Below, piece after piece: positions 1 through 64,000 of a DNA stretch of 64,000 bases. The stretch is from Polytrichum commune. Lineage: Eukaryota > Streptophyta > Polytrichopsida > Polytrichales > Polytrichaceae. The position numbers were made by a program, and so were the translations under genes. The notes under the pieces are model-generated. The model did no database searches. It saw only the letters and a list, made by a program, of their open reading frames with translations, and had not been told where the DNA came from. The first letter of the stretch is position 1. Each line of letters begins with the position of its first letter. The DNA lies in assembly GCA_950295325.1 (NCBI GenBank), contig OX485808.1, positions 34,120,527-34,184,526 of the forward strand, given 5' to 3'.

Positions 1-451
1 GGTCCAAGGTTTGCGATGAACCCCATCAAGATCTTCAGTGGTAGTTTTGGTGGTCAAACTCTATACGAGAATCCGTTTTATGTTTCACCAAACCTGGTGA
101 GTATTTTATATCCTTGTGCCAGCTTTAAAATAAATAAATTCATGGGTGTTAGTACTTTGCTCATTGCTACATCTCAAAGAGATCACAGCTAGATGAGGCA
201 AGGCAGAATGTGCCACACCACAAAGTATGCAGTTGTGTCTAAATTAATTTTCTCAACAACTTGTTTGTTGGAATTGCATACCCTCCAAATTGTAACTTAA
301 TTATTACTTTGTGCAGGAGCGATCAATGGAGAAGAGGAAGAAGGCTGGCAAGTATGCTAAGAAAGTCAAAGCTAAACAAAGGCGTAAGAATTATGTGGTT
401 GCCAATCAGCTTGAGCCTAATGAGCTTGCTGATGTTTGGGATGAGGATTAG
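1..451 (+). CDS. BRX1: BRX1 ribosome-biogenesis factor, C-terminal exons (copy A, partial)
   Basis: Two exons are visible. Exon 1-96 reads GPRFAMNPIKIFSGSFGG and on to YENPFYVSPNL, then a gtgagt donor. Exon 317-451, after a gtgcag acceptor, reads ERSMEKRKKAGKYAKKVKAK and on to LEPNELADVWDED and TAG. This is the conserved C-terminus of BRX1, a Brix-domain nucleolar protein needed for 60S ribosomal subunit assembly: end of the Brix fold, the YENPFYVSPN strand, then the basic KRKKAGKYAKK tail. The upstream exons lie left of the window. Compared with copy B at 45 kb the reading frame is uninterrupted, so this copy could be functional, although the missing 5' exons cannot be judged. Identity rests on recalled family sequence, not on a search. 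Confidence 0.85.
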
Positions 452-3400
452 AGTGATTTTAACAGCTTCTTATTATCCCTAAATGGGTACTTTGCCACCT
501 CTTTAAATTCTTTCAATGCAAGTACTAAATCAGGTGAATCTTGGCAGTACTTAGTAGCTTGGCTGGAAGGGAACATAATCCACCACAATTTTCGTGTAAA
601 TCATGTTGCTCAGAGTCTAGAATCGCTTGCATTCTTGGGCTTAGTGGAGTAGGACTAGAATCATACGATTGCACTTTGAATTTGTAACTTGTAGGGCTTT
701 GCAGGGAGTTAGATTCGAGTTTACAGGGAACCTTATATATTTCATGTCTCTGGGAGAATTATACACACTTCAGTTTTTAATTGAAAAGCACAATTTTGAG
801 TACTAGGATTGTTAACTTTACACTGTTGACCAAATGTGAGTTGTTATTTAGATTGTGGCAGTTGTGAATCAGTTTATACATCATTTCTGTTTGATGGCAA
901 TTTCTCCATGGGTCTTTTAAAACTGGGATGTTCATGGCCTTTCACAGGTTTACACGTCCATGAAACATCCGACCACTGAGAAAGTGTTGCATGCCTAACT
1001 CACATAGTACATACACCATGGCTTGTTTTCAGATACCTATCGACACCATTAGAGTCAGGCATTGGACTCGGCACTTCACCCATATTGGGCATCTAATCCC
1101 TTCCTACATCAGAAGCACCCTCTGCATGTATCGCTAGTTAAACCTGTAACTGGAGGACACCTAGTACTATCCTTATATGTCTACGGTGCATAGACGGTTG
1201 TGGCTTTGGGTGAAATTGGGGTTGGTATTGAGTGAGTTAACTAGGGTATCTCTTATGTTTTATTTAGAATCATGCATACAAAAGTTTTAACGGCTCATTT
1301 TTTTTAAGTGAGTGGAGTGTTGTGTTTTCGTGGGGGGTGGTTTGGGACAAAGCTAGGTTGATTTTGAGTGGAAATGAGGGCGGTTTTGGGTGTTGTTTGC
1401 AGTGCACAAAAGTGGGTCCAGGGAGGGATATAATTAGCTAGGGGCAAGTGATTTCAAAAGTTTGTAGTATCTCAATGTGGAATTTATTTTGTTTTTGTTT
1501 CTACCATGTCTAAGGTAGTTGAGCCTAAAACCGACATTTTCAAAAAAAATCTATTGTAGGCAGGTTAAATAGATTGGAAATTTTTCAAAAAAAGCCCTAC
1601 ATCTACAAATCTATACAATTTACCTAGTGATTTTCAAGAAAGAACAAATTGGTATGCAACTTACAAAAATTTGGAAAGTCATTTGAAGAAATGAGCCTTT
1701 TACTCTCCACTAGAGGGGTCCATTGATGTTGAATTCCTAGGTGAGAATCACCACAAAGTCAACATTATTGTGGGTGAGTCTTTTATTAAATGAAGGTGTT
1801 GCCCCCTTTTGTGGCACACTTCTTACACATGGCCTCGTTGAGTGGATAGATTCTAGATTTCCAATTAGCTAGGGTGATTGGCCAAAGTTGGTGCTCTTCT
1901 TTAGAGCGATCTTGCTTTCTTCTTACGGTGCTTCTATTGGTTGTAGTGGTGCTATTTTGTACTTAATGCCATATAGGCTTAATCACTTTCATTAATAAAT
2001 TACTCAATGGCATACTTGCACTCACTTGTTGATGGCTTAAGGATGAAAAATAGGTGTTGCCAAAAGGAAGGTGTAGCCAAATTGCTTATCCAATCATGTA
2101 TACCACTAATCTATGTGGAATTTGAAAATAGGCTTAATGAACCATAATGGTTGGTTTAACCCCTAACTTTCCAAGTGACCATGGTTGCTGGATGATTTCC
2201 TCCCTACATTAAATCTCATCTACCTTATTCATCTGTAATCAAAATTACTACAAACTTCAAGCCAATATGAATATTTGGACAACTGACTTGCCAAATTTGG
2301 AGATGATTAGAATGTTTAAACATGAATTAGTCATGTTTTTGTTGTGTTGGGAGCTCATGTGAAGGTGTTCACTCCCATCGAAGGTTGCCACTCGGATGCA
2401 AACTTTGCATGAACATCAATGATGTTATTTTCGGCAGAAGTGAATTTTCTTTGATGTTCTTGTAAATATGTCCTTCATCCTCAAACCCATTTTTAACTTC
2501 AACTTTTGTACACTCTTTGAATCTTAAGGAATTCTTTGCAAATATGTAGCTAGATATATGGGACAATTTGCACACCCCAATTGCAAGGTGGCGAGTTCAT
2601 TGTGGTTTGCATGTTTTTGGCCCGAGAATTTGTGGAGGTGCTCAACTATTGGATTGTTTCCATCTAGTGGTCACACAAGCATTCCACTCATTTTCTAGGT
2701 GGGTTTGATTGGTCAAAGGTTCTTTATTGGGGCTAAAACAAGACAAGTTTTTGATGTGCACCCCTTCCTTCAAATGTTATAATTTGAAAATCTAGATGGT
2801 CCTTCATATCCCATTTCCCCCCTGCAAATAGCTCATCTCCCATGTTTCAAGATCCTACATATATGTCCCACTTTAACCTCAAACCTTGTCCATGAAAATT
2901 CCACAAACAACATTGAGTGAATTGCACTCAAAACAACCCTTTCATAGCCTTGGGAATTCGAGCATTAAGCACCCTCTACCTCACTTAACATCTCAATTTA
3001 GGATTCCCTATCAATAAGGTATGTGGCAAATTTGTTGTTGGGTCAGTTTGGGAATTGTCTCTTTTGATTAGCAATTATGAGTAGGGCAATTCGTCATTTT
3101 AAGGGTCTAAATCAAAGTTGCAATGCAATGTTATAGGAAGAAAAAGTGATGATTCTCTTCTTTAAGTGATTGCTTAGGCCCTCCCAAATGTGTTCACCAT
3201 TGAACCTAAAATGATGTCTAAATTGAGCATATAGCCTAGTCTCAATGGAGTTATCCTATCTCGACACAACATTTGAACGAGAATTAGTTGATTTGCATAC
3301 AAGACCTTCCATGTTCAAGAAATTTTTGGTACAGGCTTGGAGGTAATGTGGAATTTGAACAGAGAATGTTCGAAATCTATCCATTGAAGGTCAAACTCAC

Positions 3401-5510
3401 ACTGAAATGAGTTTGGCCCTCAATGAAGCAAACATGGTTGCTCTTCATTTAAATTCAAAGTTCACTACATACCTCCGAGCATGCATTGTCACAAGTAGAA
3501 ATATATTATTGATTTTTTGTTCTGCAAAACAACCAATGGAAAATCATAAAGGATCAACTTCCAATGAAAGGTCCCAATGAGTAAATATTACTTTGATGCA
3601 ACACATGTTTTTTTTTGTGTTAGTTCTTAATTCTAAGTAGGTTGCCCATAAATATCACAGTTTATTGCCGTTATCACTCAGGGTTATGTTTCCAATCAAA
3701 AGAAGAGCAATCACACAAGGTTCACGTACCTTACATTGGTGACCCACTAAGTGAAAGGGAATTGTTGCACATGAGTGCACCTCTCATTCATCTAGCATAA
3801 AAAAATATAGTTATCCTTTAGGTCTCTCAAAAACTCATGTTTTGATAGGGAGATTTGGCCTTTCTTTGACAATTTATATTGTTTAAGGAGTATTCACGTG
3901 GGGCTGGGACCCTCAATTATGGTGAAGCGCAAGTGTTTGACTTAGGCCAAGAGATGGTTCTATAAAAATAAATTCATTTCAAACTTTTGAGGGCACAACT
4001 TAAGTTTCAAAAGTTTGCCATAAAATTCATTTTTATACGACTATCTTTTTGCCAAAGCCTAATGCCTCCCCTTCGTTTCACCAAAGTTGGGTGTTCCAGC
4101 ACCACTTGAATGCTCCTGAAACATTAGAAATTGTAAAAAAAGGAGCGAAACTCCCTTCCAAAATATGAGCTTTTGAGAGACCTTAAGGATAACTCTAATC
4201 CCAACAAATATTTCGTTGAAACTATGCAAGCAATTGACACTAATAGAAATGTGGTACTTACCGGGATGACATGACCACCTAGTAACAGGAAATGAATAGA
4301 ATAACACCTACATCTTGGCGACTTCCTATTAGATGGTCATGCCATGTGGGTAGGTACCACATTTCTACTACACCACTTATAATATTTAGTGTGACATACA
4401 TTATCTGTGAAGGGCCTAAACCAAATGCCTAGAGGTCTCAAAATGTCACGTCCGCTAATTGCCAACATGATACTACAAAACGTCATCGATATAAGTAATT
4501 TTTTTATGAGAATGTTTTTTATTAGTAACGTTTCTATTAGTTTTTGAGAGATTGTAAGGATGACTCTAATCCCAATAAATCGCACACTTATACCATGCCC
4601 ACCCTAAGGCTACCCATTGCTCCTAGGCAATACGAGGAGTCCCTCTTGATATGGAAAATGCATCTCTTTCCGAAATTTACTGCTATCAATAAGGATTCCT
4701 CCTCATACTCACAGTAACCTCACTAGATGCAACATAGTGTAGTTTCGCCGGTGCATACAAGACAAGAACTCTTATCAAGATGGAAACTCTCCCAGTGGTG
4801 CGGGCCGGTCGCATGTCCTAGTGTGGGCATGGTATTAAGAGGGGAATGTGGTTTTGCCACGAGAGGCTCCATCCTAAAATCATAGTTTGAATGTTTGGAA
4901 CAATCGATGTTTATAAGATTACCTATATGACATATTACATTGGAAATTTCACTGAACTTCACCGAACCTTATTCATTAAGTTCTGACATGCATTGCCTAG
5001 ACCCTATTACCACTCAAAGGCAATCTCCACAACGCCTCTATCCCATGACATGGGACAGGGCCAACAAATATTTTTGTAGAAATGGAGGAGGCAATTGGGT
5101 GTGGATGTGGGTGGCAGGCAATGTTCAAGATTGAAGTCTTCAATGCCCTTCAAATGCAATTTGGCCCTTTCAAAATATACCTCTCTCAAAACAACCCTTC
5201 AGGACACAACCCCAAATTGAAAATGAAGACGTCACTTGAAGTCCTCAATATAATTTGCGCACCACAAGAACCAACAAGCGTAGGACATTGTCACTACAAG
5301 AAGTGGAGTTAGATGATTGGTTCTTAATTTTTCACATTGTACTGCAAACATGTGCCATATAATTCATGCACAAGTTTAATATGAGTTTTGTATTTCCTTA
5401 CTATATTCTTAGATTGGCATCTTGGATTTGAACCAACCCTTCAATTGAAGGGCTAAAATTTGAGAGCCCTTCAAAATGTAACTCATATGAGGGCTTCAAT
5501 CTTGAACACT
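452..5510. other. Intergenic DNA of the duplicated segment, copy A
   Basis: No convincing gene. Positions 452-3149 align almost line by line with 46362-48777 of copy B, with small indels. Positions 3150 to about 4944 are absent from copy B, whose sequence jumps from the equivalent of 3149 to the equivalent of 4945; the junction shows only a GA overlap. This A-specific block contains an inverted repeat (about 4241-4288 against 4322-4372) and, from about 4366, one end of the TGGTATTTAGTGTCA-type repeat described elsewhere. From 4945 to 5510 the alignment with copy B (about 48772-49340) resumes. The short open frames here are not conserved between the copies. Confidence 0.6.
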
Positions 5511-5516
5511 GATGGC

Positions 5517-5740
5517 AGGCAGGCAGGAAGGAAGGAAGGGAGGAAGGAAAGAAGGAAGGCAGGGAAGGAAGGTGCGTTAGTAGATAAAGAAACAGGCAGC
5601 AGGTGCCTCTCACAAGATTGGCAGTGTGGCAGCCTCGCTCCGCCACTGCTTTGCTGTTCCGAACTCCCCATCTCCTCTCCTCGCACGACGATCCATGCTT
5701 CTTCGGATCGGAAAGGAAAGGAAAGGAAAGGAAAGGAAGA
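5517..5740 (+). repeat. GGCA/GGAA and GGAAA purine microsatellites upstream of aldolase copy A
   Basis: A run of GGCAGG and GGAAGG units (about 5517-5573) and a later run of GGAAA units (about 5708-5740) precede the aldolase first exon. Copy B carries the same two tracts at about 49349-49411 and 49555-49578 with different unit numbers, so the tracts predate the duplication and have changed length since. They would lie in the promoter or 5' leader of the aldolase gene. Confidence 0.8.
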
Positions 5741-5790
5741 ATTCTTCACAAACACGTACGGAAACACTCAATCCTCAAGTGAAACGCACA

Positions 5791-6042
5791 ATGGTGATGG
5801 CGGCATCCGATCCGCTGGCCTGCAACGGAGCCTGTTCCTGGGGATTCATGGCTGGACCGCTCCCGCAAAGCCACTACAATTCAGCAGGGCTCCTGCCCAT
5901 CTCCACAGCAGATTGTGATGCCGCCGGAGTTCGAGAGCACCAATCCATACACGGAGGAGCTGAGGCGGACGGCCTCCTCCATCTCGCAGCGAAGCAAGGG
6001 CATTCTGGCCTCCGATGAGAGCAATGCCATCACTGGCAAACG
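5791..6042 (+). pseudogene. Plastid-type class I fructose-bisphosphate aldolase, first exon, broken (copy A)
   Basis: The exon begins ATGGTGATGGCGGCATCC and ends ..ITGKR before a gtcagt donor. The second half reads PPEFESTNPYTEELRRTASS followed by ISQRSKGILASDESNAITGK, the conserved N-terminus of class I aldolases (glycolysis and Calvin cycle; the GILASDES segment is family-wide). The first half is transit-peptide-like when compared with copy B. Two frame errors separate them: a 5-nt ATCCG duplication near codon 7 found only in this copy, and a one-base deficit just before IVMPPEFE shared with copy B. No later aldolase exon exists here, because the region that holds one in copy B (54.7 kb) is deleted. 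I call it a pseudogene fragment. Confidence 0.8.
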
Positions 6043-8048
6043 GTCAGTAATTATGCTTACTTCACCAATTGTGCTTTCACTCTCAGCTGCTCACTAAGTT
6101 GGATTATGGTGCTCTGATGTTTGTTTTAAACGCTCAATATTGCTCAGGATGGATTAATTGTTGCAAGCCTAGAAAGTTCTTCAATGAGAACTCTGCACTG
6201 ATTCCAAGCATGCACCGGAAACTTACTGAACGTGGAAAGTTTTGTATGCAAAACAACTAACTTCCAACCCAAACTATGTTCAAATTAAAGGCTCACTCTA
6301 ATGATTTGGAATTGTTGTTAGGTCCAGGAAGCCAAACGGCTTATGGGACTAGAAGTACATGAAGACAGTGTCAAAAAACCTTTTTTCGTAATGGACACTT
6401 GGTACCTGGCCCACACAATAAATGCACATTGGTGCTCAAATCATTCCACACAACTTCTAGTATACTCACAAGTTTTAAGACTTCCCACTTCTCCTAGAAC
6501 ATTAAAAATTGTATAGTATAAAATGATTTTAGCAAATCCAAATTGAGGTTGTAGTCATTCTTCCTCATAGTTTCTGGAGCTCGTATGAACATCTTATTCA
6601 TTATCAAAGCGGAGATTTGTTTCTTCTGTTGCACATGCAGCATCGAGTGAACAGCCTACATTTCCAACAAGGTCAACTCACATGTTTCCCGACTTCCGAA
6701 TGAGTACAAGCTACCTGTTAACTCCACCTTTGAGGTATTTGATTTCTTCAAAAATAGAAAAGGGTTGTATGTGTGTAAATGATTTTACAATTTATCAGTA
6801 ACATGAAGATAGGCGGATCTCTTGGGGCATTCAGTGCTTGCGGTCGCTTGTTGATGATGAAACCCTAAGTTTCTCACAGTGTTTGACTCTGACCTTGGGC
6901 AACAGCGTGATTCTTGAGGGCATCTTGCACTCACCTCAACCAGACCAAAATACATACAAATCAGTGTCTGGGGAGATTATTTTAGTCAAAATTCTAGTGT
7001 TTCCAAGTCCAACCAGTTACATGTCTTGATCTTTCAGTTTGTTCTTTATTGAGTTGAGGTATATTCCATAGATTCCTTGAAAATGATGGGTTATTATAGT
7101 TAGGGTTTTGCTATCACTCAAATATTCAAACAAAAACAACCCAGGGTACAGGATCACAGGGAAGACTAAGCTAGTGTTTATAAGGGTTAATGTCACATTG
7201 GATGAAGGATTAGAATAACAATCTAGGTCTTTCCATCCTTTCACTCCTTCTTTTTAAGCTTAATCTCTGCTCTTATAATTCCTTGTGTTTTCTTGGTCAT
7301 GTGTGAATACCGTCCTAGGTGCATGTGGACTTCTATCACTCTAATTCCATCCTCTAATCAGTCACGAAGCTCAATAACTTGGCAAATTGTCAATGGCTAA
7401 TTTTTAGGACAAAGTCTAGGGTAATATCTTTGAATACCACATCGTCTGTAAATGTCATGAATTTTGCTTTACAATTATCTCAAATTTAAATCCTCTTAGT
7501 TCAACTTACAGTCATTTGGGCATTCTTCCAAGACATACTTCCATTCAACAACAAAATCAACAATCAAAATTCCACTTCAAAGTCAATTGCATTTTGACAA
7601 ACCTTTACTCTCAATGTTTGAGTTTACAAGATAATTAAGAGTCCGAATCACTTGGCTCTTTCAAAATAATTCTACATCTACAAGCATCTTGCTTGAATTT
7701 TGCCTAATGTTAAGCATTCAACCTCAATCCTTGAGTGTTGAACCTTCAAGGAAGCCTATTGCTTCTAACTTGAGACTACGCCGGATTCTACCTTAACAAA
7801 ATAGCATGATTCTCCGGTGGCCGACCTCCTTCTTATTAGAGGGGAGGATAAGGTGGTTACAACAACCATCTTGAAATGGCAATAGCCCATTGAACCCACT
7901 TAGGATGAATTTCTAACTGCCTATTGCTTGTTGATTCTCACTTCTCTATGAAATTTACCTATAGGCCAAGCTATAGCCAAAAACTCGAGCTTACAATAAT
8001 TGTCATGAAGTCTTGAACTTCAACCGGTTATTTTTCAAACTCAAACGA
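6043..8048. other. Intergenic DNA between aldolase fragment and NLR locus, copy A
   Basis: No gene seen. Positions 6043-6170 match 49873-50000 of copy B, then the match jumps to 55800-57712 of copy B at the shared word agaaagttct, so about 5.8 kb present in B is missing here. Within this stretch lie the two halves of a split dispersed repeat (about 6966-7085 and 7998-8078), described separately. The rest is AT-rich sequence without recognisable domains. Confidence 0.6.
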
Positions 8049-8078
8049 TTCATCTATAACTAGCAGTCGGTTCTCCCA
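6966..8078 (+). repeat. AACCGGTT-rich dispersed repeat split by a ~0.9-kb insertion (copy A)
   Basis: The left part (ggggagattattttagtcaa to ..aaaatgatggg) and the right part (gtcatgaagtcttgaacttc to ..ctataactagcagtcggttc) are consecutive in the unsplit copies at about 22.47-22.73 kb, 26.21-26.43 kb and 30.19-30.39 kb. Here they are separated by about 7090-7997. The insert ends show weak inverted similarity (TTATTATA.. against TTATTGTA..), compatible with an old TIR element. Copy B has the same split, so the insertion predates the duplication. The repeat's right edge here is fused directly to decayed LRR sequence at about 8078. Confidence 0.6.
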
Positions 8079-8424
8079 ATGTCTTTGGTACTTTCATCAA
8101 GCTCGAGCAACTTGCCAAATACAATCTCACCAATGTAGTCAAGTTGCCCAATGTCTTGGGACTTCCTTCAACCTCGAACAACCACTCAAGTCCAATGTCA
8201 CCAATGAAGTCAAGTTGCCCAATGTCTCTGGTAATTCCTTCAAGCTCGAGCAACTTGCCAAATTCAATCTCACCAATGTAGTCAAGTTGCCAAATGTCTC
8301 GGGACTTCCTTCAACCTCGAACAACCACTCAAGTCCAATGTCACCAATGAAGTCAAGTTGCCCAATGTCTCTGGTAATTCCTTCAAGCTCGAGCAACTTG
8401 CCAAATTCAATCTCACCAATGTAG
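8079..8424 (-). pseudogene. Out-of-frame LRR array 3' to the fused NLR gene
   Basis: These are LRR-coding repeats on the - strand that lie past the stop codon of the last NLR exon. They are organised as 143-bp dimers of the 72-bp LRR unit: the word gagcaacttgcc recurs at 8105, 8248 and 8391. Because 143 is not a multiple of three, each dimer shifts the frame by one base, and each carries the same one-base loss that turns VPETLG into VPRHW/L. The defective dimer has therefore been amplified, which indicates decay under unequal exchange rather than coding use. The left end abuts a truncated dispersed repeat. Confidence 0.7.
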
Positions 8425-9240
8425 TCAAGTTGCCCAATGTCTCGGGACTTCCTTCAAGCTCGAACAACCACTCAAGTCCAATGTCACCAATGAAGTCAAG
8501 TTGCCCAATGTCTCTGGTAATTCCTTCAAGCTCGAGCAACCACTCAAGTCCAATGTCACCAATGAAGTCAAGTTGCCCAATGTATCCGGTATTTTTTTCA
8601 AGCTCGAGCAACCACTCAAGTCCAATGTCACCAATGAAGTCAAGTTGCCCAATGTCTCCGGTACTTTCTTCAAGCTCGAGCAACCACTCAAGTCCAATGT
8701 CACCAATGAAATCAAGTTGCCCATTGTCTCTGGCAATTCCTTCAAGCTCGAGCAATGACTCGAATATAATGTCACCAATGAAGTCAAGTTGCCCAATGTC
8801 TCTGGCAACTCCTTTAAGCTCGAGCAAGCTTCCAAGTTCAATGTCACTAATAAAGTCAAGTTGCCCAATGTCTCCGGTATGAATTCCAATGCGTTACAAT
8901 CCATTAAGGTAAGGTATTGTACCATCTTAAGGGTTCCAATTTCAAGTGGAAATTGTTGCAAATGCACAAACCCCTCCATCTCCAACACACGCAACTGTTT
9001 GAATGGAATGAAAAATGATGGTTGCAACTCTTCAATTTCTTCACCATCATATTGGCTAAAGCTCATGCTTATCCGCATCCACCTCAATTTACTCGCATTC
9101 TTCATTGTTTTGTAAAAATAATCCAAATTCTTACAATCGTTGATATGCAAGAGCCTTATGTTTGCCATTTCCAAACTTGTAATCATATCATAATTACAAT
9201 GAGATCCAGCCACATGAAGACCTTCCACATTTTGTATCAT
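8425..9240 (-). CDS. Exon 5 of the fused NLR: second LRR domain, frameshifted end
   Basis: Opens with the same MIQNVEGLHVAGSHCNYD linker, nearly identical at DNA level to exon 3. About six 24-residue LRRs follow (NLTSLVTLDLSGCSSLKK type). The last repeat has lost one base, so VPETLG becomes VPRHWAT and then stop at 8425-8427. More LRR-coding DNA lies beyond the stop but out of frame. The stop therefore arose by array decay rather than being an ancestral C-terminus. The loss may still be tolerated, because LRR number varies widely in such genes. Confidence 0.8.
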   Translation of the reverse strand: MIQNVEGLHVAGSHCNYDMITSLEMANIRLLHINDCKNLDYFYKTMKNASKLRWMRISMSFSQYDGEEIEELQPSFFIPFKQLRVLEMEGFVHLQQFPLEIGTLKMVQYLTLMDCNALEFIPETLGNLTLLVTLNLEACSSLKELPETLGNLTSLVTLYSSHCSSLKELPETMGNLISLVTLDLSGCSSLKKVPETLGNLTSLVTLDLSGCSSLKKIPDTLGNLTSLVTLDLSGCSSLKELPETLGNLTSLVTLDLSGCSSLKEVPRHWAT

Positions 9241-12200
9241 CTGCATCAACCACGACACAAATCATTATTTATGGTAGTACATTAAGTGTGTGGATTTTTC
9301 CATATTCTATGGATTGATTAAAAAACCTTCAAACATGTACGTTTATTTCCCTTACATTTCTCTACAAAGAATCTTATAAGTGCAAACTCAACTTCATCAA
9401 ATTTAGACACTTTATGATTACGAAACTAGACAAAGATGATGGATATATTCATTTACCATGCTCGCATTAGATTTGGTGGGCTCAAACTCATCCAAATTCC
9501 AAATTCTTTGTCCTCCAATATGCTCTTTGCATGCTATCATACGTCCCATGTCACGTAAATGATCATGCATTGTTAACATCCCATCCGAATCGATTTGCAC
9601 AAGACTTCGGTCCATGAGATTCACAAGTGCACAATGTGCGTTACTATCATCACAATCCCATATTTTCAACGCCTTCTCTTCTTCCATCCCTTGCTCGAGA
9701 ACATCGCGACAAAAAAAACAAGCAATGTCCAAAAGCATATTTTTCTCTTCTTCATCCAAATTATCGTAGCTTATCCTCAACGTTCTAAATATCCTTTCGT
9801 TGTCCCAACTATCACCAAGGCATTGTCCCCTCTGTAATCTTCGCAATGCTTGTTGCCATACCCTAGGCCTTTGAACTCCACACAAATAACCTCCCAATGC
9901 TTCCAAGCTCAAAGGCAAACCCCCACATGCTTTGATGACTTTGTTGGCAACTGTTTCAAATTGCGGCCCTTGAGGTCGTTGATGTAAAAATGCATGCTTG
10001 TAGAATAGCTCCTTTGCTTGATCTTCGTCCAATAACTCCATGTCTATCTTTCCATTGTGTGAACTACAAAGTGTTTTTAAGTCTTGCCAATTTCGGCTTG
10101 TGGCAATGATCTTGCTACCGTTAGCAAACTTCCACTTAGATGAAACTAGCCCATGGAGTTGTTCTCGAGAGGCAACATCATCAAAGACAACAAAAACTTT
10201 TTTCCTCTCAAATATCTCTTGTAAGTACTTGAACCCCTCTTCCGTGGTGTTTATGTACCTCTCGTACTTGAGATCCTCCAACAATTGTCTTTGTATATCC
10301 AAGATGTTTTTGGAGTCTCTCATATTTGCCACAAAGCTTGTTGCTTCAAAGCCTTGATGCACACAATGAAGAATGGCCTTTGTCAAAGTGGTCTTTCCAC
10401 TTCCACCCATCCCGACGATGCCTAGAAATTGATTGGATTCTAGTTGAAATAACACGTTTGACATTTTCTTATCAATATTGACAAAGTGAACCGGGAGTGA
10501 CGGTAATGAATGTCTGGACTGCACTTGTGATGGAAGTATTCGGTTTGCCCATGACAATGGTGCAGAAAGCTGAAAACCCTATACAAACAAAATTTGATAT
10601 TAGATATTGCTATGACACGTAAGTTAGAATAAATGCAAAAGAGTATGGTTTCTATGAATGCTATCAAAGTATACCAAATGGATACAACAAGCTAAATTGA
10701 TTATATTTGTTACTCCATTTGAAAGTTGATGTGAACAAAATTCTAAACCATTTAATATATTGTTAGGATTAATACCTTGGTATGAATTTGATTTGTATGT
10801 TGGGCCTCATTAGCTTCTCTCCCCTCCAAATTCGGTGTCCTCCAAAACTGTTTGCACAAATACATGACGTCCTGAGGCAAAATTGAAAACCTTTGAAACA
10901 AGGTTGTCTCCAATAATTCCCTCAAGTTCCAGCAACCATGCAAGTCCAATGTCACCGATGAAGTCAAGTTGCCAAATGTCTCCGGTAATTTCTTCAAGTT
11001 CCAGCAATCATGCAAGTCCAATGTCACCAATGAAGTCAAGTTGCCCAATGTCTCCGGTACTTTCTTCAAGCTCGAGCAACCACTCAAGTCCAATGTCACC
11101 AATGAAGTCAAGTTGCCCAATGTCTCCGGTACTTTCTTCAAGCTCGAGCAACCACTCAAGTCCAATGTCACCAATGAAGTCAACTTACCCAATGTTTCCG
11201 GTACCTTCTTCAAGCTTGTGCAACATCGCAAGTCCAATGTCACCAATAAAGTCAAGTTGCCCAATGTCTCCGGTACTTCCTTCAAGCACGAGCAACCACT
11301 CAAGTCCAATGTCTCCAATGAAGTCAAGTTGCCCAATGTCTCTGGTACATCCTTCAAGCTCTTGCACCATCCCAAGTTCAATGTCACTAATAAAGTCAAG
11401 TTGCCCAATGTCTCCGGTATGAATTCCAATGCGTTACAATCCATTAAGGTAAGGTATTGTACCATCTTAAGGGTTCCAATTTCAAGTGGAAATTGTTGCA
11501 AATGCACAAACCCCTCCATCTCCAACACACGCAACTGTTTGAATGGAATGAAAAATGATGGTTGCAACTCTTCAATTTCTTCACCATCATATTGGCTAAA
11601 GCTCATGCTTATCCGCATCCACCTCAATTTACTCGCATTCTTCATTGTTTTGTAAAAATAATCCAAATTCTTACAATCGTTGATATGCAAGAGCCTTATG
11701 TTTGCCATTTCCAAACTTGTAATCATATCATAATTACAATGAGATCCAGCCACATGAAGACCTTCCACATTTTGTATCATCTGCATCAACCACGACACAA
11801 ATATTTATTTATGGCAGTACATTAAGTGTGTGGATTTTTCCATATTCTATGGATTGATTAAAAAACCTTCAAACATGTACGTTTATTTCCCTTACATTTC
11901 TCTACAAAGAATCTTATAAGTGCAAACTCAACTTCATCAAATTTAGACACTTTATGATTACGAAACTAGACAAAGATGATGGATATATTCATTTACCATG
12001 CTCGCATTAGATTTGGTGGGCTCAAACTCATCCAAATTCCAAATTCTTTGTCCTCCAATATGCTCTTTGCATGCTATCATACGTCCCATGTCACGTAAAT
12101 GATTATGCATTGTCAACATCCCATCCGAATCGATTTGCACAAGACTTCGGTCCATGAGATTCAAAAGTGCACAATGTGCGTTACTATCATGATAACAATC

Positions 12201-15049
12201 CCATATTTTCAACGCCTTCTCTTCTTCCATCCCTTGCTCGAGAACATCGCGACAAAAAAAACAAGCAATGTCCAAAAACATATTTTTCTCTTCTTCATCC
12301 AAATTATCGTAGCTTATCCTCAACGTTCTCCATATCCTTTCGTTGTCCCAACTACCACCAAGGCATTGTCCCCTCTGTAATCTTTGCAATGCTTGTTGCC
12401 ATACCCTAGGCCTTTGGACTCCACACAAATAGTTTCCCGATGCTTCCAAGCTCAAAGGCAGTCCACCACATGCTTCGATGACTTTGTTGGCAATTGTTTC
12501 AAATTGCGGCCCTTGAGGGCGTGGTTGTAAAAATGCATGCTTGTAGAATAGCTCCTTTGCTTGATCTTTGTCCAATAACTCCATGTCCATCTTTCCATTG
12601 TGTGAACTACAAAGTGTTTTTAAGTCTTGCCAATTTCGGCTTGTGGCAATGATCTTGGTGCCATTAGCAAACTTCCACTTCGATGAAACTAGCCCATGGA
12701 GTTGTTCTTGAGAGGCAACATCATCAAAGACAACAAAAACTTTTTTCCTCTCAAATATCTCTTGTAAGTACTTGAACCCCTCTTCCGTGGTGTTTATGTA
12801 CCTCTTGTACTTGAGATCCTCCAACAATTGTCTTTGTATATCCAAGATGTTTTTGGAGTCTCTCATAGTTGCCACAAAGCTTGTTGCTTCAAAGCCTTGA
12901 TGCACACGATGAAGAATGGCCTTTGTCAAGGTGGTCTTTCCAATTCCACCCATTCCGACGATGCCTAGAATTTGATTGGATTCTAGTTGAAATAACACGT
13001 TTGAGATTTGCTTATCAATATAGACAAATTGAACCGAGAGTGATGGTAATGAATGTGTGGACCGCACTTGTGATGAAAGTATTCGGTTTGCCCATGCAAA
13101 AAGTTGAAAACCCTATACAAACAGAATTTGAAATTAGATATTGCTTTGACACGTAAGTGACAATAAATGCAAAAGAATATGATTTTAATGAATGCTATCA
13201 AAGCACCTTGATAATCTCATTACAAAGAATACACTATTTTTAATAAGATTTCAAATTTGTATTTGGATCCAATATTTCATGAGAATGGATACAACAACAT
13301 AAATGATTATATTTGTTAGCCCATTTGAAAGTTGATGTGAACAAAATTCTAAACCATTTAATATATTGTTAGGGTCAATACCTGGGTATGAATTTGACTT
13401 GTATGTTGGGCCTCATTAGCTTCTCTCCCCTCCAAATTCGGTGTCCTCCAAAAGCGTTTGCACAAATACATGACGTCCTGAGGCAAATTTAAAATCGTTT
13501 GAAACACGGTTGTCTCATTTTCCACCTCTTGATTTCTAAGTGCAACATTCCCCCGTAAAATGGAACTTCTCAATTCTTTTAATGTTGTGCAAATCTCCTT
13601 GAACTTGGGTCTCTTTGTTCGTTCTAATGACCAACATTCGTTGATCAAGGAGACCAAAGCTTCGGGACAATCATCAGGCACCCATGGCCTCTCACCTGAC
13701 CTTAGCCTTGTAGAAAGATCATGATCAATGCCTCCAAATGGTTGTTTTCCTGAGAGTATAGTTGCACACATTACACCAAAACTGTATACATCGGCTTCAT
13801 GTGCATTCACTTTTTCCACTACAAAAGACATTGTGTTCTTTGTCTTTTGGTTGGTGTAGTGGAATAGCTCAGGTGCTTTATACAACCTCGTCCCAATACC
13901 TTGGATGAATTTCTCAGAAATGTTGCTATGCGCATCCGTTTTTGAAAGTCCAAAGTCAGCCAACTTCACATTCACATAGTTGTCCTTGTGCAATTTGTCC
14001 ACCATGATTTTATGCACCAATACATTGGCAGGTTTTAAATCCCGATGAGCAATTTTCTTCCCATGTAGATAACTCATGCCCTTCGCGATTTGTAAGATGA
14101 TGTCCATAGCTACTTGAATTCGGAAGGGTATTTTTGTTCCGCCATTTGATACCTCCTCTATCAATGCCTCCAAGCTTGTGTCTAGAAGCTCCATAGCAAT
14201 GAAACATTTGCGTTTCTCTGGTTTTTGGCCACAACATATGAATTTCACAACATTTGGATGATTGGCACTTGCAAGTATGCCTACCTCTTTCTTGAAGCTT
14301 TTGTCCCCATCTTCCATATCACCCAAAATTTGAACCTTATTTGCACACGGCAAACCAAACCAACTTGTTTTCTTTACATAGCCACATGCACCTTTTCCAA
14401 GTGGGCTTGAGCCTTGCCAACCCAATCGTGCATCAACCTCCACATGATGTCCACCATTCACATAGTTTCCTTGATTGTCATATCTTTTCAACAAGTATGC
14501 CGCAATAGTTGACTCTTCGCTAGCCACCTTGTTCTTAGAGGATGAATGCGTGGATTCTACAATTGCTTGTAATCGCGTCACCAATACGCGATGATCTTCA
14601 ACTCCTGATTCACTCATGGTGCTTAGTGAAAAACTCACATCATCTTGAAATTGGTCCAATTGTCCAACATATTGGCCTTTTAAGTGTCGATAAATATCAT
14701 CATGACAAGATTTGAGATCCATGAACAAGTCTTGGAACGCCTCTTCATTGTGGATTTGGAGCAATGCTACATGCCACCATTTCTCACCATAACAATCTTG
14801 TACCAACAACTTGGCCCTTTCAATAACTAGAAACAACTCCTTCAAGAGCAAGTCACAATTGTTAAGAAACTCATCTGTACGGGAGTAAATAATTTTTATG
14901 GTATTCGTGAATGTTTTGAGCGTTTGTGCAAGACATATGCATTGGCGTTGATTCAATGCAAATTTGGCACCACTCTCATGCACAATTTGTTGTATGCAAT
15001 CAATATTGAGTATACAAAGCCCCAAGATATTGGATTGATTAGCCATCAT
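8425..15049 (-). CDS. Kinase - NB-ARC - LRR - NB-ARC - LRR fused double-NLR gene
   Basis: Five exons: 15049-13382, 13112-11997, 11780-10776, 10578-9457 and 9240-8425 (556, 372, 335, 374 and 271 codons plus stop). All four introns are phase 0 with GT-AG ends, so the joined frame is open for about 1,908 residues. Domain order: helical N-terminal region (about 1-200), protein kinase (about 210-490), NB-ARC (P-loop near 611), LRR, a 46-residue remnant of a kinase-exon tail (about 1218-1263), second NB-ARC (P-loop near 1323), second LRR. The kinase-NB-ARC-LRR order matches the PNL immune receptors described in mosses; the extra NB-ARC-LRR is not part of that class as I know it. The start is the first ATG after an acceptor at 15053-15055, so a 5' leader exon lies upstream. 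The alternative is two genes, the second (10.6-8.4 kb) having lost its kinase exon. Expression is unproven. Confidence 0.7.
9457..10578 (-). CDS. Exon 4 of the fused NLR: second NB-ARC domain
   Basis: After a ctatag acceptor at 10579-10580 it reads GFQLSAPLSWANRILPSQ and then P-loop GMGGSGKTTLTKA, FVANMRDS, KVFVVFDDVAS, SKIIATSRNWQ, CGGLPLSLEALGGYLC, LLDIACFFC and a canonical MHD (MLTMHDHLRDMGR). Every nucleotide-binding motif is intact. The intron before it (10775-10579, 197 bp) is about 75 bp shorter than the matching introns of the other two units because of an internal deletion. It is phase 0, so it joins the kinase-tail remnant of exon 3 without a shift. The exon ends ..NASM before gtaaat, as in the other units. 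Confidence 0.88.
10776..11780 (-). CDS. Exon 3 of the fused NLR: first LRR domain joined to a kinase-exon tail
   Basis: Begins MIQNVEGLHVAGSHCNYD, a linker conserved in all three NLR units here, followed by about eight 24-residue LRRs of the form LVTLDLSGCSSLKEVPETLG. At plus-strand 10905-10910 (TGTCTC) the sequence switches to the end of a kinase exon, ETTLFQRFSILPQDVMYLCK, then FWRTPNLEGREANEAQ and IHTK, with an AAG|gtatta donor. The frame stays open across the switch. The tail matches the true kinase exon 1 end at about 13.4-13.5 kb and the copy B kinase end at about 63.4 kb. Confidence 0.85.
10905..10910. other. Recombination junction between LRR exon and kinase-exon tail
   Basis: The plus-strand word TGTCTC is shared by the LRR repeat (CCCAATGTCTCCGGTAATT) and by the kinase exon (GGTTGTCTCATT). 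To its right the sequence is LRR repeat; to its left it follows the last kinase-exon segment. This is what a microhomology-mediated deletion between tandem NLR units would leave: the start of one kinase exon and the end of the neighbouring LRR array were lost together. Confidence 0.75.
11997..13112 (-). CDS. Exon 2 of the fused NLR: first NB-ARC domain (MHN variant)
   Basis: After a ctatag acceptor the exon reads GFQLFAWANRIL and then a full NB-ARC ATPase switch: P-loop GMGGIGKTTLTKA, RNBS-A FVATMRDS, Walker B KVFVVFDDVAS, RNBS-B TKIIATSRNWQ, GLPL motif CGGLPLSLEASG, RNBS-D FLDIACFFC, and MLTMHNHLRDMGR in the MHD position. The final Asp after DDV and the DIACFF form resemble the TIR-NLR type of NB-ARC. 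The MHD aspartate, which helps hold ADP in the off state, is Asn here. In the second NB-ARC of the same gene and in copy B it is Asp. The exon ends ..NASM before gtaaat. Confidence 0.9.
13382..15049 (-). CDS. Exon 1 of the fused NLR: helical N-terminal domain plus protein kinase
   Basis: Begins MMANQSNILGLC after a T-rich tract and CAG. The first 200 or so residues look all-helical (LNQRQCICLAQTL, EFLNNCDLLLKELFLVIERA, EKWWHVALLQIHNEEAFQDL). I suspect a HeLo/RPW8-like four-helix bundle, but that is inference. The kinase domain has a glycine loop GKGACGYV (about residue 216), the ATP lysine in CANKV, HRDLKPANVLV (about 334), ADFGLSK (about 365) and the APE motif in YKAPELF (about 390). All catalytic residues are present, so it should be active. 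It is closest in style to plant mixed-lineage/TKL kinases. The exon ends ..FWRTPNLEGREANEAQHTSQ then IHTQ before a gtattg donor. Confidence 0.85.
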
Positions 15050-15055
15050 ATCCTG

Positions 15056-16950
15056 CATACAAAACAAAAAATGGGTAAGAATTAGAGCCACGTTGCATCC
15101 ACAAATTCAATGCCACATCACACAAAGGAAAAGACAATAGCATTTGGCATAATTTGTATACATATTGCTAGGCTTATTTTATGCTTGATGCCCACTTGGT
15201 GTCATTGTTGTGTTGTTTTCAAGCAATACTTTATATGGAACACACCTAACATATCAACATCATAAATTAATACATAACTTGACATTGTAGATTGAACTAA
15301 TATGTCAACTCTAGATTTTAATATTATTCATGACATGGCATTTATTGACTTATAGGGTTCCCAATATACAATACATAACATTGCACTATCAAACTTTGAT
15401 GTGTTGACATAGAACTGAACCCAAGATGAATAACATGCTTAATTCCTTGCAAGTTTAGTATAACTTTATGCTTTATGTATCACTAAATTATTAAAGGCTT
15501 CTTCACGGGGGGTGCACTTCATTGTCAAGTTGAACACCACGTGCGATAAAACAAAATCTACTTTTTACATAAAGCATCACCAAAATGGTTCAAAAGTTTA
15601 TGATTTTTTTTTCATGAGTAGATATACAGAGTATCTATTACATAGTAAAAATTGGTAACCAAATTTGATGATTTGTTTTTTTTATAAAACATACCGTTTC
15701 TAACTAGAATGACGCAACATTGAACTAAACAAATTACTACAAAAAATGAAGATGACTAAAAATTTCAAAAAAATATACAAAAGATATTATCAATGGTTAT
15801 GTGTATGTAGAAAAAATATCATAATTTTAAAAATTATCTATGGCATGTAATATAGGGTAGCAAACTTTTATCGCACGTGGTTATGAAATGTAAGGGGGTG
15901 TGATCCCCCCGTGGGCTTCTTATGAAATCCAACATGAGACAAATACCAACTTATTATGCACACCCAATACGGTTGGAGTACCATGATGTACATATAACAT
16001 CTTCCTAAGTGGACACAATATAAAATTCCTCACCCATCCATATTTTGTAGAGAATTGTTTAAGTCTGCTGGCTATGTCTTGTAGACCTAAAAATATATAA
16101 GAAAGCACATAAAGTTATGTGTGACACATGAATTGAAAGTATTGTTTTGTTCACCGCAATTATAAGAGATAAAATTTTCAAGTTCAAATTTATAAAGTCT
16201 AATGATTCGTTCCTTGTATGTGAATAATTTCAAAACTCTAAAGTATCCACATTAAATTACTATGACCTCAATAAAATTATTACTACTCAAAATGTTGTCG
16301 AATTCAAGTTTGGAGGGACAAAGAAGAGAACAATATAAGATATCAAGTGGCGAAATTGAAGTGGAATTTCAACAAGTATTCACTGTTCATCACAACCACA
16401 AACCTACTCTTATCCCTAACGCATTGAGAATCATAGCCAACAAGAAAATTTGAGCATAAAACTTGTTATCAACAATGTCACTAACAACTACAAAGAGTAT
16501 ATAAATTAAATTCTTTTATTTAACCATTCAAAACAACTATGGAAGAATCAACAATTGGACTTTTAATATTGTGGGTGTTTAACGAAACATTGGAGGTCAT
16601 CAACAACACACTGGGAAGTTTCAAAAACTGCAATTGTAAAACACTATAGCAACTTTTACGAATTCTTTAAGCACATGAGACATGTTGTGGGGAATTAAAT
16701 ACGTAAGTCAAAGGGGGTGAACCTTCAGTTTCTTCTTGCATGGTGGCCTCTTTCAAACACCTATGTGTGCTCTTCGTTTTATAATTGAATGCAGCTTCAA
16801 AGTTCCACGACTTGAAAGATGAAATTTTCCAAAGTGGTATACTAATCCTTCATATCATCTCATCCACCTCAAACTGCAATACAAACAATTATCTTTTCAA
16901 ATTTACTTTTAGTCCAGCTTTCATTTTGTCATTTCAATGATCTTCACTAA
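15056..16950. other. Upstream region of the fused NLR gene
   Basis: No coding gene seen. On the - strand this is the 5' flank and presumably the leader intron of the NLR gene: a T-rich tract and CAG acceptor end at 15053. A 410-bp MITE at 15504-15913 sits about 460 bp upstream of the start codon. I could not place the leader exon or a TATA box with confidence. From about 16.1 to 16.9 kb there is only AT-rich sequence. Confidence 0.5.
15504..15913. mobile_element. 410-bp MITE with 8-bp target duplication in the NLR 5' flank
   Basis: The ends are CACGGGGGG and CCCCCCGTG, flanked on both sides by GGCTTCTT (15496-15503 and 15914-15921), a perfect 8-bp target-site duplication. A second pair of inverted blocks inside, CCACGTGCGATAAAA and its complement, puts the palindrome CACGTG at 15538-15543 and 15874-15879. 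No coding capacity. An 8-bp duplication is typical of hAT-type transposition; the superfamily is inferred from that alone. Confidence 0.88.
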
Positions 16951-16955
16951 CCACA

Positions 16956-18480
16956 CCTCATTTTCTAGCATACTTTGATATTGTCACATGCACTCTACCA
17001 TACTTTGGCATAATGGCCTTTGTTCTCGGCTCGATTGAAAAGTAAAACTTAATTTTAACACACCAACCTTTTTCAATTTTCCTCCACAATGAACCAAAGT
17101 GCCATTACAATCCCATTTCATAACAAGACCAATCTCCACTCGACATGGTTAGAAACAAGTTCATGGGTTCCACTGAAAAATGATGGCATCAACTCTCCAC
17201 ATAAACTCTGACTCACCTCACCAATTTGTGTTAAACATTTGTTACTAGGAACGACAATCAAGATATATCATTTTTGAATAACCAAACTATTGCAGTGAAT
17301 TTTCAACTTCCCCTTGCAAGGCAACAACAACATGGTCAATCATCCTTGATGTCGAAGTCCAAGATGGAATACTCTTACAACTACTTTTATTGTTGAGATC
17401 ACATTCTCTTTCATCAATACTCCTTCAGCCCAACACACAAATGAGTCTAACATTGATTTACAAATATTATCCCAAACCTTACATCAACCAAAGGCCGCGA
17501 TTTCATGTAAATGATCATCCCCAACATGCAATATCTTACAAGAAAAAAGAGTAACCCTGGATGTATTTAATGGCACCTTATTTGAATATCCTTCACAACC
17601 ACCTTGTCTATTTGAAACTTGTGCACCTGAAAGATGTTGCAGAAAAGAAGACATTAGAATGGAACACCATGGATGGCAATATTAATCAAATTCAACAAAA
17701 AACTTAGCCAACCTGCTTTCATGACCTGCATCTATGCAAGTTAACAAACGACCACTTCTATGTAATATAAAGTGATTGAGTTTGTGTACAGAGAGATCCT
17801 ACATTTCCACACATGTGAGAGTTCGTCCATAAAATTTTAAGCGTCTTCAATCAAAGATCACTATGTGAAAATTAGGGACTAAGTAGAGATGTATGCTTCA
17901 GTCCTGTCAAAAAATTACAGAATTACAATATAAACCCGTTCTCCGAATCGCTTCTCTGCATAAGGTATGCGGCCTACTACAGGCACTTTTCACTCCACAT
18001 ACCATTTTGAATGTCAGTGGATTATATCGGGGATTGTCTCATCTTGCCAATGTTGAAGATTGTCAATTGAACAATTACCACTTGCCAATCGTGAAGATTG
18101 TCATTTCAAGTTTCAGGTTCGGCGTTGAGATGCAAAGAGTAATAGGAAGTCAAGTCAACTATAAGCTGATCTATAACTGATCACAGCGGCCCTCCCAAGT
18201 TTCATCAACAATTCAACCTAGAATGGTGTTTGTATTTCAGCACATAGTCCAAACCTCAACATAACCCATGTCCTTGTAGTGATTGTTTCAAAACTTTAGC
18301 CTTGTTATGTACAACGTAAATATAGATGTCTGATCTAGATGAGGGACGATATGAGGCCACCATACTTGTGCGTCAGCTACCAACTCGCCAAGTTCACCCT
18401 TTTTGGAATGGCATGTCGATTCACAAGAGAGGGCACCATGTGAGTTTTCCCATGTTTTCCTTCGCTCTCAAAAGAAAATG
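16956..18480 (+). repeat. Long direct repeat, left copy, flanking a copia remnant
   Basis: Runs parallel to 19886-21330, starting from ttctagcatactttgatatt and ending near cccatgttttccttc. Many substitutions and small indels separate the two copies, so the repeat is old. The pair encloses RT/RNase H coding debris, so the repeats may be large LTRs or a duplicated flank. I could not find clean TG..CA ends or target duplications. No gene seen inside. Confidence 0.6.
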
Positions 18481-18568
18481 GGATTTTAAGGTGAAATACA
18501 AGCCTTCAGGATAGATTGATAAGTATAAATAGAGCCACACGTACTCTCTAGTAATTAAGTCAAATTCC

Positions 18569-19420
18569 ATGAGGACAATGTTCGCCACAACAGGAGATGG
18601 TGACTATTATGTTGGTTTCGAAGTTATGCATAGCAAAGAAGCAGAGATCGTTTTTCTTCACCACACAAGATATATCAATGAAGTGCTCAAACGGTTTCAT
18701 ATGATAGATTGCAACCCCCTTTCAACACTTGCTGGCTCTCACGTTCATTCGTCCATGCAGTGCAGTCAGATGACTCTCTATGCAATGCACCAATTTCAGA
18801 TATCTATAAGGAAGTCGTTGATTGCCTAATGTTTGCATCCCTGTTCACTCGCCCATACACTTTGGACACTGGCTAAATATGCCGAATGTCCTTGACAGAT
18901 GCATTGGACAACTATCAAACGAACTTTTCATTATCTCAAAGGGACAGCTGATTACGGTTTGCTATATAAACAATGTGTTTGTGCACCTGTACTTGCACGT
19001 TGTTGCGAGTGGGACTACGGAGGTGACATCGATACCGACAAAGCACGTACAGGATATTTGTTCAAACTCGCCGACAACTTAATTGCTTGGCACTCACAAT
19101 AGCAGAAGTGCACAGCTGTAAGTACTATAGAAGCAAAATACATTGCAGCTTGTGCAGCCACGGAAGAAGTTGTCTGGCTCAGGCGATTGCTGGGGACTTT
19201 CGGTATCAACCTCACCAAACCAACATTGATTCGTAGTGATAATCATTCTGCTACACGTCTTGTGAAGAATCCTGAATTTTACAAGCGTACTAAGCACGTG
19301 GACATCCAACATCACTTTATACGATATCAGTCTCAGGACAAGGTCATAGACCTTGAATATATTCCAACAGCATTACAAACTGCTGATACAGGGGAGACAA
19401 TACCTGGATGGAGCTAGTGG
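18569..19420 (+). mobile_element. Ty1-copia retrotransposon remnant (reverse transcriptase end and RNase H)
   Basis: Pieces in two frames: DYYVGFEVMHSKEAEIVF and RYINEVLKRFHMIDCNPLST (the copia RT C-terminal block), TIKRTFHYLKGTADYGLLYK, then RNase H pieces GYLFKLADNLIAWHSQ, a stop, QKCTAVSTIEAKYIAACAAT, EEVVWLRRLL, SDNHSATRLVKNPEF, KRTKHVDIQHHFIRYQ. Order and motifs are those of copia pol (the KTKHIDIxxHFIR block is diagnostic). Stops and frame changes make it non-functional. Gag, protease and integrase were not seen. Confidence 0.9.
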
Positions 19421-19885
19421 CAAACTTTACATTAATCGTCACGCAAAACTCGTTACGCGCAGATCAGACTTCCCAACTCCGGAGTCTCCTATCAACACTA
19501 CCTTGAACAGACCGTCGTACTCATCACCCGTTTGTGCACCAATCTCTTCACGCATTCTTCTTGCTTGCAGAAGATTGCTCCCCACACACCTTCTTCACCA
19601 AACGCATGGCACCTTTAACACAAATCCACAAATGGCGTCCAGCTAGACCCCTCCCCTCACCAAGACCCACACATGCGCCACGAATCCAACCCCATGCCAC
19701 CACATGCCACAACAATCACAAAGCATCCTATAACATGGCCCAGACAATCCCGGATCCTTCTCGATCCTTCTCGCCGCTATTTCCAACCCAACACACAACA
19801 CACAACACATGACTTCTCCCGCACCCACAAATTTGGAAGGGGAGTGAGCAGAACCTCCCCCGGTGGCTTTATGAAAACACACCTT

Positions 19886-21330
19886 GCTTTCTAGCATGCT
19901 TTGTTATTGTCACATGCACTCTAGTGTACTTTGGCGTAGTGATCTTTGGTTCTCCATTCAATTGAAAAGTAGAAGTAATTTTCAAACACGCCACCCTTTT
20001 TCAATTTTTATCCACAATGAACCAAAGTGCCATTAGAATCCCAATTCATAACATGACCAATCTCCAATGGACATAGTTAGAAATAAGTTCATGAATGTTC
20101 CATTGAAAATGATGACATCAACACTCCAAAGCCAAAAAGATGAAATGGATTAACAGATCTCTCCATATAATCTCAAACTCACCTCACCAATTTGTGTTGA
20201 ACATTTGTTACTAAGAACGACAATCAGCATATATGATTCTTGAGTAACAAAACTTTTGCACTGAATTTTTCAACTTCCCTCTACAAGACATTAACAACAT
20301 TGTCAATCATCCTTACTGTTGAAGTCCAAGATGGAATACTCTTACAACTACTTTTATTACTGAGATCATATTCTCTTCCATCAATACTCAAACTTGATGT
20401 CAATCAAAAGCCATTATTTTATGTAAATGATCTTCCCCAACATGCAATACCTTAAGAGAAACAAAAGTAACCCTGGTTGTATTTAATAGCACCTTGTTTG
20501 AATTTCCTTCACAACCATCTTTTCTATTTGAGACTTGTCTGCCTAAAAGACGTTGCAAAAAAGAAAACATCAAAAAGGATTACCATGGATGGCAACCAAA
20601 TTCAGCAATACTTCGTTGTGATATAAAGTGATCGAGTTTGTATACAAAGAGATCCTACATTTCCAAACATGTGAGCTCTTTTATAAAATTTCAAGCATCT
20701 TCAATCCAAGATCATTTTGTGAAGACTAGGGACTAAGTGGAGATGTCTGCTTCAGTCCTGTCAAATTTTTACAAAAATATATTAACCCGTTCTCCAAATT
20801 GTTTCTTTGCATAAGGTATGCAACCTACTGTGGGCACTTCCAACTCCACAAACCATTTAAAATGTCGTCAGATCATATCGGGCATTGTCTCATCTTGCTA
20901 ATATTGAAGATTGTCATTTGAACAATTAACATTTGTCAATCGTGAAGATTGTCATTTCGAGTTTCAGGATCGGAGTTGAGATTGAAACAGTAATAGGAAG
21001 TAAAGTCGAGCTTCCTTTCCTCTTTAACTAATCACAGAGGCCTTCCCAAATTCTGTTAACAATTCAACCTAGAATGGTGTCTGTATTTTGAGCACATAGT
21101 TCAAATCTCAACATAACAATTCTTTTGGCAATTGTTTCAAAACTTTCGCCTTGTCATGTACAATGTAAATATAGATGTCTGATCTAGATGAGTGGCAACA
21201 GAGGGCCACAATACTTGTGTGCTAGCCACCAACTCACCAAATTCACCCTTTTTGGAAAGGCATGTTCGATTCACAAGCGAGGCACCCTATGAGCTTTCCC
21301 ATGTTTTCGTTCACTAGCAAAGAAATGAAG
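19886..21330 (+). repeat. Long direct repeat, right copy
   Basis: Second copy of the repeat at 16956-18480, from ttctagcatgctttgttatt to cccatgttttcg. A purine-rich run (ggaaggggagtgag, about 19830) just before it could be a polypurine tract, which would fit a 3' LTR of the copia remnant. The length (about 1.4 kb) and the missing ends leave this open. Confidence 0.55.
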
Positions 21331-22469
21331 ACTTAAAAAGAGAGTCCAAAAACATCTTTTGGGCAGCATCTCCTAACCTACTCAAAGAACTAGGAGAATT
21401 TAAGTTATGCTCGAAAGAATTGATGTCATGTAATTTGATCCTAATGAGGAGCGAGTATGTATTTCACTACTTTAGGATGGCGCAATCGTGATACAACCCT
21501 CAATGGTTCCATTACCAAAACTTCATTCATTAGCACTCGTATTCTCCTCCGTGCCAAAAAGACTTGGCACAAGCAAAAAACCAAAGGATCCATGTCATGA
21601 CAAAAGTGAAGTACTCCCTAGGCACAAGGCTCAAGTGCAACCTTTTGAAGCAAATGTCCTCTTGAAGAAGGTTGTTTCTTTGGAATAGGTGTGCACACAA
21701 CCGTCTTCCATTTCTCAAGCATCTAAGTGTTGTAGTGACTATCTTGCTTGGGGATATATATACACGTTTGGGATGAAGTTCACGTGCAAGTGGCGCTTCC
21801 CCCATCACTAGTTCGCATGGTTACATGCAACAACGACATAATTTCAATGTGTCCACTCCTTGTGCTCCCATTCAAAAATCAAATCACAATATTTGCAAAA
21901 GAACAAGAAGTTTTCTAGGATCCAGCAAGCTGGCTACAGAATAATCTTGGTACTTCAAGAATAAACTTGGAGGACTGAACCCCTGCAACAACGTCTCCGC
22001 AGCAGCACTGGGCCCAAGGTTTCTTCAAGATATCAGAGCTATGTAATTGAAGTCGAACTAGTCCAGCCACGACAATTTTGACTTAATGGCACAGTATACA
22101 TTGACAAGATTGACCTATCGTCAACAAAGTTAAGTCTTAACAACACCTGTGAGTTTAGACACATACCCTGTCACAAAAACTCCAGTGTGGGGAAGACACT
22201 GTTGAATTTCTAAAAGCATTGACCCACATGCTAACATCGTGGGTGTTCTGTCAAGTTACCCATAGACCTCACAGCTGGTGCACTACTCTACAGGTTCCTC
22301 TGTGAAAAGCACACAATTAACTTGACCTCGGCAGTTCCAATTGAGTTCTCAAACCAAGGTTTTGGATGTTGGGGCAGGTTTAGATCACACAGACAACCAA
22401 CAACTTAAAATTGGAATAGTCACTGTGGTTTTTACTGTGCATTCCCTCTCTGTTGATTCTATTCAGTGT

Positions 22470-22730
22470 CCGGGGAGGATTTTGGGCATAATCAGTCGAG
22501 ATCTTACTGTTTACAAGACCAACTGGTTACATGTTGACACCTTTCGGTTTTCCTTTATTAGAAATAACTCTATTACTCTATTAGAAATTACTGCATTAGA
22601 AATATTGGGGAATATTCTGTAAAATATGCTAAATGGATCGGTAGCTTTACTGTAGTCTTGAATTTGAACCAGTTATTTCTCAAACTCCACCAGTTCATCT
22701 GTAACTAGCGGTTCAGTTCACCCCGTTCAT
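22470..22730 (+). repeat. AACCGGTT-rich dispersed repeat, unsplit copy
   Basis: Runs from ggggaggattttgggcataa through accaactggttacatgttga to tctgtaactagcggttcagt. Related copies lie at about 6966/7998, 26215-26430, 29770-29970 (inverted), 30185-30390, 51170-51350, 51375-51580 (inverted) and 56590/57640. No coding capacity and no obvious terminal repeats. Confidence 0.75.
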
Positions 22731-24169
22731 TGATTCTATTAACTCCCAGGTAAGCAGTGCGAAAAGAACACAGTTGGGTTGAGTCTGGCAAACATGGTAT
22801 CATGGAAGTCTATCTCACTTGTCTCCTTGCAGATCCGTTCGAATCGCTCTCTTCCACGGCGGCTGGCTTTCCCGAGTTGCAAGCAAGTTGATTGGAAGGT
22901 GGGTGTCAGGACTTCGCCGCACGTGAGTGAGGAGCTATGATCCTGTAAACACGCCTCTCAGCTTGCCAAGGTCGTCTACGAATGTTGCTGCTACGAATGG
23001 TGCAGATAATCCAAGTGTCTGGCTTGCAGTATTGGATTCCTCTCAAAACAGTACGTATCAAAAACACTACTCCGACTCGGTTCGTCCACAAAGTTAGAAA
23101 ACCCAAGTGATCATCGATTTCCACCCAACTGGTATGATCTCTGATATATATGTGTTCAGTCTAATCCCTAGACAAGAATGAAGGCAGGCAAAGAGAGCGT
23201 CGAAATCAGAGAAGTGAGGTCCTCAACATCCACTCGCCTAGGATCGTGCGTGTTGAATTAATGGAGTCTCTGTGGTGGAGATTTCGAGGTTTGCGGTGCC
23301 TCAAGAGTGTTCTTCTATTCTATCTCATCGATCAACACAAACTATGTTGTGCAACTAGGTGTTCTAGCAACTAGCAGGGTTCTAGCAACTAGGTGCTCAA
23401 ATTGTCAAGAGCACACATGCTCTGTACAAGTGTCTGCAACCTACATAGATCCCGACTCTTCAGAAACATCTTCAAATTGCCCAATAAATCCACAGATCTC
23501 TAATTTCCTAAGGATGGCGTTGGAACTTCAACATTGTAATATGAACAAATGGAATATCAGACCAAAACGGTTTGACTTTGACACATTCCAACCCAATTGA
23601 GAAAGAGACACCCACACACACACAGACAGAGAGACAGAGAGCGTACCGATGTGCAAATGGTTCAACTCGCCAACATGTGGAGCAATAAACAGACAGACAA
23701 AAATTCCAACTTCCTCACCTCTTTGCACGCCGATAAGATAGATCTATACCTTCTACGAACTTGGCCTTTGGCAACAAAAGATACCGAGATGAAAAAGAGC
23801 GACCGGCACAATAGAGGAACATAAATAAGAATCACAAACCCTCATCTAGATAAACCAAACCAAGCGGGTAGACGTTTGAACCAAAAATATGACAAACGTC
23901 TTCAAATGATTAAGAAAGAACACACTGGTCGAAAGCTTGAAGTTCTAAGAATAATTACCTCGCTATCGAGCGCCATCTTCTTTAGCGCCACAAGCCCCCA
24001 TCGCAGTGGGTGGAACTTAATTCACACAATTGCGGTCCCTTCTCAAGTAATCATACAACGCTTGGGTTCCAGGGGAGTGCAGCCGTGGTAAGCCACAACA
24101 CAAACCTCGAGATCAATCTAGAACTGCCTAAGCAACTATCTATGTGTATGAATTGAAAATGACGAGTGG

Positions 24170-24380
24170 AAACTTTGGCTATGGCAAGAGAACACACTGG
24201 TGACTACTAAGTTATGCCGACAAAGGGCTTTGACTATGGCGACAGAACACACTGGCTACTACTAAGTTATGCCGACAAAGCACTTTGACTATAGCGAGAG
24301 ATCACACTCACTGCTAAGCAATGCCGACGAAGTACTTTGGCGATGGCGAGAGGACACACTGGCAACTAAGTTAAGTGACG
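24170..24380 (+). repeat. Tandem repeat, about 60-bp unit, roughly 3.5 copies
   Basis: The phrase ctttgactatggcgagag / aacacactgg / ctactaagttatgccgac recurs with substitutions at about 24173, 24229, 24283 and 24339. Unit length drifts between 54 and 62 bp. Function unknown. Confidence 0.75.
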
Positions 24381-26535
24381 CCCACAGAATACTTGCCGAG
24401 TGAGTGGACTCCGGTATCGGAATAGCCAATCATGGTGGCACACAGAATTGTGGGTGGTGGTCCCTCCCAGGCTCGGCTTCTTCGAGGATTCGGTCCAGCT
24501 CAAACTTCAACGTCTGCAATATAATATTTTTATATTTTACAGGATTCAAGCTGCCATCACTATCTTATTAGTTATGCCACTTAAATAGTCTATGAGTTTG
24601 CGTGGAACTTAAGCAATGTGGAAATAATACATGTGGGCTCGGCGTACTACGTACCCCACATGAGCTGCCTAGGGCTTGATGACTCATTGCAATTTGCCAA
24701 GTCCACGTGCACACCGATATGCTCTATACTCTGTAATATGGACCTCCTTATGTTAGTCCTTCACTTATATCCCGAAACCCTAGGGAACGGATATTCCCAA
24801 TAGAAATTTCACTCCTTGTTGTCACGTTTACAATCCCATATATATCACAAGTTTTGACATTAAAATAAACCACCAAAGAATTCAAACCACACGCTCGCAT
24901 GCATCATGTTGTCATCAATATATTTAATGTCATTATTGCAATGTTGAATTTGTGTCATTCCATAATGTCTCATGCTTTTACTAGCATCACATTGCACTAA
25001 TTCTCTTTTATCATGCATCCGTGTTAATACTACAAAACTTTTTGATATCACGTGCACTTTGGTTCCACAAATGTGATCTTACACATATTAGGTGTGCTTG
25101 GATTACATGACCATTTGTGGATGAAATCACAACGACTTGTCATCCATTCATTTGCCCGAAGCAAGATGACTCCACATGATAACTAAATCTCTTCCTGATA
25201 GAATTTTGCAACCCACGACTTCATCGATGCCACACCACTGCACTAAATCGTCTATTAGTGTGGGTGGACAATTTGCATGAATATAATCAATGTGGGTATA
25301 ATCAATCGAGGTGGATATATTATGGACAAAAGACCCCGGATCTTCTTCTATTCTTCTCAAAGACTTTCCACCAACACCTTGAATGTTAGTTCAAGGACAA
25401 AAGTAGCATAAAATTAAAAATATCGTCCAAATCAATCTTCTAGAATAACAAATTGTGGGATTCACACAAATTTCAAACTACACCGTTTGTGGTATTTAGT
25501 GTCATGTAAAAGGTCTAACCTTTTGAGCGTAATAATGACAAGCGTCATGTCTTTACATTTTAATATACAAGAGGAAGATATTCTTCTTGAGCATACTAGC
25601 ACTTGGCAAGTGTCATTTGTGTACACTTTAGTCAAGTTGTAGATCATTGTGTAACATAGGCATACACTTTATAACATTGTTGAACGTACTCATGCCAAGA
25701 CATCAGTAAGCCTTCAATTTGTGCAAAAAGAAATAAAAAATAAAATAAATATTGCCAAGTCCAAGTGGGCATGGTGGCACAGGGAATGTTGGGCACTGGT
25801 CTCTCCTGGCCTTGACTTTTCAAGGACTCTGTCCAACTTAACTTACATGCCGACAGAAGTGTCTGAGTCTCCCGTAACTTCCGTAACATGTTCTGTTTTT
25901 CCACACTTCAAGCCAGATCATTGCAGTGTTTATGGTATTTAAAGTCACATCCACTATTTGCGAAGGGCTTAAAATAGATGCCTAGAGGTTGTCTAGAGGT
26001 CTCAAAGTGTCACGCCCACTAATCACCAATATGATTATATTTGTCAATATAAGTTACTTCTTTAAGTGAGAATATATTTACAGTATGGCATTTAGAGTAG
26101 TACTTTAGATGATAGTCTTGCGTTTTAGTATGCAACGGGAAGATACTTCTGAGCATACTAATGGCAAGTGCCATGTCTCCACATTTTCGTATAGAAGAGG
26201 AAGATATTCTTGAGTTGTGCCCGGATGTTGTTGGGCATAGTCGGTCAAGATCCGAGTGATTTTAAATACAACCAGTTACATGTTGACATCTTTTGCTTTT
26301 GCTTTATTCATTTGAGGTATATTCTATAGATTCCTCCAAAATGATCGGTAATTCTCATGAAGTCTCCAACTTCAACCGGTTATTTCTCGAACTCAACCGG
26401 TTCATCTGTAACCGCTAGTTCTTCTTGGACGTAGTTCTTGAGCATACTAATGGCAAGTTTCATTTGTGTACACTTCAGTCAAGTTGTAGACCATTGTGTA
26501 ACATAGGCATGCACCTTATAACATTGTTGAACGTA

Positions 26536-27435
26536 CAGTCTAACCTTGATAATGTCACACCATCCGTTTCACCAAAAAGAGTGATATAAACAAGGTGTGA
26601 CATATTTGATAATGTCACATTTTGAAGATTTGTGCATAATGTGATATTATAAAAAAAAATAGGTAGAAAATCAAAATAAAATTACCATGTAAAAAAGAAA
26701 ATAACAAATACGAGACTTCAATGTTTTTGAATGTAAAATCTAATTCAAATTTGTGAATAACAACAAGAGCACATCATAATGTGTCATTGAGATTAGGTAA
26801 AGACCTCTCACACAAAGAAGCTTCTAAAGTCACATTGTTTTGTTGATGTTAAATGTGCAACACCAATTCTAATGAGTTTGTCATGGATTTTTTCCATTCC
26901 TAACAACTCTAGAGTGTTGAAAATCTGAGAACCTTGGCTAGCCATAAAATTCAAAACATCTTTAGCATATTTTTGTGCATCGCTTAGCTTCACTACTTTA
27001 GACTCATCATCACTGCTATCAACAATCAATGGGTCTACTTCCATGGAATCAAGAACTTGTTCGCCATCTTGCACTAATTGCACAAGCTCCTCAGTAGAAT
27101 ATTCCACCTCAAAATCATCTTCACCTTCCATGTTTATGTACTCCAAAGGACAAAGCTTTTCTACAGGCTTGCCTTTGACATCCAAACCCAAATTCAATGC
27201 GGCGATGAGATTGCCCATCCATACTACAATCTGTCCATCCAACCATCACATACAATCCATCCATACTTGGTATTATCACATTTACACTACGGATTTTGGA
27301 AAAAAATAGTGACATTACCAAGGGTGATAGGGATAATAACGAGGGAGTTTTACACTATGAAAATCGGTTTCAAACTTTTAGGTGACAATATCAAGGTGTT
27401 CTATTAACAAGGGTGACATTATCAAGGTTAGACTG
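26536..27435 (-). mobile_element. 900-bp pogo/Tigger-type Tc1-mariner element
   Basis: The terminal inverted repeats begin CAGTCTAACCTTGATAATG and match perfectly for 23 bp. The element is flanked by TA on both sides (26534-26535 and 27436-27437), the pogo/Tigger signature (TA target, CAGT start). Subterminal repeats of the TIR core (gataatgtcaca, gacaatatcaagg) occur near both ends. It carries only the C-terminal part of a transposase, so it is a deletion derivative. An uninterrupted version of its insertion site lies at about 25670-25715. Confidence 0.92.
26808..27242 (-). pseudogene. Pogo/Tigger-like DDE transposase, C-terminal fragment
   Basis: A 144-codon frame inside the TIR element. 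It has an acidic middle (EGEDDFEVEYSTEELVQLV, SMEVDPLIVDSSDDE), a helical region (AQKYAKDVLNFM) and an end of the form LGMEKIHDKLIRI..TSTKQCDFRSFF. This fits the acidic, coiled C-terminal tail of pogo/Tigger/jerky transposases, which typically ends KQTxIxxFF. The CENP-B-type DNA-binding domain and DDE catalytic domain are absent. The ATG at 27242 is simply the first in frame. Assignment is from motif style plus the surrounding TIRs. Confidence 0.75.
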
Positions 27436-28309
27436 TACTCATGCCAAGATATAAGTAAGCCTAAGTGAACACCAAGTGTCATGAGGTGACACTTATGGTG
27501 AAGTTGTTAATCATCACTGTAACCTAGCATACACCTTAAAATAGGGTAAGTGACACTATTACACATGTGACACTAAATACCATAAATGATGTAGTATGGA
27601 TGAAAAAGTAGTGTGGAAGTCATTCATGTGGGCCACGCTAATAATCTAGTGAAGGTAGAGATAATGGGGGTTGAAGACCCGGGGTCTTCTTCTATGTCTT
27701 CTTGGAGACTTCCTACCTACATCTCAAATCAATGAAGTAACTACACTAAATATGATATTTAGTGTCACCAATTCTAATTGTCTTGCTCGATACCAATTGT
27801 AAACCGTGGTTTAGTGTCACCAACACCAAATGTTAACCCAACATTATTTGTCATTCCTTGTAAACTTTTGGGGGGGGGGATTCTAGATTCATAGAGTTGG
27901 AAATATTGTCACTTTCAAACTAATTTTTCATCCAAATTGCATCATCCATGACAATATTTCATCACAAGTTGCTGACAAGAGGAGGTAGGGTTTTGGCCAA
28001 TCAATGAACTCATCCCTCATCCATGACAAAAATTGTTGACTTATTCATAGGAAGTGTCATCCAAAAAGTTACCAAGGTGACATAAAATACCATATCATAC
28101 TATTTAGTGTACTAGCATGTAAGTCTTATGCATTTGTCCCACATCAATGAAAGAATAATGCAAATCTACCTCTGTGATAAATTTGTAATTTTTCCAGTTA
28201 CATAGGACAAGTTCCCAGTGACGTAGGTCAATTTCCTAGGACTCATGTTCTTGTAGTGAATGAAATGAAATTGATCTTAAAGTCTGGGAAGCCAATAAGG
28301 CTAATGAGA

Positions 28310-29790
28310 CTAAAAACATGTCATGATGGTTTCAAACCAACTAATTCCCTAGAGTGGCGGAGTGTGTTAGACTCCGTGAGATAGAGGCTAATGTCAACTT
28401 GATGGTCCAACTAAAAGAAAGACTCAAGGCTCCCCAAAACTAGATTCTCAAGTAGTGATGGAAACTTGTCCCTAATGAGGTTATATAGGGGGCATTCCAA
28501 CACAAAATGTGCCTCATTAATAACTACGGTATAGGAGTCAAAATGGCATAGTATATTATCTCTCTAGAGACAGGGATAGTTGTCCTTCGTCCGATTTCAT
28601 TGGCGAGTCTATGGTTCGAGGTGCGGTAAGCAACGATGATCTTCGTTGTGGTGGTGTCAATGGTTACAATTCACATTCGTATTTGAGAAAATCCTTGAGG
28701 TGGAGGTAAACCAAGTTTCTTCCCTAAGAAATGGAATGAGTTCCACTCTTTAGCAAGAAAAGCCTCCTTGATATCATCATATGTGATTTTCGATGTGTTT
28801 AGATTGTCACAAGCTTCCCAATGACATAGATCCCATGATGCCTTCCACATAGTTGTTGATTTGTGTAAGGTGTTAAATCCTTGTTTGGTAAGGTGTCAAG
28901 AAAGTGAGGTTGCTTTATTGACCAACCAAAAGGAGGGTAGGTGGACAAGCTGTTGTTGAAAATCCATAGTGAACTTAAGAGCGTATAGTTCTATAGGAGG
29001 TTCTCCAAATTCAGCCACCAAAACATTATAGGTAGTTGAAGAACGCACTTGGACATGAAACATCATCTACATCTTTATGCCCTTATAGAAAACAACATTG
29101 TCAACATAAAGAAGAATGGCAACCACTGTGTGAAATAAACACAGAGAATCCATGTCAATCTCGACCAAAGATGTTCAAGTTCATCGATTTACAAGCCACA
29201 TAGTGTGGGGGAGAGGAGACATTCTTGTCTAACAAAGATGTTGAACATTGCTTCACCATGTGTGTTAACATTTATTTGTATTTTTGCATAGACTGCGGTA
29301 CACATTGCATTTACAACTTATTGTAAATGAAGTGGCACACCTAATCGTTGGAGGCGTTCCCAAAGCATGTCTTATGAGATTGTGTTGAAAGCATTTGGAA
29401 ATCAACAAAACAAGAATAGAGGCATCGACCTACAAATACTTCTTGTTCAATTAAAGCACATATGTAAGAAATGTGGCCCAAAGTAGATATACCTTCCATA
29501 ATAGTTGCTCGTCCTCTCGCTCTAACCCCTTTCAATTCCGCCCATCAACTTATTAAATTCTCCAAAACAAAGCCATAGAGCCTGCCAAATATTGTTCCTA
29601 GCATTATGGTCCTCCAATTCCCCATGAAGCGTCTTTCACTAGATTTGAAGATCATTTTGGTGATGTTGATAGTCCATGAATCCAAGACACCCTCTCGGAC
29701 CACTAAATTAAAAAGCTTTATGATTGGTTCACATGGATCATTTGCATATATCAATGAACGGGGAGAAGCGACCACTAGTTACAAATGAAC
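28310..29790 (-). mobile_element. Non-LTR retrotransposon (LINE) reverse transcriptase remnant
   Basis: Read on the - strand from 29775: EPIIKLFNLVVREGVLDSW, NWRTIMLGTIFGRLYGFVLE (the RT N-[YW]-R-[PT]-I block), IMEGISTLGHISYICALIEQ, then after frame changes CFVDFQ / FNTIS, WERLQRLGVPL, a (VRQ)ECLLSPTLCGL block, and near 28.4-28.5 kb AHFVLECPLYNLIRDKFPSL followed by ENLVLGSLESFF, the usual LINE C-terminal zinc-knuckle region. Several stops and frameshifts. The endonuclease was not found. The right end touches an AACCGGTT-repeat copy (about 29.77 kb). Confidence 0.85.
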
Positions 29791-30390
29791 CGGTTGAAGT
29801 TCAAGAGTGTGGGAAATCACCGGTCATTTTTAAAAAATCTAGAAAATATACCTCAAATCTATAAAGAAACTTGAAAGATGTCAACATGTAACCGGTTGGA
29901 CTTGGAAACAGTACGGTTTTGACTGAATATGCCCAAAAATCTCCTCGGACAATGCCTTGAATACTACAGTACTTCAAAGACAAAAGGAGCATACAGTCAC
30001 ATAGTCCTGCAAATCAATGTCCTAAAAAAACAAAAACTATATGGTACACACTGATTTTAAACTATAACTTATTTGAGAAATAACATGGCTGAAGTTATTT
30101 CTCATTACTAAACATCTCGGTGCATGTGTAAAGCGGCCCCCAGAATTCATGTGGGTTGTGGAAATCTTCTGTGACCAGAGCGTTGGGGGAGATTTTTGGG
30201 CATAATCGGTCGACAGCCTAGTGTGTCCAAGTCCAACCGGTTACAAACTGACATCTTTTGTGTTTTCTTTTGTTAAATTAATAATTAATCTGCAAATTTC
30301 TCTTCATGAATCGGTGATTTTCCTGAAGTCTTGAACTTCAACCGGTTATTTCTCAAACTCGACTGCTTCATCTATAACTAACTTAGAGGT
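29770..30390. repeat. Two AACCGGTT-family repeats, opposite orientations
   Basis: About 29770-29970 is an inverted copy (gaaccggttgaagttcaaga .. taaccggttggacttgg .. aaatctcctcggac). About 30185-30390 is a direct copy (ggggagatttttgggcataa .. tccaaccggttacaaactg .. caaccggttatttctc). They are separated by about 215 bp with no gene. Confidence 0.75.
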
Positions 30391-30433
30391 TGGTGGTCCC
30401 TGTTTATTCATGGAGCGGAACTACAGTCTAATT

Positions 30434-30484
30434 GTTAACATCTTTATTACAAGGTAATATTTACCTTGTAATAAGAATGTTAAC
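30434..30484. repeat. 51-bp near-perfect palindrome
   Basis: GTTAACATC..TTATTACAAGGTAA is followed directly by its complement, giving arms of about 25 bp with almost no loop. It sits just after cagtctaa, which resembles the start of the pogo TIR at 26536. It could be a minimal MITE; that is inference. Confidence 0.75.
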
Positions 30485-33000
30485 ACTCATGGGGTAACAC
30501 TTATAGACGGCATGCTGTAACTTATGGGTGGGCCATGGATCCCACAAAAGTACCCGACCATGAATAGAACGAGCAGTGGGGATCATCTTTTCTTTGGCAC
30601 ATGAACTATTTGTAATTGAGAAACAAGGTAGAGAGTGCTTAAACCAACAATTGAAGCTATTGTACTTACATATGTCTATGTCGTGATATAAAAATAATAA
30701 AAATAATATTAGCTTTTGGGCTAAACATAGGTGTAAGGATTTTATTATTATTAAAATCCTCTATTGAATATTTGTTGAATATTCAAAGTTAACACTTCTA
30801 GCTTCCTTAATCCCATTCCTAGGCTCCATGTACAACGACCTCGCATATGTTGAGGACCCTCACCTTCATTGCCTAGACTCAACCCAACATAGTTGTGTAT
30901 TAGACCCAAGCTAGATCAAAGTTCAACAAGGCCACCCCCATGATCCCACATGGTTCAACTATAGAACTATCCCCTGCATTTCGGGTAGTGACCCCCTTGT
31001 TGCCGATAATTGACCCCTTTTGTGCCCAAAATCGACCCCCTCTGTACCCATAACCAACCCCCTTGGCTTTGTGGGCTTGAATCCCTAACATTACCCAACC
31101 CAAACGTCTTAACTCCGGCGCGGAGTTCGATGCGGCTCCGATGCGGCTCCAGGGAGGTTCGGATGCCAGCTCCGGTGGGTCCATTTTTTTGGCCCTCCCC
31201 GTTTTGGCCCCTTGATGATTTTTTTTTGGTTTTTTTTTGCTAAATTTGGGTTCTACGGCCCCAAATTACTCTAGGAGGCCCCTTATGAGATCAAGTAAGG
31301 CCCCACCCAATCAAAAAAATAGGGGGCAATTTTTGCCCCAACCCACCCGAACCCACCGGAGCTGGCATCCGAACCTCCCCAGAGCCGCATCGGAGCCGCA
31401 TCGAACTCCGCGCCGGAGTTAAGACGTTTGGGTTGGGAAATGTTATCCGGCTTGAATTGTCTCCCCCTTGCCCCCGCCCATGAATATAATGACTAGAATA
31501 GGCACTCACAAAGCACCCTTAACCTACATTGAACCAACCCAAGATAGAGTGGAGATATTACCTACCCTACATGAAGGTAGTGGAGGTTGGTATGAGATGA
31601 TGCCAGTAATGGACCTAAACCCGTCACTGCTTGGGCTCGGGGAGGACACTTAGGAAAATTAGTAAACATGGTGCGTTAAAATGTAGGGTGTATTTTATTC
31701 ATGAGCATTTAGAAAAAAATAGATGTAATATAGGATGCTTAAAATTCAAGTAAGGAATAATTAGAGAATACATCAAGAATATACCTCAAATATACCTCAA
31801 ATATTCCAATTATGTGATAGCCTCATTTAAATACCCCTTTAACGCACGTGTTCACACAAAGTATAGTGAAGTGTCCCTCCCGAGTGCGTGGGCCTAGGCA
31901 CTCCTTTCCCCATGGGGAATGGTTCAAGGTAGTAGAGTGCTAACGATTGGGATGAGCTTATAGGTCTTGTTTTTGGGTGAGGTGTTGGTTTAGCACCCTC
32001 TACTTTAAGGTATCCAACCCAATTATGGACACTTCCAACTCCACAAACATACCCGCCCTCATTTGACCGTTGCATTGGTGAAAATAACATTTGTTTAATT
32101 AACAATTGCCCATCACAAAGATTCTCATTTGAAGTTTCAGAATCGAGCTTTAAATGCAAAAGAGGTAATCACCACAAAATATTACTATTGAGTATTTCAA
32201 TAAGGAAATGTAGACAACAAAATGTGTTGGTCAGGATGTGACCATTAAGGAAAATATATTTATTTGACCTCACTTATGTCACTATTTTGTGGACACCACT
32301 ATAAGAGGGAATTGCATGGTTTTTTTGAAGTAATTTCACTTGGCATAATAATAAGTGAATGTAAAATCATCACGATCTAAATTTAGTTTTGCTATTTTGG
32401 AGATGTACATGAAAAAAAGAAATTAGTTGGCATTCAACTAGTACCAGAACATCAAATATGACATACTTACAAATTACCTCATCACCATTGCTATTCACCT
32501 AGTCCCAAAACTTCGACTAATAAGTAGTGTGTCTTCACGGTGATTAGTCGTAACTACCATGTCATGTGCAAAGGAATCCCATCATTGGTTGGGGACCTAT
32601 GTTCGGGGAAAACTGACGGCTAGTTCATTATCAGCCTATGGATTTCCCCTCATGGCCAGTCCAAATTTCCAACCATCGGATGGCAATCCGACTGTAATTT
32701 CAATCCTCCGGCAATTAGCCGATGGACCAGAAAATGTCCCGGAAATGTAGCCAATTCTTCTTGTGAGTTACTGGATTTTAGCCGGAAGCATCCAAAGCGC
32801 TATTTGTCTGGGGCATCTGTCACCCAAAGTCCCTCACCCTTGATTTCGTCCTAGCCCGAGTGTAAAATGTTGGACTGGCACATAATAATTCCCTCCTCGG
32901 TAGTTCAATGTATAATTATTTCAACCAAAAGAATGCGAGTGTTTAAAAACTCTTACCTCAATGGTCAATCACCAATACATTCAAAAGTTACACACACCCC
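30485..33000. other. Gene-poor stretch with a GC-rich inverted repeat
   Basis: No gene recognised. The only clear structure is the GC-rich inverted pair at 31086-31445 (separate entry). Short open frames inside the pair are mirror shadows of one another. The rest (31.45-33.0 kb) is AT-rich and featureless to my eye. Confidence 0.5.
31086..31445. mobile_element. Foldback element with ~95-bp GC-rich arms
   Basis: The left arm 31086-31180 (taacattacccaacccaaac .. cggcgcggagttcgatgcgg .. gctccggtgggt) and the right arm 31351-31445 are near-perfect reverse complements around a 170-bp T-rich loop. The arms are strikingly GC-rich for this AT-rich window. No target duplication could be fixed. It would transcribe into a long hairpin. 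Confidence 0.85.
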
Positions 33001-33540
33001 TTCCTACCTAATGAATCCAACACTTTAAGTCTAAACATCATAAGTCAAAAAACTATAAGAGTGAATACTATAAATCCAAATACTATAATTCCAATACTAA
33101 AAATCTAGATGTTAGAGCTAGGCACTTGTTCATGAATGCCTTGAGTCTAAACCACATCTAATACTAAACAACCATCAAGTGCTCCTATCTAATGTAAATC
33201 CAACACTATAAGTCTAAACATCATAAGTCTAAAAACTATAAGAGTGAATACTATAAATCCAAATACTATAATTCCAATACTAAAAATCTAGATGCTAGAG
33301 CTAGGCACTTGTTCATGAATGTCTTGAGTCTAAACCACATCTAATACTAAATCACCATCAAGTGCTCCTATCCAATGTAAATCCAACATTATAAGTCTAA
33401 ACATCATAAGTCTAAAAACTATAAGAGTGAATATTATAAATCCAAATACTATAATTTCAATATTAAAAATCTAGATGCTAGAGCTAGGCACTTGTTCATG
33501 AATGCCTTGAGTCTAAACCACATCTAATAATGTAAGGCTA
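33001..33540 (+). repeat. 183-bp tandem repeat, about three copies
   Basis: The unit starts at aatccaacac (33013, 33197, 33380; spacing 184 and 183 bp) and includes aaacatcataagtc, gctagagctaggcacttg and gtctaaaccacatctaat. The copies differ by only a few substitutions. Partial, more diverged echoes continue to about 33790. No coding potential. Confidence 0.88.
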
Positions 33541-36500
33541 ATCTTCAAGACTAATTGATCTTGACTCTTCACCTTATAACCTCGCATATCTACGTGCCTC
33601 TCTCTTACTCCACACACACACAAGCTCACCTACTTCAATAATGTAACTTTGTAAGTCCAACAAAACTAAATGCTCCAATGTTTCATAAACATAACCTTGT
33701 AAGTCTAAATAATTATAAGTATGGATATCATAAATCCAAGTACTACAATTTGAAGACTATAAATCACACTCTAAATTCTTCCAACCCAAGCTACTCCTAA
33801 CAAGAAGTCAAACCCACCTCATGGCTAACTAGTCTTGGCTCTTCACCCTAAAACCATGCACACATACGTGCTCCTATCTTGCTTCCTACACACCCACACT
33901 TATAACACGTGGGGTGCCAAGGAGCACGAAAGAAAGAGGAAGAGAGAGGGAAGAATGAGGGCTTATATAGTGAGTTGAGAGAGAGTAGGTGAGCACCCCC
34001 AAGGCTCAAGATAAGCCTTTTGTAATCCTCCCCTACTTTGTAGGCTCTCATCTTATCTTCTAAGCCTTTGTCCCTCAAACGAACAACATAGATCTTAATT
34101 CAAACATTTAACTCAAGGAACTACCTTTGGTTCTCCACCTACTACGCTCACCAACTAATGAACTTCCTCACACTACTAATCTTCTAATCAATCCACTCCA
34201 CACAAACCTAATGCTTAAACATAACTTCCTTCAAGCTTCATTATTTTTATATTTTTGTGAATAATTATAAAACATGAAAACATAACTTCTAATGGTTTCG
34301 AAGAGTTAAGAACACATGTGAGCATCATTTTGGGCTCACAGCATCTTATGATGCACTTGAGAAGGTACCCTAAACCTTGAACTTTTTGAATTATGCAACC
34401 TTTCCATGACCAAATCCAATTGCTTCTATGAAGAGTTGGGGGACCCTTGGCCTTCAAGCGGTGAAGGCATTGCTAGGTTCAATTCTTGCCAAGGATATTA
34501 ACTCTTCAAATTTAAAGTTTTGAACATGCTTTTGTTTCACTTATTCAAGATTTTGTACTAAGAAATGATTTCTAATAACTTTTCATACATTTTTTAAACA
34601 ATTAGTGCCGATATGAATTCCATTTAATCGGATATTGGCCTATGAAAATATAGGCAATGGGCCGATTGATTTTACAAAAGACCAGCTGTTGCCGATGTAA
34701 ATTGGAAAAAATCCGACCCTTCGTAGCAACTACCGGCAATTAGCCACTAAGGCTTCAAAAACTTCCCGAACTCTATTGGGGACAAGGGTGTATGCCTCAT
34801 GGGGGTATTGTTAGTATCGACGTGAATGTGGAATATTGGCCGGTGAGTGCTTGCCAACATTAGGAAGGCGACTACTTATATAATTGGCCCAATTGTCGCG
34901 TGCCAAGCTCTTTCCTAGAAGGAAGACTGCCTAGTGCAATTTTCATAAGTAATAATTAAATATTAAAAGTGTTCATGTACATCCATGTGGGGGGCTTACA
35001 TGAGGTAGAGTAAAGGAAGCTTTCTAAGCTTCCAAATATCCTTTTCTATTTGCAGATAAAGCTCATGCATATGTAAGCTAATGTGTGTGTGTGTGTTTTT
35101 CTTTTCTTTTCATTTTTCATTTATTCTTTTTTAGGTTCCCCCCACCCCGGTGTTGCTTTTATGATGTTTATGTCCAAGCAACTCTAAATTGATAGAACAA
35201 CCACTAAATGGTCATATGACCTACTTACCTTGTAAGTTTAAAGGTTCAAATCCAAGACCTCCCAAGTGCAAGCACCTTATCTCCATAGGGCCCCAACTAA
35301 CCTCTAACTTGCACATGATTGTGCTTGTTTGAATATTTTATAACTCTGGTCATTTTCTAAGCAGACCAAAATATATTGAAAATATTTATTAATAAAATAT
35401 TTAACACAAAAAGTGCATCCATTTAATCCGTTTTGTAAAATATATAATAATGTTATCACATTGCTCCAAATAAGCACAGGTAGGTCTCGTAAATGTGGCC
35501 GTACGACCTCGTACTTAAGGATATAATGTCCAAATGAACCTTGTAGGGTAGCTGAAATTGCAGTGGAAATTGTCACCGGTAGCCAGTTTGTGCAATATCG
35601 GGTGTGGTCTAGATGGTCAAGTCAAATGGTTAATGGTATGGTGGTGTTCGATGTTCTACTAACATGGAGTGATGTGAGGGTGAGTGTTTTATGGGTGATG
35701 CATATTAAATGCTAAATACACCGATAAAAGGTGAACGTATTGAGTTTGGAGTGTACCTCTCCACCTCATCATGAGCGATGATTAAAGTTTATAGAGCTTA
35801 TGTATAGGTATTGTTTGGTGGACTTTGAGTGGATTGTGGGTGGTTGATTTGGTATTCTTGGTTGTTGTTGGATCATACATGATGATTATTGGTGGTTAAT
35901 TAATACATGATTTATGACATGCAAAAGAAATATGATTTCAAATAGACCATTTTCAAGTGACAACCTTCAATATGCAAGATTGGGCTTGCGTAGCTTCATT
36001 TGCATCAATGCACGTGCAATGATTTAAGTATGTTAGCCTTCCAATAACCTACAAAAATATTAAACTTATGCTTCAAAATATGCATAAAAAATTCAACATC
36101 ATAATACATTTGAGCTCTACATCTTCATTTAACCAAACTCTCAAGAACATAACACTTGGGCTTCAAAATATGCATCAAAAATTGGAAATTAGCATACATC
36201 TAACCTTCTACACCTTCAAAAACTGAAACCCACAAAAACATAATACTTGGACTTCATAATATGTATCAAGCATCCAACATCGGCACACACTTGACCTTGT
36301 ATACCTCCAAAATAACCAAAATCCACATTTTTTAACATCAACACATATTTGACCTCCAAAATCAAATGCAAAGAACCAACAAGACAAAAAACAAAAACAA
36401 AAACAAAAACAAAAAAATTGAATAGGAAGAAGAGAAGTTGCATGAAGATGGCTAGCATGACTAACACTACGTCAAAGAGCACCAACACATTGACCAACAC

Positions 36501-36830
36501 GACCAAGAGCACCAAGACCATGTGTGGCAAGGGCAAGAGGGGATGAGGGAAAAATAACAACAATAGAGAGGAGGGAGATGGATGATGGTAATGTCGTTTA
36601 AGTTTTAGGATTTAAAGTTTCATGTGCATTGCGCTTTATGGTAATTGCTACCCTCCCTAGTGACTAATATTGTCCCACAACAACTGTGCTCCAAAAACAA
36701 ACATTGTGTTCACCTTGCTACCAAAATGTATACCCATAACATAGAAACAACTACCCAATGGCTACTTAAGTGTCTACCTAATGGTTGCTTAGTGCCTACC
36801 TAATGGCTACCAAAAGATGTGATGGATACT
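33541..36830. other. Gene-poor stretch
   Basis: No gene recognised. Simple sequence: a TG run near 35085 and a CAAAAA run at about 36385-36415. The lysine/threonine-rich open frame over the latter and the valine/phenylalanine-rich one on the other strand are products of the simple repeat, not genes. Confidence 0.5.
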
Positions 36831-37068
36831 AGAGTTATCCTTTAACTCAAATGAGTTTGGTAGGGAGTTTCTTACAAAACCTTCCATGTTTGGCAAGCTT
36901 GAGGTGCATGCGTCGGAGGTCGTGTGGAGGTTTGAACCAATAACATTATATATCAAGGAATTGAGGGTCAAACTCATTTTAGCACCGCATGCGTTGCTAA
37001 AATGAGTTTGACCCTCAATGAACCGAAGAAACTCCCTACCAAACTCATTTGAGTTAAAGGATAACTCT
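36831..37068. repeat. Nested double palindrome (foldback) of 238 bp
   Basis: The outer arms 36831-36873 and 37026-37068 are perfect 43-bp reverse complements (agagttatcctttaactcaa .. gggagtttctt). Inside, 36960-37019 is itself a 60-bp palindrome with about two mismatches (attgagggtcaaactcattt .. ). A diverged relative of the inner words occurs at about 3390-3420 in copy A (ggtcaaactcac, tttggccctcaatga). Probably a small foldback transposon. Confidence 0.88.
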
Positions 37069-37470
37069 ACTATTGGTGCCAAAATACATAATCTTTAGTA
37101 CATAAATGGATTTAACCTAGTGTCACTCTCTTGTAGTCAAAACAATAGTGGAAATGGCAATACCAATCAAAATGGTAGTGAACTCAAAAGGCAATTGCCA
37201 GCACAAGCCATGGTTCATTTGGACACGATTTTCTTCTAGTGTTACTCCTTACATTTGGTATGCCTTCTTGACGTCTTATATATTGTAGCTATAAGACAAG
37301 ATTGTTCCTTTCCACCCAGAATATCTACAAAGTAATACCTCTTAACAAAAGCCAAAGTCTAAAGAACTTTTTAAGGAAGTGAATTTTTTTAATAAGGACA
37401 TTGCTATGATGCCAATCGAGTGGTCTCCAACATCTTTTTTGGTGGGTTCTCACTTCCAAACTACATTGTT

Positions 37471-38851
37471 TATGGTTTTTAGTGGCACATGAGTAATATT
37501 GTCACTTACGCTATTTTTGAGGTGTATACTAGGTTACATTGATGATTAACAACTTCATCATAAGTGTCACCTCAAGTGGGCTTACTAATATCTTGGCGTG
37601 AGTATGTTCAATAACATCATAAGGTGCATGCCTATGTTACACAATGGTCTACAACTTGATTGAAGTGTACACAAAATGACACCTCAAGTAGGTCACTCTA
37701 TAGGATTTTGTACATCACATGCAGTTGAGAGGTATTTGTGTGGTCTATTTACCTCCACAACATGATTTAATAGCTCCCTATCATTACTTAATACTCTAAA
37801 ATTACCTATTTTATTCCACCCTATCATTAGTCATATTCCCAATGGTATTGCATTTTTTGTAGTCTATATTCCTTATAATAAAAATATGTAATTCAAAGTT
37901 TACACATTGAAAAAGTTGCCCAAAAAAGCATGATTTGTACTTACCATTTCATAATCATACAAGTGCAACACTTCCTAGAGACACAACCTACAACTATAAC
38001 AACGTGAAGCAAATTATTCCAAGAGTATAACATGAATGAAAATTGCAACAAGAAAATTAAGCACAATCTAAATACGCCTTACAATTTTGTAGATTTAGGG
38101 TTTAATATTACATTATCATCATGCATCACAAAAGTAGGCTTAAGGTGAAAACACAACAAGAATTAACATGTGTTACATAATTGTTACACTCCATGGCAAT
38201 CTAGCTATAAGCCACAATGCATTGTCAACCTATATTTCGTGTTATGTAGCAAACTTGGTCAATTGCCCTACATCATTCCTATCTAAGGTGTACAACATTT
38301 GTAGAATTGCCACTCATAGGCACTCATAGGTTCAAGGGATATAATGCAATCTACATCGATCCATGTGCTACTTGTAATGGGATTATACATTTTTATGGTC
38401 CCTAAATTATGTAGAAGTTTTCTATAAATGTTATGTCAAATAAACTTACTCCTGCCTATACGAAGTCACATTTCATTTTTTAAATGCACTAAGCAACCTA
38501 TCCGAGAACGACACTTGCCATTAATATGCTCAAGAATATCTTCCTCTTCTATACTGAAATGTAAAGACATGACTCCTGCCATTAGTATGCTTTGCATACT
38601 AAAATATCTTCCCTTTGCATACTAAAATACAAGACTATATCATCTAAAGTATCCCAATGTGCTACTCTAAGTGTCACAATGTGGATATTTTTCACTTGAA
38701 GAAGGTACTTATGTGGACGAATGTAATCATATTGACAATTAGTGGGCGTGACACTTAGATTCCTCAAGGCCTCCTCTAAGCATCTAGTTTAGGCCCTTCA
38801 CAAATAGTGTACATGACACTAAATACCATGACCGTTGTACGACACTATATA
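37471..38851. mobile_element. TGGTATTTAGTGTCA-family TIR element, long member
   Basis: The left end, about 37471, reads acattgtttatggtttttag; the right end, about 38818-38846, is the complement (gacactaaataccatgaccg). The interior shares atgcctatgttacacaatgg and gcccttcacaaatagtgtac with the other members. No transposase seen. The 1.4-kb length suggests an internal insertion relative to the 479-bp member at 39001. Confidence 0.65.
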
Positions 38852-39000
38852 TGGTTTGGAATTACGCAGTTGTTTATTTTTTTACTGTGTATCTCATATT
38901 TTGCCAACAAATGTCAAATTGATTGTTTGGACATAATAGAATATTAACAACTTTACTTGATCAAAATTTATTGTGCATCAATAGTAAAATGATATAGCAC

Positions 39001-39479
39001 TACACCATTTATGGTATTTAGTGTCATATGCATAACAATGTCACTTACCTTATTTTAAGGCATATACTAGGTTATTTTGATGACTAATAACTTCACCATA
39101 ATTGTCACCTCATGACATTTGACATTCAAGTGCGCTTACTAATATCTTGACTTGAGCATGTTCAATAGTGTTATGGATGCATGCCTATGTTCCACAATGG
39201 TCTACAACTTGACTAAAGTGTACACAAATGACACTTGCCATTAGTATACTCAAGAATATCTTCCCCTTTCGTACTAAAACGCAAGACTAGCATCTAACAT
39301 ATCCTAATGTGCTACTCTTAATATACATAATGTAGATGTTTTCCACTTAAAGAAGTTACTTATGTTGATGGATGGAGTCATATTGGCAATGAGTGGGTGT
39401 GACACTTTGAGATCTCTAGGCATGTAATCTAAGCCCTTTGCAAATTAGGTACGTGACACTAAATACCATAACTAGTGTA
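39001..39479. mobile_element. TGGTATTTAGTGTCA-family MITE, compact complete member
   Basis: The ends are TACACCATTTATGGTATTTA and, on the other strand, TACACTAGTTATGGTATTTA, both continuing GTGTCA. If the outermost TA is the target duplication, the element proper starts CAC and ends GTG. Its 479 bp hold no coding frame. It provides the reference copy for the family. Confidence 0.8.
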
Positions 39480-40314
39480 TCTAACCCAAATGTAAGTGAC
39501 ATTAAATATCATACTCAGTGTAATGATCCCAATGCCATAATCTCATACTCTCCTTGCAATTCTACAATTCAAAAACATGTGTACAATGGTTTGCAGAATG
39601 TTGTGGACAGATGCGACATCTGCAATCGGCTTCTATGACAAATTACCTAGAAAACCAAGAGTTCATTGCAACAATGATGTTCCAAAGGGACCAGATTAAG
39701 GCTCCCACTTCCTTGTTCATAGCTTTATCCCACATATTTTCCCATTTAAGCTTGAGACTAAGCATGAGCATACACCATGAAACATTGATTCCATCAACTA
39801 GGAAAAAGAAAAAGAAAGCTATCTACAATGTCATACATTGTCTTCCAAAAAAATGGCGTTTCATCCTTATATGGGGTATCAAGGCAAAAGTGATAAAGTA
39901 ACTAGAGCAACTTGACCATAAAATTGGAATGAACATGAACTTGATAACTTTCCTAGGGTTTTCATCTACTCTCCTCTTTTGGACTATGTAGTCCATAATT
40001 TTTTTGTAAACGTCATTGAAGACTTTTGTAAACGAAGATCCATATGACATATTTTGAATGAGGTGGATGTGTTAGAATTTGTGGCCCACCACAAGGAGCT
40101 TCAAGAGGAAGTCTTCAATCTCACTTTACAACTTATTATTCAATACACATGATTATGAGAATGCTCTATCAATCCACGGTGTGTAGTAGTAACACTCGTT
40201 TATCCCTGTTATTCAAATTGAATTTGTTGTCTCCAAAATTAAAGAACTTTGCTGTCAATGTGGTAAAGAGCTGCACTCCCCAACAAGCTTACAAACTTAA
40301 TAGAGTTATGTTGA

Positions 40315-40776
40315 TGATTAACACCTTCACCATAAGTGTCAACTCATGATACTTGGCGTTCAAGTGCGCTTACTAATATCTTGACATGAGCATGTTCAAT
40401 AATGTTATGATGTGCATGCATATGTTACACAATGATTTACAAGTTGATCAAAGTATACACAAATGACACTTGCCATTAGTATTCTTAAGAATATCTTCAG
40501 CTTGTGTACTAAAATATAAACTCATGACATTTGCCATTAGCACGCTCAAAATAAAATTTCCCCTTGCATACTAAAAATGCAAGATTATCATCTAATGTAT
40601 CCCAATGTGCTACTCTTAATGTCAAAATGTACATATTTTTTCACTTTAAAAAAATTACTTATGTTGATAAATAAAATCATATTGGCAATTGGCGGGTGTG
40701 ACATTTTGAAATCTATAGGCATCTAGTTTAGGCCCTTCGCAAATAGTGTACGTGCCACTAAACACCATAAACAGTG
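40315..40776. mobile_element. TGGTATTTAGTGTCA-family MITE, left-truncated member
   Basis: The right end at about 40746-40776 reads gccactaaacaccataaaca followed by gtgta. The body (ttaacaccttcaccataagtgtca, atgcatatgttacacaatg) matches the 39001 element, but no clear left terminal motif precedes it. Confidence 0.65.
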
Positions 40777-42288
40777 TAGCTTGTTTAGCATATCATACAT
40801 TATCACAAGCATGTGCATTCAATCAAGGGAGAGTTATCTGCATGAAATATCTGTGTATTTTGTTATAGCTGAGTCTCGGTCTTTGATATGTGTTAATTAC
40901 TTGGTTGTGTGGAAGTTTTTGCACTCAAGACACGGCACACACAATAAATTGTTGCAGTATTTGATGACACATGAAAATATGGTTTCTTTCACCAACTTCA
41001 CCTCTTCTCATCCTCATCATCATTTCTGTGTGGAATCTTGCAATTATGTATGCAAAATGAATTATCTCTTTCTTTCTTGGAATATATTTAAGAAGATAGC
41101 TGAGTCCTCTTTTCCATCGTCACATTGAGTTTCCAAAAAAAAAAAAAAAAAGCCGTTGTTATAAGTGTTCTCTGCAATTGGTGTGTGAATGGGACTTGTT
41201 GAGATTGGGCTTTAAAACTCATTGCTTGCTTTTGGCTTCATCCACTGAATGGCTTCAAAAAGAGAACCCAAATTGAAGTCAGCTTGCACTCAAATAACTG
41301 TTGTAGCATGGTCTAAATCAACATCAAACTGGCAAACCACCGCAAGTTTAATTCCTTTTGACATGCATTATTTGTATGAAATAATTGTGTGCATTAACAA
41401 GTTCAGATATGTTAATTTCATTGCAAAACACATTTATAGACCCGGATTTGGTGTATAATATATTTGTAGATCTTGGTGCATTACACATTCCAAAGATTTG
41501 GTGCATAACACATTAGCAGATCTCGTGTTGTTGTTGTTGTTGTTTTTTTTTTTTTTCTTCCCTTTTTTTTCTTTCTTTCTCCATCTTGTACATCATACAT
41601 AACATCATCTAGCATACAACTCTCATTTCGTGGGTGGAAATTCTTAACCGACCAGTGCCCTTCTTCAGCGTAGTCTAAACTGGCCCATAGTGGGCTCAAG
41701 ATCGACTTTCATGTGTATGGTTATCAATGCTCACTCAACTTGTGTACACCGGGAATGGGTTGATGCTATGGGTAGCTACACAATGTTTGAATGTTTCAGA
41801 GACGTATATCTTGTTGACTTAGTTTGTGTTTACGTATGGAGGTCTGGGGACGGGCACCATGCCTGCCACTGTGTATTTTTGACAAAGATTTTGCAAGTTT
41901 TTGACATTTGACACGCAAAACTTGCACAAAATCAAATTGCACGTCGCTTGACATGCACAGTTTAGATTTTGACATGTAGTGTGACTTGTGAAGGAAAAAA
42001 CCACACGTCAATTGACACTTCAAAAAATGAAATGACACGTACTACTAGCCATGAGAATTGAGGTGACATTTTAGAAGAAAATATAGATGTCGATTGACAT
42101 TCATTTTCATTTTTGAAAACATCACGTGACACTTTCGATTTGAAGTTGAATGTCAAATGAAATTTGTCAAACATACACATTGATGCCTGCAACATACCTT
42201 TGATAAGAAGCCTTTTTATTCCTCTTATTTTCTCAATAACTTCAATAAGAGGAGAATAAGGAAATTTTTTATGCATGCGGTATAGGAT
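40777..42288. other. Gene-poor stretch
   Basis: No recognisable gene. A run of 17 A at about 41138-41154 and a GTT/T-rich run at about 41527-41560 stand out. The frame at 40781-41128 (+) has no family signature. The short words gacacgt/tgacatt recurring at 41.88-42.15 kb look like low-level repeats. Confidence 0.45.
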
Positions 42289-42407
42289 ATATTGAACCCG
42301 GGTATGCAACTCCCATATTATACGCAGGGGGCATCGTTTTAAAAACGGCTTAGAGGACGGCTTTTGTAAAAATTATATCAAATTATATCAAATTAAAATG
42401 ATCAAAA

Positions 42408-42560
42408 AGTTGGGTGAAAACCAAATTAAATAAAATGAGATGAAAAAAAAGTTGGGTAAAGACCAAAATAAATAAAATAAGATGAAAAAAAAGTTGGGTG
42501 AAGACCAAATTAAATAAATGAGATGAAAAAAAAGTTGGGTTGCATATTTATTAAAAAAAA
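42408..42560 (+). repeat. 42-bp tandem repeat, about four copies
   Basis: aaagttgggtgaagaccaaa recurs at about 42409, 42450, 42492 and 42534, each followed by taaataaaatgagatg. It lies inside the left half of the 42297-43486 transposon and may be a subterminal array. Confidence 0.8.
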
Positions 42561-42588
42561 GTCCAACGTACATAAACAATTGAAACAC

Positions 42589-42921
42589 CTAGTTTTTTAA
42601 CCTTGTAGAGCGTCTAAGAGGGGTATTCAATGTAGATGTCGGATTAGTATTCACAAATGATAGAGGGTGCTTTTGAGGTCTCCCTCTTTTGGAAGGAGTT
42701 GTGGCAATTACAGGTGTAACATATTCCTTCTCCCTATCTCTACCTTCACTACATGAGCCTCTACGCTTCATCTCACAATCCATGTGTTTGTTTAAGCCAA
42801 GGATGACCCTCCCAAATGAGCACAAGCACACTCCAAAGCGACGACACAAAGGCTCCAAAGCAAAGCCGCACACTCCAATGCAAAGACACAAAGGCTCCAA
42901 AACCGAACACAAAAGCTTCAA
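42589..42921 (-). CDS. Small basic AT-hook-like ORF inside the TIR transposon
   Basis: A 110-codon frame. The N-terminal part is cysteine/leucine-rich and repetitive (SVLEPLCLCIGVCG, FALEPLCRRFGVCL). The C-terminal part has a possible AT-hook (SKRGRPQKHP) and ends LRRSTRLKN. GRP-type AT-hooks bind the minor groove of AT-rich DNA. No catalytic DDE domain is present. The N-terminal half overlaps a CTTTG-rich short repeat and may not be real protein. It could be the last exon of a lost host or transposon protein. I do not recognise a family. Confidence 0.35.
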   Translation of the reverse strand: MKLLCSVLEPLCLCIGVCGFALEPLCRRFGVCLCSFGRVILGLNKHMDCEMKRRGSCSEGRDREKEYVTPVIATTPSKRGRPQKHPLSFVNTNPTSTLNTPLRRSTRLKN

Positions 42922-45097
42922 AGCGAATATATAGAAGCCTCAAACCCTAAGCCCTAACCCGAAAGCGGGAACCCATGATATTTTGAAATACCCCATGATA
43001 CCCTTGAGTAGTTGGGGCACCATATGATGTATATGGTCTTAAAAATACATACCTCAACTGTATCCTAACACAAATCATTAGTTTTCTATCCCAACAGTTA
43101 GACCAGTAAGTTGCCTATACATAATTTAAAAAAATCCACACGAATATTTGCCTCCAATTAGAATTATAAGCCACGAATAGTTGCCTCCCATTAAAATTAT
43201 AAGTCATTCACAATGTTAAATTTTTATTAAAAAGTCCAAAAAGTTGGGTAGTTTGACATATGGTACATGTATTAAAAACAAATCATATAATTAGGTTTTT
43301 AATGCAATTATATGCTTCAAAATATATTCATTTCCTATATATAATTACATTTTTGGATTCCATGTTAGAAGGGCTACAAGGGTTTCCTACATTAAAACAA
43401 ATTGTATCACTCAATATTGGACTAAAACGCATTATAAGTGATTATAATCAGGACCATATATATAATACGGGAGTTGCGTACCCGGGATATTGAAGGGTTT
43501 CATAAAGCTTATTAAATAAGTGTGCTTTTAATGATATCTTATTATGTCAATTTTACATTATTAAACTTTATTCTTTCATCAATACTCTCAACATAGCATG
43601 TTCAAGCTTTATTATAAAATTTGTTAGATTGTTAAAGCCTTATTTTGCCGATGACCCTTACGTATCAACAAGTGTTGTTGTTCTAGGACGTAGATGTTTT
43701 TCTCCCATATTGCTCCATTTTGCACCATCTCCAAGCCTCTCTTTCGCAAAGGCGAGGACGTGACCCTAAAACTTTGGGGCATGTTGATTGAAATTTATTC
43801 AGGGTGGAGGTCATGTGGATCCGGATTTTGGTGGAACAGTGCAGGAAGAAGGAGGATTTGTATGTTTGGATTTCAAAAGCACCAAGTGGGCCTTCTGCCA
43901 AGTTTTTACCAAAAGCAGGTGTGTAATTTGTCGGAAGCATTTTATTTACGCATCATCTGAGGTACTAAAATAGGATGACATTTGACTGTCACAACATTGA
44001 AGGGACTGAAATAGGACATTTGAATGCAATTCACACAACAGAGGAGCTGAAACTTACAGGAAACCATTTGAGAGGGTCAAGACCTCTCCTTTCGTTTTCT
44101 AGTGAATTTAATGAGCATCCACACCTGCAGCTTCTCAAGGAACTTCTCACACAGGTATTATACATTTTAAAATTAAAGGCAACATGTTTCCTTCACACAC
44201 TGTTGAATTGCAAGACATTGGTTGAAATGCGTAAGGTTTTTTATTTCCCTTTTCACCTTTCAGTGATGCATGGTGCTTGAAGGACCCAGTGGATTTCAAT
44301 GTTAGGAATAGGTTTTCATAATTAAGATCACATCTATAAGATTGGGTCTCATGGTCTCAGGTATTCTGCACTCCAAAAGATCATCGCAAATCAAAACCGT
44401 TTTACGATCACATTTTGACATTCTCCGTCCTGGATAATCACATCTGGTTCCGCAATTATCAGGTACGTGACTGCTTAACCTTTAACTTGTCTGGTTTGGA
44501 TTGAACTCATATTTTCCCTGATTTGACATGTACAGTTTAGTGGATGAATTCTACTTCAAAGAAATTATTCAAATCGGTTCTGTGATCTCAAGTATTCAGT
44601 TTGTCTATGAAAGTTTGGAGATTTTAAGGTACCTCGGGGTTAAATGCGGAGATTTTAAGTTGGACTCTTTTGGGATTTATTCCCTCTTTGTCGTACTTTG
44701 TCACAGCAATTGAATTGGGCAAAGTAGTGGGAATGGAGAAAATTGAATAAGGGTGTTTCTCATCATCATGCTTTATCTTGTATCAGGTAGATATGTAGCT
44801 TTCCTGATTCACATCTTGTTGATATGTATGTGCAGATATCAGTGCCCCATCAAAGTGCTACTGACAAGATAGAAAAGTCTGCGTTAGACAAGATGACTCT
44901 TATTGAGGTACAGAATTTTGGCTGTATCGTTAAGATGAATCATTTTCCCAATTTATCATTTCTTTCAAAAACAAAGAGCCATTTCATGTTGAGAGAGGGT
45001 TATGTGGTCTTTAATAGTAAAGTTCCTTGAAGTTTTAATGGCCTACTGACATTGATTTTGTTTGCTGGGGGTAGGTTGGTCCAAGGTTTGCGATGAA

Positions 45098-45926
45098 AAC
45101 ACGATATTCAATATTTTGAGAGAGTGGGATCCTCTCAAAATAATATTGGCCATTTATCAACCTAAAAGTCATGTTAGGTTGATAAATACTAGATTATACT
45201 TCAGACGTATAGTTTTCATTAAAATGAGAGTATGTTAACCTAGGAAATCGACTCATTTAGGTTGAGTCGGCCTAAATGAGGACAATATTTTGTCAATTTA
45301 GGTTGAGTCGACCTAAATGAGGACATTATGTTGTCAATTTAGATTGAGTCAACCTAAATGAGGATATTTATGTTAGTCAATTTAGGTTGAGTAGACCTAA
45401 ATGAGGACAATATGTTAGTCAAATTAGGTTGAGTCGACCTAAATGAGGACATTATGTTGTCAATTTAGGTTGAGTCGACCTAAATGAGGACATTATGTTG
45501 TCAATTTAGGTTGAGTCGACCTAAATGAGGACAATATTTTGTCAATTTAGGTTGAGTCGACCTAAATGAGGACAATATTTTGTCAATTTAGGTTGAGTCG
45601 ACCTAAATGAGGACATTATGTTGTCAATTTAGGTTGAGTCGACCTAAATGAGGACAATTATGTTAGTCAATTTAGGTTGAGTCGACCTAAATGAGGACAA
45701 TATGTTGTCAATTTAGGTTGAGTCAACCTAAATGAGTCGATTTCCCAGCTTAACATACTCTCATTTTAATGGAAACTACGACGGAATTTACGGCGGAAAA
45801 TCAAATTTTATTTTTTTACTTGTACTCTACAACTTTCCAGTGGTTTTCATTTCATTCTTGGATTAATAGTTTGCTTTATGTACTCTCAATTCACTGGAAA
45901 ACTCTCATTTTAATGAATATTGTGTT
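45098..45926. mobile_element. 829-bp hairpin-rich TIR element inserted in a BRX1 exon
   Basis: The ends AACACGATATTC and GAATATTGTGTT are inverted repeats (one mismatch). Flanking TGAA is duplicated (45094-45097 and 45927-45930); the uninterrupted sequence gcgatgaaccccatc is seen in copy A at position 16. A 2-bp GA duplication with one more terminal A is an equally valid parse. No coding frame. Several internal hairpins and a 41-bp satellite (separate entry). Superfamily unknown. Confidence 0.88.
45211..45777. repeat. 41-bp satellite (12 units) between 57-bp inverted arms
   Basis: Twelve units spaced 40-43 bp (ggttgag at 45260, 45301, 45342, 45385, 45427, 45468, 45509, 45550, 45591, 45632, 45675, 45715). 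Each carries the dyad ATTTAGGT..ACCTAAAT around TGAGTCG. The block is bracketed by arms 45211-45267 and 45721-45777, reverse complements with a few mismatches (cattaaaatgagagtatgtt .. gaaatcgactc). Confidence 0.92.
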
Positions 45927-46361
45927 TGAACCCCATCAAGATCTTCAGTGGTAGTTTTGGTGGTCAAACTCTATACGAGAATCCGTTTTATGTTTCACCA
46001 AACCTGGTGAGTATTTTATATCCTTGTGCCAGCTTTAAAATAAATAAATTCATGGGTGTTAGTACTTTGCTCATTGCTACATCTCAAAGAGATCACAGCT
46101 AGATGAGGCAAGGCAGAATGTGCCACACCACAAAGTATGCAGTTGTGTCTAAATTAATTTTCTCAACAACTTGTTTGTTGGAATTGCATACCCTCCAAAT
46201 TGTAACTTAATTATTACTTTGTGCAGGAGCGATCAATGGAGAAGAGGAAGAAGGCTGGCAAGTATGCTAAGAAAGTCAAAGCTAAACAAAGGCGTAAGAA
46301 TTATGTGGTTGCCAATCAGCTTGAGCCTAATGAGCTTGCTGATGTTTGGGATGAGGATTAA

Positions 46362-49340
46362 AGTGATTTTAACAGCTTCTTATTATCCCTAAATGGGTAC
46401 TTTGCCACCTCTTTCAATGCAAGTACTAAATCAGGTGAATCGTGGCAGTACTTAGTAGCTTGGCTGGAAGGGAATGTAATCCACCACAATTTTCGTGTAA
46501 ATCATGTTGCTCAGAGTCTAGAATCGCTTGCATTCTTGGGCTTGGTGGAGTAGGACTAGAATCATACGATTGCACTTTGAATTTGTAACTTGTAGGGCTT
46601 TGCAGGGAGTTAGATTCGAGTTTACAGGGAACCTTATATATTTCATGTGTCTGGGAGAATTATAGACACTTCAGTTTTTAATTCAAAAGCACAATTTTGA
46701 GTACCTGGATTGTTAACTTTACACTGTTGACCAAATGTGAGTTGTTATTCAGATTGTGGCAGTTGTGAATCAGTGTATACCTCATTTCTGTTTGATGGCA
46801 ATTTCTCCATGGGTCTTTTAAAACTGGGATGTTCATGGCCTTTCACAGGTTTAGGAGTTGTGTTTTGTTCCTGGGACAGTTTTACACATCCATGAAACAT
46901 CCGACCACTGAGAAAGTGTTGCATGCCTAGCTCACATAGAACATACACCATGGCTTGTTTTCAGATACCTATTGACACCACTTTTTTAGTGAGTGGAGTG
47001 CTGTGTTTTCGTGGGGGTTGGTTTGGGACAAAGCTAGGTCGATTTTGAGTGGAAATGAGGGCGGTTTTGGGTGCTGTTTGCAGTGCAATAAAGTGGGTCC
47101 AGGGAGGGATATAATTAGCTAGGCGCAAGTGATTTCAAAAGTTTGTAGTATCTCAATGTGGAATTTATTTTGTTTTTGTTTCTACCATGTCTAAGGTAGT
47201 TGAGCCTAAAAGCGACATTTTCAAAAAAAGTCTATTGTAGGCAAGTTAAATAGATTGGAAAGTTTTCAAAAAAATCCCTACATCTACAAATCTATACAGT
47301 TGACATAGTGATTTTCAAGAAAGAACAAATTGGTATGCAACTTACAAAAATTTGGAAAGTCGTTTGAAGAAATGAGCCTTTTACTCTCCACTAGAGGGTC
47401 CATTGATGTTGGATTCCTAGGTGAGAATCACCACAAAGTCGGCATTATTGTGGGTGAGTCTTTTTATTAAACGAAGGTGTTGCCCCCTTTTGTGGCACAC
47501 TTCTTACACATGGCCTTGTTGAGCGGATAGATTCTAGATTTCCAATTAGCTAGGGTAATTGGCCAAAGTTGGTGCTCTTCTTTAGAGCGATCTTGCTTTC
47601 TTCTTACGGTGCTCCTATTAATGGTTGTAGTGGTGCTATTTTGTACTTAATGCCAGATAGGCTTAATCACATTTATTAATGAATTACTCAATGGCATACT
47701 TGCACTCAGTTGTTGATGGGTTAAGGATGAAAAATAGGTGTTGCCAAAAGGAAGGTGAAGCCAAATTGCTTATCCAATCATGTATACCACTAATCTATGT
47801 GGAATTTAAAAATAGGATTAATGAACCATAATGGTTGGTTAAACCCCTAACTTTCCAAGTAACCATGATTGCTGGATGATTTCCTCCCTACATTAAATCC
47901 CATCTACCTTATTCATCTGTAGTCAAAATTACTACAAACTTCAAGACAACATGAATATTTGCACACCTGTCTTGCCAAATTTGGAGATGATTAGAACGTT
48001 CAAATGGGAAGTAGTCATGTCTTTGTTGTGTTGAGAGCTCATGTGAGGGTGTTCACTCCCATTGAAGGTTGCCACTCGGATGCAAACTTTGCATGAACAT
48101 CAATGGTGTTATTTTCGGCAGAAGTGAATTTTCTTTGATGTCCTTGTAAATACGCCCTTCATCCTCAAACCCATTATTAACTTCAGCTTTTGTACACTCT
48201 TTGAATCTTAAGGAATTCTTTGCAAATATGTAGCTAGATATATGGGACAATTTGCATACCCCAATTGCAAGGTGGCAAGCTCATTGTGGTTTGCATGTTT
48301 TTGGCCCGAGGATTTGTGGAGGTGCTCAACTATTGGATTGTTTCCATCTAGTGGGTCACACAAGCATTCCACTCATTTTCTAGGTGGGTTTGATTGGTCA
48401 AAGGTTCTTTACTGGGGCTAAAACAAGACAAGCTTTTCATGTGCACCCCTTCCTTCATATGTTATAATTTGAAAATCTAGATGGTCCTTCATATCCCATT
48501 TCCCCCCTGCAAATAGCTCATATCCCATGTTTCAAGATCTTACATATATGTCCCACTTTAACCTCAAACCTTGTCCATGAAAATTCCACAAACAACATTG
48601 AGTGAAATGCATCTCAATTTAGGACTCCCTATCAATAAGGCATGTGGCAATTTTGTTGTTGGGTCAGTTTGGGAATTTGCTCTTTTGATTAGAAACTATG
48701 AATAGGGCAATTCGTCATTTTAAGGGTCTAAATCAAAGTTGCGATGCAATGTTGTAGGAAGAAAAAGTGATGAAATTTCATTGAACTTCACCGAATCTTA
48801 TTCATTAAGTTTTGACATGCATTGCCTGGACCCTATTACCGCACAAAGGCAGTCTCCACCACAACGCCTCTATCCCATGACATGGGACATGGCCAACAAA
48901 TCTTTCTGTCGAAATGGATGAGTCAATTGGGTGTGGATATGGGTGGCAAGCAATGTTCAAGATTGAAGTCTTCAATGCCCTTCAAATGCGATTTGGCCCT
49001 TTCAAAATATAGCTCTCTCAAAACAACCCTTCAGGACACAACCCCAAATTGAAAATGAAAACGTCACTTGAAGTCCTCAATATAATTTGCCCACCATAAG
49101 AATCAACAAGCGTAGGGCATTGTCACTACAAGAAGTGGAGTTAGATGGTTGGTTCTTAATTTCTCACATAATTGTACTGCAAACATGTACCATATAATTC
49201 ATGCACAAGTTTAATATGAGTTTTGTATTTCCTTTCTAAATTCTTAATTTGACGTCTTGGATTTGAACCACCTCTTCAATTGAAGGGCTGAAATTTGAGA
49301 GCCCTTCAAAATGAAACTCATATGAGGGCTTCAATCTTGA
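46362..49340. other. Intergenic DNA of the duplicated segment, copy B
   Basis: Matches 452-3149 and 4945-5510 of copy A, with the 1.8-kb A-specific block missing at about 48777. It lacks about 280 bp of copy A (near 1030-1300) and other small stretches, and has a 31-bp insertion near 46850 relative to A. No gene found in either copy. Confidence 0.6.
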
Positions 49341-49348
49341 ACACTGAT

Positions 49349-49578
49349 GGCAGGCAGGCAGGCAGGAAGGAAGGGAGGGAGGAAGGGAGGAAGGAAGAGA
49401 AGAAAGGTGGGTTAGTAGATAAAGAAACAGGCAGCAGGCGCCTCTCACAAGATTGGCAGTGTGGCAGCCTCGCTCCGCCACTGCTTTGCTGTCCCGAACT
49501 CCCCATCTCCTCTCCTCGCACGACGATCCATGCTTCTTCGGATCGGATCGGATTGGAAAGGAAAGGAAAGAAAAGGAA
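49349..49578 (+). repeat. Purine microsatellites upstream of aldolase copy B
   Basis: GGCAGG/GGAAGG units at about 49349-49411 and a shorter GGAAA run at about 49555-49578, the counterparts of 5517-5740 in copy A with different unit counts. Confidence 0.8.
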
Positions 49579-49625
49579 GAATTCTTCACAAACACGGAAC
49601 ACTCAATCCTCAAGTGAAACGCACA

Positions 49626-49872
49626 ATGGTGATGGCGGCATCCGCTGGCCTGCAACGGAGCGTGCTCCTGGGGATTCATGGCTGCACCACTCCCGCAAGG
49701 CCACTACAATTCAGCGGGGCTCCTGCCCATCTCCACAGCAGATTGTGATGACGCCGGAGTTCGAGAGCACCAATCCATACACGGAGGAGCTGAGGCGGAC
49801 GGCCTCCTCCATCTCGCAGCGAAGCAAGGGCATTCTGGCCTCCGATGAGAGCAATGCCATCACTGGCAAACG
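49626..49872 (+). pseudogene. Plastid-type fructose-bisphosphate aldolase, first exon (copy B)
   Basis: The frame from ATG 49626 gives a transit-peptide-like start, MVMAASAGLQRSVLLGIHG then CTTPARPLQFSGAPAHLHS, and runs into a stop at 49746-49748. Shifting by one base restores IVMTPEFESTNPYTEELRRT then ASSISQRSKGILASDESNAI, ending ..TGKR before a gtcagt donor. The same one-base deficit is in copy A, so it predates the duplication. An unrecognised micro-intron or internal start (the ATG of MTPEFE at 49749) could rescue a cytosolic form. The next aldolase exon lies 4.8 kb downstream. Confidence 0.75.
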
Positions 49873-52800
49873 GTCAGTAATTATGCTTACTGCACCAATT
49901 GTGCTTTCACTCTCAGCTGCTCACTAGGTTGGATTATGGTGCTCCGATGTTTGTTTTAAACGCTCAAAATTGCTCAGGATGGATTAATTGTCGCAAGCCT
50001 GGGCCTGGTGAATTGCCGGATGTTGTCCCATGATTCGCAGTGCTGCCACTGGCGAATGGTCTGTGATCAGTTCTAAGCTAGGTAATGCATTCGCTCTCAC
50101 TTGCTCACTGCTCTAAATAGTCCGATTAGTGGGGGTGGAAAATTGGCGTGGACATAATTAGTGGGGTGGAAATAACAAACAACTTCCACTCAGTCTCCCT
50201 TGGGACTTCCGATCAACACGTTATATGAAATCAAAGAGTCACCTTACACCAAACGTCAAAACTAGCATAAACTGAAAATATCCACCCACATCAATTTTCT
50301 AGAAAAATAATCAATGTGGTCCACATTGATTCAAAATATGAGAATGAGCGTGGGCTCTAGAAGATCACCATGGTCCACAGTAACATGATTACTTAGTGGG
50401 GTTGGAAATGAGCGAGAATGTTCAAGGAATTGCTCCAAAGTGATCAGGATTGTTCAAATGGACGACCTCTAGTGAGCACCCTTGTTGGATGTTGTAACAT
50501 TCAATTTTGGGTTGCCAATTTATTTGGATGTATCCTGGATGCCCAATTCACATTATTGTTGTAGGATCACCTCTGATTTGAAGCAACCCGAGGGAAATCA
50601 TGTAAATAGGTCAGTGCAATCTGATTTCTGGTGAAGGTCAAGATGTACCATCTATCTCTTGAGTACTTGATATATTTATTCAGTATTTTCATTAGAAGTT
50701 TGTCTACGAATCCTAGGAAATTAAATAAATTTCTAAAAATGAAAAATTAAATACCTAGGGAGGTTTGGATTTGGATGGTGACCCTTGCTTTAGGTAAAAT
50801 GCTTTGAATTGGAAAACCATCGACATTTGAAAGCATAATTTTTTTCTACTCTAAACACAAATGTTTTGATCAATGGATTCCTCTCATTGCCTTCCTTCTT
50901 TCCAAGCATGTTGCTATGGCTTTTTGTGAAATAGCAAGTCATTAGTTGTTTAGAAGCATTTAAAGTTGTTTATATGGAATGGAGCTGTCATCGCAAGGTT
51001 GATCCTTAATGATGAATGCAGAGCAAAGCGTTTGAATGTAGTACTCAAGATCAAATTCTTTATGGTGGGTAGGGGGTGCAATATGTTAGTGACCTAATTA
51101 TGTCTGATAAGACAATAGTTCCTGCACCTAAAGCTATTATGTAAACCCGAGATGGAGACCAGTTTCTGGGGAGGTTTTGGACACAATCAGGTGTCAAGAT
51201 CCAAGTGTTTCCGAGTCCAACCGGTTACATGTTGATACCTTTCGGGTTTCCATTATTAATTTAAGATGCATCCTGTAGATTTCTTTAAAACGATCGACAC
51301 TTTGCCTAGATTCTTGAATTTGAACCGGTCGTTTCTCAAACTCAACCAGCCCTACGAATGGAAAGATCTGGCTGCTAGTTACAGCTGAGCCGGTTGGGTT
51401 TGAGATATGACCGGTTCAAGTTCAAGACTTTAGGCAAATGGCTGATCATTTTACAGGAATCCATAGATTATACCTAATTGAATGAAGAGAGGAAAACCCA
51501 AAGACATCTACACGCAACCCGGTTGGGCTTGGAAACGCTCGCATCTCGACCGTTCCTGCCCTAAATCTCCCCGAAGCAGCCCATCTGGAACAAGCAGTCG
51601 GATCTCTCCATTCCTAGATGGGGATCAAAATAGAATGGTACTCAAGTTTTGAATTCTCTATGGTGGGTGCAGTACATTAGTGGCACAATTATGTTTGACG
51701 ACACCCTGCTTCAGTCATCTCGGGCGGGTGTGGTACTTTTGGGCCACCCTCTTTCGAGGGAGCCTAAAAGTATCACACAAGCCCTTCGGTGAAGGTGGCC
51801 TGCATTTGCAGGCGCCCAAGCCGAACCCGGATGATAGGTGTATAACGTGAGTAGTTAGATTTTTAAGGAAAATTAAATATGCGTTGTAGTACCTCCGGAG
51901 GTTGGGCCTTAGTTTTTTGCTAGTGTCGCTCTAAACTCCACTAACTAATTTCCTATCTAGTTATAACCTTAACCTACAACCTATTCTACGTGCAGACGCA
52001 CCAGCCTTGAAACCAAGGCAATCCTAATTTGTGAATTGGGATGGTTCTGATACACCCAACCGGGTGTGACTCATACCACCCTAACTCAACGAACGGAATA
52101 ACGACAATTTGATGGACCATTCAATTCTTCCTATTTCTTTATTTAATTCTATTTAGTTTTCTAAGCGGGGGAACTTGGCCTAAGTCCCACCCTTCACACA
52201 AAATCATTCTTAATTACTTACTTCTGTTTGCACGTCCTAACTCACTACATTAACATATTAGGCATCATCCCTTACCTGGTTGGTGCACCCCTTACCTCGG
52301 AACCTTCTAAGGCCTCGTGCAGGTCCTTTGAAGGTCGAGTAACATCTCAAACCCTTCGGACATCAATGGTTCGAAGGGTGGTGTCACTCTACCGAGTTAA
52401 GTTTCCGATTCGGGTCTCTTGCCAACAAGGGTTTACGATTTATTTTGTATGTTTTGATTGTTAAATGTGTTTACACTGGATAGACCACGAAATGCAACTC
52501 AATGGGACCAGGGTGACGGACAACCTGTAGGTTCAACCTGTTGCGCAATCCTCATAAATTGGGGCCATTACTCCCAATTTATGGGGCCAACAACATAATA
52601 GTGGATTCGCGGGTCTTTAACCCCACCTTTCCACCAACAACATTCAGAGTGGTCGTGTCGGTGATTAATCCGACTTACCACACACAAAACTTGCTAATAA
52701 ATGAAGCTACTACCACAAAACATACCAAGGGCCCCGAAAACAATGGAGTTGGGTACTCCCTTGGCGGTCAAATGGTCAAGCCACTTGACCTTACGAGATA

Positions 52801-54687
52801 GGTGAGTGGGTTTAGAGATGCGTACCTTAGCCGTGCTCCCTCCAATCCTAAATGGAAGGCTTAAGGTTAGTTAATTTACCTCAATTTTCCTCGGTTGATT
52901 TGGGCTTGATGTAGGCCGAGCCGCTACCTCCTTCCTTGCTCCACTTTCCGAGCGTCGACCTTGCCTCCTTCTTTGTAACTAGTTTGGTAGTAAGCGTACC
53001 TTAGTTAACAATTAAAATATAAAGTGTTATTCTGCACTGTAATTTAATCCTAAGCATAATATTTATACTTAGTGCACCTAATTATCTTTCCAATGATCTA
53101 AAAATCACTCTAATCGGATAAGAAATGCAAAAGTTATGAGGGTTGGAAGTATGAGGTCGATTCAACCGACCCTTCCAACCCACCTATCTACCTTCTAACT
53201 TCAAAAATTCATAGCACATTCCTTACTACTTGGATCTAGGCTTTCCTTATACCATTGGAAAGCTATGAACAAGCTCTAACTAGGAAAATTATGACATCAG
53301 CAGGTTAAGCTAATAAAAATTCAGCAGACTCCTTGTAACACAACAGTCAATCAAGAAGACTTAAACTATGTATTTCACCTTCAACAATTTATATCTAATT
53401 CAAATCTTATTCAAATCAAACGTTCTATATGACCCTGGAGAGATATTAAAAAGATGTATTTGATAAAAATATATGATTAGAAAGGTAAGCCGAAGTGAAC
53501 CCAGCAGGTCCTCTGTAATGCAGCAGTCAACCAAAAGTTCTCAAACTATGTGTCCCATCTTGCATAATTCATATCTGATTCAAATCATGCTCAAATCAAA
53601 TGTTCTAAGCCATTTTGGAAAGCTACACAAAAGTTCTACTTAGGAAAAATATAACTTCTTGGAATTAAAATTCCTATTGGGCTCGCAGGTCTGATCCAGC
53701 ACCCGCTACCCACAAGACCACCCAGTTTTTCTACTCCATCTTTGAAAATTCATAACTAATTGTCATCTTAACCAAATCACAAATGGGAAACGGCTATGGA
53801 TAGCTATAGGAAATCTCTCTAAGAGAAAAATGATAAGTATCTTGTTCTAGCTTCTGAACTAAGCCTTCAGGGCATTGGCAGATGAGGTCTACAATGCCTC
53901 CACTCAAAATTCTACCATCCAACCTACCTGTACAAAAGAAGGAATAATTTTGTTGGTGTGTTAATAAACACACATTATAACTAGGAGAGAGAGTAGAGGA
54001 GGTGCTCAAGCCTTTCTTTTAGGCCATTGAGAATGCATGCTAAAGGATTTTTTCCTAACTACATTGAAGCAGGGCTTCGCCCAAGCATTAGAGGAAGAGA
54101 GAGAGAGCTACAAGGTGGAAGGAGGGGTTTTTAAACCCTCTCACAAAAGGGTTGGACCCCTCCTCCACCGGATCCATTTTTTAAACCCTTTCCCGAAATT
54201 TTGGCTCGGGGATTTTCCCGGTTGAGGTTGCCACCCTCTCGCCGAGGTGGCTCCGACGGGGAACCTAGAAATCTTTCTAATTTTTTGCCATCGAGTTGGC
54301 AAGGGGGCAAGTGGGCAAGTAGCCCCCTTGCTCTCTTTCTTTTTTGTCTTCAAAAGTCTTCAAGCCGATTTTATCTTCTTACCTAAAACACCTCCAATAG
54401 TCTTGTGTGTCTCACACTAACGAATAAACTAACACTTGCTTAGCTAGCATTTACTAACAATTACTTAATAGCTAGCATCTACTAATATTTGCTTAGCTAG
54501 TTGTTTTTACTAGCTAGCACATTTTTTTTACTTTACTATCTTCTAGCACTACTTAGTTTCATTTTGACCTTCCTTCTTCTAGGCTAAATGCTAAATGAAC
54601 TAATTTTCCCTAAATTCCCTATCAATTCTAACTTTTAATGCTAACATTCTAACTAAAAGTGATCCCGCAGAGTGGTGGACCACTCAA
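49873..54687. other. Expanded aldolase intron with repeat insertions
   Basis: No independent gene found. Holds a repeat near 50.1-50.3 kb related to 25.25-25.45 kb and 57.95-58.1 kb (gattagtgggggtggaa, agcataaa), a head-to-head pair of AACCGGTT repeats (51.17-51.58 kb), and about 51.7-54.65 kb of non-coding sequence with recurring phrases (ggaaagcta, cagtcaa) that resembles an LTR or other non-coding retroelement part. I could not find its ends. Confidence 0.45.
51170..51580. repeat. Head-to-head pair of AACCGGTT dispersed repeats
   Basis: About 51170-51350 is a direct copy (ggggaggttttggacacaat .. gtccaaccggttacatgttg .. tgaaccggtcgtttctc) and about 51375-51580 an inverted copy (gagccggttgggtttgagat .. 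accggttcaagttcaag .. ctaaatctcccc). About 25 bp separate them, so the pair forms an imperfect 400-bp palindrome. Confidence 0.85.
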
Positions 54688-54840
54688 AGGGTTCACAGCG
54701 GGAGTGCCTTTTGTGGACATTGTTAAGGAGCAAGGCATCTTGCCCGGGATCAAAGTGGACACTGGCCTTCAGCCTATTGATGGCACTGATGAAGAAACCT
54801 CAACTCAAGGCTTGGATGGCCTTGCCGAGCGTTGCAAAAG
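54688..54840 (+). pseudogene. Fructose-bisphosphate aldolase internal exon fragment (copy B)
   Basis: Reads [20 protein letters not shown] then [20 protein letters not shown] and LAERCK before a gtcggt donor. This is the conserved central class I aldolase segment, including the lysine-containing PGIKVD strand and the QGLDGL motif. The start of the usual exon (RLxSIGLEN.. to ..LYQST) is missing; upstream sequence is unrelated, so the exon is truncated at its 5' side. No further aldolase exons could be found down to 56 kb. Frame intact for about 50 codons. Confidence 0.85.
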
Positions 54841-57800
54841 GTCGGTTTATTTTTTGCCCCCTGCCAAAATTTTATGCAGAACAATTACCCAAGTTGTCTC
54901 AGGTCTATCCAAACACAAAGAAAAATTGTATTGTATTTTCTTCTTCCAAGTAATCAATTTTTTTTTTCTTCTACTCGAGGTGTTTGTCTTATCTCTCCAG
55001 GTTCCCTTGTGCATACAACAATTTGCACGAGTCTTCTCACCACCTATAGACATCAGTACTCAGCAGAAACTCAAGACACGGACGCACTTACAGGAACAAC
55101 TTATTGTTGTAAATGGCCCATGGTTGAATTGGTGGCTACCATTTGGGCTATTGCCGCATGTGTGAATTATTTTAATGTATTTCATTTTAGTTTCTGATTA
55201 CCGTAGAGTGATGTTTGGTTCAACATTTCCAAGTGTTGAAAGCTAGTTTCCATGACAAATTGAGCATGGTCTTGAACAATGCGGATATGTCACATGGCAA
55301 AATAGATCTAGCTTGTTTTTTTGGTGTTGAACCAGGGATCACAGTACGGGGTGTCAATTTGATTGCTTTGTTGGTTAGTGTGGAACTCTTCTTAAAAGCT
55401 TTGGTTTCAACTATTTGTCTACAATTGCTTGCTTTGTGAAGGTGTTACCAACAGGGGGTTCGATTTGCAAAGTGGGAGGGTTGTAATCAGGTGGACTCCA
55501 CAGTCCATCCCTCCTCCACTGCCGTCCTTGAGACCACACATGGACTTGCTCATTAGGCTCAAATATGTCACGTATTCCACATTCATGGTTCACGTCCTGA
55601 GACTATATTATGGCAATGTAAGCTGGAGCATGTTGTCTTTGTTAAGCCAGTAGAGTTATTGTTGATTTCAACCGGAATTTTAATCGGGAGTTGGTTGTTT
55701 TGCATACAAAAATTTTGATGTTCGATAAATTTTTAGCACATGCTTGGAGACAGTGTGGAGGTTTAAACGAACGGTAGTGGTCCTTGAAGAACCATTATAG
55801 AAAGTTCTTTAATGAGAATTTTGCACTGATTCCAAGCATGCACCGGAAACTTACTGAACGTGGAAAGTTTTGTATGCAAAACAACTAACTTCCAACCCAA
55901 ACTATGTTCAAATTAAAGGCTCACTCTAATGATTTGGAATTGTTGTTAAGGTCCAGGAAGCCAGATGACTTATGGGACTAGAAGTACATGAAGACGGTGT
56001 CAAAATGCCTTTTTTCGTAATGGACACTTGGTACCTAGCCTACACAATAAATGCACATTGGTGCTCAAATCATTCCACACAACTTCTAGTATACTCACAA
56101 GTTTTAAAACTTCCCACTTCTCCTAGAACATTAAAAATTTGAATAGTATAAAATGATCTTCGCAAATCCAATTTGAGGTTGTAGCCATTCTTCCTCATAG
56201 TTTCTGGAGCTCGTATGAACATCTTATTCATTATCAAAGCGGAGATTTGTTTCTTCTGTTGCACATGCAGCATGGAGTGAACAGCCTACATTTCCAACAA
56301 GGTCAACTCACATGTTTCCTGACTTCTGAATGAGTACAAGCTACCTGTTAACTCCACCTTTAAGGTATTTGATTTCTTCAAAAATAGAAATGGGTTGTAT
56401 GTGTGTAAATGATTTTACAATTTATCAGTAACATGAAGATAGGTGGATCACTTGGGGCATTCGGTGCTTGCGGTCGCTTGTTGATGACAAAACCCTAAGT
56501 TTCTCACAGTGTTTGACTCTGATCTTGGGCAACAGGGTGACTCTTGAGGGCATCTTGCACTCACCTCAACCAGACCCTAAATACATACAAATCAGTGTCC
56601 GGGGAGATTATTTTGGTCAAAATTCTAGTGTTTCCAAGTCCAGCCAGTTACATGTCTTGATCTTTCGGTTTGTTCTTTATTGAATTAAGGTATATTCCAT
56701 AGATTCCTAAAAAATGATGGGTTATTATAGTTAGGGTTTTGCTATAATTGAAATATGCAAACAAAAACAACCCAGGGTACAGGATCACAGGGAAGACTAA
56801 GCTAGTGTCTATAAGGGTTAATGTCACATTGGATGAAAAATTAGAATAATAATCTAGGTCTTTCCATCCCTTCACTCCTTCTTTATTAAGCTTAATCTCT
56901 GTTCTTATAATTCCTTGTGTTTTCTTGGTCATCTGCAAATTCCGTCCTAGGTGCATGTGGACTTCTATCTCTCTAATTCTATCCTCTAATCAGTCACGAA
57001 GCTCAATAACTTGGCAAATTGTCAATGGCTAATTTTCACGACAAAGTCTAGGGTAATGTCTTTGAATACCACATCGTTTGTAAATGTCATGAATTATGCT
57101 TTGCAATATTCTCAAATTTAAATCCTCTTAGTTCAACTTAAAGTCATTTGGGCATTCTTCCAATACATACTTTCATTCAGCAGCATAATTAATGGTCGGG
57201 ATTCCGCTTCAAAGTCGATTGCATTTTGACAAACTTTTACTCTCAATGTCAGAGTTTACAAGATAATTAAGTGTCCGTATCACTTGGCTCTTTTAAAATA
57301 ATTCTACATCTACAAGCATCTTGCTTGAACATTGCCCAATGTTAAGCATTCAACCTCAATCCTAGAGTGTTGAACCTTCAAGGAAGCCTATTGCTTCTAA
57401 CTTGAGACTACGCCGGATAATACCTTAAGAAAATATCATGATTCTCCGGTGGCCGACCACCTTCTTATTAGAGGGGAGGATAAGGTGTTTACAACAACTA
57501 TTTTGAAATGGTGATAGCCCCTTGAACCCACTTAGGATGACTTTCTAACTGCCTATTGCTTGTTAATTCTCACTTATCTATGACATTTAGCCTATAGGCC
57601 AAGCTATAGCCAAAAACTCGAGCTCACAGTAGTTGTCATGAAGTCTTGAACTTCAACCAGTTATTTTTCAAACTCAAACGATTCATCTATAACTAATAGT
57701 CGGTTCTCCCTGTTCATTGATTCATACACCATCATATATTCATATGCTTTGGATGGCATTTGTATGTCCATACTGAAACACACAAAATTCTATACATTAA

Positions 57801-58078
57801 CGATGGTATACTATTACACCCTGAAATACATTTGTTACAAATTTCCATCCATTGATGGAGGCACGGTGTCATCCATATTTTCAGATTTTGTCCATGAGTG
57901 CTTGGGTTTCTGGTGATAACTACCCCAAATAGTCCTATTAGTATGACTGGAAATTTAGTGTGGAAATATTAAGTCAGCAATACACTAGGTCTCTTGTCAA
58001 TGGTGAATTAACTTGGGTCTAAGACCCCGGGTGTTTACCTAAGACTTCATGAACAACCTCCGACCAACACATCAAATA
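54841..58078. other. Intergenic DNA between aldolase fragment and NLR-B
   Basis: From 55800 on it matches copy A 6171-8078. The 54841-55799 part is absent from copy A. No gene recognised. The split AACCGGTT repeat recurs at about 56590-56705 and 57640-57720 with the same ~0.93-kb insert. From 57.9 to 58.1 kb is a dispersed repeat related to 25.25-25.45 kb. Confidence 0.55.
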
Positions 58079-59071
58079 TTAGTTATAGGACAAAAATAGC
58101 ACAAAATAAACCACCAAGTACAATGTCACCAATGAAGTCAAGTTGCCCAATGACTCCGGTATTTCCTTCAAGCTCTTGCACAATCCAAAGTTCAATGCCA
58201 CCAATGAAGTCAAGTTGCCCAAGATCTCTAGTACTTGCATCAAGCTCGAGCAACCGCCCAAGTGAAATGTTCTCAATAAAGTCAAGTTGCCCAATGTCTC
58301 CGGTATTTCCTTCAAGCTCGAGCAACCACTCAATTTCAATGTCACCAATGAAGTCAAGTTGCCCAATGTCTCCCATACTTCTTTCAATTTTGACTAATCA
58401 CTCAATTTCAATGTAAACAATTTAGTCAAGTTGCCCAAGATCTCTCGTACTTCTTTTAAGCCCCTCCACCATCCCAAGCTCAATGTAACCAATGAAGTCA
58501 AGTTGCCCAATGTCTTCCGCAATTCCTTCAAGCTAAAGCAACCACTCAAGTACAATGTCACTAATGAAGTGAAGTTGCCCAATGTCTCTAGTACTTCCTT
58601 CAAGTTCGAGCAACCACTCAAGTCTTATGTCACCAATGAAGTCAAGTTGCCCAATATCTCTCGCACTTCATTCAAGCTTGAGCAACCACTCTAGTCTTAT
58701 GTCACCAATGAAGTCAAGTTGCCCAATGTCTCTCGTTATTCCTTCAAGCTCGAGCAACCACTCGAGTCTTATGTCACCAATGAAGTCAGGTTGCGCAATG
58801 TCTCCGGTACCTTCTTCAAGCTCGTGCACCATCCCCAGTTCAATGTCACCAATGAAGTCAAGTTGCCCAATGTCTCCGGTACTTCCCTCAAGCTCGAGCA
58901 ATCTTCCAATTTCCATGTCACCAATGAAGTCAAGTTGCCCAATGTCTCCGGAACTTCCTTCAAGCTCGAGCAATGACTAAAGTCCAATGTCATCAATGAA
59001 GTCAAGTTGCCCAATGTCTCCGGTAATTCCTTCAAGCTCGAGCACCAACACAAGTACAATGCCACCAATGA
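58079..59071 (-). pseudogene. Distal LRR array of NLR-B, cut off by a solo LTR and decayed
   Basis: LRR repeats in the same frame as NLR-B exon 3 (LVALYLCWCSSLKELPETLG, LVTWKLEDCSSLREVPETLG) but with in-frame stops. Several neighbouring repeats share a TTG-to-TAA change (LVTL to LVT-stop), so a mutant repeat has been copied. The last readable part ends LGNLTSLVTLYLVVYFVLFL and stop at 58079, already in non-LRR DNA. Before the LTR insertion this was probably the C-terminal half of the LRR domain. Confidence 0.75.
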
Positions 59072-60044
59072 TGTCGCAACCCTTGCAAGCCCCCCTTGAC
59101 AATCTTGCCAATTTTCAATTCTAGCAAAGGTTACAAGCGCTAACCATTCGCATTCCGCCATGCTAATGGTTAGCTCCTCCTACCCCGGACCATATCGCTC
59201 ATAGGAGGGAACCAACCCTCCTACTTTGCTTTCGGGACTCACCCCTTAATCGGTAACCCATTCCTTAGATGTGGACTTCCATCCATGGAAGTCCAATCCC
59301 ATGTTGATCATCGTGTTGCCGGAGCAACACTACAACAACCCGAACCATACTAGGCAACTATGGCCTCACATTGGGCCAATGCCTATGGAGGCCGTGCCGT
59401 TCGGCATCGGGTGGGTGAGGCCACACCACCTCACCCATATAAGCCTCTAGGACTTTACGCGGGGCCCCTACCCCACCGTCAACCAACCTCTTGTCTCTCT
59501 ACCAAGAGTTGGGGCCAAGTGGACATTTTCCTTTAGCTGCTGGGCCTAAATCCCCTAGCATCTTCAGACCATCATAACTTCCTTGTATGATGTCTGAATA
59601 TAACAACCAACCCCTCCATCTTCATCTACGCTTCACGTAGATGCCGATGGACTCCTCGCTTGCCCCATTCGGGCAAGTCTTGAGGAAGTTATGCCTGTTT
59701 GAACCTTGGCAGTCCCGGGAATCACTCCCAAGCACTGCTATACCAGGGCGCTGTCCCGGGACAGCGCCCCACTCAAATGGCCATAACTCCTAGCTCACAC
59801 CTCCGATTGAGGTGTTCTTGAGCATTCTAGAATCACCACGCCATGAGCTACGCATAGCTCATGGCCTTACCCTCATGCCTCCTAGTCTCCGTGGGTGGGA
59901 GGCGTTCCCAACGCCCGGGGCCCTCACCCACACTAGGATCACTCAGGCCCTCTCACCAACGGCGCCACAAGTCCCAAGTGTCACTCCGGGGTCCCCCTTT
60001 TGCCCATGGTGTTTCGGGCACTCCTCATGCAGAGGTGCGCGACA
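59072..60044. mobile_element. Solo LTR (973 bp) inside the LRR exon of NLR-B
   Basis: Starts TGTCGCAACC and ends GGTGCGCGACA (6-bp perfect terminal inverted repeat with TG..CA ends). Flanked by a perfect 5-bp duplication AATGA (59067-59071 and 60045-60049), the LTR-retrotransposon signature. GC-rich compared with its surroundings. No gag or pol inside. The inserted length plus duplication is 978 bp, a multiple of three, so LRR frames on both sides agree. Confidence 0.93.
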
Positions 60045-63000
60045 AATGAACTCAAGTTGCCCAATGTCTCCGGTATTTCCCTTAAGCTCAAGCAACATCC
60101 CAAGTCCAATCTCACCAATGAAGTCAAGTTGCCCAATGTCTCCGGTACTTCCTTCAAGCTCGAGCAATTACCCATGTCCAATGTCACCAATGAAGTCAAG
60201 TTGCCCAATGTCTCCGGTACTTCCCTCAAGCTCGAGCAACCAACCAAATACAATGTCACCAATGAAGTCAAGTTGCCCAATGTCTTCGGTACTTCCCTCA
60301 AGCTCGAGCAACCCCTCAATTGCAATGTCACCAATGAAGTCAAGTTGCCCAATGTCCCCGGTACTTCCTTCAAGCTCGAGCAACGATACAAGTCAAATTT
60401 CACCAATGAACTCAAGTTGCCCAATGTCTCCGGTACTTCCTTCAAGCTCGAGCAACCAACCAAGTCCAATGTCACCAATGAACTCAAGTTTCCCAATGTC
60501 TCCGGTACTTCCTTTAAGCTCGAGCAACCATGCAAGTTCAATGTTACCAATGAAGTCAAGTTGCCGAGTGTCTCTAGTACTTCCTTTAAGCTCGAGCAAT
60601 CATTCAAGTCCAATGTAACCAATGAAGTCAAGTTGCCCAATGTCTCCGGTACTTCCCTCAGGCTTTTGCACCATGCCAAGTTCAATGTCACCAATGAAGT
60701 CAAGTTGCCCAATGTCTCCGGTACTTCCTCCAAGCTCGAGCAATAACTAAAGTCCAATGTCACCAATGAAGTCAAGTTGCCCAATGCCTTCAATACTTCC
60801 CTCAAGCTCGACCAACCCCTCAATTTCAATGTCACCAATGAAGTCAAGTTGCCCAATGTCTCCGGTACTTCCCTCAAGCTCTTGCACCATCCCAAGTTCA
60901 ATGTCACCAATGAAGTCAAGTTGCCCAATGTCTCCGGTAATTCCTTCAAGCTCGAGCACCAACACAAGTACAATGTCACCAATGAAGTCAAGTTGCCCAA
61001 TGTCTCCGGTACTTCCCTCAAGCTCGACCAACTATTCAAGTCCAATGTCACCAATGAAGTCAAGTTCCCCAATGTCTCAGGTACTTCCTCCAAGCTCGAG
61101 CAATAACGAAAGTCCAATGTCACCAATGAAGTCAAGTTGCCCAATGTCTTAGGTACTTCCCTCAAGCTCGAGCAACCATTCAAGTCCAATGTCACCAATG
61201 AAGTCAAGTTCCCCAATGTCTCACGTACTTCCCTCAAGCTCCAACAACCACACAAGACCAATGTCACCAATGAAGTCAAGTTGCCCAATGTCCTAGGTAC
61301 TTCCTTCAATCTCGAGCAACCAGACAAGTCCAATGTAACCAATGAAGTCAAGTTGCCCAATGTCTCTGGTATGAATTCCAATGCGTAACAATGAATTAAG
61401 GTAAGGTATTCTAACATCTTAAGGGTGCCAATATCAGGTGGAAATTGTTGCAAATCAACAAACATCACCATCTCCAACACACGCAATTGTTTGAATGGAA
61501 TGAAAAATGATGGTCGCAACTCTTTGATTTTTTCTCCTCTATATCGACTAGACTTCATGTGCATCCGCATCCACCTCAATTTACTCGCATTCTTCATTGT
61601 TTTGTAAAAGTAATCCAAATTGTCACAATCGTTGATATGCAAGAGCCTTATGTTTGCCATTTCCAAACTTGTAATCATATCATAATTACAATGAGATCCA
61701 GCCACATGAAGACCTTCCACATTTTGCATCATCTGCATCAACCATGCAATAAATCATTGTTTATGGCACTCTTTTAAGTGTGTGGATTTTTTCATATTCT
61801 CTTAATTGACTAAAAAACCTTCAAACATAAACATTTACTTCCTTATATTTTTTCTACAAAGAATCTTATAAGTGCAAACTCAATTTAATCAAATTTGGAC
61901 GCGTTATGATTATGAAACTAGACAAAGATGATGGATATATTCATTTACCATGCTCGCATTAGATTTGGTGGGCTCAAATTCAACCAAATTCCAAATTCTT
62001 TGTCCTCCAATATGCTCTTTGCACGCTATCATACGTCCCATGTCACGTAAATGATCATGCATTGTCAACATCCCATCCGAATCCATTCGCACAAGACTTC
62101 GGTCCATGAGATTCAAAAGTGCAGAATGTGCGTTACTATCATCACAATCCCATATTTTCAACGCCTTCTCTTCTTCCATCCCTTGCTTGAGAACATCCCT
62201 ACAAAAAAAACAAGCAATGTCCAAAAACATGTTTTTCTCTTCTTCATCCAAATTATCGTAGCTTATCCTCAACGTTCTCCATATCCTTTCGTTGTCCCAA
62301 CTACCACCAAGGCATTGTCCCCTCTGTAATCTTCGCAATGCTTGTTGCCATACCCTAAGCCATTGAACTCCACACAAATAACCTCCCAATACTTCCAAGC
62401 TCAAAGGCAGACCACCACACGCTTCGATGACTTTGTTGGCAACTTTTTCAAATTGCGGCCCTTGAGGTCGTTGTTGTAAGAATGCATGCTTGTAGAATAG
62501 CTCCTTTGCTTGATCTTCCTCCAATAACTCCATGTCCATCTTTCCATTGTGTGAGATACAAGTTGTTTTTAAGTCTTGCCAATTTCGGCTTGTGGCAATG
62601 ATCTTGCTACCGTTAGCAAACTTCCACTTACATGAAACTAGCCCATAGAGTTGTTCTTGAGAGGCAACATCATCAAAGACAACAAAGACTTTTTTCCTCT
62701 CAAATATCTCTTGTAGGTACTTAAACCCCTCTTCAACAATCTTTATGGGTTTCTTGCACTTGAGATCCTCCAACAATTGTCTTTGTATATCCAAGATGTT
62801 TTTGGAGTCTCTCATATTTGCCACAAAGCTTGTTGCATCAAAGCCTTGATGCACACGATGAAGAATGGCCTTTGTCAAAGTGGTCTTTCCACTTCCACCC
62901 ATCCCGACGATGCCTAGAATTTGATTGGATTCTAGTTGAAATAACACGTTTGAGATTTTCTTATCAATATTGAGAAAGTGATCCGGGAGTGACGGTAATG

Positions 63001-64000
63001 AATGTGTGGACCGCACTTGTGATGGAAGTATTCGGTTTGCCCATGACAATGGTGCAAAAAGCTGAAAACCCTATACATACAAAATTTGATATTAGATATT
63101 GCTTTGACACGTAAGTTACAATAAATGCAAAAGAGTATGATTTCTATGAGTGCTATCAAAGTACCTTGACTGTCTCATTTAAAAGAATACGCTTTCTCTT
63201 TTAATAAGATTTCAAATTTGTATTTGGATCCAATATTTGATGAAAATGGATACAACAAGATAAATTGATTATATTTGTTAGCCCATTTGAAAGTTGATGT
63301 GAACTAATTTCTAAACCATTTAATATATTGGTAGGATTAATACCTTGGTATGAATTCGACTTGTATGTTGGGCCTCATTAGCTTCTCTCCCCTCCAAATT
63401 CGGTGTCCTCCAAAAGCATTTGCACCAATACATGACGTCGTGAGGCAAATTTGAAATCCTTTGAAACAAGGTTGTCTCATTCTCCACCTCTTGATTTCTA
63501 AGTGCAACATTTCCCCGTAAAATGGAACTTCTCAATTCTTTTAATGTTGTGCAAATCTCCTTGAACTTGGGTCTCTTTGTTCGGTCTAATGACCAACATT
63601 CGTTGATCAAGGAGACCAAAACTTCGGGACAATCATCAGGCACCCATGGCCTCTCACCTGACCTTAGCCTTGTAGGAAGATCATGATCAATGCCTCCAAA
63701 TGGTTGTTTTCCTGAGAGTATAGATGCACACATCACACCAAAACTGTATACATCGGCTTCATGTGCATTCACTTTTTCCACTGCAAAAGACATCATGTTC
63801 TCTCTCTTTCGTTTGTTGTTTGGGAATAGCTCAGGTGCTTTGTACAACCTCGTCCCAATACCTTGGCTGAATTTCTCTGAAATGTTGCTATGCGCATCCG
63901 TTTTTGAAACTCCAAAGTCAGCCAACTTCACATTCACATAGTTGTCTTTGTGCAATTCGTCCACCATGATTTTATGCACCAATACATTGGCAGGTTTTAA
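59981..64000 (-). CDS. Kinase - NB-ARC - LRR immune receptor, copy B (5' end beyond window)
   Basis: Exon 1 (64000-63344, partial) enters in the kinase catalytic loop (LKPANVLVHKIMV), then ADFGVSK, YKAPELF and the same FWRTPNLEGREANEAQ tail. Exon 2 (63070-61949) is a complete NB-ARC: GMGGSGKTTLTKA, KVFVVFDDVAS, CGGLPLSLEVLGG, FLDIACFFC, MHDHLRDMGR. Exon 3 (61732-59981) starts MIQNVEGLHVAGSHCNYD and carries about 18 full 24-residue LRRs. Introns 63343-63071 and 61948-61733 are phase 0. The frame leaves the LRRs at the solo LTR (60044) and adds about 20 LTR-encoded residues before stop. This single-unit gene shows the ancestral organisation of the locus and has an intact MHD. It probably makes a protein with a truncated LRR domain. 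Confidence 0.85.

Follow-up and report, generated by a model that had tools for sequence, protein, structure and literature searches.

A predicted kinase-NB-ARC-LRR gene of the moss Polytrichum commune with a second, in-frame NB-ARC-LRR module

Structure of the gene

The DNA analysed (a 64,000-nt stretch of Polytrichum commune, hereafter the window) carries a 1,908-aa open frame without internal stop, composed of five minus-strand exons with GT-AG borders and introns that are all in phase 0. Exon lengths are all divisible by 3 (556, 372, 335, 374 and 271 aa, plus the stop in the last), and Pfam gives the domain order kinase, NB-ARC, LRR, NB-ARC, LRR. Exon 1 (13382..15049, minus strand, as are all features below) encodes a helical N-terminal region (aa 1-205), a protein kinase (aa 215-490; PF07714, E 1e-39; PF00069, E 2.3e-38) and linker copy a. 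Its last base is 13382 (donor GT 13381-13380), and it is followed by intron A copy 1 (13113..13381; 269 nt, phase 0, GT-AG). Exon 2 (11997..13112) contains NB-ARC 1 (NB1; E 3.2e-34) with a P-loop GMGGIGKTT and MHN in place of MHD, and is separated by intron B copy 1 (11781..11996; 216 nt, phase 0) from exon 3. The first part of exon 3 (10911..11780) holds a pre-LRR region and LRR1, with seven 24-aa repeats counted by eye (LRR_14, E 2e-27). A joint, GAGACA (10905..10910; exon 1 counterpart 13516-13511), common to LRR unit and linker, leads into the second part, linker copy b (10776..10904), which is the end of the kinase exon minus the kinase. Intron A copy 2 (10579..10775; 197 nt) is 72 nt shorter than copy 1. 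Exon 4 (9457..10578) contains NB-ARC 2 (NB2; E 1.2e-34), with a P-loop GMGGSGKTT and an intact MHD, whose best solved relative is Roq1 (E 1.9e-38); both NB-ARC domains are accompanied by a ROQ1-type winged helix. Intron B copy 2 (9241..9456; 216 nt) has 3 differences from copy 1, and exon 5 (8425..9240) encodes a pre-LRR region and LRR2, with six 24-aa repeats by eye (LRR_14, E 5.4e-27).

At the level of sequence this gene structure is real. The five phase-0 GT-AG exons and ~1,908 codons proposed in the initial annotation were confirmed, its coordinates being correct to within two bases, and Pfam and the frame agree with its complete kinase and two complete NB-ARC modules, each with its own LRR array. 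An AG acceptor lies 3 nt upstream of the ATG in the window gene and in 19/19 other rows compared (18 with ATG). An additional upstream 5′ exon is therefore likely, and the predicted N-terminus is not fixed. At the other end, the stop at 8425 comes after a 71-nt unit within an array of 72-nt units, and repeat units, partly as 143-nt double units, run out of frame beyond it (8075..8424). Judged from this repeat pattern, LRR2 is ended by a frameshift. In an AlphaFold2 model of exon 3, made with no alignment, the LRRs form a regular solenoid (residues 131-270, with a pLDDT of about 80-95), whereas the pre-LRR region and linker stay below 50.

The gene has the features described for the PNL class (protein kinase-NBS-LRR) of mosses (Xue et al. 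2012, PMC3352924): an N-terminal kinase, NB-ARC, a C-terminal LRR and phase-0 introns at both the PK/NBS and NBS/LRR borders. It differs from that class by a further linker-NB-LRR module that continues the frame.

Origin of the second module

The second half of the gene is a tandem copy of ~2.6 kb, joined within LRR1. GAGACA is codon-aligned in both partners, the LRR unit and the linker; with this alignment and the phase-0 introns, the copy came in frame and brought its own splice sites. We infer that the joint arose through microhomology. Linker b is identical to linker a at 111/119 nt. The linker has 23 matches in the genome, 18 of which terminate a kinase exon (17 fetched loci plus the window), with one further match being the joint and 4 lying at loci not fetched. 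LRR1 continues directly into linker b, with neither a 5′ exon nor intergenic DNA between the modules. A separate 5′ exon for the 10578-8425 unit, which the initial annotation had named as evidence against a single gene, was looked for at this position and none was found. Two separate genes are thus ruled out at sequence level, there being neither kinase exon nor spacer between LRR1 and linker b. Paired NLRs (sensor and executor) are separate, genetically linked genes, whereas here both modules share one frame and one strand.

Divergence between the modules is uneven, at 5.7% from linker to NB versus 0.4% from the NB tail to the LRR start, a ratio of 0.08. Among 153 pairs from 18 rows, the only lower ratio belongs to an identical pair; the next is 1.04, and the median over non-identical pairs is 1.65. 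Both LRR exons begin with the same 368 nt. We infer from this pattern that, after the duplication, gene conversion between the modules homogenised the region between the 3′ end of NB and the start of the LRR. The nearly identical stretch, ~0.7 kb in all, could also be taken as a sign that a single PNL locus was doubled by misassembly. However, between the modules 4-11% of sites differ in the linker, intron A and the NB exon, intron A differs in length by 72 nt, and the joint has its own sequence inside an LRR unit. Moreover, an assembly of 408 Mb in 64 contigs was probably built from long reads, which as a rule would cover the full 6.6 kb. Modules that have diverged in this way are not one locus assembled twice; we regard an assembly artefact as extremely improbable.

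Paralogous loci in the same genome support the gene model beyond the window itself. Both intron B splice sites (donor GT, acceptor AG) are conserved in position in 16/16 loci (L001-L016); for intron A, 15 of these keep the donor (the exception, at the coordinate used, being L015) and 11 keep the acceptor. Of the 13 close loci (L001-L013), 8 have a stop, a frameshift or an intron A that has lost its acceptor. LRR-exon frames are 408-925 aa in 15/16 loci, some continuing in a shifted frame; that of L013 is 165 aa. These sites bear on the reading that the gene is an ordinary PNL whose transcripts stop after LRR1, NB2-LRR2 being rarely or never translated. Read-through at 10775 (intron retention) would add VLILTIY and a stop after seven codons, LRR2 is cut short, and private changes in NB2 alone number 2 synonymous (S) to 11 nonsynonymous (N). 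Against this, the exon 3 donor and the acceptor of intron A copy 2 are intact, where 5/16 paralogs have lost the acceptor, and NB2 is free of stops and frameshifts. A dead tail is unlikely, although it is the alternative to which we give most weight.

A further locus, L017 (C6:29.31 Mb), has a kinase followed by two in-frame NB-ARC exons (1,305 aa). It differs from the window gene in having a hybrid B/A intron where the latter has LRR1 and linker, and in an LRR stub of 25 aa. Among the 126 of 466 candidates that were scored, the window pair is the sole same-strand pair within 6 kb (by eye); candidate counts for the genome are lower bounds (126/466 scored in one search, 110/454 in another).

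Divergence and selection

NB1 and NB2 differ at 47 bases, with a dS of 0.066. The median among 11 other loci is 0.075 (0.027-0.095; 52/55 pairs, three being dropped for too few synonymous changes). By this measure the duplication is shown not to be brand-new, its age being comparable to the spread of close paralogs. The two modules are sisters in 4/4 tree segments (support 84/87, 75/73, 94/95 and 100/99), support being modest outside the 3′ segment and weakest in the NB5 segment (75/73). A recent duplication followed by conversion of NB2 from a foreign source was considered less likely on account of this sister relationship, weak as it is in NB5.

Private NB changes in the window gene number 8 S to 25 N, which fits the neutral synonymous share of 0.24, as against 25 S to 29 N in the 11 other loci (Fisher p 0.044). 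These counts cover 11 of the 13 close loci, leaving out L013 for its frameshift and L007 because it is identical to L006; the reference was formed by 3 rows that are more distant. Changes in the kinase exon, 6 S to 20 N versus 50 to 102 in 10 loci (p 0.37), lean to neutrality without significance (10 close loci together with L014 and L016; L003 and L010, which carry frameshifts, L007 and L015 were left out). L018 and L020 were used in none of the counts; L019 was used for the NB pair table and the MHD row alone. There are zero stops among the 47 NB changes, for which the chance under drift is 0.07-0.10, and both NB indels are multiples of three, in contrast to the stops, frameshifts or lost acceptors of 8 of the 13 close loci. 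The frame is therefore cleaner than drift alone makes likely, which argues for some selection on it. The private counts do not clearly point to conservation of the NB domains as a pair, while the 11 paralogs are constrained. Near-neutral ratios can also be produced by diversifying selection or by conversion from an unsampled paralog.

MHN replaces MHD only in NB1; NB2 and 18/18 other rows compared have MHD (L013 and unfetched loci lying outside this comparison). This speaks for a built-in pair, in which NB1 would be an easily fired executor beside the kinase and NB2-LRR2 a cis sensor or brake; recognition by LRR2 would free NB1, and exon 1 would signal. Non-canonical MHD motifs are common among executor NLRs, and autoactivity of RGA4 requires its TYG, but a degenerate MHD (NARY) is not autoactive (PMC12405136, parts of the text). 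The repeats of LRR1 and LRR2 differ from each other, and the clean frame would suit such a pair. However, neither NB domain has been clearly constrained since the copy arose, the two LRR exons share their identical first 368 nt, and both arrays are short relative to the LRR-exon frames of 15/16 paralogous loci. Selection cannot serve as proof of a working pair, since the private S/N counts point against it. The initial annotation's proposal of two NLR switches under one kinase as a built-in pair is weakened by the near-neutral NB changes and the frameshifted LRR2 and finds no support as yet; we consider the executor-sensor pair described above very unlikely.

Exon 1

The exon 1 kinase has the GxGxxG, lysine, HRDLKP and DFG motifs. 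The best solved relatives of exon 1 are 6lba_A (E 9.3e-41, residues 172-495) and 6ka4_A (E 1.4e-35, residues 151-496), presumably both Arabidopsis MLKLs, ranking above EGFR (2.8e-32) and B-raf (5.6e-26). The two alignments begin at residues 172 and 151, upstream of the kinase domain. NCBIfam gave kinase matches far under its cut-offs.

In the N-terminal 205 aa, Pfam matched RPW8 in 13/13 rows, MLKL_N in 12 and DUF1221 in 10, all below curated cut-offs and in rows that are close relatives, not independent; DUF1221 is another name of the HeLo bundle (PMC10951266, parts of the text). A profile of these 13 rows searched against the PDB returned no MLKL, the best match being an unrelated regulator (0.063), with an NRG1.1-type chain at 0.2. 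The sole N-terminal stretch aligned to 6lba scored 3.2 bits. AlphaFold2 without an alignment modelled aa 1-205 as four long helices with a mean pLDDT of 54. With this low-scoring model, Foldseek gave 0/124 matches at E 0.001 or better, and the best VIA-align result (Z 9.8) was to unrelated helical proteins, the chance level for helical models, with MLKL and RPW8 chains absent among the best 50 rows. Taken together, exon 1 is probably an MLKL-like module.

Discussion

Doubled receptors are already recorded in angiosperms. CNLNL and TNLTNL genes occur in grape and TNTNL genes in Arabidopsis, including RPP2a, which is said to function in resistance (PMC3782705, parts of the text). Like the window gene, which has two NB-ARC-LRR modules in one open frame, these combine tandem NLR modules in one protein (predicted here), but they have a CC or TIR N-terminus, whereas in the window gene a kinase exon takes that place and the joint is readable. 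Pib of rice has two NB-ARC domains in one predicted protein of CC type (PMC4917536, in part), as does the Rwt4-linked NLR candidate of wheat (PMC10027608, in part), which at only 1,038 aa would not hold two full NLR units. Surveys of blueberry, Dendrobium and Eucalyptus, in the portions available, list NLNL types, and one of pepper CNLNLN; the NLNL types have the NB-LRR-NB-LRR order of the window gene but are gene models without a kinase. The forms given for the PNL class in Table 1 of its description are PNL, PN, NL and N, and PNLs are described as moss-specific (PMC3352924, parts of the text). Among the matches listed from open-access main texts, in the parts available, we found neither a kinase-NB-LRR-NB-LRR gene nor a statement that moss kinase-NLRs are MLKL-like. 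The initial annotation's view of the architecture holds as to the fit with the PNL description, but doubling is less unheard-of than it had supposed, CNLNL, TNLTNL, TNTNL and NLNL being on record; the kinase-headed version with a readable joint is what differs.

We think it fairly probable that the locus is a PNL-class receptor gene with an in-frame tandem linker-NB-LRR copy, a young and weakly constrained internal duplicate, and an MLKL-like exon 1. The DNA duplicated in tandem (~2.6 kb) would run from the linker that closes the kinase exon into the LRR exon, giving kinase-NB-LRR-linker-NB-LRR. Recognition by the LRRs may lead to oligomerisation of NB-ARC and so cluster the exon 1 modules (helical bundle, brace and kinase), which would signal via their bundles or kinases. 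Should the full mRNA be produced, the encoded receptor would act as a PNL whose second switch module is largely redundant. Rather than an established two-part machine, the gene is most likely an internal duplicate, young and under weak constraint, within a cluster that evolves by birth and death.

Plant MLKLs such as wheat Pm13 have a helical N-terminus, a brace and a kinase with catalytic residues, which exon 1 would match if the weak hits are right; they differ in being free-standing, without NB-ARC or LRR in the descriptions covered (PMC10951266, parts of the text). A bolder proposal is that PNLs are MLKL-NLR fusions, in which a HeLo-like bundle and kinase, as an executor of the necroptosis type, are permanently coupled to an NB-ARC-LRR switch. 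The window gene would then be such an executor under two switches, NB1 easily fired because of MHN and NB2 canonical. Clustering of the executor would follow from recognition through LRR1 or LRR2, or from one module releasing the other. We hold this to be quite unlikely as a whole. Kinase-NLR output is little understood (PMC10952240, in part), and if exon 1 is MLKL-like, kinase-NLRs would gain an obvious executor.

On the reading that we prefer, that of a PNL with an internal duplicate, the window gene is a double NLR whose joint can still be read, in which phase-0 domain exons and codon-aligned microhomology would make in-frame doubling cheap. At least two loci of the family, the window and L017, carry a doubled NB exon, reached by different routes. 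If transcribed, the window gene would offer a test in nature of whether two NLR switches can be housed in a single chain.

Structure of the gene

The five exons proposed on the minus strand by the initial annotation (about 15049-8425) were confirmed, with GT-AG borders and introns all in phase 0; only the end of exon 1 moved, from 13380 to 13382. Every exon length is divisible by three and the joined frame is stop-free over 1,908 aa. Pfam recovered in this one frame the kinase, two NB-ARC and two LRR regions that had been proposed, with a ROQ1-type winged helix accompanying each NB-ARC domain, and Roq1 was the best solved relative of NB2, the second of these domains. The source genome comprises 408 Mb in 64 contigs, and the window corresponds to C6:34120527-34184526. 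The second array, LRR2, ends with a stop after a 71-nt unit, the array unit being otherwise 72 nt, and beyond the stop repeats run on out of frame, in part as 143-nt double units. Among 13 paralogs tabulated, LRR spacings preceding the stop are multiples of 72, except for 217 (L003) and 103 (L016), and the 71-nt spacings of L002 and L013 are located after it. Long open frames opposite LRR arrays (window 8235-8882, 10897-11655 and 59794-60746, plus strand) are expected, since the 72-nt repeat is open in several frames.

Origin and age of the second module

LRR1 is interrupted within an LRR unit at TTGGAGACA, from where the sequence is that of the linker closing the kinase exon, ACCTTGTTTCAAAGG. 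GAGACA is found at this joint (10910-10905) and at its counterpart (13516-13511), its first base opening a codon in both. A tandem copy of approximately 2.6 kb joined here keeps the frame and brings its own splice sites; we infer that the joint arose by microhomology. Comparison of NB1 with NB2 gives 14 synonymous and 33 replacement changes, a dS of 0.066, against a median dS of 0.075 in 52 of 55 pairs among 11 other loci; the doubling therefore dates to roughly the time at which the close paralogs spread. The modules group as sisters in all four tree segments, although support is weak in some.

Divergence between the modules is 5.7% upstream of the NB 3′ end, but 0.4% from there to the LRR start. 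Only one of 153 pairs (18 rows), an identical one, has a lower 3′/5′ difference ratio, the next being 1.04. A second, later duplication is a possible source of this near identity; gene conversion between the modules would best explain it.

Selection on the two modules

Codon changes private to NB1 (6 synonymous, 14 replacement) and NB2 (2 and 11) fit neutrality (synonymous share 0.24, P 0.55), whereas those pooled from 11 other loci (25 and 29) do not (P 0.0003); the two sets differ (p 0.044). The dN/dS between NB1 and NB2 (0.58) slightly exceeds the range of 52 other-locus pairs (0.10-0.55, median 0.32). Private counts in the kinase exon were 6 synonymous to 20 replacement versus 50 to 102 in other loci (p 0.37), with pairwise dN/dS of 0.39-0.72 against 13 other loci, whose own median is 0.45. 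None of the 47 NB1/NB2 changes is a stop (chance P 0.07-0.10), both NB indels are in frame and both intron A (kinase/NB border) acceptors are retained, which counts against decay. Taken with the near-neutral counts, this points to weak constraint or diversifying change. The counts give no clear sign that the two NLR switches are maintained as the "built-in pair" initially proposed.

NB1 carries MHN, where NB2 and 18/18 other rows carry MHD; according to PMC12405136, altered MHD motifs are frequently, though not always, activating. This MHN is the single observation that hints at separate roles for the two modules. The NB1 P-loop reads GMGGIGKTT, and GMGGSGKTT in close rows.

Paralogs in the genome

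When the NB1 exon was used to query the genome and 110 of the 454 candidates were scored, at least 28 NB exons of at least 65% identity emerged in at least 26 loci, the next match scored being at 43%. Among matches scored, the window gene and L017 (C6:29.31 Mb, on the window's contig) each carry a pair of NB exons. The spliced model of L017 (its positions 1158-6000) gives a 1,305-aa kinase-NB-NB protein carrying an LRR stub, from exons that are all in phase 0; both NB exons are NB-ARC by Pfam, and the connection between them reads as a putative hybrid of introns B (NB/LRR border) and A.

Twenty stretches of the family were fetched for comparison. Across L001-L016, intron B borders were concordant in 16/16, the intron A donor in 15/16 and its acceptor in 11/16. 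The acceptor AG is missing from its usual position in L001, L005, L008, L012 and L013, being replaced by GA in L013 and GG in the other four. Of 23 linker matches (4 outside the fetched stretches), 18 lie at a kinase exon and one is the window gene's second linker.

The window also holds a segmental tandem duplication (17-14038 and 45927-64000; blocks 90-98% identical), each unit with a PNL (protein kinase-NBS-LRR) gene. In that of the second unit, L004 (59981-64000, minus strand), two stops interrupt the kinase exon, which reads HRH in place of HRD; the NB-ARC exon is open and the LRR frame is 583 aa. A part of this unit (50000-55798) that is missing from the first at block border 6170 carries a class I fructose-bisphosphate aldolase exon (54653-55165, plus strand; PF00274, E 1.3e-14), and two more open frames nearby had no Pfam match. 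Across C6:34.13-34.32 Mb, the matches scored place PNL NB exons at intervals of 30-58 kb. L006 (C6:36.75 Mb) and L007 (36.86 Mb), PNL copies ~103 kb apart, are identical over the compared 2.1-kb module, consistent with very recent duplication or conversion.

Relation to known architectures and a possible MLKL likeness

The PNL class was described from Physcomitrella, where phase-0 introns separate the kinase from the NBS and the NBS from the LRR (PMC3352924). A review (PMC3782705) records CNLNL, TNLTNL and TNTNL genes, citing RPP2a function; these share tandem NLR modules with the window gene, whereas the window gene has a kinase head. No kinase-headed tandem NLR was found in the literature searched.

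Lastly, the nearest solved chains to exon 1 were 6lba_A (E 9.3e-41) and 6ka4_A (E 1.4e-35), which we take to be Arabidopsis MLKLs, ahead of EGFR and B-raf. These alignments start at residues 172 and 151 respectively, both upstream of the kinase domain, and residues 31-103 align collinearly, if weakly (3.2 bits), with 6lba 27-105. The first 205 aa matched RPW8 in 13/13 rows (best E 3e-6), MLKL_N in 12/13 and DUF1221 in 10/13, every match displayed in full scoring under the curated cut-offs. DUF1221 is an alias of the HeLo bundle in PMC10951266. Profile and fold searches with the exon 1 N-terminus added no support for MLKL likeness. We consider exon 1 somewhat more likely than not to be MLKL-like. 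For a kinase domain from Physcomitrium, PMC11218826 reports a response in N. benthamiana that was modest and variable. The recurrence of the weak RPW8, MLKL_N and DUF1221 matches in the window gene and its paralogs suggests that moss kinase-NLRs may be MLKL-NLR fusions. If exon 1 is MLKL-like, the output could be the bundle's membrane action as well as phosphorylation.
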